64,000 bases of DNA, from assembly GCA_037157565.1 (NCBI GenBank), contig JAZHRO010000036.1, positions 17,782,501 through 17,846,500 of the forward strand. The letters are read 5' to 3'. Origin of the DNA: Thalassia testudinum. Its lineage: Eukaryota; Streptophyta; Magnoliopsida; Alismatales; Hydrocharitaceae. The position numbers and the translations under genes were made by a program. The notes beneath the pieces were generated by a model that did no database searches, had not been told where the DNA came from, and worked only from the letters and a program-made list of their open reading frames with translations. Positions 1-64,000 of this stretch are shown one piece after another. Position 1 is the stretch's first letter. Every line of letters begins with the position of its first letter.

Positions 1-301
1 TCCACCAAAAGTACAATAGAGAGGATTCATAGTCAAAGTGGAGGGCAGCAGCCAAGGTTCAAATGTCGAGAGAATGGAGAGTGGCTTCAATAATGGCTTT
101 CTCATGGGACCTGGCGAGAGTTGTCCAAAATGCACAATTCATAAAATTTCCATACGCGTTCCTAGCAACCCAGGCAATGGAGAGTTGGCCAGCTTGTTTA
201 CGAATTGCAATGGTAATCTTAATCCTAAACAGAGGTTTTAACCAGTTTACTTTGATGGGTTTAGTATGTTGTTAGTGAATCCAAACCCGAAGGTTGAAGT
301 T
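1..301 (-). pseudogene. LINE ORF2, C-terminal RNase H-like segment
   Basis: This is the last visible part of a minus-strand L1-type LINE that continues past the left edge. The reverse strand reads a segment with the feel of the RNase H-like domain that ends many plant L1 ORF2 proteins, including AWVARNAYGNF and, after an in-frame stop, ALHFDYESS. The piece is separated from the rest of ORF2 by solo LTR T1. Removing T1 and one copy of the AAGTT duplication lets the reading frame run on from the zinc-finger region at about 2975-3250 into this piece, apart from a stop a few codons later. Domain assignment rests on weak similarity and order along the LINE. Confidence 0.62.
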
Positions 302-600
302 TGAAATGACCTTTCCCAAGGGTTGTTTGGTGTTTTCGAAATTTTTAGGGGTTTTTGTGCAATTTTAACCCCCCTAAGTTTTTATTGTGTGTATATGAGG
401 AAAAAGGAAAACTTGCGAGGGTGCCCTGCAATTTTCTCTGTATTACACCCCCTCACCCCTCACGTTACCCCCTCCCTCATCGTACACCACCCCCTCACAG
501 ATGACACCTCACCCCTACACCATACCTCACACCATCTCCCCCCTTTCCTCCCTACTCCTCCCCATTCCACGCCATTCCCTCCCCCATGCCCCGAACTCCA

Positions 601-606
601 TATAAG
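601..606 (+). promoter_or_regulatory. Putative LTR TATA box (T1)
   Basis: TATAAG follows a C-rich stretch at the position equivalent to TTTAAAAA in the T2 LTR and a decayed TTAAAC in T3. Position and alignment support it; activity is unknown. Confidence 0.45.
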
Positions 607-805
607 CCCCCCTCCTCCATTCGTTCCCACACTGTAGACGAGAGGAGTGGGAGAGCATGGAGCAAGAGGAGGAGAAAGTGGAGAGCAAAGGAGGTCGGAG
701 GCCTGAAAGCAGAAGGAGACGAAGAGGTGTTGTAGTTGTTGTAGCTTTTGCAGGAGAGAGAGAGAGCTTGCAAATGGTTCTGCGGAGTTATTTTTCCACA
801 GAATC

Positions 806-1110
806 AGACATCTGGAGAGACCATTAGACGTCTGTCTAGACGTCCAGAGGTAATACCAGACGTCTAATAGCACATTTCTTTTCAATTATTTTTCTCCCTG
901 CCAAATTCTGACTTCACGTGAATGTGTTAGAGGTTGGGGAGGGGCGTCGGTGTGAGGACCGAGGCAATTTTAGACATCTGGGAGCATTTTCAAACATCTG
1001 AAGACACCTTCAGACGTCTTCACAAAGTTCCAGACGTCTGAAAGAAGTCACCCTAAGCAAGGTGAGCCCCTGAGTGCATTTAAGACATCTAAGGCTCTTC
1101 CCAGACATCT
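806..1110 (+). repeat. 20-bp phased AGACGTCT dyad array (T1)
   Basis: Octamers close to the palindrome AGACGTCT start at 806, 826, 838 and 858, then at 972, 992, 1012 and 1032, then at 1083 and 1103. Steps within runs are exactly 20 bp, except one 12-bp step where two 12-bp palindromes abut. The 12-bp spacers are not repeats of each other. The same arrangement occurs in T2 and T3. Confidence 0.85.
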
Positions 1111-1782
1111 GATTTTGGTCAGAGTGGTGTTTTTGGGCCCATCCAAGGCCCAAACGGAGTCGGATTTCCGCAAATGAAACATCATTGGATTCTGTTCGAG
1201 TTCCTTTATGTAATGATATAATGTCTATGTAGTTTTGAGCCCATTTGACTTGTCGGTCCATATTGTAGGTCTCCAGTCTATTGAATATACAGGACCTGCG
1301 AAGATGTCGAGAGCTACCGTACAAGCCCCCTTTCCACTCGGTTAACTGGTAGATTGGTTTTCTTTAACTCCAGAATTGATAATTGAATTGCATGCTTCTA
1401 TTGAACCTTAGGTTATGAGATGAACCTTAGGTCTGAAAGAGATGAATGCATGCTACTTTAGATAGATTCAATTGAACCCTAGGTTATGAAATGAACACTA
1501 GGGCTGGAAGAAATGCATGTGTAGCTAATAAATAAATGAGTTACCATAAATCATGAGCTGCCTGTGCTACCTGTAATACATACCTATACTGAATAATCGA
1601 TTATGGAATCTTGAGTTTCTGTTATGCATTTAATGAATCAGATATGTAAATGAGAAAGTCTATGTACGAACCCTACAGGGAATTTAGGAAGAAACCAAGA
1701 ATACTATAGTACGGAAAATGTGATGGTTTTGGAACACGTTGCCTACGGGCAGCTATTCGGATTTGGTTAAGGAAAGTGAGTT

Positions 1783-2113
1783 GGCCCTCATGTACATGGC
1801 ATAGAGGAGAGCAACTATCCCTTTAGAGTAAAGGGGAGCTTGTCGCCCCTTGGGTTGAGACCCAAGGTGGGTTTGGCCACTCTACGTCGACTCCTGTTTG
1901 GCCCTCGCATAGGTGATACTGAGGTGAGCTACTTTGTGTAGGGGGAGCTTATCACCCCTTGGGTTGAGACCCGGAGTGGGTTTGGCTACTCTACGTTGAC
2001 TCCTGTTTGGCCCTCGCATACGTGGTACCGAGGTGAGCTACTTAGTGTAGGGGGGAGCTTGCCACCCCATGGGGCTTGGGATTAGGTTTGGCCACCCTAC
2101 ACCGACTCTTGTT
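1783..2113 (+). repeat. Three tandem ~110-bp units in T1
   Basis: Units at 1783-1899, 1900-2008 and 2009-2113 each begin GGCCCTC(G/A) and run through a GGTACCGAGG-like stretch, GTGTAGGGGGAGCTT, an inverted CCTTGGGTTGAGACCC stretch and CTCTACGTCGACTC. T2 has two diverged units and T3 one, so copy number varies within the family. Confidence 0.8.
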
Positions 2114-2969
2114 AGGCTTGTTGGGCAAACCGAAATAGTCAGACGAGGGTACGGGGACTATGGAGGGGCTAGACCCCTATTCTGTTTTGAGGGGTGAGAC
2201 CCCTGTTCTGAGAGGGCAAGGCCCTGTGTTGTTCCGTGCTGTACGTTTGGGCATACCTGCTAGTGGAAATGACTGACCGCATGCCAATGCTGGGTAGCTA
2301 CCCGTGCACTTATCACGCATGCCAGTGTAGGGTAGCTACTTGTGCACTTAGTCACTGTTACATCGCGATCGTGACCTCAGGGTAGTAGACCAGGTGTAGG
2401 ACTACCATGGGAGACTCTCTCAGCCAAGAGAGTGCCACGTGTACATCTTGCATTGTGGGAAAACTACAAGCAAGATTGTTCCCTTAGGGAACAAGAAGAT
2501 TGACCAATATTATGGAACCTAATTAATGTACTCAACCCGGAAACACATAAACCAGAAATAAATGAAAATAAATAACTGACAATTGAATATTTAGCTAATT
2601 ACTATTTTAATTAAGTTGCATGTAAATAACTTAATCACAACTCTACTCAGCGTTAGCTGACTCTGAATTTTGTAACCATGTTCAGGTCAGGGATTCGAGC
2701 AGCCAAAGCCACCGGCTGTTGAAGGCACTAGGCCCAGTCGAGCCCAGCTACATTTGTATTCGTACTTTTCCACTGTATGCTGTAAAAATCTAGCTGTTTG
2801 ATGTTCTCTTTCCTTTATTTTTAGTTATATATTTTTTACTTAGTTACATTACTGGTTTGTTTATGGAATGAATTGTATTTGGTTATTTTTCGTTGGACGA
2901 TTAGGTCTTGGGGTTCATCGAGGCGAGCAGTTCTCAGGTCTTGCAGGGAGTCGCGAGTGGGTCGTGACA

Positions 2970-5900
2970 AAGTTATACCAGTTTTGGGTAATCAAAGCAT
3001 CAATGTTCTTAATAGAAAAATTGCCATTCCTAAGCTTATTCCTAACCCACCACACATTATACCAGATAAAGAGGATAAGCCCCTTAATGATATGGAGGTT
3101 AGGAGAGCGGTTAGGGGAACGGATAATATTGAGAAATCTATTGGGGTCAATAGAATCAATTTGGCTATTAGAGAAAACACGATTTGCAATCTTGCGCACC
3201 ACGAGGCTTTGCGAAAAAAGATGAGTAGAGGTTTCACAATTGGGATATTGGGTGCATCAAGAGCATTTGGAAGGGAAAGGGATACCGATCCTGGCAATGT
3301 TGTCATCGGTGGGGAGATGGGATTTCAAGAGCCACCAAGCCAGCAGGGAGATACGGAGGGGGAGTTTTAAATTCCAAAGAGCTTTGGCAGTCTCGTCTAT
3401 AGGGAAGGAAGTGAAGTGGGACCGATAGGCAGAAGATATAGAAAAATTACCATCTCGGGTAGGCATCCATATTGGAGCATCCTTATCTTGATTCAAGGAA
3501 AAAGAGATAATTTGGGAGTGCATATCCTGAGGAATGTGAGCCATAAGAGGATGGGCATGAGCACCAAGGAGGAAATCTCTAATCTTAGTCTGGGGAGGGT
3601 AGTCCGCCTCAGGAGAAAGGAGATCAGCGGGGAGTCACCCAACCAAATATCGCTCCAGAAGTCGATGGCTCCCTCACCAACCTCCCAATGAACCAGAGGA
3701 TGCATACTATCGAAAGCATTCCTAAGGGCTTTGACTCTGGCCAGAGTATAAAGAGACCCAGAGAGGTTTTTTCCATAAAGGCTCTTCATGATATTGGTAC
3801 AGGGGGAATCAGAGGATAGAATGTTCCAGGCATGCTTCATCCTTAAGGCCATGAAGAAAACCTTAAGGTTGAGGATACCCAAGCCTCCATATTGAGGAGG
3901 TTTAGCAATATCAGTCTATGATATCTAGTGGTGTCTGGTTCCCCCAGGCAAGGAACCCCAAAAAAAGTTAGCCATAATAGAGTGGATCTTCTTAATAATA
4001 GAATTGGGGACCTCAAGAATAGATAGGATATGTATAGGCATGGAGGATAGGACATGTTTGATGAGAAGAGGCCTAGAAGCAAATGAAAGCAAGGAAGCCT
4101 TCCAGTTGGTGAGCTTGGACTAAATCTTGTCAATGATCCCATAGAAATAGGATGTTTTAGTTCTCCCCAGAAAAATGGGACTTCCAAGATAGGTAAAAGG
4201 GAATGATCCTATCTGAATACCCAAAACTTGAGAAATACGATTGATCCGCTCCCTAGGCAAATTTTTGCCGCCAAAACAAAAGCTTTTAGAGTGGCTGATA
4301 CATTGGCCCATAGACTCCTGAAAGGAATTGAGAAAAGAGGCAAGGTTATCAATGGAATGAGAGCAGCTATTAGTGAAGAGAACAATGTCGCCAGTGTAAA
4401 GGAGAGAGAGGGGCATTGACACCCCGCTTAATGGAATAGGGTTTGATCTTACCCTGGAAGGCAAGCTCTTTCAGGTAGCGAATGAAGGGTTCCATAAAGA
4501 TGTCAAAGAGAAAGGTGGATAGGGGATCCCCCTGTCTTAGACCATAGGTAGGTTTAAAAAAGGGGGATGGGGCTCCATCTATAAGGATGGAGGAACCTTC
4601 ATGATTCACACAAGCCCGGACAAGAGAAATCACACTAGCACTGAACCCAAACCGCTCCATGATACAGAAAAGAATATTTCATTCAACACGGTCGTAAGCC
4701 TTTCGAAGGTCTAGTTGGATAATAATGTTCGAACCGAAGACCTTACAATAGATGCGTTGGGTAAGCTCAAAGGTGGTGGAGATATGATCAAAGATAGAGT
4801 AGCCTTTGATAAAGTCGACTTGCTCAGGGGAAATGATCTTAGAGATAATACCAGCAAGTCTATTAGCAAGAATGCTGGAAGCAAGCTTATAGATGACATT
4901 GCACAAACTGATCAGACGGTAGTCCGCAAGACTCCCAATATTCATTTTCTTGGGGATTAAAGATATGAAGGTATTGTTGAAAGACCTGGGGCCTTTACAG
5001 TGAGTAAAGAAATGGCCAATTGCTTGAGTCACCTCATCTTTTAAAATGTCCCAGAAGTTAACGAAAACTTTGCATTGAACCCATCCGGCCTAGGGGTGCG
5101 ATTATTTGGAGAATAGGAGAGGATTTCCCAAATTTTGCCCTAGGTAGGGATGCCAGGAGAAGATTAGAATCTGCTTCAGAAATCAGCGGGGAATATTCTC
5201 CAAAAGCTTGGTGGGGTCACCAGTGGCTTCACTAGTAAGGAGAGTTTGGAAGTAAGATTGACTCTTCCGAACTGCCTCATGCTAGGAGCCATCTCCTATG
5301 GTAGAGGCCAAGTTGGCTTTGAGGCATTTGGCCGATCTGTGCTTGATAGTCGTGAAGAAGAAGTTGGTATTAGACTCCCCTTTTGTACTCTAGTCAATCT
5401 TGGCTTTTTGATGGAGAAAATCGCTAAGCTTGGCATAAGCATCATTAAGGAGAATGCAAGAATCTGTGAGCTCAGTAGCAAGGGAGTCATCCCAGTGGGA
5501 GGACAGTTTCGAGTCTAAGTCATCACAGCGAGCCTCAAGGGTTTTCACTGTAGTCTGAATGTCCCCAAAAGTCGATTTGTTCCAATGAATGAGAGCTCTT
5601 TTCAAGTCAGCCAGCTTAGAGTATATAGAGGATATGGGATCAAGGGAAGGGTTGGTATTGTACTTAGCCCAGGAATTCTGAACAAGCACACGGAAGGAGG
5701 GATCGTGGAGCCACAAGTTCTGAAAGTGGAAGGGACGTAGATGGGATTCAGGTTTTTGGTGGAGCGACAGCAAAAGGGGGCATGATAAAAGTTATGCCTA
5801 GGAAGGAACGAACCAGTAGCAACATCGGAGAGCATCAGAGTTAAAAAGAACACGATCCAATTTTTGGTAGATATGAGCTTGGTCGCACCTACAATTACAC

Positions 5901-6433
5901 CACGAGTAATTGGACCCCGAGATGGGCATCTCAATCAGAGCCAAATGGTGAATACATGATCTGAAGGGGGTAGCTTGGGAATCGTGAAAGGGGGTCCCTC
6001 TAGTTTTCTTAGAGGGTCTAAGAATGTAGTTGAAGTCCCCACCAATGATCCAGGGAGTGGGGTTGATGGTGGCAACAAATGAGAGGTGGTCCTAAAGATC
6101 AACCCTTTGAGCAGCATCAGAAAATGCATAAATGGCGGAAAACTTGAAGTTTTTTCCACCGATTGAACAATCAATCGTAAGCACCTGAGGATGGGAGAAG
6201 ATGCAAGAGATTGCAAGGGAACCTCTCCAAAAGCACTAGATTTTAGGGGAATTAGGGAGGGCTAGGGAATGATCAAAGTCTACGGCATGCATGGTAGTAC
6301 CAATATCAGTGGGATCAGCAAAAGGTTCCATCAAGAAAATCAACTTAAGATTGTGAGAGTGGATAAGATTCTTAAGCCGATTGGTAGTGGGGTCATTGAG
6401 GATACCCTAGCAATTCCAAAAGAGGCAATTCAT
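2970..6433 (-). pseudogene. LINE (L1-type) ORF2: endonuclease, reverse transcriptase, zf-RVT
   Basis: ORF2 starts at the ATG at 6433-6431, five bases after the ORF1 stop. Reading leftward: an endonuclease/exonuclease/phosphatase domain (WIIGGDFNYILRPSKK at about 6010-6055); reverse transcriptase blocks (SFNNTFISLIPKK, LADYRLISLCNVIYK, QLDLRKAYDRVE and YGLRQGDPLS, about 5010-4530); a YxDD box that reads LLYTGDIVLF instead of LLYADDIVLF at about 4375-4405; and a zf-RVT region (IWMPTRDGNFSISSAYR, then LPLRISLLAWWLL, about 3470-3300). Several stops and frameshifts plus the damaged catalytic box make it dead. T1 splits off its C-terminus. The family normally nicks DNA and reverse-transcribes its own mRNA at the target. 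Confidence 0.88.
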
Positions 6434-6438
6434 GATAA

Positions 6439-6542
6439 TCAATTTTTGGCAAGGGACTTACTTCGACTATGGGTCGTACGACCCTTGTCTTCCAAGATTC
6501 GAGCACCACGGGCTCCTCGCACCCTTTCGGGTGAGTGTGCCT
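6439..6542 (-). pseudogene. LINE ORF1, 3' end
   Basis: The reverse strand reads a basic tail ending GRTTHSRSKSLAKN and a TGA at 6441-6439, just ahead of the ORF2 ATG. The upstream codons continue in frame with 27927 onward once element C and one TGCCT copy are removed. This establishes that the LINE pieces on both sides of C are one element. Confidence 0.8.
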
Positions 6543-7001
6543 TGATAGGTCCACTTTAGTGGACAAAATTAGAGCCTAAGTACATAGTCATTGAGATAAG
6601 AAGTTAATTTAGAGTATCCATTATATTAGCAAAATTATGTAAGATGTAAAATCATCATTTCATGCATTACATCATTATGTAAGGGGAATTTGGATTGAAT
6701 CCTACTCAATTTGGAATGCAAAGAAAAAAAGAATTCTCCACTTTCTATGTTGAAGGATTTCCTTTTTTCTAATAAGAATTATTTTTCATGGAAATCTTTG
6801 TTTGGAAGTCTCATGCAAAAGGAAAAATGGAAGAAAAGGAAGGATAAAAAAAAGGAAGCAAATAAATCGTCCCTGTCTCTCTCTCTCCCTTAAGAATCTC
6901 TCACCAAATTTTCTCTCAATCTCTCTTTTTTTTGGCAACATAAAATGACAATTGAGTTTTCTCTCTCTTGCTAATTCCTTCTTTGATTCTCTCTCTTTCT
7001 T

Positions 7002-7007
7002 TATAAA
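7002..7007 (+). promoter_or_regulatory. Putative TATA box, C 5' LTR
   Basis: TATAAA lies after a long CT-rich tract. The same sequence is kept at 15492-15497 in the 3' LTR. Confidence 0.5.
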
Positions 7008-7358
7008 CAGGCAAAGAGGATGGTAGGGGAGGCTATCTCCTCTCTGAGGGGAGGTACCCCCTCTCCAGATCCAGCATCTTCCTCCACGAGGAGGAGGAAT
7101 TTCCTCTCCATCCAAAATCATAGAGTCCTCTGACCATGCCTCAACTCCTCCATCGCGTCTCGCCTCGACGACCACCACTGTGTCATGCCTCCACCGAATC
7201 CATCACCCCGATCAGTGGTGACATCACCGATACCAGCAACCACATCCGCTACTGCATTCTCAACTCGACTGCATCTTCAACTTAATGACTGTGCTTCGCC
7301 TCGACGACAACCGCCACTGTGATCCTTCTCTACTATTGTGCACCGTCCCCCTCACTTA

Positions 7359-7386
7359 AGACATCTAGGTGCTTCCCCAGACGTCT
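7359..7386 (+). repeat. AGAC-TCT dyad pair at 20-bp spacing in C LTR
   Basis: AGACATCT at 7359 and AGACGTCT at 7379 are 20 bp apart and preceded by CTTAAG, exactly as in T1, T2 and F. The 3' LTR copy has AGATGTCT at 26683 and AAACGTCT at 26703. The flanking LTR sequence is otherwise unrelated to the chromovirus LTRs. Confidence 0.8.
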
Positions 7387-7656
7387 GAGGAGGAAGGCTG
7401 ACCTTGTCCTCCTCTTCCTCTGTTCTTCTTCTTCAACAAACAACCAAACAGCAGCCACTACCAACTCCATGCATCGCCACCATCCCTGCATGCACCGACA
7501 ACCACCGTGCCCCCTCACACAACGCCAACACCACGCACCAGGCGCACACAACGCTTGCTCGTAGAAGCCCCATGCACGGCCTCTCCTTCCCTCTAGCCGG
7601 TGCCCACAGCCAATGGTCGCGCCCACGCTCACTGACACACAGCAGACCGTGCCCCA

Positions 7657-9371
7657 TGATGAGTCCATTTTAATGGACTAATATTACGCCTAAGTAACTT
7701 TAATTGTACCTTTTAGGTTTGTTAACAACTACATTAAGTTATAGAACGTTTGCATGCATCATGATTTAAGTTTACATCTATTTTATAGTATTCTATAACT
7801 TAATATGTAATGATTTTATGTTTTTTTTATGTGCAGGAAGAATATTTGGCAAAAGAATAAGGAGGGGAGGGTAAATTACCCTTTCAAACAACTGGCGGCA
7901 TTTCTTTTCCCCATCCTCTGGGCACCCTCAATAGCCGCTGATAAAAAATAGCTAAGGGATTTGAAAATCCCTTAACTGATGCATGCGGGAAGAGAGGAGT
8001 TAAAGAGGAGGCAGAGAAAGGAGAGGAGGATTAATCATCCAGGAACGGTGAACCCACCGCGTGCACTGTGCACTAAGTTCTCCACCGCAGAGCTTCCCCC
8101 CTCTGCAGCGCCATCACCTTCATGCCAGCCACAGCCTCCACTGCAAGCGCCCCCCCTCCTCCAGTGCTCTCCACTGCAAAGCGCACTGCCCCACCCGCTC
8201 CCGCACCAAGTAGCCTGTAGGCTCCCGCCTGCAGCACGCTACCACTGCAGGCATTTCCCCTCCTCCAGCGCCCGCAAGCCCACCTCCAACACCTCCAACC
8301 AGTGCCGCTCCAGTGCCAGTGCCCCACCTGCCAGTCCGTACCCGCACAGCGCCTCCCTAGAGCGCCTCCACCGTGCGCACCCGCACAGCGCCATCACCTT
8401 CCAGCCTACTCCAACCGCCCTGCAGGCGCTAGCACCGCCCCACCCACGCCCGCAGACGCTTCCCCCTTCTAGCCCGCTCACGCACCCACGCAGGAAACCC
8501 TTTGCAGTGCCATCACCTCCGCCGGTGCCTTCACCAAGCAACCTATAGGCATGCGCCCTCGCTTCACTAGCGCTCCCCGCAAACAGGCGCACCCCCTCCT
8601 GCAGGCGCTCGACCTCGCCACCAGCGCCCTGCAGGAGTGCACCCGTGCGCAGCCAAATGCACGGTTGTCGCCTTCTCCAACAGGCCTGCGGCCCTCCTCC
8701 GCCCGTCGGCCACCTCTCGTCATTCTGTCACCATCATCGTGATCCCCACGCGTCAGTCAACCTTCCCCCATAGCAGCTCCGTTGCTGGTGCTCCATCTCT
8801 CACGCGAGGAGGAGAGAGAGTGAAAGCTCTATTTTCCCTTCAATTATATATTACATGTGCTGCCATTGCCAAAACTTGATTTTTCATTTATTATTTTATT
8901 AATTGAATGAATTTATAGCCAAGCCCCTTTAATTTGCTCCAATTAATTGGCTTATCAAATTGCATGATTATCTTCCCCCATTTATTAGCTTTACATTAAA
9001 TGGTGATATTATGCTTTACATTGGATGCCATTGAATATTTGGGGTCGATTGATTTTATAGGAGTATTCTAGTAAAGGAGAATTTACGTGATTGGTCCATC
9101 TCTTTCCAGAAATTAGAGATTGGTTATTTGATTCATCTATTAGTGTTCTTTCTTTAGGATTAGGATGAATGAATGAAATTACTTTTAAGTAAACAAGAGG
9201 TAAATTTATCGTGAATTTATTGGTCTATTCCTCCCTGTGGATATGACATCCATTATTATGGTTTAAATTCATATCTGTTTAATCTCTGATTGAGAGATTT
9301 TCCACCACCTTTTGTGCTGCAACGATTTATTATCTTAATATTAATTATTCAAAGTGAAAATCACTCCATCA
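7657..9371 (+). mobile_element. Solo LTR E, subfamily related to C
   Basis: This 1715-bp LTR starts TGATGAGTCCATTTTAATGG and ends CACTCCATCA, flanked by a perfect CCCCA duplication (7652-7656 and 9372-9376). It starts with the same kind of hairpin as C (AGTCCA-TTTTAA-TGGACT) and has the U5-like box TTCCTCCCTGTGGATATGAC at about 9226-9245. It interrupts the C 5' LTR, and removing it restores alignment with the C 3' LTR. The GC-rich 189-codon frame at 7979-8548 is proline/alanine/serine-rich with equally open frames on the other strand, so I do not call it a gene. Confidence 0.9.
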
Positions 9372-10323
9372 CCCCACACCCTTGCGTGAAGTAGCTGGTG
9401 CCAATAGCCCGTGCGCACGCCTGGCCTAATCCTCCTCTTCTTCTTCTTCTCTGTCAACAAAGAGGAGGCACCCAAAGCTCACCGTCCACGTCCACACGTA
9501 CCCAGTCCCTCCACCCTCCATTCACCACGTCGTCGACTCCAATGGACTCGCGGCACCCTCACGAGCTCGACCACTCCCTCAGAGCCAACCACGACAGCCC
9601 ACACATCCACGTGGACACCCGCCATTGTTGCCACCCCTCCTCGTCGTCGGTGGTAGCTTTGGCCACCATTCAACGCGCCGTCACCGCCCATGTGCATCCC
9701 TCATCATGGCTAACTTTCTTCGAGCTTCCCGCGGTCCGCCATCGCCTCTCCTCCACGCATGCATGAAGGGAAGAAAAGCTCTGTTTTGGGTTTGATTTTT
9801 ATTTACATTTGCATGCCATTGATGAGATGTGGGAATTTTTATTTTTTGATTATTATATTGAGGTGAATTTGTAGTAGTGCACTTGTGCTTTCTCGTATTC
9901 ACTTGACCCTTGTTATGCGCATCATTCAACATTGGATTTGGATTCAAATTTACACAATTTCTCTCTAGTATGCATGCAATTGGACATTACATGAGATGCC
10001 ACTACTGATTTCATATTTATTGAATATTTTATCAAGGAAAAATTATGTAGATAACCTTACATTCTTAAATTATTGTGTGTCTTCCTCCTTTCGTCGCATT
10101 TCACAGTGAATTTGAGCATGGATCTCACATTCGATTGGACGAATACAAGGCAAACTTATTCGTGAATTTATTGATCTGTTCCTCCCAGTGGATATGACTT
10201 AATCCACCATGGTTAGTTTTACTAATAATCAGTTTTGTTCAGGATTTTTCCACCACGATTTACACATTACAATGACATATTTTTCTGACATATTTCTACA
10301 AGCGAAAAAAACTCTCGATCAAA

Positions 10324-10340
10324 TGGGTCATTGTTGGGGA
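10324..10340 (+). other. Degenerate tRNA-Asp primer-binding site (C)
   Basis: TGGGTCATTGTTGGGGA lies two bases after the 5' LTR and is followed by GGCAAC, matching the layout TGGCGCCGTTGCCGGGGA then GGCAA seen intact in A and B. It is one base shorter, and most differences are C-to-T changes, as expected of an old methylated copy. Confidence 0.65.
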
Positions 10341-11638
10341 GGCAACAGATGCAATAATTTCACTTGATTATTTCTGATCACTCTGAATTGCATAGTGATC
10401 GGACCAATTGTTGTCTTTTCTGTGCGAGGAATCTAACGAGGCAACAGCTGCAGCTGAGAGACGACGTCGACCTTGAGCAATGTCCACACACCCGAAGAAG
10501 GCATAGGTGACCTGGATCCCACTTTCACAGAGGATTCTCCTTTGTCACAAATTTTATGTCTACCCTCTCACCCTTGTAGTAATTGGGGCTGATTTTTGGG
10601 GGTCTGTCCTCACATTTTTTTAGCTACTAGGGGCACTATTCTTCTATGTGAGTGATTCATTTTCTGCATGCTTGCTCTAAAAACAAAAGGACAAAAAAAT
10701 ATCGTGTTGCTTGTTTAGGAGTTGCATGTCCTTAGGTGCATGCATTTAGGGGTAATTGAGCAACACATTAGATCTCATTGTTGCATTGCTACCAAATCTG
10801 CACAAAGATTGCTGGAGATAGGTATATCATTTTATCTTTGCATCCAACTATTATTCACGCATTGCATGTCGATTAAATCTCAAGACCAGCAAAATTGATT
10901 GAATTGAACTAATTCAGTGGTTGCCTAACTGAAATTGTGATTGCTAATCAGATTCGACCTAAAAATCTAAACCACACTTGATCTGATTCAAAGGGACTTG
11001 TCTGCATTTTTCAAAAGCAAAAAATGATTTGCAGTGTGATGCACACTTTTGACATTGAGCACTCACATTAGGCACCACACTAAGGCTCGATCCCTTAAGG
11101 CTATAGGCATCGATCTCTTTATTGGTGCAGACCCTCCTATTTCACTTTGTGGAGGTGGTACTATCTTCTAACTAAGTGTTTTTGATACTTCACGGAGGGG
11201 GACACCCCTTAAAGGAACAAAAGTGTAGTTAAGAGGCACCTCTTATGCATCGCCTCAAAGGAAGGGTTCGCCCTACTTTCCTCCCTTTGTTCATCCTTGG
11301 AGTAACTTCTCACTTGATTACCTGAGAGTATCATTAAAGCAAGGTGTAAGTCCTAGGGCACGCGAAGGTTGACTTAGGGCACGTAATTGATTGTTAAACT
11401 TCTTTTGCCACCAAAAGAGAACGTAAACAACCTCTATTCTTCTCCAAAGAGCTTGTTAGGGATCTCAAGTCACAGCTCCTTATACCACTAAAGTGGGAAT
11501 GGATGGGTGCAAACTTGACCGCATTTGACAACTTTAAGGGGTAGATTGGAGGTTGGCTTAAAATTGCTCTAAGAAAGTAAAGAGAGTCCCATTGCCTTGC
11601 GTTTGATTGGGGTGTGTTGTTCAAAGTCGTGTTTTCAA
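10341..11638 (+). other. Untranslated leader of element C
   Basis: About 1.3 kb separates the primer site from the first ATG of the ORF, the same layout as the 1.1-1.2 kb leaders of A, B and D. No convincing ORF is present. I could not align it confidently with the other leaders. Confidence 0.55.
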
Positions 11639-13646
11639 ATGGATTACAATAACTACTTCATTTCTCCTCACCCCAGAATATCGAATCCCATGACTTGTAG
11701 CTATCCATCATCTGATGAACAATGGGATCCTTTCTACTCCTACTATAGGAACATTGGTCTGATTTTTCCCCAATCTTGTGATCATGAGCAGAACCTAGGA
11801 GAGGGATACACCATCCCTAACCCATCCACGACTATGCCCAACCCACCCACCCATGATGATTCTTACACTCCCAGTTGGATAGAAACTCCTAGGGATTATA
11901 ACCCTGAGCTTGACTATCCTCCCCAATCTAATAGTAGCCTCTCCTCTTTTATGATAGAAAAGCAAAAACAACAGAAAGAAATGATGGATTCTATGGGAGA
12001 GATTTTGAGGAATAGTCAAAGATTAACAAAAGAGATTAGCCAGCTTAGCGATCCTCCTATAGTCAATTCTGATCCCTACCTCTATACGCCCAATTACCAA
12101 GATAATTTTGAGGAAAACAATGACAACAGTGATCCTATTTTGAGCAGTAGCTATCACTTAGATGTCCCTCATGAGATATGCCCACTAGAATGCAATCTTG
12201 GTCACTATCCACCTGATCTTAATTGGAAGGAGAAAATGGGCCCATTAGATGAACTCGTCCCGAATGATAGTATCTTTGTTACATTTGATGAAATGGGTCG
12301 CAGTCAAATAGTCAACCCAACTCCCATTATGAATTTTGAGGTGGAATCTGTACCCCATCCGAGGGATGATGAACATATACCTTACACTTCTGAGGACCTT
12401 GCACCTCAATTAGATCTCCCTAAAGATTATGATTCAGAAATTAACAAATTCTAGGAGTCTTGGATGCTGGATGAAATCATATTGGAAGGAAGTGATAATA
12501 TCCACACTCCCCTATCATGGGGACCAACACCTATCATTGACTATTTTGAGGATTCACAAGTCCCAAAAACCAATGACCATGAGAAAATTAAGACTGAATT
12601 GGAAGAACTGGATCAATATGGTCACAGGGACATGAAGAATTGATTTTTGAGGAAGCTCTTGATCCTGGTGTGAAAGATTGTTCTAAGTCTATGGGAAGAA
12701 ACATTAACGAGGATGATGATGACTTTGGAAGGAACAAACTCAAAGTATGGAGAGAATCTAGGGGAGAATATGTTTTGTTCGAGGACTTACCCCTAGATGA
12801 TCTAACTGATTTAGCCAAATCCGGATTCCTACATAACTTTGACTATCAAGATCATCCTCTCAACATTCGGAAGGACTGGAAGCAATAACTACTCTTGAGT
12901 AAGGAATCTATACACCCCAGGGACATGATCTTAGCGTCAAACAAGAACCTGGGGATGTCATTATTGAGGACACTCATAACCCTATTTCTTCTCAACCACT
13001 TCTACATGATAATGAAATGGGCAACACCCTCGAGTGGTTGAATTTGAAAGATGAACATTTGGGCCCATTCCAGGACACGTACACCAATGATATACAGCAT
13101 GAAAGGCAATTAGTAACTAAGGCTGCTTCTGATGACATTCAGGAACTAGAATGGCTGTCGAGGAAGAATACTAAACCTCTCAAGCCTTCTTTGACCCTCT
13201 TCCCTACCTCACACCTGAGAGACTTCAACTCCTGTAGAAATAGCTTCCTAAAATCTCTGCTCACATTCCTACTTTACAGGGGGGTAACCAGACAAATACA
13301 TCCTATGGTAGAGTGGCGAGTGTGGATTGATGCTTTTTCATGTCAACCCATCATCCTTATGGTGTCCTTCTTTGCATCCTCTATTACTCACACATATATG
13401 CTTGAGGAGCCTTTGCCTCCTCGCTGCACACTACTAGTGGTCACTACTCACGTGTATCATGTAAAACTTCCAACCATAGTTCAGGAGTACCCTCTTTTTA
13501 CCTGTATCTGGCGAGCATTTGGCATCACTATCCATCACCAGCTGGCCAACATCTTGAGTTATGTACTTGCCAGGCCAGGTTTGTTACATATCTTCTTTGG
13601 GTCTCCTTCTACTTCCCTTCTAGAGCCCGATTGTGAGATATCCTAA
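11639..13646 (+). pseudogene. Element C orphan acidic ORF (broken)
   Basis: The ATG at 11639 opens a 271-residue frame starting MDYNNYFISPHPRISN, followed by PSSDEQWDPFYSYY, a Pro/Asn/Tyr-rich stretch, a Met/Lys/Gln-rich probable helix (MIEKQKQQKEMMDSMGEIL), and a long Asp/Glu-rich region. After the stop at 12452-12454 the similarity-like text continues in shifted frames (12640-12888, 13017-13646) and ends with AFGITIHHQLANILS at about 13515-13555, matching GMGLHHNLVHICG of A, B and D. The function is unknown. There is no enzymatic motif. Its place right after the primer site is where Gag, or the extra ORF1 of Ogre/Tat elements, would be. Confidence 0.6.
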
Positions 13647-13686
13647 CTCCACCTTAGGTAATATCTTTCTGTGCCTTTGCTTTTCA

Positions 13687-13722
13687 ATGAAGACATTGTC
13701 ACATTTAGGCATGGGGGGATAT
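13687..13722 (+). other. Mid-element motif GAAGACATTG...GGCATGGGGGG (C)
   Basis: AATGAAGACATTG followed by TTTAGGCATGGGGGGATAT comes just after the ORF. The same pair occurs after the ORF in A, B and D (as ATGAGGACATTGC and GGCATGGGGG on the minus strand) and in X. It resembles a second polypurine tract. I recall similar post-coding motifs in plant Athila/Tat elements. Confidence 0.65.
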
Positions 13723-15016
13723 AACCTGAGGTTGTTCATAGCATTTATACATATTTCGCATGAAATTAAGGCATCCATCTTGAAAAAAAAAAAAGAGAAG
13801 AAGAGAGAAAAAGGAGATGAAATCTTTGTGAGCTAAATTTCAAAAATATTGAGGAGAGACACAGAAAGAAAATGTGCAAAATTGTGTTGATCCCAGCAGT
13901 TGATTATGGAAGAGTTACCTAAGTTCTTGGCCATAATGAATTAATAAATAAAGTCTTGAAGTGCTAAAGAAAAGGAGATAAGTAAGGGATACTGACTTTA
14001 GGCTTCCTGGGTCTATTCTAGGGCTTAAACACTCACATATTTGTTAAGATCTGGACTATTCCTCAAGAGGTTGAGGGAGTTGTGAGGCCGATGTATTAAG
14101 TCTAAGGCTTAGGGAGTATTTAGTCCTGTTACCTGCCCTTTGGTTTGTGGGACTTGGTAACCTAGGCACCGAAAAATCACACACTGGTCTGGTTCAGTGC
14201 GCATAAAAAAGAATAATGCCAAAAAAGTGTCTGTTCTAAAAATATTTTCCCGAAAAGTTGACTTAGGAGTGGCTCGAAGACACGAGTTGGTTGGATGAGT
14301 TCCCTACAAAGAGAGGAGGAATGTAAAACAATCCCCTTGAAGATGCATTATAACATATCATCTCCTCGATGGTTGTCTCCTAAGATATCTAAATATCCTA
14401 CCAGGGGCATGGAAGCATCTCGTGCTAGTTCAGATTCCATGGGCGGCATTATCTTGAAATATCGATTACCAGGGTTTGAATTTAGCTATAGAACGCCATG
14501 GACGACACTAACCCGAAGTGTCGAAAGCTAGGGTTCTAGGGGTTGCCATGGGTAGTGCTATCCCAAAGCATTGATTACCAAGGACCCTACGAGGTTTGAT
14601 GGTGGGGATAAGGAATCCGATACAGATCCTGTTTAGGGCCAATCCACTGTTGAGTCTAGGGGAATTTAAAAAAGAAAGAGAGAAAACTCTCAAAATAATA
14701 TTTCTCCCTCTTTCTCTTACTAAAAATGCACTAGCAAACTGAACTTAGCCTTGCTACACATATGCATAGGTGCTTTAACCGCTAGGGTCAACGAACCTTT
14801 GGGCAGTTTTTGCGGGCCTCAGAAACCTTCATGGCGAACCTAAGGTTGAGGCTAGTCAGGTCCGTACCATGGTTGGTATTTGAGTACCTTTAGGCCTATA
14901 GTTGGTATTTCAATCTAATTTCTAGAGATGTGGCACGATAAGTCTTCTTGACGATAAAATCTGGCCTAGAAACGTGGTCTGTTTCGTATGATTTTGCTCG
15001 GGACTAGCAAAACTTA
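13723..15016 (+). other. 3' spacer of element C
   Basis: About 1.3 kb lies between the mid-element motif and the terminal polypurine tract. It holds two similar stretches (GAACGCCATGG at about 14490 and GGTTGCCATGGG at about 14540). I see no credible gene. The A, B and D spacers have the same length class. Confidence 0.5.
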
Positions 15017-15030
15017 GGCATGGGGGTATT
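15017..15030 (+). other. Polypurine tract of element C
   Basis: GGCATGGGGGTATT immediately precedes the 3' LTR and follows GGGACTAGCAAAACTTA. The same GGGACTAGCAAAA...GGCATGGGGGTA block precedes the 3' LTRs of A and B on their coding strand. It would prime plus-strand DNA synthesis. Confidence 0.78.
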
Positions 15031-15812
15031 TGATAGGCCAACTTTAGTGAACAAAATTAGAGCCTAAGTACATAGTCATTGAGATAAGAAGTTAATTTAG
15101 AGTATCCATTATATTAACAAAATTATGTAAGATGTAAAATCATCATTTCATGCATTACATCATTATGTAAGGGGAATTTGGATGGAATCCTACTCAATTT
15201 GGAATGCAAAGAAAAAATGAATTATCCACTTTCTATGTTGAAGGATTTCCTTTTTTCTAATAAAAAATATTTTTCATGGAAATCTTTGTTTGGAAGTCTC
15301 ACGCAAAAGGAAAAATCAATGAAAAGGAAAGATAAAAAAAAGGCAACAAATAAACTGTCCCTCTCTCTCTCCCTCCCTCAAGAATATCTCTCCCCAAATT
15401 TTCTCTCTATCTCTCTTTTTTTTGGCAACATAAAATGACAATTAAGTTTTCTCTCTCTCACTAATTCCTTCTCTGATTCTCTCTCTTTCTTTATAAACAG
15501 GCAAAGAGGACGATAGGGGAGGCTATCTCCACTCTGAGGGGAGGTGCCCCCTCTCCAGATCCAGCATCTTCCTCCATGAGGAGGAGGAATTTCCTCTCCA
15601 CCTAAAATCACAGAGTCCTCTAACCGTGCCTCAACTCCTCTACGTCTTGCCACCGAAGACCACCACCATGTTGTGCCTCCGCTGTACCCATCACCGTGAT
15701 TGGTGGTGACAGCATTGACACCCGCAACCGTGTCCACTATAGTGTTCTCAACTCGACTACGTCTTCGACTTCACGACCGTGCTTCTCTTGGACGATAACC
15801 GCCACTGTGCTC
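15031..15812 (+). repeat. 3' LTR of element C, first part
   Basis: The sequence repeats the start of the 5' LTR (TGATAGGCCAACTTTAGTG) with scattered substitutions and is cut by element D after TGCTC. A TATA box lies at 15492-15497. The second part resumes at 26649. Confidence 0.9.
15492..15497 (+). promoter_or_regulatory. Putative TATA box, C 3' LTR
   Basis: TATAAA in the same context as 7002-7007. Confidence 0.45.
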
Positions 15813-16504
15813 TGATCAATGCATGTTTCACAAATTAAAATTAGGGTTTGGAGGACCCGTCATTGTAGCTCGTCAAACACATTTATCAGATAAAATTTAT
15901 AACCGAAACTCAAAAAGTGAGTCCCTGGTCGAAAATGGGGAGGCGAACGTTTGGTTTTGAAAGATCCGCGTTTCACTTTTATTTATTTTTGTCATTTTGT
16001 CTTTTCTAATTTTTTTGGTATTTTTAATAGGGTAAGAGATCTGGTGGATGAAATCTAGCTAATCTACTTGCAAAATGAAAAGAGAGGGAGAGAAGAACAA
16101 TCATCTATTTATGAATAAATGATTGTTACAACTACGAAAGCAAAAATACTACACTACGAAAGTGAAAAAGATAGAAAGAGGTGAGAGAAACCCCCTCGAT
16201 GGTTGCTCGGAGGATGACTCGCTCTGACGTTGCCTATAGAAAGGTGGTGAGGAGCGGGACGAACGGGGACGGAGCCGGAGGTCGGAGGATGGGGCAGGAC
16301 GGCTTCGCTGTGAGGATCTTCTTCCCGAAGGGTGGTGAGAGGACAGCCACGGGATGCTCCACGAATGGGGATGGGGGGAGGGAAAACTATTTGGTTTTCT
16401 ACTCTAGAGGAGCATCCCAGGATTGGAACAAGCTCGCTCTAGAGCCTTGGAGGTGGTGAGAGGAAGAAAGGAAGAGATGAAGTGGAAGGAGAGGTGTAGG
16501 GGTC

Positions 16505-16512
16505 CTTTTATA
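16505..16512 (-). promoter_or_regulatory. TATA box, D 3' LTR
   Basis: Reads TATAAAAG on the minus strand inside a conserved C-rich context; the copy in the other LTR is 25528-25535. Confidence 0.6.
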
Positions 16513-16547
16513 ATGAAGGGAAGAGGAGGAAATCTGTCCATGGGCTA

Positions 16548-16577
16548 TAGCAACATCAAATGCCTTGGATGTTGCTA
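16548..16577. promoter_or_regulatory. Palindrome upstream of TATA (D 3' LTR)
   Basis: TAGCAACATC and GATGTTGCTA form 10-bp perfect arms around a 10-base loop, some 35-65 bp upstream of the leftward TATA box. The D 5' LTR (25571-25600) keeps the arms with a wobble pair. A and B LTRs have a different palindrome at this place. Confidence 0.65.
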
Positions 16578-16959
16578 AAGGGCTGGGTGGCGCTCACGCA
16601 TGTGCACCCTCCGTACGCACACCTGCTGTGAGGTTGGAGCGTTGAGGACCGTCCGATCTGAATCTGATGGCTGACGTTTGCATGGAGCTCGTGCTTGAAA
16701 TCGCATTGAGCGTGCGCTTAAGGTTTGAACGAGCATGGCGAGAGGAACATGGTCATTGGATGAGCGATGAGAGGCTGAGATCACTCGAGGACCAGCGTCG
16801 CAGATCATGCACATGTGATCGAGGGTGAGTTATTGCGTGATCTAGCATGTGCACGCATCAAGCGAATATGATCTCGCCATGTTGCCGCACTCCCCGCCGC
16901 TTGATGGCATCCAACAAACGCAATTCGATTGCATCCACGCTTCACAAAATTAGGTGTTA

Positions 16960-17020
16960 CAGTGGGATTCGAATGGTGGTCCTTGTGTCTCAGGCGAGGG
17001 CACTACCTAGCATGCTACCA
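16960..17020 (-). other. tRNA-like box A/box B segment (D 3' LTR)
   Basis: The minus strand reads a box-A-like TAGCATGCTAGGTAGTGCC and, about 35 bases later, a box-B-like ATTCGAATCCC. Stems are not fully paired, so it is not a functional tRNA gene. The 5' LTR copy is at about 25985-26040. Confidence 0.4.
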
Positions 17021-17620
17021 ACATGGATTGTCGAGAAGACAAAAGTATGTGCATCCTCTCAAGACCATTGGATGGAGATCCAACGGTTGCGATTTAGAGT
17101 GGCTCTCCTTTAGCTCATGGAGCACGGTTGATATTGGGTGACTTGGATGGTGCCACGTGGCACCATCTGGGCCATCCATCTTTTGTCTGTTGCAGAGGGT
17201 GCTACGGAGCTCTAATTGAGATGATTTCTGCACTGCCGAACTGCGATCATTGCTCCGGAACCATCCATACTGTCAGATTTTTCATCCGAAGCCCATAAGG
17301 ATGTCACATTGCCCTCCTAGCCATTGATCTTCCTCAAACTTCATATGATGCTATGGGACTCCTATCTAGATGATTTCGGAGGCGTTAGACTTCGATCGTT
17401 GTCTTGATCAGATCCGTATGGTCCAATCGTCCATCCGAGGCCCTAAAATAAATCATCTTCTCTCCTGACCATAAAAAGGACCTAATTAACCTAAAATATA
17501 TACAACTACTCTAAATGCAGAATGATGCATGCTATGCAATACTTATAACATGAAATGCAAATCTAAGCCTATGGACATGCATGATTATGCATTTTAACCT
17601 AAATAGATCTATCTATATCG

Positions 17621-17652
17621 TACCCCCATGCCTATCTTTTGCTAGACCCTGG
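17621..17652 (-). other. Polypurine tract of element D
   Basis: The minus strand reads CTAGCAAAAGATAGGCATGGGGGTA directly before the 3' LTR in pieces, the same block as in A, B and C. Confidence 0.75.
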
Positions 17653-18828
17653 CAAAATTAAACTACATGCTATGTATAAAAATAGAATTAGGACTTGATC
17701 GCTTAGGCCTAAGTTGTTTATTAATAATAGAAAATTTCAACTAAGGTCCTAAACTATGAAGACTCAACAGTACCGGGGTGTCTGCCAGAATGCAGATCGC
17801 CCAAGTCCTTTTTATTTTTTTTTCTTCTTTTCTAACTTTTTTTGGACTTTTGGAGTTTGAGAGTTTCGGGATAACCTTTTACAGCTACCCAACTCGCCCA
17901 AGACTCAAAAAGGACTCTAAGTGCTAAGCATTTAGTGAAAGGAGTGAAAGACTCACTAGGTGGCCATTGAAAAGGACTTTGGGTTTCTACGACCCTAGGT
18001 GACCTTGCCTAGAGGTTTATCTTTTTTAACGGTAGCTTTCTCCCTACTTTTATTTATGGGGTCAACACAAGGGTGAACCCAGTGTATATCTCCCTGATTT
18101 ATTCTACTTCCCCACTTCTTCCCTAAGTGTTTTGGGAATTATTTGGCATTTTTGTGAGTTGGGCTATGGACAATCGGCCAATGGGCTGTTACCTACGGCA
18201 ACTTGCCAGTCATACTCATGCAGTGAAGTGCGGTTTTATTTGTTTATTTTTTTTTATTTTCTCCTTTTTATTTTTTTTCATTTCTTTTTTTTTTTCTAAG
18301 TAGGTGGCTTCCCTGATCTAAGATTTACCTAAAGGAAGTACGAAGAAAATGGTCTTGTGGCTGGGCTCTGGACAACCGGTTGATGAACTGTTATCACCGA
18401 TAACTTGCCAACCATACCACCCTAGATAGTTCATTAGCTATCCAATTTCTGAAGAAACCGTCAAAAAGTGAGTTAGTGCAAAAAGTGTGTAGATGCTTAG
18501 GCTTAAAGTCCCCTCAAATCTTAGGGAGAGTTGATAAGTCATATACTTATCACTCCAATTTATTGACCAATTAAAATTGAATAACTTGGCGAGGACTCAG
18601 GATTAAGTACACATTTGAGTGGACACCCGGGTTAATTAAGCCTGAAGACCTGAAGAGTTTAAATGTTCAGGTCCTATCGTATCATTTCCTAAAGTTAATA
18701 ACTTCCAAAAGCTTAAGTTCTCTTCTCCTAATTCTATTTTTTGTCTTTTTGGATTTTCAAATTTTTTTTAAAAGAAACTAAAAGAAATTCTACGGAGTTA
18801 ACAAAATGATTTCAGGAATTAATTATCC
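17653..18828 (-). other. 3' spacer of element D
   Basis: About 1.2 kb without a gene. Two diverged copies of a unit containing CTGGACAAYCGG and AACTTGCCA lie at about 18165-18235 and 18360-18425. A stem-loop TGATAAGT-CATAT-ACTTATCA sits at 18533-18553. All are conserved in order and place in A and B. T-rich runs occur at 17815-17835 and 18240-18300. Confidence 0.7.
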
Positions 18829-18866
18829 ACTCCCCCATGCTTAAATGATGTAATGTCCTCATTGTA
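18829..18866 (-). other. Mid-element purine motif (D)
   Basis: The minus strand has ACAATGAGGACATTAC then TTTAAGCATGGGGGAG just after the ORF region, matching C, A, B and X. Confidence 0.65.
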
Positions 18867-20000
18867 GAAATAAAGACATGAAAAGGCGAAGTAAACATAA
18901 TATCACCTGAATAACATGAAAATCCAATCAGCTCTGCAGAGAATGTGGAATATAAACACATGCTAAATTTATTACCTTTAGCTAGGCATAACATACGTAC
19001 AAGGAAGAAATTGAGAATTCACAAGTACGGGTCAGAATCAAAATCAAAAGATTATTCCTCAGACCCGCCAGCAGAAGATTCCACAGATGTGGACCAAGTT
19101 GTGGTGCAAACCCATGCCCTAGGGTTGAGTGGTTCTCAGGTTCTGGATGAAAATCACCCAAAACCGAAGGTTATTAATCTTGTGGGGCTGGGCCCGTGGT
19201 TTTGTGGTGTGCAACCCAAGACTAAAGTGATGGACAACGGGTAGATTTGCTTCACTAGGTTCAAATGTCCACTTAGAGTTCAGCTCAGAAAGATAGTTAT
19301 ATCAAGCTTGTGTTGCACGTGAAAGATATCGTAAGGGTCATGGTAGAAAGTAGGTGGTTTCAGGTCAATAGGAACCCTCATATCCAAAATTGTAGTTCCC
19401 ATAGAATTATCCTTCCAGATTTTCATTGCCAAATTCCTACCTCTAAAATCAATATTTCTGGGACCTCCAAATCGTTGGACACCCCATTTAAAGTACCCAA
19501 GTCCAACAATTGTGGCTCAATAAGGATTGACTTGGGTATGGTAATCTCAAGAATATCATAATTCAGCTCTTCAGGGTGTGGTTGAGGAATGGGGCTATTG
19601 ATTAAATCTTCTAGTAAATGAGGATTTGAATCTTCCAAGTTAGCCCCAACCGAATCCAAATCTTCAATAATTGGGCTATCAAATGGTTCGTCATACTCCT
19701 CAAGCCCATTTGCCTTAGTAAAATCGTTTTCCCTAAATTCAAGTGAGACGTCACTCAGAGATTCCTCACCCTCAGAATTAAAGAATTCTTGATCCTCATT
19801 TATATATGTCTCAAAATCATATGTCATTTCATGGTCCTCGGAGACATACTTTTTGTCATTCCCTGGCTCGGGGATCTTGGGTGAAGCAATCAGTTCATCC
19901 TCAATCAGTTGCTCTAGACTAACCTGGTCATCTCCAATCTTAGAAAATGTAACCCCCTCGACAGGTGCCCGAGTGGGTTCAGACATTGGCTCCCCTGAAG
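18867..20000 (-). pseudogene. Element D orphan acidic ORF, C-terminal half
   Basis: From about 20000 leftward to 19423 the frame is open and Asp/Glu-rich (EDELIASPKIPEPGNDKKY, FDSPIIEDLDSVGANLED), closely matching the B protein. It then breaks, but the match continues in other frames: VPIDLKPPTFYHDPYDIFH at about 19375-19320, GMGLHHNLVHICG at about 19120-19085, and CLAKGNKFSMCLYSTFSAEL at about 18990-18930. Its N-terminal half lies beyond solo LTR F; excising F plus one GGGGT copy joins SQDEP to PSGEPMSEP in frame. Function unknown, dead copy. Confidence 0.75.
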
Positions 20001-20246
20001 GGGGTTGTTGAGAGGGTGAAATTGGGTTTATAAAATAAATGATGCACCATAGCATAGTTGAAATCGCCTTGAAAACAAATAAATTTTATTACTCGAATTT
20101 TAAGTCCGAGGTCGAACACAGGGAGTAAATGGAGTTCATGTACTAATCTCAATAATAGAGGCAATTTGAACACATAAAATTACTCAAAACCTTATTCAGA
20201 ATGGAAAGCAAAAGTATATGAATAAAATGTAGCATAAAGAGAAATT

Positions 20247-20274
20247 GGACGTCTGATTATAGAATCAGACATCT
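20247..20274 (-). repeat. Dyad pair at 20-bp spacing in solo LTR F
   Basis: Plus-strand GGACGTCT at 20247 and AGACATCT at 20267, followed by TTAAAAA. On the coding strand this is TTTTTAAGATGTCT, 12 bases, then AGACGTCC, the same geometry as in T1, T2, T3 and C. Confidence 0.78.
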
Positions 20275-20280
20275 TAAAAA

Positions 20281-20730
20281 GGTTTGATTTGTCTTTCTTC
20301 TTTTGCTTCTTCTCTTGGCTCTTTCTTCTCTTTCTTTTCTTTCTTCACTGTTCTTTCCTTCTCTGACTTCTCTTTCTTGGCTTCTCTTCTTTCTTCTCTA
20401 GCTCTTCTTTCCTTCTTCTTTCTGCCTTGGCTTTCTCTTCTTTCTTCCTTTGGCTTCAGCTTTGCCTTTTCCTTAGCCATGCCTTCTCTTCATCCTTCTT
20501 TTTCTTTGCAGCTGCTTCCTTCTTTGACTTCTCCTTCCTTCTTTCTTTGGCCTTATCTTCTCCTTCCTTCTTCTCTTCCTTCCTTTCTTCTTCTTCCTTC
20601 CTTAGCTTCTGATTCTCAACTTTCTCTGCGATCTTCTTCTCCTTAGCTTCTTCTACTTCCTTCTCCTTAGCTTCTTCTTCAGCTTCAGCTTCCTCTTCCT
20701 TCTTCCTTCTTCCTTCTTCCTTTCCCTACA
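20281..20730 (-). repeat. CT/GAA-rich low-complexity tract in F
   Basis: A pyrimidine-rich run of imperfect CTTCTT and CTTTCTT units. On the minus strand it yields a Lys/Glu/Arg-rich frame with no domain. G has a shorter purine-rich counterpart at about 40330-40460. Confidence 0.75.
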
Positions 20731-21930
20731 CACAAGTGCAAAACCTACCCCTACCCTCCCCTGTGAACGCTCTCTCTTTTCTCTCTTAGGCTCACTCTCC
20801 CAGAGCCTTTCTTGGGCAAACGAGTCGGGTTAACGTGCTTGGGTCCAGGCACACCGGCGTGGGTGATGCTCGAGGAGTGCTCGGGTAAACGGGTCAGGCT
20901 ACTAGGTCCTCGGAGTAGTGGGCACGGACGAGGCGTGAGTGGGCGAGGGGACCTCCACCCGTGTTAGGAGGCAATAAGCCCTTGACATAATTACCACTTA
21001 TACCGCGCTGCTTGCTCCAAAACAACCGAGGTCGAACTAAAAGTCCCACCCGCTTCGCATACGCACCCGCAGAAGATTACTCTCAATCGTAGCTGCTGCA
21101 GAGTGCTTTGGCCCTTGATAGATGGCTAATGCTATTCGTGGAGGAAAGCCGTGCACCTGGGACTTGGTCTCCTGGTACCTGGAGGCTACTTGCGAAGATA
21201 GCAAGCTTCTTCAGCTTGCTTCAATGGCGGATAGGGGTCAAAGCCTGTCACCACAAATACGGCCTCACGGCCCTGTTAAAACACTTAGAAAGCTTCACCG
21301 TGACACGACGAAGGTGGCTCTGTGGGTGGCGTGGTGCGGGATGACCTAGGCATGCGTGCCTAGGTCGATCTGTGGCTGTGGTGATGGGTCTGTTCGGGGG
21401 CAATGTGTAGAGGCTGTGGTGGTCGATGGAGAGGGGGGGAATGATCAGTGGACAGTGGCGAAGATTTTGAGGGGTTTGGCGAGGTGAATGGATGTGTGGA
21501 GTGATGGATACACCTCGCCGGTGGTCTGTCGGAGGTGGAGAAGGTGAGGATGGTTTATGGTTGTCAAGGGGTGTTTTGGGAAATAAAGAGGGGGAAAATA
21601 AAGAGTAGAGAGAGGGGAAGATACCTAACCTCGTTTAAGGATGAAGGGGGGCGAGATGGTGGTCGACGCGTACCTGCCGCCATCGAAGATGAAGGTTCCA
21701 ATGGAGGGGGACGGTGATGACGAGGAGGTAGCTGGCGCGTGCGGAGGTATGGCACGACGTAGACAAAGGAGGCGGAGATGACTCTGCCACTGGTATTGTG
21801 GCAGAGCGACGAGAGGAGGGAGGAGGAGGAGTCGAAGCTCTCTGGATATTTTGAGGGAGGAGAAGAGACAAATTTAAGGGGTTGCCTCTGGCCAAACCAA
21901 GCTAAGAATGGACGGTCGGGTCAGGGGGTG

Positions 21931-21938
21931 CTTTTATA
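21931..21938 (-). promoter_or_regulatory. TATA box, solo LTR F
   Basis: Reads TATAAAAG on the minus strand; G has TATAAAAG at 31373-31380 in the equivalent place. Confidence 0.55.
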
Positions 21939-22875
21939 GTCTTTAGCAAAGGGCCTTGTGCTTAGAAGGCAAGCTTCCAAGCACAGGTATCCTCACCAGA
22001 CATGGAATGAGAGAGATACCCAAATCTCTCATGCATTCGCATGAGAGATTGGGTGACAATCAGGGCTTGGGATTGCATTCATATGATCGGGAATTCCTTA
22101 GAGAATCTCCCTTTCAATTTTGAGAGGGAGTCTCTGAGGAATCAGGGAGAAATCCCCTCTTGAATCCTCGTCGGAGTAGGACTCCTCTACTGTAATGGTG
22201 GAGGGACCTAATTGCAAAGAATGACAAGGAAGATAGGGGGGCCTCTGCAAAGTTTTCAAAAGCTAGGGGCATAAAAGTAATCGGGTTGGACTGTTTTGCA
22301 AAGTAGGTCAAGGTAAACTTCCCTTAGGTCTAAATTTTGGTATAAACCTAATTTGGACCTAAGGAATCCAATGGTGAAGTTGGATATTAGTTTTGACCAT
22401 GTTTGACTGGATATTTTACACAAAAACCCAATTTAGGGTAAATAATTAACTGTGGCCCCTATTTAGGTAAAATAGGTTCCAAAGGCCAAATTGAAGGTTC
22501 TAAACCCTAGAGGATATTTTTTCATGATTTTTAGTGGATTTATGTGAATTTTATCCTGACCAGAACCTTGTTCAATTAAGTGGGTTTGTTTTAGGGTTAC
22601 AAGAAGTCATTTAATTCCCAAATTTCACATTAACCCTTTTCTGATTGAACCAACTCACTTTTTATCTTGTTAAGATCATTTGACCTATGTTTAGCCCCTG
22701 AGAAATCCCGTTGATGTACTGCAATGGTAAAATTGCAGTTTTACCCTTTGTTTCTTATTTTCCTCTCAGAATAGTTATTCATTGAACTAGGCCTTTTACT
22801 TGGTTATGTAGGAGCTTTTGTTTTCTTTTATAGGTCAAAATGAGTTAGTTAGGGCTCATGATGGTGTTCCCATCA

Positions 22876-23570
22876 GGGGTTCATCTTGAGAATCATCAAA
22901 ATATTGGACTAGGGTAACCACAAATTTCATCCTCAACCTCGATAATTTCCCAAGTAGAAACTCACCCAGGCCCCTATCCTTAACATGTTGGAGCAAATCC
23001 AATAAAGAGCTATTCAGCTCATCAATCATTTTTATCATAGGCTCCAATGCTTCAGTGCATGGTGTTGGCTGGGCTTCTAAAGATTGTATGGTTTCCTCAC
23101 GTTAGCCAACACCCTGTCTTGGATCTGGTTCACCTAGACTGAATGGTTTGGTTCGGGGTTGGGTGGGTTTGGGTTAAATCTAAGGGAGTCAACATATCTA
23201 GGTTCTCGGGTCCCTCCCTGATGTAGGTCATCTCAGGTTGTTCAAAGAATGGAGGTGACCTATATTCAGTGGATTACTGGGGAGGGTTGGTGTTATAGTC
23301 AACATATCCTTCTTGATTGTAGATCGGGTTAGGTTGATCATCAAAGGGTGGAGATCTATAATCATTGTAGCTCTAGAAAGGATAGTAATCATAGTCCTGT
23401 TGTCCAGGGTTAGGCCGTGGACATTGAGGTCTGGATTCATATCCCCAATCAAAGTTATCCCAACTAGTGGATGGATAATCATAAGTTGAGTTAAGATAGT
23501 AATCATCTTGAGGATACATGTTGGTAGGAGGGTAGGATTGGAAATGTCTGAAAGATGTGGAAGGATACAT
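22876..23570 (-). pseudogene. Element D orphan ORF, N-terminal half
   Basis: The ATG at 23570 (MYPSTSFRHF) aligns with MNPSTY of A and B. The frame reads a Tyr/Pro/Ser/Asp-rich domain including YPSTSWDNFDWGYESRP and stops at 23373-23375 where A has a CAG codon (CAG to TAG). Further along, in another frame, MIDELNSSLLDLLQHVKD and FLLGKLSRLRMKFVVTL (about 23030-22890) match the helical region of B, and the reading reaches SQDEP at the F insertion point. Confidence 0.75.
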
Positions 23571-24803
23571 TGTGGAGTAGGAGGGAAAATATGAGAGAGA
23601 AAGGTGCCTTGCAGTACAATCAACCAAACCTGTCCTTATGTGGGTAGCCTAAAGACCTACAGACTCCCAGGACCCATCTTGAGATTATAAACGATTTACT
23701 CTACTTTTATCTAGTCAATCCAACCAGTTAGAAGGAGGGACTGGGAAGAAGGTTCTTCCTTTGGCTTGCACCTCTGGTTCCTAGTGTACCCCCCAATCAT
23801 GATCGTTTGATGCTACTACCCTAGCTAGACATCAGATGGACCAGCAGAAGCAGATTAATCAAAAAAAATCTCAGTCTGAGACTCGGAGAGTGAATCAATC
23901 CTTAAGGCCAATGTCTACTCAGTTTTAATTAGGCTTGGGATGATTGTGCTCTTGGAATGTGATGGACCCTTTAGATGGGTTGTGCCCTTAATGATTGATT
24001 CAAATGTGTGTGCGTGCACAACCAGGGTTTACAAACAAGGTTATTTGATGATGTGTCTTTTAGGGTTCAACCTTGTTTAGTAGCTTTTAGGGTTTAATCT
24101 TTAGGTATATTCAATCAAGGTTCAGTAGAACACTCCAAGTTTTGAAAGCACTGGTGATGATATATTTCTTTAGAAATAAAAAAAAATGTGGAGTGCCTGG
24201 TTCAGCCCTAAAAATCAACCCTAAGAGGCAAGCTACTTGATGGATCAGTTTTAAATTGAGTGGTGTGGCCCAAACAGCTTAATCAATTGGCCTGTTGCAC
24301 CACTTGATTAAGGCACACAAAAGTCTTAACCTAATCAGATTTCTACTCACTTATGTGTGTGTTGAGTTAAGGTGTACTGGATCCATAGGTCAGATCTCGA
24401 TTAAGTGGTAGAATCAATGTGATTGTGCACCTTAAGATGAGAATTTGTGGGTGGTAAGTGTCTCTCTTTCAGAAAAATCCCACAAGAGAAGAGTATATAT
24501 ATATTTTTATTTTTTTTATATATGTGGAGGTGAGATGAGTGGAGTGACAATCAAACAACCAAAATCTACCCTAGGGTTTATGCAAGCACCTAAGTTGATT
24601 TGGGTTTGAGTTATTAGGTTATGGAATGAAAACTAGGGTGGGGGTGGTGGGGGTACACTTACAAATCCTTTATCTGCACTTTTCTCCGATCTAACCGCTC
24701 TGGCCTACCTGGATGAGTACCTGCAATCACAGTAAGATCATAGAAAAAATGAGATAAGTTAGGTAAGGCGGAAAAACATGGAAAAAAACCAAAGAGCATT
24801 GCC
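23571..24803 (-). other. Untranslated leader of element D
   Basis: About 1.2 kb between primer site and ORF. The block at 23721-23810 (containing GAAGGAGGGACTGGGAAG and GTGTACCCCCCAATC) is about nine tenths identical to the A and B blocks. Just before the ORF the minus strand has GTTTGGTTGATTGTACTGCAAG, a splice-acceptor-like stretch. AT-rich sequence lies at 24490-24525. Confidence 0.65.
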
Positions 24804-24821
24804 TCCCCAGCAATGGTGCCA
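24804..24821 (-). other. tRNA-Asp primer-binding site (D)
   Basis: The minus strand reads TGGCACCATTGCTGGGGA, three transitions from TGGCGCCGTTGCCGGGGA in A and B, the complement of the 3' end of plant tRNA-Asp. It is three bases from the 5' LTR. Confidence 0.82.
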
Positions 24822-24824
24822 AAA

Positions 24825-26643
24825 TGATCAACGCGTGTTTTGCGAATTAAAATTAGGGTTTGCAGGACCCGTCATCGTAGCTCGCAAAATGCACCTCTCT
24901 GATAATATTTATAATCGAAACCTGAAAAGTAAGTCTCGGGTTGAACACGAGGAGGCGAACGTTTGGTTTTGAAAGATTCGCGTTTCGCTTTTATTTATTT
25001 TTGTCATTTTTGTCTTTTCTAATTTTTTTGGTATTTTTAATAGGGTAAGAGATCAGGTCGATGAAATCTAGCTAATCTACATCCAAAATAAAATGAGAGA
25101 GACAGAGAGAGAGGGACGAACAATCATCTATTTATGAATAAATGATTGTTACAACTACGAAAGTGGAAAAACTACACTATGAAAGTGAAAAAGATAGAAA
25201 GAGCTGAGAGAATCCCCCTCGATGATTGCTCGGAGGACGACTCGCTCTGACGTTGCTTAGAGGAAGGTAGTGAGGAGCGGGACAAATGGGGATGGAGTCG
25301 GAGGATGGAGGATGGGGTAGAATGACATCACAGCGAGGATCTTCTTCCCAAAGGGTGGTGAGAGGATGGCCACGGGATGCTCCACAAATGGGGATGAGAG
25401 GAGGGAAAACTATTTTGTTTTCTACTCTAGAGGAGCATCCTGGGCTTGGGACAATCTCTCTCTAGAGCCTTAGAGGTGGTGAGAGGAAGAAAGGAAGAGA
25501 TGAAGTGGAAGGGGAGGTGTAGGGGTCCTTTTATAATGAAGGGAAGAGGAGGAAATTCGTCCACAGGCTATAGTGACATCAAATGACTTGTATGTCGCTA
25601 AAGGGCTGGCTGGTGCTCCCGCATGCACACCCTCCGCACGCACAGCTGTTGTGAGGTTGGAGCGTTGATGACCATCTGATCTGAATCTGATGGCTGACGT
25701 TTGCACGGAGATCACGGGTGAAATCATGCTGAGTGTGCGCTTAAGGTTTGAACGGGTGTGGCGAGAGTATCGTGGCCGTTGGATGAGCGATGAGAGGCTG
25801 AGATCGCTCGAGGACCAGCATTGCGGATCACGTGCATGTGATCGAGCGTGAGTTATTATGTGATCTAGCATGTATGTGCATCAAGCGAATCTGATCTCGC
25901 CACATTGCTGCACTCCCTGCCACTTGATGGCATCCAACGAATGCAATTTGATTACACCTGTGCTCCACAAAATTAGGCGTCGTGGTGGGATTCAAACGGT
26001 GGTCCTTGTGTTGCGGGCGAGGGTGCTACCCAACATGCTATCGGCGTTGATTGTCGAGAAGACGAAAGTGTGCGCATCCTCTCCTGATTGTTGGATTGAG
26101 ATCCAATGGTTGCAATTTGGCGTGGCTCTCCTTCAGCTCATGGGGAGCAGTTGACATTGGGCAGCCTGGATGGTGTCACGTGGCACCATCTGGGTCGTCC
26201 ATCTTTTTTCTGTTGCAGAGGGTGCCATGAAGCTCTGATCGAGATGATTCCCATATTGTCAGACTGCAATCATTGCTCCGGATCCATCAGTATGGTCGGA
26301 TTTTTCATCCAAAGCCCGTAAGGATGTCGCATTGCCCTCCTAGCCGTTGATCTTCCTCGAACTTCATATGATGCTACGGGACTCCGATCTAGACGATTTC
26401 GGAGGCGTTAGACTCCGATCATCATCTTGATCAGATTCGTTCAGTCTGATTGTCCATTCGAGGCCCTGAAATAAATCCGCTTCTCTCTTGACAATGAAAA
26501 GGACCTAATTAACCTAAAATATATATAACTACTCTAAATGCAGAATGATGCATGCTATGCAATATTTATAACATGAAATTCAAATCTAAGCCTATGGACA
26601 TGCATGATTAGGCATTTTAACCTAAATAGATGTGTCTATATCA
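24825..26643 (-). repeat. 5' LTR of element D
   Basis: Plus-strand ends are TGATCAACGCG and GTCTATATCA. It pairs with 15813-17620 across its length with many transitions. It contains a TATA box (25528-25535), a palindrome TAGTGACAT/ATGTCGCTA (25571-25600), and a tRNA-like segment with box B GTTTGAATCCC (minus strand, about 25987-25997) and box A TAGCATGTTGGGTAGCAC (about 26023-26040). Confidence 0.88.
25528..25535 (-). promoter_or_regulatory. TATA box, D 5' LTR
   Basis: TATAAAAG on the minus strand. In this LTR it would start the genomic transcript of D. Confidence 0.6.
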
Positions 26644-26648
26644 TGCTC

Positions 26649-27921
26649 CATCTCCACTACTATGCTTCGTCCTCCTCACTTAAGATGTCTAGGCGCTTCC
26701 CCAAACGTCTGAGGAGGAAGGTCGGCCTCATCCTCCTCTTCCTTTGTTCTTCTTCTTCAACAAACAACCCAATAGTAGTCACCACCAACTCCACGCACCG
26801 CCACCATCCCCTCATGCACCAACGACCACCGCGCCCCCTCACGTAATGCCAACACCACGCACCAAGCGCGCAACACCCGCGCACAGAAGCCCCACGCACG
26901 GCCTCTCCTTCCCTTTAGCCGACGCCCACAGCCAACGGTCGTGCCCACGCTCACCGACAAATAGCAGGCCGTGCCCCACACCCTCACAAGAAGTAGCCGG
27001 CGCCACCAGCCCATGTGCATGCCCGGCCTCCTCCTCCTCTTTTTCTTCTTCTCCGTCAACAGAGAGGAGGAACTCAAAGCTCACCATCCATGTCCACACG
27101 TAGCCGGTCCCTCCACCCTCCATTCACTAAGTCGTCGACTCCAACAGACTCGCCGCCCCCTCACTAGTTCGACCACGCCCTTAGAGCCGACCACGACAGT
27201 CCGTGCATCCGTGTGGACGCCTGCCATTGTCGCTGCCCCTCCTTGTTGCCAATGGCAGCTCCGGCCACCGTTCAACGCGTCATCACCACCCACGTGTAGC
27301 CTTCATCATGACTAACCTTCTCCGAGCTTCCCGCGGTCCGCTATCACCTCTCCTCCATGCATGCATCAAGGAAAGAAAAGTTATGTTTTGGGTTTGATTT
27401 TTATTTACATTTGCTTGCCATTGATGAGATGTGGGATTTTTGATTTTTTTATTATTATATTAAGGTGAATTTGTAGCAGTGCACTTGTGCTTTCTCATAT
27501 TCACTTGACTCCTGTTATGCGCATCATTCGACATTGGATTTGGATTCAGATTTACACAATTTCTCTCTAGTACGCGTGCAATTGGACATTACATGAGATG
27601 CCACTACTGATTATATATTTATTGAATATTTTATCAAGGAAAAATTGCATAGATAGCCTTACATTCTTAAATTATTGTGTGTCTTCCTCCTTTCGTTGCA
27701 TTTCGCAGCGAATTTGAGCACAGATCTTGCATTCAATTGGACAAACACAAGGCAAACTTATTCATGAATTTATTGATTTGTTCCTCCCTATGGATACGAC
27801 CTAATCCATCGTAGTTAGTTTTACTGATAATCAGTTTTTTTCAGGATTTTTCCACCACGATTTACACATTACAATGACATTTTTCTGACGTATTTCTACA
27901 AGTGAAAAAAACTCTCGATCA
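26649..27921 (+). repeat. 3' LTR of element C, second part
   Basis: Resumes the C LTR after D and its TGCTC duplication, running through the dyad pair (26683, 26703), a U5-like TTCCTCCCTATGGATACGAC box at about 27780, and the end CTCTCGATCA. It matches 7330-7656 plus 9377-10321 of the 5' LTR. Confidence 0.9.
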
Positions 27922-29742
27922 TGCCTCATATGCCTTATCTTAGGGGAGCAAAGGTTCAACATCATAGAAATCCATTTTCCCTTGAGGCTCAGCATCAGAC
28001 ATAGAATCGAAAAATTTGACATCATTATTCACTTCCATCACCTCCTCCTGGTCGAGAATCTAGTGATATACAGGGGTTCAAGGTCAAAAGGAGGTGATGG
28101 GAGAAGAAGATAAATAGCCTAATTTAGGGTAGAAAAGTTGGAAAAAGCATTGGCCACTTTATTAAAAAATGAATCCTGATTAGAATGTTGCATAATAACA
28201 TCTTTTTTGCAAGAGGGGGAGGTTTTCCCCAAGGTTTTATCATTATCTTGGAAAGAACGAGAAGAAAAAGTTTCAGGATCATCAATTTGGTACCTAAAGG
28301 AAATGTTATTTTCAAAAGACAATGGATTAAGAATAGGAATATCATTCATCACATTCAAACCGACAGAAGAATTCAGCGTAGCAATCCCAGCGGAAAAAAC
28401 GAACGAAGAAAAATGGCCATCCAGAAAAAATGGCTGAGAATCATGCATCCCACATAAGTTTGAGGTTAGCACTTGCGAGGGAATGGAAGATCATGATTGA
28501 GAGAGGATGACTTCCTTCCCTGTCAAGTTTGGAGGACAGGAACCATGGCGAGGGCGGTGTCGACGGCGGACATGGCATTTCTTCCTCCCCTCCACGAGAC
28601 TAATAGGAGAAGAAGTGGAATCCCCCTAGACGAAGAAAGAGGTTGAGAGATTATACAGGTGGGATTAAAGGGAAGAGAAAACCTAACCCAGTCCTTCAGA
28701 AGGGGAGAGGCTTCTGAAGAGTCGGGGGATATCTTCATCGGGGCCATCTTAACGGTCGATTTGGTGGTATCAGGAGGATGGGAGCCCCTTGCATATCAAC
28801 CTGCTCTTTTGGGCCCAAGAAGGCCCGGAGACACCATCAGCATGCTCCGCACCAAGCTCTACAGAGGCCGTTTACATTCCTACCTTAGGAGGCAGGGGCA
28901 CGGTGGCAGGGGACAAAGACTGGCCAACAGGCGACCACGTCCTCCACCCCCTGTGAAGCACCTGCAGCAATAGACAAGGGGCAAGAACTAGCCTGATGAC
29001 CCATTTTAAGGCAACAAGAGAAAAAAACTAGAAGTTGTTCATAAATAACTCGTTGTTCGATAAAGGTGTCACCATTTAAGATATTAATGGTTTCAGGACG
29101 ATCCGCTAAAAGGTCGAGCTTGACACACAAGCGAGGGTACCCAAGCCTTAGCCCATGCACAATCTTTGGGTCCACACAGATGGGGTTACCCAACAGATAG
29201 ACCAAAGAAAGAAGCACATTAGGGTGAAGTAAATGCAGGTTGAGACCTGGGAGACCAATCCAAATCGGAGCACGCGAGATAGGCACATTGGTATGAAAAT
29301 TCGCAGATCACTTAATGAACTGTAGATGGATATGGCCAAGGACGATCGACCCAAGGGAGTAAAGCTTTCAGAAATCGACATATGAAGCACAACAGACCAG
29401 CTAATGTCTCATATCAAGAGAAGAGAGAGAAAAACCCTTGATCTTAACCCTATTTGCGAGAAAAGTTGAAACAGCTTGGAAAGGGGGCTTGGATCCCCAT
29501 GTACGAATAACTACAGCTGTCATTAAGTTCATGCAGAGGTCAGACACTTCAATAGGCGAAAAGTAGGTACAAACATGACCATCTAAGAGCACAGGCATAT
29601 AGACATGGAGCGAAAGTTTAATAAAAGGAGGTGGTGGCTCCTCCTCCCTCCAATTTGCCACAACTAAGGTGAAAGAGGCCTTTTGAAATGATGAGATAGG
29701 ATACGTCGGAGTAGGAGAGGCATCCCCCTCGGGGAGAGCCAT
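27922..29742 (-). pseudogene. LINE ORF1 (DUF4283/zinc-knuckle type)
   Basis: ORF1 starts at the ATG at 29742-29740 (MALPEGDASPTPTYP). It contains a DUF4283-like region (FTLVVANWREEEPPPPFIK, PIWIGLPGLNLHLLHPNV, YPRLCVKLDLLADRP) and a zinc-knuckle region CCLKMGHQASSCP at about 29030, in which the first expected Cys is Phe. It is broken by stops and at least one frameshift near 29400. The 3' end lies at 6439-6542 beyond element C, in frame when C is removed. The family's ORF1 protein binds LINE RNA in a ribonucleoprotein. The assignment rests on motif order and on ORF2 downstream. Confidence 0.78.
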
Positions 29743-30423
29743 TTCCTAGGCAAGGAATCACTGCCACCCAAAATAAAACCAGGCCACAAGGGTACAGAGG
29801 GGGAAACAAAGCACGAGGAACCACTAAGAGCTAAAAAAACCAGCCGCTTGAAAGAAAGAAGAAAACTGTCACAGAAGCCAAAACAAAAGTGAGCCGCCAC
29901 CACAAAAAGCGAGAAACCTCTCAGGCCCACAAGGAGGAGCCAAAGGGCATGCACCAACCAAGGAGGAGGTGCTAAATCGCTAGGAGGGAGAGGTATCACG
30001 CCAAAATAGAAGAGACAATTGCGAACCACGAGGAACCAAACAAAAAACCAAAAATGGAACCCACAACAAAATGCGCACACAGGCAGAAAAAGAAAACCAA
30101 GGCGAAGTAAAAAACACGAAAAGCATAACAACACAGCGTAGGGAGCTAGGGCCACCCTAGTGGTTGGGCCCAAAGGGAGCCGCCATAGGACAGAGGCCAC
30201 CCAGCCCCCCTCTGAATAGGGGAGGAAGAGGGGGCTTCACCAGGGAGGGAGAGGGGGGGAAAGGCACACCCACGAGGGGAAGGGAAAATAACAAGGAGAA
30301 GCAGGGAGGGAGAGCGGGGAGAGGGAGGGGGAGCGAGGGGAGCAGCGGACCCGCTAGGGCACAAAAGAGCTCCAACTCCTCCTCTTGGAAAATTGAGTTT
30401 AGTTGACCTTCAATTGAGTGTAG
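29743..30423 (-). other. LINE 5' untranslated region and 5' junction
   Basis: About 650 bp of GC-rich sequence upstream of ORF1, with G-rich plus-strand runs near 30220-30345. Composition falls sharply to AT-rich at about 30375, a likely LINE 5' end. I cannot fix the end exactly because the 3' end and target duplication lie outside the window. Long frames here (29664-30200, 30157-30453) are by-products of composition. Confidence 0.5.
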
Positions 30424-31372
30424 GTTTATGATGACAACATCATCATGAGCCATAAATAGCTTTAATTATATAGGATTAATCAAGAAATGCTCCTACATAA
30501 TCGCCTAAGAGCCATAACTCATTGAACAACCATTCTGAGATGAATACATTAAAATAAGGTTAATTCTGTAGATTTAACAGCATATCATGAACACATAATA
30601 ACCAAGGGGTTTGCTAGGGGTAAAATAAAGGTCAAATGAGCATTAAAGTCTAGTAAGTGGGTCCATGTAGACAGAAATGGGTTTTCAGACATTTCGAGAA
30701 TTAGCAGTAGCCCAAAACCCTAATTCGAAACCTGCTTAAATAACAGAGGTTCTGGCAAGAATAAAATTCATCTAAACCTTTTAAAAATCATAGAAAAATA
30801 TTCCATAGGGTTTGGTACCCTTGATTTGACCTTTAGAACCCATTTTGACCTAGAATAGTCTCAAACAGAAAGTTGCCTTAATTTGGGTTTCTATGCAAAT
30901 TTCCCATTAAAACTTGATCAAAACTGAAATAAGACTCCACCACTAGATTCCTTGGTTCCAAATTAGATTTGTATCAAAATTTGGGCCTAATTAGAGATCA
31001 TCTTGAACTAGTTTGTATTTTAGTCTAGTCAGACTCTTTCTCTCTCACGTACACCATAGCTTTTGAAATCCTTGCAATCAGGTCTGTAGGTTTTTCTTCA
31101 TTCTTTGCAAATGGGCCCCTCCCACCATTAGTGTGAACAGAAGCTTCACCATTGAGATTTGAGCGATGATTTCTCACTCGATTCTCAAATAAACACTTCC
31201 AAAATTGAAAGGGAGATTCCTTGAGGAATTCCCTTCCAAATGAACCCGGCCATGGACCCTAATTCCTTCTCAATCACCCATGCGAATGCATGGAAGATGT
31301 GGGTATCCTATGTGTACGAAAATCTTGAATCCTGAAAGCTTCTTTCCAAGATTGGAACTCCTTTCTTAGGCC

Positions 31373-31380
31373 TATAAAAG
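31373..31380 (+). promoter_or_regulatory. TATA box, solo LTR G
   Basis: TATAAAAG followed by GACCC, as in F and D. Confidence 0.55.
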
Positions 31381-32714
31381 GACCCAGGACAAGAATCTGC
31401 TCTTCCTTAGCATGATTTGGTCGCACTTCCTCACCAGAAACCTCTCCCTCCGGCCTCCTCCGACCAACTTCGGCAATGCCTTCTTCCTTGACTTCCTCGC
31501 CTGCTGCCACATACCATAGGCAGCGGGATTGCCTTCCTCACCTTCCTTCGCTTCTCGCAATACTAGAAAGAGCTTCCCAGACCTCGTCTTCCTAGCCATC
31601 TTCCTCACCGGAGGACTTCCAATCAAAGCTGGCGCAATCCCTATCTCTTTCATCCCTAATTTAAGTCTCATTTCCTCCTCTCCCTCTCTACTTCACTTCT
31701 CTCTCTCTAAATCTCAGGTTCAGCCCACGAAGTTGCCGCTCACTCTCCATCTTCCCCATGACCGGCCAATCTTCGACAAGGCCTCCACAGATCCATAAGC
31801 CACCGCATGCCATGCCGCTGGTCCCATAAGCATTATCGTGCAATACTGAGCAAAATCCCCCTACTTATTGGGTCTTTCACTCACTCCACACATCGCCAAA
31901 ACAAACCCACATCTGTTCACCCCTTCCGCCTCCGTCTGGCCACTCCACACCACTACACGCCACACAAACACCATGACCACCTTTGCCTTCACTTGGCGAG
32001 CATTCTGAGAAGTTTTAATGTGGCCATTTGGCCTTATCTCATGTTTTAGGTCCTCACTAGATGATCGCATCTCCATCGTCATCTTCATCACTGTCAACAC
32101 CACTTTAGCCACCAACCACTCAGTTGCTGCTCTCAATAGCTGTGGCCCAGTTCCCGGAGTCATCCCAAGGTGTCAATTAGGACTCGAAGCCACAATAGCT
32201 ACATTGATTTGGTGAAAGAATCACTAGTAGCTGCACGTGAAGAAGCCGTGGCGCTATTGTGCCACATCTTGAACAGACGAGCACGTGACCATGCCTAAGT
32301 TGAATTCATGATTAGAGTTGTTCGCCCAGTCAAGAGGGGTTGGGTCCCTCATCCCCATGCACCCATTGTTGAATGTGTGAATTGCTACACTAATGTGTTT
32401 GGTTTTGAAAACCTGTCGTTGTAGTTTGAAAGCAAAGAACTCGTGTTCAATAAATAAAATTTATACCGGAATGGAAATCCCGAGTCGAACTAAGGGAGGT
32501 GGACATTTGATTTAAAAATGCGCATTTGTTTTATTTGTCACGAAGTAAATTAATTGATTAGAACTATCTAACTATTTACAATAAATAGAAGAGAGAGAGA
32601 GAGAATATTACAAACAAAAATCAAAAAGAGATGTAGAATGAACATGGAATTCATTATCAGAAGGATTGTTCATTACATTAAACATTACGACTAGAAAGCG
32701 GGACAATGATTACA

Positions 32715-32770
32715 TTAGAAAGCAGTAAATCTACTCTAGAAAGCAGTAAATCTATTCTAGAAAGCAGTAA
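32715..32770. repeat. Short tandem units CTAGAAAGCAGTAAA in A LTR
   Basis: About 21-bp units of the form AAATCTACTCTAGAAAGCAGT occur three times here and twice in the other A LTR (38708-38748). B has interrupted versions. Copy number differs between the two LTRs of one element, so it changed after insertion. Confidence 0.7.
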
Positions 32771-33053
32771 AAAGAATGGGGAGAGAGATATCCTCCTTGA
32801 CGATCACTTGAAGGACGAGCCAGATGGGACGATGCCTGGACGAAGGAGGATGGAACAGGACGAAGGAGGACGAAGCGGGAAGAACGAGAACGGGGCAGCA
32901 CGTCGTTGTCATCGTGGGATCCGCTTCTGAAAGGGGACAAAAAATTGATTTTATCTCGCGAGAAGCATCCCAGGTGTGGGACAAACTTCTCTTAAGCGTT
33001 GGAGAGGGAGAGAAGAGAAGGAAGGGATGAGAATTTCGTGTGGAGGGGGTCTC

Positions 33054-33061
33054 CTTTTATA
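33054..33061 (-). promoter_or_regulatory. TATA box, A 3' LTR
   Basis: TATAAAAG on the minus strand, conserved in all four A/B LTRs. Confidence 0.6.
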
Positions 33062-33113
33062 GTTGCAAGGAGTGAGGGCAATTTGGTCATTTAAATTTGA
33101 AAATCATTAATCA

Positions 33114-33151
33114 GGGGTCTTTAGTGACGGATAAAACCGTCGCTAAAGCCC
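33114..33151. promoter_or_regulatory. Palindrome upstream of TATA (A 3' LTR)
   Basis: CTTTAGTGACGG and CCGTCGCTAAAG face each other around ATAAAA, flanked by GGG(T) and CCC. It lies about 55-90 bp upstream of the TATA box. The other copies are at 39064-39101, 54138-54176 and 60126-60164. Confidence 0.7.
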
Positions 33152-33389
33152 CATCATCGGTGTAGTGGGGCATGGCCGCTCGCCTCCTCGCGCGTAACGC
33201 GCGCTCCACGTCCAGCTGATCTCAGCTGTCCGATCGTGAGATCGGATGGCTTAAGTCGCGCCTTCGCCTGTCCACGTGTGATCCTACGTAAGGTGCGGCG
33301 TACAATAGCGCATGGGCGCTATTGAGCACCCGCAGCCGCTCGATTCTCATCGCACGGTCACACGCGCCCGCTCCTCAGCGCTCGCTCGC

Positions 33390-33455
33390 CTACGAATGCA
33401 GATTCAAATCCACGTCTGAAGGCGACCGAGCGCCTTATCCACTGCGCTGTGCACG
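33390..33455 (-). other. tRNA-like segment (A 3' LTR)
   Basis: The minus strand has box-A-like AGCGCAGTGGATAAGGCG (33431-33448) and box-B-like GGATTTGAATC (33401-33411) at tRNA-like spacing. The right LTR copy has the better box B GGGTTCGAATC. Stems are incomplete, so this is not a tRNA gene. Confidence 0.45.
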
Positions 33456-34134
33456 TGGATAGGAGGCGGCCAAACTTTTGAACACGCGATCAGGACCATT
33501 GGATCAAGATCCAACGGTCAAGGAGGCTTCTTTAGGTGCAACTCAGAGGATGGGCGCGTCGATTGAGCTCCTCTCTCAGCCGTTGTATCTTGATCCAACG
33601 GCGGAGATGCATGCGTGCTATTGTCTTTAGTGATTGAGGGCAGCTGATTGGGCAGCTGAGATGCGCCACGTGGTGCCATCTTGGCCATCCATCTTCTGGA
33701 TGATGTAGATGGTGCCACAGGTGTCAGATTGAGTCGATTTTCATGCCGTTAGGCTGCGATTGTCGATCCAAATCCATTTGTGTGGACAGATTTGTCATTT
33801 GAAGTGCGGATTCACACCATCTTGGCCCTTGATCTTCTAGGGTTCCTCGATCTTTATCTGATGCTACAGGTGTCTGATTAGGGTGATCTTGGAGTCGTTG
33901 AACTCCAATCGTCACCCTGATCACATCTGTACGGTTGGATCTTCGATCCGAGGCCCCGATAAAAAATTTACCCTATCCATGAACATAAAAGGAGACAATT
34001 AACCTCCATTTTATTCAAACTAATCTAAATGCAAGATGATGCATGTTATGCAATATTTATAGTATGCAATGTAATCCTATGGTTAAGAACATGCATAAAT
34101 AGACATCTTAAGTAGTGTAAACATGTTTACATCA

Positions 34135-34166
34135 TACCCCCATGCCTAGCTTTTGCTAGTCCCTGG
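34135..34166 (-). other. Polypurine tract of element A
   Basis: The minus strand reads GGGACTAGCAAAAGC then TAGGCATGGGGGTA up to the 3' LTR. Same block as C and B. Confidence 0.78.
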
Positions 34167-35360
34167 AAAAAACTATATGCTATTTATAAAAGAATCAGGT
34201 TGGATTATTTGGGCATGAGTTATTTTCAATCATTAAGAAAATATTTACTTAGGATCTGAACTTTCAAAGACACAATAGTGCCTACGTATCTGCCAAAATG
34301 CAGACCGCCTTAAGCCCTCGCCTTATTCAAAGAAAAATTTCTTTTTCTCTTTTTCCTCTTTTCTAATTTTTTTGGATTTCAAGTTTTAGGGTTTAAGAGT
34401 GGCTTTCTACGGCCATTCAACTCACCTAAGATTTGATGAGAACCCTAAGTTCTAAGCATCTTATTGTGAATGTGATAGATTCGTTGATCGACGGTTAAAA
34501 CAGACTTCGGGTTTCTACGCCTCTAGGTGACCTAAAAAGGAAAATTATGCCTAAAGGTGTATCTTTACAACCGATAGCTTTCTCCCTACTTTTATTTTTT
34601 TACGGGGTCAACAAAAGGGTGAATCCAGTGTATATCTCCCCAGTTTATTCTACTTCTCCGCTTCTTCCTAAGTGTTTTGGGAATTTTCATTGCATTTATT
34701 GAGCTGGGTTCTGGACAACCGGTCGATGAGCTATTACCACTAACAACTTGCCAGCCATACTCGTGCGGCGAAGTGTGGTTTATTTCTTTTTTTCTTTTCT
34801 ACTTTTTTTTTTCTTTTTCTTTTCATTTTGACTCTCTTTTCTTTAAGTAGGTGGCTTCCCTGGTCTAGGATTTACCTAAAGGCAGCAAAAAGAGAAAGAT
34901 TCAGTGACTGGGCCCTGGACAACCTACCTATGGGCTATTACCCACGATAACTTGCCAGCCATATCACCCTAAAAGGTTCATTAGCTACCCAATTTCCGTT
35001 AAAATCGTCGAACAACGAGTCAGTGCAAAGAAAGTGTGTAGATGCTAAAAACTCAAAGTTCCCTCAAATCAAAGGGTGGGTTGATAAGTCATGTACTTAT
35101 CACCCAAACTTATTTACTCCAATTAAAATAGAATTCAGGTTGGTGAGGACTTGAACAACAAATCCACATTTTAGTGGATACACAGGCTGATTAAGTCCAA
35201 AGACCTGAAGGGTCTTTGTGTTCAGATCATAATGTAATATTTCCTAAGATTGAAAATTTTCTTAAACCCAAGTTCTCTTTCCTAATTCCATAATTTTTTT
35301 TAATAAAAGAAAATAAAATAAATCTACGGAGCTGACGAATAAATTCAGAGATGAATATCC
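34167..35360 (-). other. 3' spacer of element A
   Basis: About 1.2 kb without a gene. Two diverged units with CTGGACAACC and AACTTGCCAGCC lie at about 34704-34775 and 34910-34975. A stem-loop TGATAAGT-CATGT-ACTTATCA lies at 35082-35102. T-rich runs are at 34330-34375 and 34785-34825. Confidence 0.72.
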
Positions 35361-35398
35361 ACCCCCCCATGCCTATCTAATGCAATGTCCTCATTGTA
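35361..35398 (-). other. Mid-element purine motif (A)
   Basis: The minus strand reads ACAATGAGGACATTGC and then TAGGCATGGGGGGGTG immediately after the ORF. Confidence 0.68.
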
Positions 35399-37190
35399 TT
35401 AAAAAGACATAAAACAGAGTAAAATATAGTAGAAAGCACCTGAATTGCGTGAATGTCAAGTCCGCTCTGAGATAGAAACTAAAAAGAACTGTATATGTGC
35501 TGAATTTAGTGCCTTCAGCTAGGCACACTATACAAAGAAGAGAAATAAAGAATTTACAGGTGTAGGTCAGAATCAGAATAAACAGAAGAAACCTCTGACT
35601 TGTCAACAGATGTCCACAAATGTGGACCAGATTGTGGTGCAGACCCATACCCCATAATAGAGAATATCTCGGGTTCTAGATAAAAATTACCCAAAACCTA
35701 AAACTAGTATAAAAGTGGGGTCGAGTCTGCGATTTATGAGGATGCAACCCAAGACCAAAGAGTCGGGTTACAGAGAATTCAAGCTCAAAAGGAAAATCAT
35801 TGAATGTATGCTTAGGTTGGACATCCTCAGAACAGATGTTGTAAGGGTCCTAGTTTGATGGTTTCAGCTTAATAGGAACCCTTTGACTCAGTCTTCTACT
35901 TCCTCCAAAACTTGCTTCCCAAATCAAAATTTCCCAGCTCCTATCCTCCTCATTCAGAATGTCAAAATCTGGAACCTCCTGCATATTTATCACCGCATCT
36001 GAAATTTCCAAGTCTAAAAGATGTGACTGAATCAGAATTGACTTGGATCTAGTTATCTCAAAAATAGAATCATCGATAAGCTCAATGGGGTGTAACTGAC
36101 AATCAGGGCATTTGATTGAATCCTCCAGAAGATGCGATTCTGGATCCGTAATGTGAGCCCTAATAAGATCAGTTTCCTCAGTTATTGGGCTATCAAATAA
36201 TCTATCAGATTCCTCAAGCCCAATCGTCTCACAGAAATCGTGTTCTGTAAACTCGCGTAAGACTTCGCAACTTGAATCTTCACCATTAGAATCAAGATAT
36301 GTATTAATGTATGTCCCAAAATCATCTGTCACTTTCTGTTCCAAGGAGACATACGTTTCCTCGTACCCTGGCTCAAGGATCTCAGGTGAAGAAATCAGAT
36401 CATCCTTAATTGGTTGCTCTAATTCAATCTGGTCAGCCTCGTAACATGTGTCCCCCCCAACAGGTGCCTGAACAGGTTCTGAAATTAGCTCTCCTAAAGA
36501 GGGTTCATCCTGGGAATCATCCCATGATTGAATCAAAGCGACCACAAATCTCATCCTCAATTTTACTAACTTCCCAAGTAGAAACTTACCCAGGTTCTTA
36601 TCCTTAACATCCTGGATCCAATTCAACAAATACTTATTCAAATCATCAATCATCTAAATCAGGGGTTCCAATTTTTCAATGCAAGGTGTTGGTTGAACTT
36701 CTAAAGATTGTATGATATTCCTCAAGTTAGCCAGAACCTTATCTTGAACCTAGTTACCCTGAACCAAATGAGTTGGTTCAGGGTTGGGCGGGTTTGGGGT
36801 CAGTGTAAAGGAGTTAACGAATTGAGATTCGTTATACCCTTCCTGATAATAGGTCATTTTGGATTGTTCAAAAGGTGGTGATGACCTAAAGGCAGTGTAA
36901 TCAGAGGATGGGTAAAGATCAATGTATCCCTCCTGATTGTAGATCGAATTAGGTTGTCCATGAAAGGATGACGATATATAATCAATGTGGCTCTGAGAAG
37001 GATAGAAATCACAATCATAGTGTTCAGGGTTAGACCCTAAACATGGAGGTCCAGAACTGTATCCCCAATCCGAGTTATCCCAACTAACTGATGGTTGATT
37101 ACAGTACAAGTCGGGATAATCATCATGTTGAGGATAATTCAAAACAAGAGGGAAAGAGAGGGAATGCGTGTAATATGTGGAAGGATTCAT
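35391..37190 (-). pseudogene. Element A orphan acidic ORF (about 600 codons)
   Basis: The ATG at 37190 (MNPSTYYTHS) opens one frame running to 35391, interrupted by stops at 36750-36752, 36654-36656, 35850-35852 and 35676-35678. Three of these replace CAG codons present in B. In order: a Tyr/Ser/Pro/Asn-rich domain with QPSVSWDNSDWGYSSGPP; a helical region with MIDDLNKYLLNWIQDVKD and FLLGKLVKLRMRFVVALIQ; an Asp/Glu-rich domain of about 200 residues; the motif GMGLHHNLVHICG; and a hydrophobic tail with CLAEGTKFS. The tail shows that the family protein is longer than the B copy. Function unknown; its place after the primer site suggests a Gag-like or Ogre ORF1-like role. Confidence 0.78.
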
Positions 37191-38345
37191 GGGAGATGGG
37201 AGGAAGAAAGGTGCCCTGCAATACAAACAATCAAACCTGTTCTTAAGTGCGCTAGCCTAAAGACCTACAGACTCCCAAAACCCGTCTTGAGACAAAGGAA
37301 CGATTTGATCTACTTCTGTTTATTTAATCCAACCAGTTAGAAGGAGGGACTGGGGAGAAGGTTCTTCCTTCGGCTTGCACCTCCGTCTCCTAGTGTACCC
37401 CCCAGCCACGATCGTTTGATTCTGCTCCCCTAGCTAGACATTAGATTGAACAGTAGAAATAGACTAATAGAAAATAATCTCATTCTAGGCTCTGAAAAGC
37501 GAGTTGAATCCTTAAGGCCAACGTCTACTCTATTTTATTTAGGGCTAGGTTTGAATGTGCTTTGGAATGTGATGGGCCCTTTATTTGAGTTGTGCACTTA
37601 ATGATTGATTGATTTGTGTGTGCGTGCACAACCAGTGATTTTCAAGCAAGATTATTTTTGATGTGGTGAATTTTAGGGTTCAAATCTTGCTTAGTAGCTT
37701 TTAGGGTTCAACTTTAGGTGTTTTCAAGCAAGTTTTGTTGGCACACCAGGTTTTGAAAGCATAGGTGAAGATGTTTTCCTTTAAAACTTAAAAGAATGTG
37801 GAGTGCCTAGTAAATCCCTAAGAGTTGAACCTATATGGCAGCTACTTGATGAGTTGATTTTAATTGAAGTGGTGCAGCCTAATCAACTCAAACAATTGGC
37901 CTATTGCACCACTTAATTAGGCACACAAATGATTACCTAATCTGATTTCTACTCAATTATGTGTTTGGATGTGTGTACCGGCTACAGAGGTTGGTTTACC
38001 GGTTGAGTTTGAAAATCAGATGAGGTTGTGTACCTCTGTGAGATTTTTTTTTATTATTTTTAAATGTGGAGGTTGGGGCAGGTGTGGGTGTCAAACAACA
38101 AACAATCTAACCTTAGAGTTTATAAGAACACCTAGCTTGATTGATGTTTGTGTTATTACGTGGTGGAACGAAATCTAATGGGTGGGAGGTGGGGATAACT
38201 CACAGAACCTTTAACAACACTTTTCTCCAATCTACCACTTTTGCTCGTCTCGAAAGAGTACCTGCAATTACAATAAGAAAGGAGAGAAGTGAGGTAAATG
38301 ATTCGTATGTTGTAAAAACGCGAAGAAAAATCAAAGAGCATCACC
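37191..38345 (-). other. Untranslated leader of element A
   Basis: About 1.15 kb. The block 37331-37419 is nearly shared with B (58221-58310) and D (23721-23810) and includes the self-complementary GGAAGAACCTTCTCC on the coding strand. Directly before the ORF the coding strand reads GATTGTTTGTATTGCAG, a good splice-acceptor look-alike. No gene seen. Confidence 0.68.
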
Positions 38346-38363
38346 TCCCCGGCAACGGCGCCA
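38346..38363 (-). other. tRNA-Asp primer-binding site (A)
   Basis: The minus strand is TGGCGCCGTTGCCGGGGA, matching the complement of the plant tRNA-Asp 3' end over 18 bases, three bases from the 5' LTR. Confidence 0.92.
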
Positions 38364-38366
38364 AAA

Positions 38367-40114
38367 TGTTGAACGTGCGAATTGCTATACTAACGTGTTT
38401 GGTTTTGAAAACCTGTCGTTGTAGTTTGAAAGTGAAGAACTCGTGTTCAACAAATAAAATTTATACCAGAATGGAAATCCTGAGTCGAACTCAGGGAGGC
38501 GGACGTTTGATTTAAAAACACGCGTTTGTTTTATTTGTCACGAAGTAAATTAATTAATTAGAACTATCTAACTATTTACAATAAATAGAAGAGAGAGAAT
38601 ATTACAAAAAAAAATCAGAAAGAGATGTAGAATGAACATGGAATTTATTATCAGAAGGATTGTTCATTACACTAAATAGTACGACTAGAAAGTGAGAAAA
38701 TGATTACACTAGAAAGCAGTAAATCTACTCTAGAAAGCAGTAAAAAGAATGGGGAGAGAGATATCCTCCTTGACGGTCGCTTGGAGGACAAGCTGGACGG
38801 GACGACGCCTGGACGAAGGACGAAGCAGGAAGAATGGGAACAGGGCAGCATGTCATCGTCATTGCGGGATCCTCTTCCGAAAGGGGACAAAAAATTGACT
38901 TTATCTCACAAGAAGCATCCCGGGTGTGGGACAAGCTTCTCTTGAGCTTTGGAGAGGGAGAGAAGAGAAGGAAGGGATCAGAATTTCATGTGAAGGGGAT
39001 CTCCTTTTATAGTTACAAGTAGTGAGGGCAATTTTGTCATTTTAATTTGAAAATCATTAAGCAGGGGCCTTTAGTACGGATAAAACCGTCACTAAAGCCC
39101 CATCGTGGGCGTAGTGGGGCACCGCCCATGCACGGTCGCTCGCCTCCTCGCTCGTAACGTATGCTCCACGTCCAGCTGATCTCAGCTGTTCGATTGTGAG
39201 ATCGGACGCTGAAGTCGTGCCTCCGCCCGCCTTTTCTGTGCACCCTCCCACGTGCGATCCCGTGTGAGGCGTGGCGTGTAATAGCACGTGGGTGCTATCG
39301 AGCGCCCATAGCCGCTCGATTCTCATCGCACGGTCGCACGCGCCCACTCCTCAGCGCTCGCTCGCCTGCGAATGCAGATTCGAACCCGCGTCTGAAGGCA
39401 ACCGAGTGACTTATCAACTGCACTACGTGTGTGGATGGGTGGGTGGCTGAGCTTTTGAACATGCAATCAGGACCATTGGATCAAGATCCAACGGTCAAGG
39501 CGGCTTCTTCTGGTGCAACTCAGAGGATGGGCGGGCCGGTTGAGCTCCTCTCTCAGCCGTTGGATCTTGATCCAACGGTGGAGATGCATGCGCACTATTG
39601 TCTTCAGTGATTGAGGGCAGCTGATTGGGCGACCGAGATGGCGCCATGTGGTGCCATGTTGGCTGTCCATCTTCTGGATGATGTAGATGGTGCCACGGGT
39701 GTCGGATTGAGTCGATTTTCACGCCATTAGGCTGCGATCGTCGATCCGAATCCATTTGTGTTGTTGGATTTGTCATTTGAAGTGTAGATTCACACCATCT
39801 TGGCCCTTTTATCTTCTAGGGTTCCTCAATCTTTATCTGATGGTACAGGTGTCTGATTAGGGCAATCTTGGAGTCGTTGAACTCCAATCGTTGCCCTGAT
39901 CACATCTGTACGGTTGAATCTTCAATTCGAGGCCCCGATAAAAAAATTTGCCCTGTCCATGAACATAAAAGGAGACAATTAACCTCCATTTTATTCAAAC
40001 TAATCTAAATGCAAGATGATGCATGTTATTTAATATTTATAGTATGCAATGCAATCCTATGCTTAAAAACATGCATAAATAGACATCTTAAGTAGTGTAA
40101 ACATGTTTACATCA
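38367..40114 (-). repeat. 5' LTR of element A
   Basis: Plus-strand ends are TGTTGAACGTG and GTTTACATCA. It contains a TATA box (39004-39011), a palindrome (39064-39101), and a tRNA-like segment with box B GGGTTCGAATC (39377-39387) and box A TAGTGCAGTTGATAAGTC (39408-39425). Differences from the 3' LTR are mostly C/T or G/A. Confidence 0.9.
39004..39011 (-). promoter_or_regulatory. TATA box, A 5' LTR
   Basis: TATAAAAG on the minus strand. Its place in the 5' LTR makes it the likely promoter of element A. Confidence 0.6.
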
Positions 40115-40894
40115 CCCACCCATACCTGATTACCCGCCTACTCACTACTCACCTGCAACTCACTCACGTAGGCCTGGACTCTATTCTAGACCCGATAATC
40201 CATATCCGAATCTGGTTACATGCTGGGTTTGAGAGAAAGTGAAGGATTTGTGAGATAGAGGGGGAGGTTTTTTTCTCTCTGAAGGCTTGGCCTTGTACAA
40301 TACTTAGCCTCTAAGGAGAGGCTTTGCCCCTGTGCGACCCTTAACCTCTGAAGAAGAGAAGGAATTGCAGGCTTTGAAGGAGAAGGTAGCTTTACAAGAA
40401 GAAGAAGAGAATAAAGCCTTAAGTTTCTAAAGGCTTTGAAAAATAAGAAGAGAGAAGGAGAAGGCTTTCTGAAGAGCCTTGTGCTCTGTAAAGACGTTTG
40501 ATATGATTTGATTATGGTTACTGTTGAATAATTTAAGAACCTAAGATTGAATTCTGATTGAAGATTACTGTTGAAATATTGAATGCATGCTTAATTAAAG
40601 AGAATAAGTGGTGATTCAAATTACCATTGTTTTGATACTCTTTTCTTTTTTATTCCATGATCTTGAGAGCTTCATTGAATAATAATTTGATCATACTTAT
40701 TCATTACATATTTGTTATTATTGTGCTCAATGATTCTAGATGAAGATTATCATGTGAATTGTCATTATTTGCTCCCTATGATCGACCTCGAACTCTTTTG
40801 TGATTCTAAGTATACAAATTTAAATGAATTGAGCAATTTTGTCCAATACTATGATGCATCTCTTAAACAGCGACGAATTCGCTTAAACAGTTTA

Positions 40895-42000
40895 TCCTTA
40901 AGTTAATCTGCATTTGTATTTGCCTGTTAAAATAGTAGATTAACCCATTTTGCATTAATTCCTCTTAATTTGGAGAAGACTGAATTATACCCTTTCAATA
41001 GTTTAATTAAGTGAATTATACTAAGAAAGTAGCCAATTTGAGCTAGATATTAAAGATGATGGCATTACCATCAATTCTCCTTCTGAAAAAGGCTATTCAT
41101 GAACTCAATATTTTGTTGGAGGATTTACTTGATAAATCAAAAGCCCAACAAACCCTTATCATGAATTACTAGAGTTTAAGGTAAGTAAACAAGAAAATAA
41201 TATTAAGGATCAAATTCAAGATGGTTGGATTTGGTACCCAAAGATTGAGATACAAGAGGATGAAATTGAGAAGGAATTTTTGATTTGGGGAGAAATTCAT
41301 ACAAAGCTTGATTTGATTACTGAAATCAACTTAAGCATCCTAGGGTCTATACCTACAACATCAGTAAGGACCCCTGACATCATTCGAAAGCTTGATAATC
41401 CTCACCCTCCCAACCATTACATAATTTTTGCACCCACACAACACTCATATATGAACATCCAAGAAAACACGTATTAGCGACCATTTGGGCTTACACTGCA
41501 CCATCAACTTGCCAGTTTTCTTTTATTATCTTTTGGTCAAGGCCAATCTGATCTATTGGGACCTGTATGTTGGGACCTAGAAATTCGACCCAAGTAGCCC
41601 AAATTCTTTGAATTATTAGGTGTTGGATTGTGATTGACTAAAGGCAATAAACTTAGCGCTTCGTAGGAGTCAACCCAATATCCTTGTAGGTTGTACATAC
41701 TTTCCTTCTCGAAATTGTGAGATGACTAAATTCAATGAGATATTCAAGTGCTATCTTCACATTCTACTCTTGCATGCTTATGTAATATAATGAGGACATT
41801 GCATTATATCATCATCGGGGGTGTATATATATATTACGGAAAATACTTTGTCAGGTCCATGTAGTTTTCTATTTATTTTCCACATATTAAAAAAATTAAA
41901 AATTGAAAAAAATACATCTCTTTGTAAATAGCATAGTACCCCTACCTAGGATTAGTGAAATCTAAATATCTAAAAGCTACTAAGTCTAGGGAAAGTAAGC
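40895..42000 (+). pseudogene. Remnant X: 3' internal part of an A/C-like element
   Basis: Plus-strand fragment between solo LTR G and T3. It contains a helical-looking AIHELNILLEDLLDKSKA (about 41090-41145) in the place of MIDDLNKSLL of B, then GLTLHHQLASFLL (about 41487-41520) matching GITIHHQLANILS of C, then KGNKLSAS, then the mid-element motif ATGAGGACATTGC with CATCGGGGGTG (41790-41825). The open frame at 41280-41477 is a piece of the same decayed ORF. It is probably the oldest layer, into which the LINE, G and T3 inserted; the rest lies outside the window. Confidence 0.55.
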
Positions 42001-42165
42001 TGAAATGATCATTCCAAAGAGTCATTTGGATTTTTTTTTTTGAAATTTAGGGACCTTATCACAATTTATACACACCAAAAGGATCTCGTGTGGAGTATTT
42101 TAAGTTTTGAAAGGGGTTCAGCATAATTTTCCTAGCACCCCCATACCCACACCTTACCCACCATA
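42001..42165 (+). repeat. T3 5' LTR, first piece
   Basis: Start of the T3 LTR up to the CCATA duplication of T2. It runs into a C-rich stretch that continues after T2 at 52536. Confidence 0.72.
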
Positions 42166-42195
42166 TGTTACAAACTCACTCAAGACATTTTTTTA

Positions 42196-43023
42196 AGATG
42201 TCTGGGAGGTGTCCCAGACGTCTGGCCAGACATCTGGAACCACTTCCAGACATTTGGGATCTATTTTCGGTGGCACGCGGGACTGCATCTGCATGCAGGC
42301 ACGCGCAAACCCGCAACCGTCTTCCTCTCTCTTTTTCCCACTCTCCTCCTGCGACCGCAGGCGCAGCGCTGTCGCTTTCTCTCTCTCTCTCCCCGCGTGG
42401 CTTTAAAAATGCCACGCCCTCTCCATCACTCTCTTCACCTCCGCCCCCTTCCTCTTCTCCTTCCAGCCGGTGCGCGAGTGCGAGCGTGAGCAAGCGGCGG
42501 CGGCGACAGCCGCGGTGGGTACGGGAGGAGGTGCTGCGCGAGGGAGGAGGCGTCGGACGTGAGGGCTCGAGGAGCAGTAGGCATCCAGGGAGACGCGGGA
42601 GGCCTGCTGCAGCTCGAGCAGCAGGCAGACGAGGCGCGGCGCGACCGTGCGTCGCGAGCGGAGGGTGAGTCGTGCCCTGATTCTGGAATTTTCTCCAGAA
42701 TCAGATGTTTGGGCTTTCAACCAGATGGCGGGGAAGACGTCTGGAGGACTGTCCAGACATCTGGTAAGTAAGTTATTTTCTTACCTTCTTCCTTTCCTAC
42801 GACCGTCCGTACTGAGAGAGAGAAATGGGTACGCGCAGGGTCTGAGATTCGCATCCAACGCGAATTAGACGTCTGGCTGCAGTGCCAGACGTCCGGGGTG
42901 ACCATCGGACGTCTGGGAACTAGGCCAGATGCCCTCGCAGGCTTCTGGACGTCTGAGAGACCACGTAGAGCAAAGGTAACCTCTGATCCACTTTTTAAGA
43001 CGTCTGGAAGAGGTTCCAGATGT
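42196..43023 (+). repeat. 20-bp phased dyad arrays (T2 5' LTR)
   Basis: AGAYRTCT-like octamers start at 42196, 42216, 42228, 42248; 42703, 42723, 42735, 42755; 42867, 42887, 42907, 42927, 42947; and 42996, 43016. Steps are 20 bp, or 12 bp where two 12-mers CCAGACGTCTGG abut. The five-member run 42867-42954 keeps exact phase although its 12-bp spacers differ. The 3' LTR repeats this at about 49873-50730. Confidence 0.87.
42402..42409 (+). promoter_or_regulatory. TATA-like box, T2 5' LTR
   Basis: TTTAAAAA after a CT-rich tract, kept at 50099-50106 in the 3' LTR and aligned with TATAAG of T1. Confidence 0.45.
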
Positions 43024-44832
43024 CTGATTTTGCACTGTTTCGTCATTTTCGACCCGTTTAGGGCCCGTTCGGAGTCCGTTTTCCACGTTTCGAGTTGCGT
43101 GCTTTTTGAAATTAAATCCTCTACCCGTCTACAGTAGCTTTATACTATTTTAAAAAACTCCTTATGTTTGATCCTTGTGATAGGACCCCGTTCCGTTGCA
43201 GTCTCGGGGGTTGCGGAGGCACGCGGGATTCCCGACCATGCCCCTAGTACTCCTATTGTAACCGGTAGAGTGGCTTTTAAGTTTATTGGTATAATCTGTT
43301 AAATTATGGAACCATAAATAGCACCTAGGACATTGCATGAATCCTAGGAATGAGAAACTAGAATGAATGGTAGATCCTAGGGTGTTGCATGAATCCTAGG
43401 GCTGGAAAACTAGATTGTATGATAGATCCTAGGGTATGGCATGAATCCTAGGATGGGAAGAACTAGTGGAATACATGAATACTGCAATCTTGGAAAATGT
43501 GGAAAGGAAATAATAGCTGCCTGTGAATTGAATTAACAGCTTCCTACTATGAATAAATAAATGTGATTGAGAACATGGATTGTAAGAACGTGAAATTGGA
43601 AAGTGAAACCTAGATGTTCTGAGTTAAAAGAGCTGGAACCCTACGGGGAATTAGGAGTGGAACTCCTGGAAAGATAAAGGAATGGAACTGAGAAAGAAAG
43701 ACGTGGTAGTGTGCTGTCTCTAGGGTACGTAGTACCAAGGGAAGTACCTGTACCTATTTAGTGCAGAGCGGAGCCAGCCGCCCCAGGGACCCGGGGTTAG
43801 GACTGGCCACTTTGTACCGACTTGCTGGCCCTCGCATACGTAGTACCGAGGAGAGCTACTAGTGTAGGGAGGGCACTAGCTACCCCACGGGCCCCGGGGT
43901 TCTGCTAGCCTCCTACACCGACTTGTTAGGCCCACTGGGCAAACCAGGGTAGTCAGGCGAGGGTGCGCGGATTGTGGAGGGGCAAGGCTCCTGTTTGGTT
44001 ACTGTGGAGGGGTTGGACCCCTGTTACTGAGAGGGCTCTGCCCTGTACTGGTTCGGTGCTGTGCTTTGGGCGCACCCGTTAATGGAAACGACTGACCGCA
44101 TGCCAATGCGGGTTAGCTACCTGTGCGTTTATCGCGCGTGCCGTAGTCACCATTACATCTGTCCGTGACCTTGGGGTGGTTGACTGAGAGTAGGATCACC
44201 ATGGGGGACTCTCCCGGCCAGGAGAGCACCACGTGCTACTTCTACTTTTTGGAAAAGACTGCAATCAAGATCGTTCCCATGAGGAACATTCGCGATCTAG
44301 TAAAGGATCTGAGAAATAAATGAAATCGTGAGACAATTGAAAGACGTAAATAAAGAAAGTAATAGAACATAACAGCTACTGTACACTCTACTTTTTCTTT
44401 AGTTTTAGTTGCCACTCTACTCAGTGTTTTGTTGACGTGTTACACTCGTTACCTTTCAGGATCAGGTGTTGAGCAGCCAGGGTCAGCGGCTACAGAGGAC
44501 GCTGGGCCGAGTAGGGCCCAGTAGAGTTACCACTATTCTCTTGTACCTCTTTTTGTTCCACTGTAGTGAGTAGTTATTGTTACCGCTGTACTTTTCTTTA
44601 CCTGCAGTTCATATTATGTTATAAATGTTGTTCTACTGTTGTGGTGGTATATACTGTAGTGGGTTCTTTCCTCACTGCTGTATTTCCTTACTGTTAGTTG
44701 TATTCATGCTGAATGTGGTTTATTTTACTGCACTTTTGGTTACTTCCTTGTTGGACGACTAGGTCTTGGGATTAGTCGAGTTGGTCCGGTTCTCGTGTCT
44801 CGTAAGGACTCGGGAATCTGGTCGTTACAAGA

Positions 44833-44844
44833 TGGTATCAGAGC
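44833..44844 (+). other. tRNA-Met primer-binding site (T2)
   Basis: TGGTATCAGAGC, complementary to the 3' end of plant initiator tRNA-Met, three bases after the 5' LTR. Confidence 0.95.
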
Positions 44845-45010
44845 AAGGTTGTCCCGAGAAGTGAATTAACTGACTGGAAAATAACCAATTCACATGTCTA
44901 TAACTAGAGTAGCCACCACAACATATCTTTTGACATGAGCCCTTAGACGTTCTGTTAGGTATCGTTCCGTAGTGACGTGTTCCGTTTTGTTTCGCGTCTC
45001 CTTGCAGGAG

Positions 45011-46325
45011 ATGCCTCGTCGCGGGACTGGTGAGGCGGGCCGCGGGCGCGGCCGAGGACGAGGTCTGCGAGGTGGGCGTGCCATTGCTGACGCCTCAGTA
45101 GACCAGCCACTACTCCCTGGCATCCAGGCCCGGGACCTCGCCCAGCTGATATGGGATATTGTGCGAGAGGAGCTCCACCCACCGCCCCGAGCGCCTCCCC
45201 TTGGGGCTGCGGAGGGGGAGTCCTTTGTGGGACTACCCAACGGACGCGGTGCTAAATGCGGGGGAGGGGATGGGCCGCCGCAGCCCCCACCTTCCTCCGA
45301 CACTTCTGTGCACGAGGCACCTTTGCCTGGAGGTGCACCAGCATCCCCACTGCAGCACCACTCCGAGCTCTTTGGGTAGTTCCGGAAGCTGAAGCCCCCA
45401 TCCTTCAAAGGGGATGAGGACCCGACCGAGGCAGAGGACTGGCTTGAGCAGCTGGAGAAGATTTTTGACACCCTTCACCCCCCGATGGAGTGCCGTGTGG
45501 CCTTTGCCATGTACCAGCTGGAGAGTGCGGCACACAGGTGGTGGAGGGCGGTCCGGGGACAGGAGAGGGACGAGCCTACCTGGGATTGGTTCGTCACCCT
45601 CTTCTGCGAGCAGTACTTTCCCCAGATGTGGCAGGACCAGAAGAGGCGAGAGTTCCACACTCTTCTTCAAGGGACGATGACTGTGAGCGCGTACCGCACG
45701 CGTTTCTTGGAGCTGTCCCGCTTTGCAGCGACAGCAGTAGCCATAGAGGAGGAGCGCCTTTGGAGGTTCACCGAGGGGCTCCGACCTGCGATCAGGGGGT
45801 ATGTCAAACCCCTGAAGCTGCCTATGTTTTCGAGGGTGGTAGAGGCAGCTATGACTTCTGAGGAGACCAACCCGTCCGCGTGAGACACTGACGGCGGGCA
45901 GAAGAGGCCCTTTCAGCCAGACTTTTCACAGGGCCGGCAAGAGAGGAGACACGTGGCTTTCGCAGGAGAGCCATCACATTTTGTAGGGCCATCAGTGGCC
46001 TTTGGGGGCCCTCGACAGGGGCCATTCGCCAGCACCGGACCACCACCTAGCCGACAGCAGGGACCCACTGAGGGCGGGAGTCGGGTTCCCCTCTGTTATT
46101 AGTGTGGCCAGCCGGGCCACATCAGGAGGGACTGCCCGTCTAGGGCAGGAGGTCAGCAGATACTTCCCGCGTAGAGCACTAGAGGGCACGCAGGAGGCCG
46201 CGGTTACCAGGGGCGAGGAGGAGGACAGCAGTCACGAGGAGGGTACTGGCCAGCACCTGCCCGTCCGACGAAGAATGTGGCTGCTTCGTCCGCACCTAGA
46301 GCTGAGGGGCGTATCAACCCCCTGA
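45011..46325 (+). pseudogene. gag: T2 gag
   Basis: The ATG at 45011 (MPRRGTGEAGRG) follows a CTCCTTGCAG stretch and is preferred to the upstream ATG at 44972 because T3 has the same MPRRG start. Order: Gly/Arg-rich N-terminus, Pro-rich linker, capsid region with FRKLKPPSFKG, AEDWLEQLEKIF, AHRWWRAVRG and TFLELSRFA-like blocks, then a CX2CX4HX4C zinc knuckle CGQPGHIRRDC and a Gly/Arg-rich tail. Stops at 45377-45379 and 46100-46102 (in the knuckle), 46172-46174 (all TAG) and 45881-45883 (TGA) interrupt one frame. Gag would package element RNA. The frame continues directly into pol. Confidence 0.92.
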
Positions 46326-49300
46326 CACACAGGGATGCCAGAGCTTCGGGCTCGGTAGTGGCAGGTATGGTTTCAGTTTCCGGCAGACTCGTTTACACAC
46401 TTTTCGATTCCGGCACTACGCACTCGTTTGTTGCAGCCAGTTTCGCAGTTAGTTTGGGCCAGGATTTTACGCTGTTAGAGAATCTGTTCATAATCAGAGG
46501 TCTGAGTGGTCAGCTGTTTGTAGCTGAGGAGGTGTACACGGATTGCGAGGTCAGCGTCGGGGGACATAGCCTGCCAGCTAACCTGATTATGATACAGATG
46601 GAGGACTTTGGAGTGATTCTGGGGATGGACTGGCTGTCCGCTTACCACGCCTTGGTAGACTGTTTTGAGAGGAAGATTGTCTTCTCCATGCCGGAGTTGC
46701 CTTCTTTCGAGTTTCACTGACAGCCAGTGGACGGAGGCTTCAGGTGCATTTCGGCACTTCGGGCGGCAAGACTTTTGAGCCAGGGGTGTGAGGGCTTCCT
46801 AGCTTGTGTGGTGGCAAAGCCTAGCCCTGTGGCAGACTTCCACAGCATCCCGGTGGTCAGAGAGTACCCTGACGTGTTTCCAGATGAATTACCAGGACTA
46901 CCACCCGAGTGCGAGATCGAGTTTGAGATCTCGCTAGTACCAAGAACCAGCCCCATCTCCACTGCGCCATACAGGATGGCACCGCTTGAGCTACGAGAGC
47001 TTAAGTCTCAGTTGCAGGACCTTTTGGAGAAGGGTTTCGTGAGGCCCAGTGCATCTCCCTGGGGAGCCCCGGTACTGTTTGTGAAAAAGAAGGATGGTAC
47101 CCTACGCCTTTGTGTGAACTACCGACAGCTGAATAGGGTCACCATCAAGAATAGATATCCGCTGCCGAGGATCGACGACTTGTTTGACCAATTGCGGGGT
47201 GCCACGGTGTTCTCCAAGATCGACTTGAGGTCGAGATACCACCAGTTGAGGATCAGGGAGACTGACGTCTCCAAGACAGCTTTCTGCACCCGGTACGGAC
47301 ACTACAAGTTTTTGGTCATGCCGTTTGGGCTGACCAATGCCCCCGCTGCTTTCATGGATCTGATGAACCGGGTGTTTAGACCGTACTTGGACCAGTTCGT
47401 GGTGGTTTTCATAGATGATGTACTCATCTATTCTAGAGATCAAACGCAGCACGAACAGCACTTACGGATGGTTCTGGACACTCTAAGATGACGTAGGCTG
47501 TACGCCAAATACAGCAAGTGCGAGTTCTGGTTGAGGGAGGTGACCTTCTTAGGTCATGTGATCTCTAGAGATGGCTTGGCAGTGGACCCAGCCAAGGTCG
47601 AGGCAGTACTCAGGTGGGAGAGACCGCATTCAGTCACTGAGATTCACAGTTTCCTGGGACTGGCAGGCTACTACAGACGATTCATCAGAGGATTTTCACA
47701 GATTGCGCGTCCTATGACACAGTTGACCCGGAAGGATGTGCCCTTCACTTGGACAGACGCCTGTGAGGCGTGTTTTCTGGAGCTGAAGGAGAGGTTGACC
47801 TCGGCTCCCGTGCTCACCATCCCTGACAGTAGTGGCGGGTTCGTTGTGTACACGGACGCCTCCTTGCAGGGGTTAGGAGGTGTGCTCATGCAGAGGGGTC
47901 ACGTTGTCGCTTACGCTTCGCGACAACTGAAGCCCCATGAGCATACCTACCCTACCCACGACCTAGAGTTGGCAGCGGTTGTCTTCGGGCAGAAGACCTG
48001 GAGGCACTACTTGTACGGTGAGACCTTCGAGATTTTCACAGATCACACGAGCCTCAGATACCTTTTTTATCAGAAGGATCTCAACATGAGACAGAGACTT
48101 TGGTTGGAGCTCCTGAAGGACTACGACTGCAGCATCTCCTACCACCCGGGGAAGGCCAATGTGGTGGTTGACGCCTTGAGCCGTAAGGCGCCCGCACACT
48201 TGGCCAGTTTACAGTTACAGAGTTGGAGCCTTTTGGAGGAGGTGGGCAGTTGGCGACCCCTGGAGTTACAGGGGCACTGTGGGGCAGTGACGGTGACACG
48301 ACAGACTAGGCCAGAGCTGATAGACCGCATCATCACAGGACAGATGGCCGATCCGTACTTGCAGTCCTTGTGCAACAGAGTACTATCAGGAGACCCAGGG
48401 GACTTCTCTATCACATACCAGGTACTGTGCCCGAGGGGACGGTTGTGCGTCCCCAGAGACGAGGAGCTGTTGAGAGAGCTTCTGACTGAGGCACACAGTT
48501 CCAGATTCACCATACATCCCAGAAACACGAAGATGTACCACGACTTGAGAAGCAAGTTTTGGTGGAGGGGGATGAAGCGGGATGTGGGTGAATTCGTGCA
48601 GCAGCGCTTAGTGTGCCAGCAGGTGAAAGCCGAGCATCAGAGGCCTGTAGGGCCACTACAGCCACTTCTAGTGCCAGAGTGGAAGTGGGAGAGCATCACC
48701 ATGGATTTGGTGGTGGGCTTACCTGTTACCCATCGAGGGCACGATGCTGTCTGGGTAATTGTGGATAGACTGACGAAGACGGCACGATTCCTGCTGATCC
48801 GAGTCACTTTGGGACCAGCACAGTTAGTAGAGAGGTATATCCGCGACGTGGTACGACTACACGGAGTTCTGCAGGAGATCGTATCCGATCGGGATACCCG
48901 CTTTACGTCCCAGTTTTGGGCTGAGTTTCAGCAGGCCTTGGGGACGCGGTTGAGGTTTAGTACAGCTTACCACCCCCAGACGGACGGACAGTCTGAGCGC
49001 ACGATACAGACACTTGAGGACCTTTTGCGTGCCTGTGTACTGGACTGGAGGGGCTCTTGGGAGGAACACCTGCCCCTGGTGGAGTTTGCATACAACAACA
49101 GTTATCACTCGAGCATCGGCATGGCTCCCTACGAGGCTTTGTACGGACGCAGGTGTACGGTACCCTTGAGTTGGGTTGAAGTGGGGACCAAGTGGGAGGT
49201 TGGCCCCAGGTTGATCCGACAGAGTCAGGAGGTAGTCGAGCAGATCCACAGGCTACTCCACACTGTCAGGAGTAGACAGAAGAGCTACGCGGATCGGAGA

Positions 49301-49773
49301 CGTAGAGAGGTGCAGTTTGAGGTTGGGGACCACATCTTTCTCCGTGTTTCGCCCATGAAGGGCCTGCAGCGGTTTGGGGTGAGAGGGAAGCTCGCGCCGA
49401 GGTTTGTGGGGCCTTTGAGGTCCTGGAGCGGGTTAGACCCGTTGCTTACAGGCTTGCCCTCCCTCCCCAGCTTTCTAGTGTGCACAACGTGTTCCACGTG
49501 TCCAACCTCAGGAAGTACTTAGCCGATCCCAGTCACGTACTGAGTCACGAGAGCGTCGAGGTGGACGACAACCTTACCTACCCCGAGCGGCCAGTGCAGA
49601 TTCTAGACCGAGCCGTTTGCAGTTTGAGACGAAAGCAAGTGCCCCTGGTAAAGGTTTTATGGAGGAGCCAGCGGTACGAGGAGGCTACCTGGGAGCCTGA
49701 GGCGGCAATGCGAGAGAGGTACCCGGAACTCTTCGTGGGTACGTCTTTTCGGACCGGCTTCGGTCCCCTTTGA
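46326..49773 (+). pseudogene. pol: T2 pol: protease, reverse transcriptase, RNase H, integrase, chromodomain
   Basis: Same frame as gag. Protease: LFDSGTTHSF at about 46397-46430. Reverse transcriptase: [45 protein letters not shown] and [10 protein letters not shown] with the catalytic pair at 47414-47419. RNase [34 protein letters not shown]. Integrase: a zinc region from 48480 in which the first Cys of the HHCC set is Arg ([10 protein letters not shown]), then the core with [20 protein letters not shown] and [12 protein letters not shown]. Chromodomain: VKVLWRSQRYEEATWEPE at 49650-49705. Stops at 46718-46720 and 47489-47491 (TGA) and a one-base loss in a T run at about 49413 break it; the tail 49480-49773 is in another frame. 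Ends at TGA 49771-49773. Confidence 0.95.
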
Positions 49774-49849
49774 GTTTGTTATGGTTACTATGACGTTTTT
49801 CCCACACCCTAGTTAGCGCAAGTTTCGGGGACGAAACTTCCTTTGAGTT
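49774..49849 (+). other. T2 3' untranslated region without a normal polypurine tract
   Basis: The stretch holds TTTCGGGGACGAAACTT, a motif usual just upstream of the polypurine tract in related elements, but the next bases are CCTTTGAGTTT rather than a purine run. A 16-bp direct repeat, CCTTTGAGTTTGTTAT, at 49767-49782 and 49840-49855 spans the LTR junction, so this end looks rearranged. Confidence 0.6.
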
Positions 49850-52530
49850 TGTTATATTATTACGAACGCACTCAAGACGTTTTTTTTAAGGTATCTGGGA
49901 GGTGTCCCAGACGTCTGGCCAGACGTATGGAACCACTTCCAGACGTCTGGGATCTATTTTCGGTGGCACGCGGGACTGCATCTGCGCACAGGCGCGCACA
50001 GACCCTCAACCGTCTTCCTCTCTCTTTTTCCCTCTCTCCTCCTGCGGCCGCAGGCGCAGCGCTGTCGCTCTCTCTCTATCTATCTCTCCCTGCGCGGCTT
50101 TAAAAATGCCATGCCCTCTCCCTCACTCTCTTCACCTCCTCCCCCTTCCTCTTCTCCATCCAACTGGTGCGCGAGTGCGAGCGTGAGCGAGCGGCGGCGG
50201 CAACAGCCGCGGTGGGTGCGGGAGGAGGTGCTGCGCGAGGGAGGAGGCGTCTGCTGTGAGGGCTCGAGCCTGCCGGGGCTGCTACAGCCGACCGGCGGGG
50301 GGAGCAGCAGGCGTCTGGGGTGACGCGGGAGGCCTGCTGCAGCTCGAGCAACAGGCCGTGCGTCGCGAGCGGAGGGCGAGTCGCGCCCTGATTCTGGAAT
50401 TTTCTCCAGAATCAAACTCTAGGCTTTCAACCAGACAACGGGGAAGACGTCTGGAGGACTGTCTAGAAATCTGGTAAGTAAGTTATTTTTGTACCTTCTT
50501 CCTTTCCTATGACCATCCGCACTAAGAGAGAAATGGGTACGTGCAGGGTCTGAGATTCGCATCCAACGCGAATCAGACGTCTGGCTGCAGTGCCAGACGT
50601 CCGGGGTGACCATTGGACGTCTGGGAACTAGGCCAGATGCCCCCGCAGGCTTCTGGACGTCTGAGAGACCACGCCGAGCAAAGGTAACCTCTGATCCACT
50701 TTTTAAGACGTCGGGAAGAGGTTCCAGACGTCTGATTTTGCACTGTTTCGTCGTTTTCGACCCGTTTAGGGCCCGTTCGGAGTCCATTTTTCGCATTTCG
50801 AGTTGTGTGCTTTTCGGAATTAAATCCTCTACCCGTCTGCAGTAGCTTTATACTATTTTAAAAAACTCCTTGTGTTTGATCCTTGTGATAGGACCCCATT
50901 CCGTTGCAGTCTCGGGGGTTGCGGAGGCACGCGGGATTCCCGACCACGCCCCCAGTACTCCTGTTGTAACCGGTAGAGTGGCTTTTAAGTTTATTGGTAT
51001 AATCTGTTAAATTATGGAACCATAAATAGCACCTAGGACATTGCATGAATCCTAGGAATGAGAAACTAGAATGAATGGTAGATCCTAGGGTGTTGCATGA
51101 ATCGTAGGGCTGGAAAATTATATTGTATGATAGATCTTAGGGTATGGCATGAATCCTAGGATGGGAAGAACCAGTGGAATACATGAATACTGCAGTCTTG
51201 GAAAATGTGGAAAGGAAATAATAGCTGCCTGTGAATTGAATTAATAGTTGCTTACTATGAATAAATAAACGTGATTGAGAACATGGATTGTAAGAACGTG
51301 AAACTGGAAAGTGAAACCTAGATGTTCTGAGTTAAAAGAGCTGGAACCCTACGGGAAATTAGGAGTGGAACTCCTGGAAAGATAAAGGAATGGAACTGAG
51401 AAATAAAGACGTGGTAGTGTGCTGTCTCTTGGGTATGTAGTACCAAGGGAAGTACCTGTACCTGTTTAGTGCAGAGCGGAGCCAATCGCCCCAGGGACCC
51501 GGGGTTAGGACTGGCCACTTTGTACCGACTTGCTGGCCCTCGTGTACGTAGTACCGAGGGGAGCTACTAGTGTAGGGAGGGCACTAGCTACCCCACGGGC
51601 CCCGGGGTTCTGCTAGCCTCCTACACCGACTTGTTAGGCCCACTGGGCAAACCAAGGTAGTCAGGCGAGGGTGCGCGGACTGTGGAGGGGCAAGGCTCCT
51701 GTTTGGTTACTGTGGAGGGGTTGGACCCCTGTTATTGAGAGGGCTTTGCCCTGTACCAAGCTGTGCTTTGGGCGCACCCGTTAACGGAAACGACTGACCA
51801 CGTGCCAGTGCGGGTTAGCTATATGTGCCTTTATCACGCGTGCCGTAGTCACCGATACATCTGTCCGTGACCTTGGGGTGGTTGACTGAGAGTAGGATCA
51901 CCACGGGGGACTCTCCCGGCTAGGAGAGCACCACATGCTACTTCTACTTTTTGGAAAAGACTGCAATCAAGATCGTTCCCACGAGGAACATTCGAGATCA
52001 AGTAAAGGACCTGAGAAATAAATGAAATCGTGAGACAATTGAAAGACGTAAATAAAGAAAGTAACATAACATAACAGCTACTGTACACTCTACTATTTCT
52101 TTAGTTTTAGTTGCCACTCTACTCAGTGTTTTGCTGACGTGCTACACCGTTACCTTTCAGGATCAGGTGTTGAGCAGCCAGGGTCAGTGGCTGCAGAGGA
52201 CGCTAGGCCAAGTAGGGCCCAGTAGAGTTACCACCGTTCTCTTGTACCTCTTTTTGTTCCACTGTAGTGAGTAGTTCTTATTACCGCTGTACTTTTCTTT
52301 ACCTGCAGTTCATATCATGTTATAAATGTTGTTCTACTGTTGTGGTGGTATATACTGTAGTGGCTTCTTTCCTTACTGCTGTATTTCCTTACTGTTAGTT
52401 ATATTCATGCTGAATGTGGTTTATTTTACTGCACTTTTGGTTACTTCCTCGTTGGACGACTAGGTCTTGGGATTAGTCGAGTCGGTCCGATTCTCGTGCC
52501 TCGTAGGGGCTCGGGAATCGGGTCGTTACA
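49850..52530 (+). repeat. 3' LTR of T2
   Basis: 2681 bp, starts TGTTATATTATTACGAACGC and ends GGTCGTTACA. It matches the 5' LTR throughout, with an 8-bp difference near the start and two larger indels in the CG-rich block (near 50270-50360). It carries the same dyad arrays, TATA-like box (50099-50106), donor-like site (50683/50684) and repeat units. Confidence 0.93.
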
Positions 52531-52535
52531 CCATA

Positions 52536-53320
52536 CAACCACCCATGCCTCCATACAACCCCCCATGCCACCATACCCCACCCCCCATCCCCACACACCC
52601 TTAAACACCCCCTCCTCCATTTTGTTCTCCACCACAGTAGCCCTCCTCCCCTGCCGTAGAGAGGTGTGTAGCCGAGAAAGGGAGAGCATGAAGGAGATTG
52701 AGAGAGGGTGAGGTTAGGAGCAGAGGAAGAGAGGCACTGCGAGGAAGGCTCTGCGCGCAGAGCTGGGAGTCATTTTTCTGAATTATTAAATGTCTGCGAT
52801 GTTTGCCAGGTGTCTGGAGGGATCATCGAAAGTCTAAAGGGAGTTCAGGACGTTTGGTGGCATGCAAGTATCAGGGGCATCGAGAAGGTGCGTTGGTGCG
52901 ACATTCAAGGCACTTTAGGACATCTGGAAGCAGCGCCAGACATCTGACTGCTCCCTCAAATGATTGGGAGCAGTGCCAGACATTTTGAACACCCTCAGAC
53001 GGCTGTGAAGGGAAGCAGAGGATGGAAACAGATTCAAGAACGCAAGGTGAGATCCTACGCTCATTTAAGATGTCTGGGACTCTCCCCACACATTTGATTT
53101 TGATTAGGGTGCACGTATTTGGGCCGGTTCAGGACCCAAACGAAGTCGGTTTTGCACAAAGTACTGTTGGTTTTCCTTATGAATTCCCTACATGTTAGGG
53201 TTGTATCCATACTATTTTGAGCTTATTTCACATAATGGTCAACAATGTTAATGATTGACAGGATCAACTATTTGGAATAGGTCTCCAGTCCGTAGTGCAC
53301 ACAAGACCCTTGGATACATC
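52536..53320 (+). repeat. T3 5' LTR, second piece
   Basis: Continues the C-rich stretch after T2 and aligns with T1 450-1290: decayed TATA (TTAAAC near 52602), phased dyads at 52788, 52808, 52828, 52848 and 52918, 52938, 52958, 52978, a pair at 53066/53086, and donor-like CAAG|GTGAGA at 53046/53047. Cut by B after ACATC. No gene. Confidence 0.8.
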
Positions 53321-54077
53321 TGTTGAACGTGTACGAACCTACGCTAACGTGTTCGGTTTTGGAAAACCTGTCGTTGTAGTTCGAAAGCGAAGAATTCGTG
53401 TTCAACAAATAAAATTTATACCGAAATTAAAATTCCGGGTCGAACACAGGGAGGCGGACGTTTGATTTAAAAACTACGTGTTTCTTTTTATTTGTTACAG
53501 AATAATTCAATTTAGTACTATCTAATTATTTACAATAAATAGAAGAGAGAGAGAGTAAGAGAGAAAGAGAATATTACACAGAGAAATAAAAATGAGATGT
53601 AGAATAAATAAGGAATTTTTGCATTGAAGAGATTGTTCATTACAACTGGAAAGCATAAAATAATTACTCTAGAAAGTGATAAATTTACTCTAGAAAGCAT
53701 TAAAAGAATGGGGGGAGAAATGTCCTCCTCGACGGTCGCTTGGAGGACGAGTAGATTAATCTAGAAAGTAGTAAATCTATACTAGAAAGCGGTAAAAAGA
53801 ATAGGGAGAGAGAAATCCTCCTCGACGGTTGCTTGGAGGACGAGTCGGACGGGACGACGCCTGGACGAAGGAGAACGAAGCGGGACGAAGGAGGACGAAT
53901 CAGAAGAACGGGAATGAAGCAGCATGCCATCGTCGTCGCGGGATCCACTTCCGAAGGGGAACGAAAATTGGACTTTATCTCGCGAGAAGCATCCCGGGTG
54001 TGGGACAAGCTTCTCTTGAGCTTTGGAGGGGCAGAGAGGAGAAAGAAGGGATGAGAATTTCGTATGGAGGGGGTCTC

Positions 54078-54085
54078 CTTTTATA
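54078..54085 (-). promoter_or_regulatory. TATA box, B 3' LTR
   Basis: TATAAAAG on the minus strand. Confidence 0.6.
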
Positions 54086-54439
54086 GTTGCAAGGAGTGGG
54101 GGCAAAATGGACATTACATCTTCAAAATAATAAATAAGGGGTCTTTAGTGACGGATAAATCTATCACTAAAGCACCGACGTGGCTGTCGCCGCCGCGCCC
54201 ACGCGCGCCTCCTCGGCTGCCCGCTCCTCAACGCTCGCGCACGTCAAGCGCTTTTCAGCCGTCCGATTGCGAGATCGGACGGCTTAAATCACGTCCGGGC
54301 CCGCTACAACCTGCCCGCCTGCACGTTCGATCGCGCGTTACGTGGGGCGTCCAATCGCGCGTCGGCGCTATCGGGGCCCGCGACCGCACGATCTCCATCC
54401 GACGCTCCATACGCCTCAATTACCCGCGCCTTCAATCCC

Positions 54440-54500
54440 CTCACCGCGGCTCGAACCCACGCCCCGCGCTCGCGTAAGCGCGCTCGACCGCTGTGCTGCA
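54440..54500 (-). other. tRNA-like segment (B 3' LTR)
   Basis: The minus strand has box-A-like AGCACAGCGGTCGAGCG (54481-54497), a palindromic GCGCTTACGCGAGCGC arm, and box-B-like GGGTTCGAGCC (54448-54458). Order and spacing follow a tRNA, but the acceptor stem is not evident. Confidence 0.5.
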
Positions 54501-55058
54501 GGGTGCGGATGGTCGAGCGCACGTTTTAAGCGTCGGGCGGCCACAGTCGTTGGATCTCCATTTGACGGCGGAGAGCGATCGGGCGGGGGCCAAGTGGCGC
54601 CATCTTAGCCGTCCATCTTCTGGAAGTTGTAGATGGTGCCACGGATGTCGGATTGACTCGATTTTTGTGTCGTTGGGCTGCGATCGTCGATCCGAATTCA
54701 TCTGTGTGGTCGGATTTGTCATCTGAAGTGTGGATTTACACCATCCTAGCCCTTGATCTTCTAGGGTTCCTCGATCTCTATCTGATGCTACGGATGCTTG
54801 ATTAGGGCGATCTTGGAGTCGTTGAACTCTAATTGTCACCCTGATCACATCCATACGGTTGGATCTTTGATTCGAGGCCCCGATAAAATGTTTGCCCTGT
54901 CCAAGCACATAAAAGGAGACAATTAACCTCCATTTTATCCAAACTACTCTAAATGCGAGATGATGCATGTTATGCAATATTTATATCATGAAATGCAATC
55001 CTATGCTTAAGAACATGCATAAATAGACATTTTAAATAGTGTAAATGTGTTTACATCA

Positions 55059-55090
55059 TACCCCCATGCCTATCTTTTGCTAGTCCCTAG
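55059..55090 (-). other. Polypurine tract of element B
   Basis: The minus strand reads GGGACTAGCAAAAGATAGGC then ATGGGGGTA next to the 3' LTR. Confidence 0.78.
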
Positions 55091-56247
55091 CAAAAACTAT
55101 ATGCTATTTATAAAAGAATTAGGTTAGATTATTTGGACCTGAGTTATTTTCAATCATTAAGAAATTTTCTACTTAGGAACTGAACTTTCAAAGACACAAC
55201 AGTGCCCGGGTATTAGCCAAAATGCAAACCGCCTCAAGCCCTCGCCTTATTCAAAGAAAATTTTCTTTTTCTCTTTTTGGATTTTCAAATTTTAGGGTTC
55301 AAGAGTGGCTTTCTATGACCATTCAACTCACCCAAGATTTGATGAGAATCCTAAGTTTTAAGCATCTTATTGTGATTGTGATAGACTCGTTGACCGGCAA
55401 TTAGAATGGACTTCGGATTTCTACGCCTCTAGGTGACCTCAAAAAGAATTCTGCCTAAAGGTGTATCTTTACAACCGGTAGCTTTCTCCCTACTTTTATT
55501 TTTTTAACGGGGTCAACACAAGGGTGAATCCAGTGTATATCTCCCCAGTTTATTCTACTTCTCCGCTTCTTCCTAAGTGTTTTGGGAATTTTTAGTGTAT
55601 TTTCTGAGCTGGGTTCTGGACAACCGGCCGATAAGCTGTTACCACCGACAACTTGTCAACCATACTCGTGCGGCGAAGTGTGGCTTATTTCTTTTTGTTC
55701 TTTTCTCCTTTTTATTTTTGATTTTTTTTTTTTTTAAGTAGGTGGCTTCCCTGATCTAAGATTTACCTCAAGGCAGCAAAAAGAGAAACGTCCAGTGACT
55801 GGGCTCTGGACAACCTACCTATGGGCTGTTACCCATGATAACTTGCCAGCCATATCACCGTAGAAGGTTCATTAGCTGCCCAATTTCCGTTAGAATCGCC
55901 GAATAACGAGTCAGTGCAAAGAAAGTGTGTAGATGCTTAAAACTCAAAATTCTCTCAAATCAGAGGGCGGGTTGATAAGTTGTATACTTATCACCCAAAC
56001 TTATTTATTCCAATTATAATAGAATTAAGATGGCGAGGACTCAAAGACAAATCCACATTTTAGTGGATATACAGGCTAATTAAGTCCAAAGACCTGAGGG
56101 GTCTTTGTGTTCAGATCCTAATGTAGTATTTTCTAAGATTGAAAATTTTCTTAAACCCAAATTCTCTTTCCTAATTCCGAATTTTTTTTTTATAAAAGAA
56201 AATAAAAAAATCTATGGAGTTGACGAATGAATTCAGAGATGGATATC
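55091..56247 (-). other. 3' spacer of element B
   Basis: About 1.15 kb without a gene. Paired CTGGACAACC...ACTTG units lie at about 55612-55685 and 55798-55860. A stem-loop TGATAAGT-TGTAT-ACTTATCA lies at 55973-55993. T-rich runs are at 55690-55738. Confidence 0.72.
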
Positions 56248-56287
56248 CACCCCCCCATGCCTATCTAATGCAATGTCCTCATTGTAT
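56248..56287 (-). other. Mid-element purine motif (B)
   Basis: The minus strand reads ACAATGAGGACATTGC then TAGGCATGGGGGGGTG, as in A. Confidence 0.68.
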
Positions 56288-56497
56288 TAAAAAGACATAA
56301 AACAGAGTGGAAAAGTGTAGAAAGCACCTGAATTGCGTGAATATCAGGTCCGCTCCAAGATAAAAAGGAAAAAGAATTGTATAAGTGCTGAGTTTAGTGC
56401 CTTCAGCTAGGCACACTATACAAAGAAAAGAAATGAAGAATTCACATGTGTAGGTCAGAATTAGAATGAACAGAAGAATTCACATGTGTAGGTCACA
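56288..56497 (-). pseudogene. Rearranged C-terminal coding remnant of B
   Basis: This interval matches the coding sequence for the hydrophobic tail of A but carries a short direct duplication (GAAGAATTCACATGTGTAGG at about 56431 and 56472) and a deletion. It accounts for the B protein ending soon after HNLVHICG. Confidence 0.55.
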
Positions 56498-58081
56498 CTA
56501 TACAAGAGGTCCACAGATGTGGACCAGATTGTGGTGCAGACCCATACCCCATAATCGAGAATATCTTAGGTTCTGGATAAAAATTACCCAAAACCTAAAA
56601 TCAGAATGTAAGCGGGATCGGGCCTGCGATTTCTGAGGATGCAACCCAAGACCAAAAAGTCGGGTTACAGAAAATTGAAGCTCAAAAGGATAATCGTTGA
56701 ATGTGTGCTTGGGTTGAACATCCTCGAAACAAATGTCGTAAAGGTTCTGATTTGATGGTTTCAACTTAAAAGGAACCCTTCGACTCAATCTTCCATTTCC
56801 TCCTGAATTAACTTCCCAAATCAAAGCTTCCCAGCTCCTATCCTCCTCATTTAGCATATCAAATTCCAGGACCTCTTGTATATTCATCACCCCGTCTGAA
56901 ATCTCCAAGTCTAAATGATGTGGCAGAATCAAAATTGACTCGGGTCTAATTATCTCAGAATTAGAATCATCAATAAGCTCAACAGGGTGTAACTGATAAT
57001 CAGGGCATTGAATTGATTCCTCCAGAAAATGTGATTCTGGATCCGTAATGTGTGCCCTAATAAGATCAGTTTCCTCAGTTATTGGGCTATTAAATGATCT
57101 ATCAGATTCCTCAGGCTCAATTGTCTCACAGAAATCGTGTTCAGAAAACTCGCGTGAGACTTCGCAACTTGAATCTTCACCATCAGGATCCGTATCAATG
57201 TATGTCGCAAAATCAGTTGTCACCTTCTGTTCCAAGGAGACATACGTTTCCTTGTAACTCGGCTCAGGGATCTCAGGTGAAGAAATCAAATCATCCTTAA
57301 TTGGTTGCTTTAATTCAATCTGGTCAGCCTCATAACACTTGTCCCCCCCAACAGGTGCCTGAGCGGGTTTTATCATTAGCTTTCCTGAAGAGGGTTCATC
57401 CTGGGAATTATTCCAAGATTGAATCAAAGCAACCACGAATCTCATCCTCAATTTTGCTAATTTCCCAAGTAGAAACTCGCCCGGATTCTTATCCTTAGCA
57501 TCCTGGAGCCAATCCAACAAAGACTTATTTAAATCATCAATCATTTCAATCAGGGACTCCAATCTCTCAATGCAAGGTATTGGCTGAACTTCTAAAGATT
57601 GAATGATATTCCTCAAGTTAGCCAGAACCTTATCTTGAACCTGGTTAACCTGAACCAAATGAGTTGGTTCAGGGTTGGGCGAGTTTGGGCTCAATGCAAG
57701 GGAATTAACGAATTGAGATTCGTTATACCCTTCCTGATAATAGGTCATTTCAGACTGTTGAAAAGATGGTGATGACCTAAAGGCAGTGAAATCAGAGGAT
57801 GAGTAAGGATCGGTGTATCCTTCTTGATTGTAGATCGTATTATGCTGTTCATGAAAGGAAGACGATCTATAATCGATGTAGCTCTGAGAAGGATAAAAAT
57901 CAGAATCAAAGTGTTCAGAGTTAGACCCTAAACACGGGGGTCCGAAATTGTATCCCCAATCCGAATTATCCCAACTAACTGATGGTCGATTACAATACGA
58001 GTTGGGATAATCGTCATGTTGAGGATAATTTACAACAGGAGGGAAAGAGCGGGAATGCGTGAAATATGTGGAAGGATTCAT
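56498..58081 (-). CDS. Element B orphan acidic protein, 527 aa, unknown function
   Basis: One uninterrupted frame from the ATG at 58081 (MNPSTYFTHS), chosen because A and D align there; upstream codons follow a splice-acceptor-like stretch and lack another ATG. Residues 1-130 are Tyr/Ser/Pro/Asn-rich with RPSVSWDNSDWGYNFGPP and repeated YNQEGY/YYQEGY. Residues about 140-225 look helical (QVQDKVLANLRNIIQSLEVQ, MIDDLNKSLLDWLQDAKD, KLAKLRMRFVVALIQSW). Residues 230-430 are strongly acidic. RRVPFKLKPSNQ and GMGLHHNLVHICG follow near the C-terminus. No enzyme motif, zinc knuckle or signal peptide. The place after the primer site suggests a Gag-like or Ogre ORF1-like protein; I infer this from position only. 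Confidence 0.75.
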   Translation of the reverse strand: MNPSTYFTHSRSFPPVVNYPQHDDYPNSYCNRPSVSWDNSDWGYNFGPPCLGSNSEHFDSDFYPSQSYIDYRSSSFHEQHNTIYNQEGYTDPYSSSDFTAFRSSPSFQQSEMTYYQEGYNESQFVNSLALSPNSPNPEPTHLVQVNQVQDKVLANLRNIIQSLEVQPIPCIERLESLIEMIDDLNKSLLDWLQDAKDKNPGEFLLGKLAKLRMRFVVALIQSWNNSQDEPSSGKLMIKPAQAPVGGDKCYEADQIELKQPIKDDLISSPEIPEPSYKETYVSLEQKVTTDFATYIDTDPDGEDSSCEVSREFSEHDFCETIEPEESDRSFNSPITEETDLIRAHITDPESHFLEESIQCPDYQLHPVELIDDSNSEIIRPESILILPHHLDLEISDGVMNIQEVLEFDMLNEEDRSWEALIWEVNSGGNGRLSRRVPFKLKPSNQNLYDICFEDVQPKHTFNDYPFELQFSVTRLFGLGLHPQKSQARSRLHSDFRFWVIFIQNLRYSRLWGMGLHHNLVHICGPLV

Positions 58082-59287
58082 GATACACGAGAGGAAGAAA
58101 GGTGCCTTGCAATACAAACAATCAAACCTATCCTTAAATAGGTTAGCCTAAAGACCTACAGACTCTCAAAACCCATCTTGAGATAAAGGAATGATTTGAT
58201 CTACTTCTATCTGTTCAATCCAACCAGTTAGAAGGAGGGACTGGGGAGAAGGTTCTTCCTTCGGCTTGCGCCTCCGGTTCCTAGTGTACCCCCCAGCTGC
58301 GATCGTTTGACTCTACTCCCCTAGCTAGACATCAGATTGAACAGTAGAAATAGACTAATAAAAAATAATCTCGTTCTGGGTTTTGAAGAGCGAGTCCAAC
58401 CTTAAGGCCAACGTCTACTCTGTTTTATTTAGGGCTAGGTTTGAATGTGCTTTGGAATGTGATGGGCCCTTTAAATGGGTTGTGCCCTTAATGATTGATT
58501 GATTCGTGTGTGAGTGCACAACCAGTGGTTTTCAAGTAAGATTGTTTTTGATGTGGTGAATTTTAAGATTCAAATCTTGCTTAGTAGCTTTTAGGATTCA
58601 ACTTTGGGTGTTTTCAATCATGTTTCGCTGGCACACCAAGTTTTACAAGCACAGGTGAAGATGTTTTCCTTTAAAGCTTAAAAAGAATGTGGAGTGCCTA
58701 GTAAATCCCTAAGAGTTGAACCTAATTGGCAGCTACTTGATGAGTTGATTTTATTTGAAGTGGTGTGGCTCAATCAACTCAAACAATTGGCCACAAATGC
58801 ACCACTAAGTTAGGCACACAAAGATGGTTAACCTAGAATGATGTCTACTCTTTTATGTGTTTCTTTATGTGTACCGGTTCCAAAGATCAGAACCCGGTTG
58901 AGTAGAAACAAATCAATTCGGTTAAGTGCCTTTAAATGTGGGTGTACATTGTGTATTTGTTGAAAATTGCCCCACAAAATTATCTTTTTACTTTTTTTTA
59001 TATAAATGAAGGTGGAATGAATGTGAGTGAGAATCCAAACAACCAAACTATTCCTAGGATTTATGCAAACACCTAGGTTAATTGGAATTTGGATTCAATG
59101 TGGCGAATGAAATCTATGGAGGGGGAAAGAATGGGGGATAACTTACAAAACCTTCCACAGCACTTTACTCCAATCTACCGCTTTTGCTTGCCTCAAAAGA
59201 GTACCTGCAATTACAATAAGAAAGGAGAAAAGTGAGGTAAATGATTTGTAAGTTACAAAACGCGAAGAGAAATCAAAGATCGTTGCC
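58082..59287 (-). other. Untranslated leader of element B
   Basis: About 1.2 kb. The conserved block 58221-58310 is shared with A and D. The rest aligns with A at lower identity. No gene. Confidence 0.68.
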
Positions 59288-59305
59288 TCCCCGGCAACGG
59301 CGCCA
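59288..59305 (-). other. tRNA-Asp primer-binding site (B)
   Basis: The minus strand is TGGCGCCGTTGCCGGGGA, an exact 18-base match to the plant tRNA-Asp 3' end complement, three bases from the LTR. Confidence 0.92.
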
Positions 59306-60065
59306 AAATGTTGAACGTGTACGAACCTACGCTAACGTGTTCGATTTTGGAAAACCTGTCGTTGTAGTTCGAAAGCGAAGAATTCGTGTTCAACAAATAA
59401 AATTTATACCGAAATTAAAATTCCGGGTCGAACACAGGGAGGCGGACATTTGATTTAAAAACTACGCATTTCTTTTTATTTGTTACAGAATAATTCAATT
59501 TAGTACTATCTAATTATTTACAATAAATAGAAGAGAGAGAGAGTAAGAGAGAAAGAGAATATTACACAGAGAAATCAAAATGAGATGTAGAATAAACAAG
59601 GAATTTTTGCATTGAAGAGATTGTTCATTACAACTGGAAAGCATAAAATAATTACTCTAGAAAGTGATAAATTTACTCTAGAAAGCATTAAAAGAATGGA
59701 GGGAGAAATGTCCTCCTCGACGGTCGCTTGGAGGACAAGTAGATTAATCTAGAAAGCAGTAAATCTATACTAGAAAGCGGTAAAAAGAATAGGGAGAGAG
59801 AAATCCTCCTCGACGGTTGCTTGGAGGACGAGCCGGACGGGACGACGCTTGGAAGAAGGAGAACGAAGCGGGACGAAGGAGGACGAATCAGAAGAACGGG
59901 AACGAAGCAGCATGCCGTCGTCGTCGCGGGATCCACTTTCGAAGGGGAACGAAAATTGGACTTTATCTCGCGAGAAGCATCCCGGGTGTGGGACAAGCTT
60001 CTCTTGAGCTTTGGAGGGGTAGAGAGGAGAAAGAAGGGATGATAATTTCATATGGAGGGGGTGTC

Positions 60066-60073
60066 CTTTTATA
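60066..60073 (-). promoter_or_regulatory. TATA box, B 5' LTR (likely element promoter)
   Basis: TATAAAAG on the minus strand in the 5' LTR, with the palindrome about 55-95 bp upstream and the tRNA-like segment about 370 bp upstream. Confidence 0.62.
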
Positions 60074-60429
60074 GTTGCAAGGAGTGGGGGAAAAATGGAC
60101 ATTACATCTTCAAAATAATAAATAAGGGGTCTTTAGTGACGGATAAATCCGTCACTAAAGCCCCGACGTGGCCATCGCCGCTGCGCCCACGCGCGCCTCC
60201 TCGGCTGCCTGCTCCTCAATGCTCGCGTAAGTCCAGCGCTTTTCAGCCGTCCGATCGCGAGATCGGACGGCTTAAATCGCGTCCGCGCCCACTGCAACCC
60301 GCCCGCCTGCGCGTGCGATCGCGCGTTACGCGGGGAGTCCAATCACGCGTCGGCGCTATCGGGCGCCCGCGACTGCACGATCTCCATCCGATGCTCCACA
60401 CGCCTCAATTACCTGCGCCTTCAATCCCC

Positions 60430-60490
60430 TCACCGCGGCTCGAACCCGCACCCCGCGCTCGCGTAAGCGCACTCGACCGCTATGCTGCGG
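60430..60490 (-). other. tRNA-like segment (B 5' LTR)
   Basis: Best-preserved copy: box-A-like stretch, a GCGCTTACGCGAGCGC arm, and GCGGGTTCGAGCCGC, in which a GCGG/CCGC T-arm pairs. Missing stems argue against a working tRNA. Confidence 0.52.
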
Positions 60491-61093
60491 GCGCGGATGG
60501 TCGAGCGCACGTTTTAAGCGTCGGGCGGCCACAGCCGTTGGATCTCCATCTGACGGCGGAGAGCGATCGGGCGGGGGCCTTCACAAAATGCCAGTGGTCA
60601 TTTGGGCGGCTGAGATGGCACCATGTGGCGCCATCTTGGCCGTCCATCTTCTAGAAGTTGTAGATGGTGCCACGGATGTCGGATTGACTCGATTTTTGTG
60701 TCGTTGGGCTACGATCGTCGATCCGAATTCATCCGTGCGGTCGGATTTGTCATCTGAAGTGTGGATTTACACCATCCTGGCCCTTGATCTTCTAGGGTTC
60801 CCCGGTCTCTATCTGATGCTACGGATGCCTGATTAAGGCGATCTTGGAGTCGTTGAACTCCAATCGTCGCCCTAATCACATCCATACGGTTGGATATTTG
60901 ATCCGAGGCCCGATAAAATGTTTGCCCTGTCCAAGCACATAAAAGGAGACAATTAACCTCCATTTTATTCAAACTACTCTAAATGCGAGATGATGTATGT
61001 TATGCAATATTTATATCATGAAATGCAATCCTATGCTTAAGAACATGCATAAATAGACATTTTAAGTAGTGTAAATGTGTTTACATCAGCATC

Positions 61094-62613
61094 GGGATCC
61101 ACCGTTCGTGCCCCCATATCTCTCGTACACCTTGGTAGAGTGGTCCTCTCTACTCTTGTGGTTTAAATCATTAAAGTTCATCCTGAATTAGAAATATCTG
61201 CTTGAAACCTAGGACATGAGATGAACCCTAGGACCGAGAATGTAAATGTCTATGTTCAATGCATGAATCTTGCTTGCTATAAATTAAGAATGCATGTTGT
61301 TAAAATTCCTACTGTGAGAAATGAAATATTGGAAAATGATTGTGAAAATTGCTTATCATGTTAAATTTATGAGCTGCCTGTTATGTGATTAAGAAACTAG
61401 AATGTGAGACAGTTACGTAATGAAATGGGACAAGTACTATGCATGAACCGTATGGGGAACTAGGAAAGGAATCAAAGTACAGAAATATGGATGTCTGATG
61501 CATGATGAGATGCGTTGCCTACAGGCATGTTGGTGGACTGTTCGGACTTGGGTATGGAAAGTGAGCTGGCCCTCATGTACATGGTATCGAGGAGAGCTAC
61601 TGTCACTTTCATGTAGGGAGAGAGATGGTCGCCCCTTGGGTTGGGACCCAAGGTTAGGATTGGCCTCCCTACATCGACTCCTGTTAGGCCCACTGGGCAA
61701 ACCGGGATAGTCGGGCGAGGGTACATAGACTTTTGAGCAGTGTGGCCCCTATTTTGTTCTGTGTTGTATGTTGAGCATACCTACTAGCGGAAAGGGCTGA
61801 CCTCATGCCAGTGCAGGGTAGCTACCCGTGCGTTTATCGCAAGTGCCATAGTCACCACTACATTGCAACAATCACCCTCAGTCTATCGCCCTAGGGTGAT
61901 AGACCGAGTGTAGGACTACCGTGGGGTACTCTCCCGGTTAGGAGAGTGCCATGTGTGCATCCTGCATCATAGGAAAACTGCAATCAAGATCGTTCCCTTA
62001 TGGAACATGTGGATTTAGTGATGATGTGGACCTTTACTAGAATACCCGAATAATTAAACACATAACTGAATATGCAGGAAACTAGATGATAATGAGTAAA
62101 TGTAAGATGCATCAATGGTTTATTGCTTTCTTTCTGTTTTAAATTCATTAAATGTCTTGTGTGCCACTCTACTCAGCATTAGCTGACAAAACAATATGTT
62201 TATTTGTTTAGGTTAGGGAATTGAGCAGCCAACATTACCGGCTGCAGAGGGTGTTGGGCCTAACTGAGCCTAGCAGTAGTCCAGTCCTTTTTCAGTTTTT
62301 GTTTTAGAGGCCCTGTTTACTACAGTGAGTACTTTTAGTATGTTGGAACTTATTGATGTTTATGTCCCTTCTACTTTAGTTGTGATAGCTAGCTAAAAAA
62401 CTTTATTTTTCCACCTATAGAGTATGGTTCTTTTGAACTCTGTTCTACTTTATGTTGTTGTCATTTTCTTATTTGCTTAGTTACATTGTATGTGTGGTTG
62501 TGGAAATGTTTATCCTTGCATTTGGTTTGTTTCTCGTTGGATGACTGGGTCTTGGGGTTAGTCAAGGTGAGCCATTCCCAGGTTCCACGAGGGGCCAAGA
62601 TCATATCGTAACA
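61094..62613 (+). repeat. T3 5' LTR, third piece
   Basis: Resumes the T3 LTR after B. It aligns with T1 from about 1290 to the end and T2 from about 43220: a single ~119-bp unit (61568-61686) in place of three or two, the AGCTACCCGTGCGTTTATCGC stretch split around 61815, and the end ATCGTAACA. No gene; the frames at 61437-61726 are shadows. Confidence 0.83.
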
Positions 62614-62616
62614 AGC

Positions 62617-62628
62617 TGGTATCAGAGC
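62617..62628 (+). other. tRNA-Met primer-binding site (T3)
   Basis: TGGTATCAGAGC three bases after the T3 LTR, followed by AAGGTTGTCCCGAGAA as in T2. Confidence 0.93.
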
Positions 62629-62799
62629 AAGGTTGTCCCGAGAAATAAACTAAATGGTATGGAAGTAACCACTCATGTGCACGTAGCTAGAATAGCCATC
62701 ACAACGTCTTATCTTCATCATCTCTTCTGAGTCCTAATTCTTTTGTAGCCTGGTACCATTACTCATCCCTGTTCCTTTTCTTCCATCTCCTTGTAGGAG

Positions 62800-64000
62800 A
62801 TGCCCCGTCGAGGAGCTCATATGGCAGGCTGCGGATGTGGTTGTGGGTGTGGTTGAGGGGGCAGACGTGCTGGACTCAAGGCAGCAGTCGATCCACCTCT
62901 CCTCCCAGGCATCATGAGGAGCATCAGTTGATTCGGAATATAGTGTGGGAGGAGATTCAACAGCCTCCTCATTCACCTCACTCTGAGGATGTGGAGGGGG
63001 AGTCCTCTGTGAGACAGTTGAGCCGCCATAGTACTCGATGAGCTGGAGGGGGGGTGATCCTCCACCACCCTCAGACACTACTGAGCACGAGTCCTTCCTG
63101 CTGGGAGGTGCACCCGTTCCCCTATTGCGGCTCCACCATGAGCTTTCCGCCCAGTTTCGAAAGCTGAAGCCCCCCTCTTTCAAGGGGGAGGAGAGCCCAT
63201 CTAAGGCAGAAGACTGGCTGGAGCAAATGGAGAAGATCTTCGACACTCCACCCTCCTGTAGAGTGTCGTGTGGCCTTCACCACGTACCAGCTAGAGAGTG
63301 TAGCCCACAGGTGGTGGAGGGCAATCAGAGGCCAGGAGGGGGGAGAGCTGACATGGGACCAGTTCATAGCGCTCTTCTATGAGCAGTACTTCCCACAGAC
63401 CTTGAAGACTAGAGGAGGCGAGAGTTCCACCCTCTCCACCAGGGGGTGATGACGGTTAGCATGTTCCATACGCATTTCTTGGAGCTGTCACATTTCGCCC
63501 CGACACACGCGTCTACAGAGGAGTGCCTATGGAGATTCACTAAGGGCCTCCGGCTTGCTATTCGAGGGTATGTGAAGCCCCTGAAGCTACCTACCTTCTC
63601 CCACATGGTCAAGGCGTCCATGACCTATGAGGAGACCAACCCGAACATGTGAGACACTAACAGAGGACGGAAGAGGCCCTACCAGCTGGAGCACTCACAG
63701 GGCTGCCAGGAGAGGAGGCACACGGTGCCCATAGGGGAGTCGTTCCTCTTTGTGAGGCCACCAGTGGCCTTTAGGGGCCCCAGGTAAGGGCCAACTATTG
63801 CACTAGAGCCCCGCACAGTTACCAGCAGGGACAGACGGAGTGAGGAGGTTGTGTCCCTCTCTGCTACCAGTGTGGCCAGTTGGGCCACATGAGGAGGGAC
63901 CACCCATCTAAGGACAGAGCACATCAGATGCTCCCAGCATCGAGTACTGGAAGTCGATTTGGTGGTCACGGTTACTAGGCATGAGGGGGAGGACAGCAGT
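62800..64000 (+). pseudogene. gag: T3 gag, decayed, continues off the window
   Basis: The ATG at 62800 (MPRRG) follows CTCCTTGTAG, as in T2. The N-terminal part has several frameshifts and stops. Capsid-region similarity is clear at 63160-63240 (FRKLKPPSFKG, AEDWLEQMEKIFD) and, in the same frame further on, 63446-63652 (THFLELSHFA, YVKPLKLPTFSH, EETNP). The zinc knuckle near 63862-63903 reads CYQCGQLGHMRRDH, so the last Cys is His. A stop after NPN (63650-63652) sits at the same codon as the TGA in T2. Non-functional. Confidence 0.88.

Follow-up and report, generated by a model that had tools for sequence, protein, structure and literature searches.

Phased palindrome arrays in the long terminal repeats of nested retrotransposons from Thalassia testudinum: a candidate cis-regulatory module

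A nest of LTR retrotransposons

The window, meaning the whole 64-kb stretch of DNA analysed here, is a nest of LTR retrotransposons comprising T1, T2, T3, E4 and others. The 5' LTR of T2 occupies 2.66 kb of the forward strand (42166..44829); its ends, like the target-site duplication CCATA (42161-42165 and 52531-52535), were judged by eye. The 3' LTR, with arrays as in the 5' LTR, lies on the same strand at about 49850..52530, and self-BLAST finds the two to be 92% identical (42168-44829 versus 49860-52530). A primer-binding site, TGGTATCAGAGC, which we take to be of the initiator Met tRNA type, is found at 44833..44844 on the forward strand. The coding region, also on the forward strand, contains a reverse transcriptase piece (46727..47491; RVT_1, E 2.3e-28), then RNase H with the H2C2 and core parts of integrase (47531..49522), and then a chromodomain (49543..49734; PF00385, 29.6 bits against a cut-off of 25.1). 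The RNase H and integrase H2C2 matches are far over the Pfam cut-off, and the core integrase (rve) is under it. Given the order of reverse transcriptase, RNase H and integrase together with the chromodomain, T2 is a Ty3/gypsy chromovirus. Two further coding pieces were examined, and both carry stops. Relatives of the T2 proteins are 45-61% identical among the matches listed (the best 120 of 7958), and those with a named source are from plants.

T1, T2 and T3 have LTRs that are related to one another, with 58-73% identity over the aligned parts. T3 is split by T2, since the alignment of T1 with T3 spans the T2 site, and again by a further element. E4 is a fourth LTR family, its first LTR lying at 6542-7656 plus 9372-10321 and its second at 15030-15812 plus 26643-27921, and its LTR ends differ from those of T2. 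Two open frames, 293 and 247 residues long, lie in the internal region of E4 (10322-15029). The 293-residue frame has no homologue at E 0.001, and E4 has no match at E 1e-5 to the best 120 of the 7958 T2-related proteins. Thus, the idea that E4 is a partner mobilised by T2 proteins is unsupported, its open frame being without a homologue, its LTR ends different and its coding region without a T2-like match. Three related nested LTR elements are also present (15813-26642, 32367-40127 and 53321-61088), the last with a 539-residue open frame on the minus strand (56498-58117) that has no Pfam match.

The palindrome and its phasing

A sequence-only reading of this DNA reported an octamer, AGACGTCT, recurring every 20 bp in the LTRs of T1, T2 and T3. 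The phasing is real and more extensive than had been claimed. The octamer is the centre of a 12-mer palindrome, P, with the sequence CCAGACGTCTGG, and the arrays have a simple grammar: successive P's are separated by 8 bp (a 20-bp step) or abut one another (a 12-bp step). Exact octamers number 14 in the window, compared with 0.5 expected and a largest value of 3 in 100 shuffles. The statement that the octamer is often extended to the full palindrome was too strong, as the perfect 12-mer is present in only 3 copies (42214, 49907 and 49939). At a threshold of at least 9 of 12 letters there are 53 matches in the window: 43 in the T1, T2 and T3 LTRs, of which 4 are off register (42937, 50307, 50645 and 52995), 2 in E4, and 8 elsewhere, which have no partner within 80 bp. 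Spacings of up to 30 bp among these matches are 20 (15 cases), 12 (5), 8 (2, from overlapping matches) and 19 (1). When the T2 3' LTR is masked, 10 of the 23 nearest-neighbour gaps of up to 100 bp are exactly 20, with 12 and 40 each occurring 3 times; the other 7 are 71 (twice), 32, 8, 51, 90 and 19.

Pairs at exactly 20 bp, each member matching at least 6 of 8 letters, number 6 in T1, 6 in the T2 5' LTR, 5 in the T2 3' LTR and 2 in T3. This is far over shuffled sequence, for which the means are 0.005-0.025 and the maximum is 1 in 200 shuffles each, the test covering these four LTR copies. Furthermore, when all 256 palindromic octamers are compared (at most 1 mismatch, spacings of 9-60, the T2 3' LTR masked and both E4 LTRs counted), AGACGTCT ranks first, with 12 pairs at 20 bp against 5 for the runner-up. 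All 21 of the starts reported previously are in register, although 4 of them match only 4-5 of the 8 letters. The matches are 8, 7, 7, 5 and 7 of 8 at 42867/887/907/927/947 and 6, 5, 8 and 7 at 42703/723/735/755 in T2, 7, 6, 8 and 8 at 972/992/1012/1032 in T1, and 6, 6, 5 and 6 (52788..52848) and 6, 7, 4 and 6 (52918..52978) in T3, which lacks any exact octamer and makes the weakest case. What had been missed was the 12-bp step from 42723 to 42735, the quartets 806/826/838/858 and 42196/42216/42228/42248, the pairs 1083/1103, 42998/43018 and 53068/53088, and the E4 pair 7359/7379, repeated at 26683/26703.

The T2 5' LTR holds 15 registers of P. These form two quartets with offsets of 0, +20, +32 and +52 (42194..42257 and 42701..42764), a five-copy chain with 20-bp steps whose fourth copy is decayed (42865..42956), and a final P-8-P pair (42996..43027). 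The corresponding arrays of the 3' LTR are at 49887..49950, 50411..50474 (its first copy badly decayed), 50573..50664 and 50704..50735. T1 has one quartet with the same offsets (804..867), a four-copy chain with 20-bp steps (970..1041) and a final pair (1081..1112). T3 has two decayed chains, a (52786..52857, four registers at 20 bp) and b (52916..52987), as well as a final pair (53066..53097). Each E4 LTR carries a single P-8-P module (7357..7388 and 26681..26712). It is only over this module that the E4 LTR aligns to the LTRs of T1-T3 (32-38 bp, 76-84% identity, E 0.003-0.05, these E values coming from a very small database), which suggests that it may be a transferable or convergent site. 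For the statistics on copies given below, 11 arrays with 37 copies and 23 spacers were used, decayed members being assigned by register; the T2 3' LTR and the second E4 LTR, as duplicates, and the pair 20247/20267 were excluded.

Several other observations can be placed here. The excluded pair, P-8-P-like and isolated (20245-20276), is internal to the 15813-26642 element and adjoins a pyrimidine-rich stretch. A second phased palindrome is present farther downstream in the T1-T3 LTRs (1404-1504, 43324-43453 and 61207-61233), consisting of CCTAGG-like boxes 19 bp apart: about 1405/1424 and 1478/1497 in T1, 43324/43343, 43376/43395 and 43428/43447 in T2, and 61208/61227 in T3. The letters between these boxes are partly conserved as well. 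A scan of viral contigs for the P-8-P pattern gave 0 matches, and protein scans found no relative, whether run with the RNase H/integrase part of T2 or with an alignment of 12 sequences.

Position within the LTR

A TATA-like box, TTTAAAA, is present in T2 at 42402..42408 on the forward strand, and others are at 598 in T1 and 7002 in E4, all of them motif matches only; a search of T3 gave no TATA-like match. All of the T1 clusters, the E4 module and three of the four T2 clusters lie downstream of these boxes, most sites being about 200-620 bp beyond the presumed TATA box, and only the first T2 quartet is upstream. Splice-donor-like motifs, again motif matches only, precede the final pairs. In T1 and T3 this is CAAGGTGAG, near 1058 (1059-1066) and near 53043 (53044-53051). 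In T2, CTG/GTAAGTAAG (42761-42770) abuts the final copy of the second quartet, and AAAGGTAAC (42974-42981) is found shortly before the final pair. Consequently, the array may lie partly in exon 1 and partly in a leader intron. With regard to a CpG island, a trait of Sirevirus motif clusters, the CpG observed/expected ratio is 0.85 over the T2 arrays and 0.53 in T1 and T3.

DNA site or RNA structure

Given that most of the clusters are downstream of a TATA-like box, the arrays could act in RNA. P-8-P units would then form hairpins of 10-12 bp in the 5' leader, or the palindromes would be used for RNA dimerisation, packaging or small-RNA production. There are precedents, as the available parts of these reports describe them: for the RNA of yeast Ty3, dimerisation by way of a short palindrome close to the 5' end has been proposed (PMC11381356), and palindromes of maize Sirevirus elements coincide with small RNAs (PMC10760457, PMC5311732). 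RNA dimerisation through the palindromes is a serious rival to a DNA site. Predicted RNA folding of the arrays is indeed better than that of shuffles (z -5.6, -5.5 and -2.4; for T3, 1 of 100 shuffles folded as well), as palindrome arrays would be expected to do. However, there is no covariation between neighbouring P's: no compensation is seen over the 37 copies in 11 arrays (p 0.24-0.52). Furthermore, the two halves of one P are complementary at 7.35 of 12 positions, compared with 7.90 of 12 for halves of different P's (p 0.99), and so neither pairing is visibly repaired. That one octamer recurs through 37 copies and 11 arrays without compensation favours recognition of the sequence over pairing alone.

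Folding is better with the real spacers than with letter-shuffled ones (combined p 0.0085), but this advantage is gone when spacers are swapped in from other arrays (combined p 0.22). The spacer ends pair somewhat more than expected, with 21 of 46 at positions 1-8 and 2-7 compared with 14.2 in column shuffles (p 0.016, or 0.09 when G-U is allowed), but positions 3-6 pair below chance (1/23 versus 6.4). Strict self-complementarity of the 8-mer spacers is not over chance (p 0.35). Hairpins with compensating arms were not found in the arrays, where the only such signal is a weak one at the spacer ends. Nor are low-energy 110-nt windows a specific signature of the arrays. In the T2 5' LTR the two lowest begin at 42596 and 42546, ahead of the second quartet or at its border, and it is the third (42846) that covers the five-copy chain; the lowest in T1 and E4 fall elsewhere, the lowest in the upstream part of T3 (52871) overlaps chain b, and in the internal region of T2 values under -40 are reached by 94 of 492 such windows as well.

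Other features fit poorly with a role in RNA. A hairpin does not need a loop of exactly 8, the first T2 quartet is upstream of the TATA-like box, and a packaging partner common to E4 and T2 is unlikely, because the E4 LTR ends are different and an exact search of the window places the T2 primer-binding site only at 44833 and 62617. We consider it rather unlikely that the arrays act chiefly in RNA. A recurrent fixed word at a fixed step instead favours recognition of the DNA by a dimeric protein. The proposal that a 20-bp step would put every dyad on the same face of the helix is only a rough fit: with a helical repeat of 10.5 bp, a 20-bp step makes 1.90 turns, which adds up to a drift of about 137 degrees along the five-copy chain. 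It also left out the junctions of 12 bp.

Spacers, duplication and conservation

The 12 bp between octamers had been taken for unrelated spacers. This holds insofar as most are not recent duplicates, but in part they have the form GG-N8-CC with a purine/pyrimidine gradient. The flanks that face a spacer are GG in 14 of 23 cases and CC in 15 of 23. At the outer edges of the arrays the left flank has T in 11/11 and CC in 0/11, and the right flank has GA in 6/11 and GG in 3/11. Purines make up 55/69 letters at spacer positions 1-3 and 22/69 at positions 6-8 (p 2e-8, although homologous spacers are not independent). Because of these flanks and this gradient, the repeat unit is better written T-N-AGACGTCT-GG-RRR-N5-CC-AGACGTCT-GA. 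The mean identity between spacers is 0.31, compared with 0.25 under the null, and a value this high was reached in 0 of 2000 shuffles.

Another explanation is that the arrays are inert relics: 20-bp tandem duplications would have given rise to them, the spacers would have diverged, and the likeness of the P's would be residual or the result of homogenisation, with no function. T3 is the best case for such an origin. Spacers 1 and 3 of chain b are alike at 6/8, making a 40-bp duplication there likely, and spacers 2 and 3 of chain a are alike at 5/8. As a general origin of the arrays, however, recent tandem duplication was rejected, being clear in T3 only. Most spacers within arrays are near chance in their likeness (mean 0.32, against 0.25 for the null of all spacers), yet the 37 P copies average about 9/12 letters. 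In addition, the flanks at array edges differ in a regular way from those facing spacers (CC in 0/11 at the left edge as opposed to 15/23), and E4 carries the P-8-P module alone.

A further question is whether P is retained between elements. Selection had been proposed to act on the phase rather than the sequence, a view that is not supported, as the letters of P are conserved too, clearly so in two of three element comparisons, and the spacers are partly patterned. These comparisons used gapped alignments of the array regions by three methods, in which the aligner may pair any P with any other, a freedom that favours P. The agreement for P letters is 0.72-0.73 between T1 and T2, versus 0.51-0.52 for other letters of the array region (p 6e-5 to 1e-4), and 0.69-0.72 versus 0.45-0.46 between T2 and T3 (p 6e-6 to 1e-4). 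Between T1 and T3 it is 0.70-0.73 versus 0.59-0.63, a weak result (p 0.035-0.24) in which P has scarcely any advantage over the sequence around it, as would be expected of a relic. The gapped alignments were relied upon over an ungapped, fixed-offset comparison anchored on P, which gave agreement at 112/144 positions in P, 21/48 in spacers, and 43/120 and 64/120 in flanks.

The two LTRs of T2, presumed identical at insertion, show how P changes in a dead copy. They differ at 20/179 positions in P, several of these changes stemming from one poorly aligned copy (42703), but at 0/72 in spacers (p 0.0013). The distal LTR differs at 86/1776 positions (p 0.0014 versus P and 0.077 versus spacers), and the remainder of the array region at 44/608 (p 0.12 versus P). 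Once the copy is dead, therefore, P mutates no more slowly than the sequence around it. Since there is no sign that P is intrinsically slow to mutate, which also speaks against a relic, its retention between elements suggests, with moderate strength, selection in active copies. Taken together, these results make it unlikely that the arrays are inert.

The earlier observation that decay falls mainly on the central CG is borne out. Of the 37 copies, 14 have CG at the centre, 13 CA, 9 TG and 1 AG; thus 23 of the centres have changed, 22 of these to CA or TG, which is the pattern that decay of methylated CG would be expected to leave. In the T2 LTR pair, transitions account for 17 of 20 changes in P and 103 of 130 elsewhere in the LTR, and the CG-class change rates are alike (5/29 in P and 51/289 elsewhere). 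An argument that decay occurs only at C/G letters was dropped because of these like rates and because, A to T apart, any change must involve C or G.

A model for the arrays

In the model that we prefer, the arrays are a candidate LTR cis-regulatory module bound by a dimeric sequence-specific protein, to which we give a probability of roughly 45%. Each P (CCAGACGTCTGG), with its two-fold symmetry, would be recognised by a dimeric DNA-binding protein, most likely one of the host's transcription factors. Neighbouring P's would be kept 20 bp apart, or sometimes 12, so that the bound dimers can touch or cooperate. Lying in the LTR leader, the sites could act as a downstream promoter or enhancer, or could protect this stretch from silencing. 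Inserted copies would probably become methylated and lose the central CG. Active lineages, on the other hand, would keep P by selection and renew it partly through duplication of 20- or 40-bp blocks. An octamer unmatched among 256, a phase far over shuffles, and an E4 alignment limited to the P-8-P module were counted for this model, as were the conservation of P in two of three comparisons, the change of centres to CA or TG, and the lack of partners near the 8 matches elsewhere. The lack of any sign of dyad repair, the weak T1-T3 advantage, the helical drift, the RNA folding and the possibly intronic final pairs count against it. The evidence comes from one 64-kb window, with decayed members assigned by register.

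It is very unlikely that the arrays instead bind a protein encoded by their own element (for example, integrase/chromodomain or Gag) or counter silencing like the VANC target arrays of Arabidopsis VANDAL transposons: VANC proteins do bind arrays of short motifs in noncoding parts of their own elements, and the VANC6 motif is shared by an unrelated element much as P is by E4, but the VANC motifs are arrayed in the same orientation (available text of PMC5735166), no extra protein gene was found in T2, short of full annotation, and no coding region common to E4 and T2 was found. A bolder version of the cis-regulatory model is that of a phased lattice: unrelated LTR families of one plant would share a modular code of P's, set at steps of 20 and 12 bp beyond the promoter, through which a single oligomerising protein, from the host or the element, is brought in to open the LTR or shield it. 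The site, the step and the spacer-facing letters would be under selection together, and methylation would erase the code after insertion. We regard this as improbable.

The presence of the arrays in T2 and of one module in an LTR family that otherwise cannot be aligned suggests that a single kind of regulatory site may be acquired by, or exchanged between, different retrotransposons. Furthermore, because the step, the site and the spacer can be varied separately, these arrays would permit a direct test of whether such boxes are DNA sites or RNA structures.

Comparison with known systems

Among the open-licence papers listed, no title or abstract start concerning phased LTR palindromes was found, and among the titles of open-licence papers in which CAGACGTCTG occurs, none concerns a plant retrotransposon. 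Binding by bZIP-type factors and a likeness to auxin-response half sites had been put forward as guesses. The ocs/as-1 elements have two ACGT-type sites about 12 bp apart that are bound by TGA bZIP factors. This spacing resembles that of the three abutting P junctions, but ocs/as-1 has TGACG where P has AGACG, and the main step of P is 20 bp; the CG centre of P is kept in 14/37 copies. Auxin response elements have TGTC half-sites. An intact P has CGTC and lacks TGTC, and TGTC is found on one strand of the octamer in 16/37 copies, where the centre has changed.

VANDAL elements are DNA transposons. In the portions available of the work on them (PMC5735166), their VANC target arrays are, like P, short motifs in noncoding transposon DNA that are renewed in tandem and shared with an unrelated element. 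Unlike P, the VANC motif is not palindromic, and its own binding protein is known (PMC5735166). The Del elements, which are also Ty3/gypsy, have long LTRs with a 5' CpG island in a variable, C/G-rich 5' part, and can be likened to T2 by description; the text of that paper, as available, has no words beginning with "palindrom" or "tandem" (PMC4029996). In various elements the cis-regulatory regions often consist of repeat arrays, at times palindromic, and maize Ty3 elements generally have no structure peak (PMC10760457, from the parts available).

The closest known kind is that of the palindromic repeated motifs in the LTRs of Sirevirus elements, and the claim that an LTR of this layout had not been described overlooked them, although no fixed step is reported for them in the parts compared (PMC2829016, seen in part, as throughout this paragraph). 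In Sirevirus the motif is a palindromic box of which each element has 8-32 copies, 66-100% alike, that cluster in the LTR and in many cases before the envelope gene too; such high-copy boxes were described as a Sirevirus feature that is absent from the classic Ty1/copia elements compared (PMC2829016). The likeness to T2 lies in the many copies of a palindromic box in an LTR, and the box of Usier, GTCGGACGTCCGAC, has an ACGT-centred dyad, as does P. The palindromes of maize Sirevirus elements likewise form LTR clusters with strong predicted structure, and one is also found in Helitrons, as P is in E4 (PMC10760457, PMC5311732). However, Sirevirus elements belong to Ty1/copia and T2 to Ty3/gypsy; the core of their motif is CGG-CCG (except in Tnd-1) and that of P is AGAC-GTCT; and their clusters are upstream of the TATA box, whereas those of P are mostly downstream. 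Finally, a fixed spacing like the 20 or 12 bp of P is not reported for the Sirevirus motifs in the parts compared (PMC2829016). Strictly phased palindromic boxes in the LTRs of a Ty3/gypsy chromovirus thus provide a counterpart to the Sirevirus boxes.
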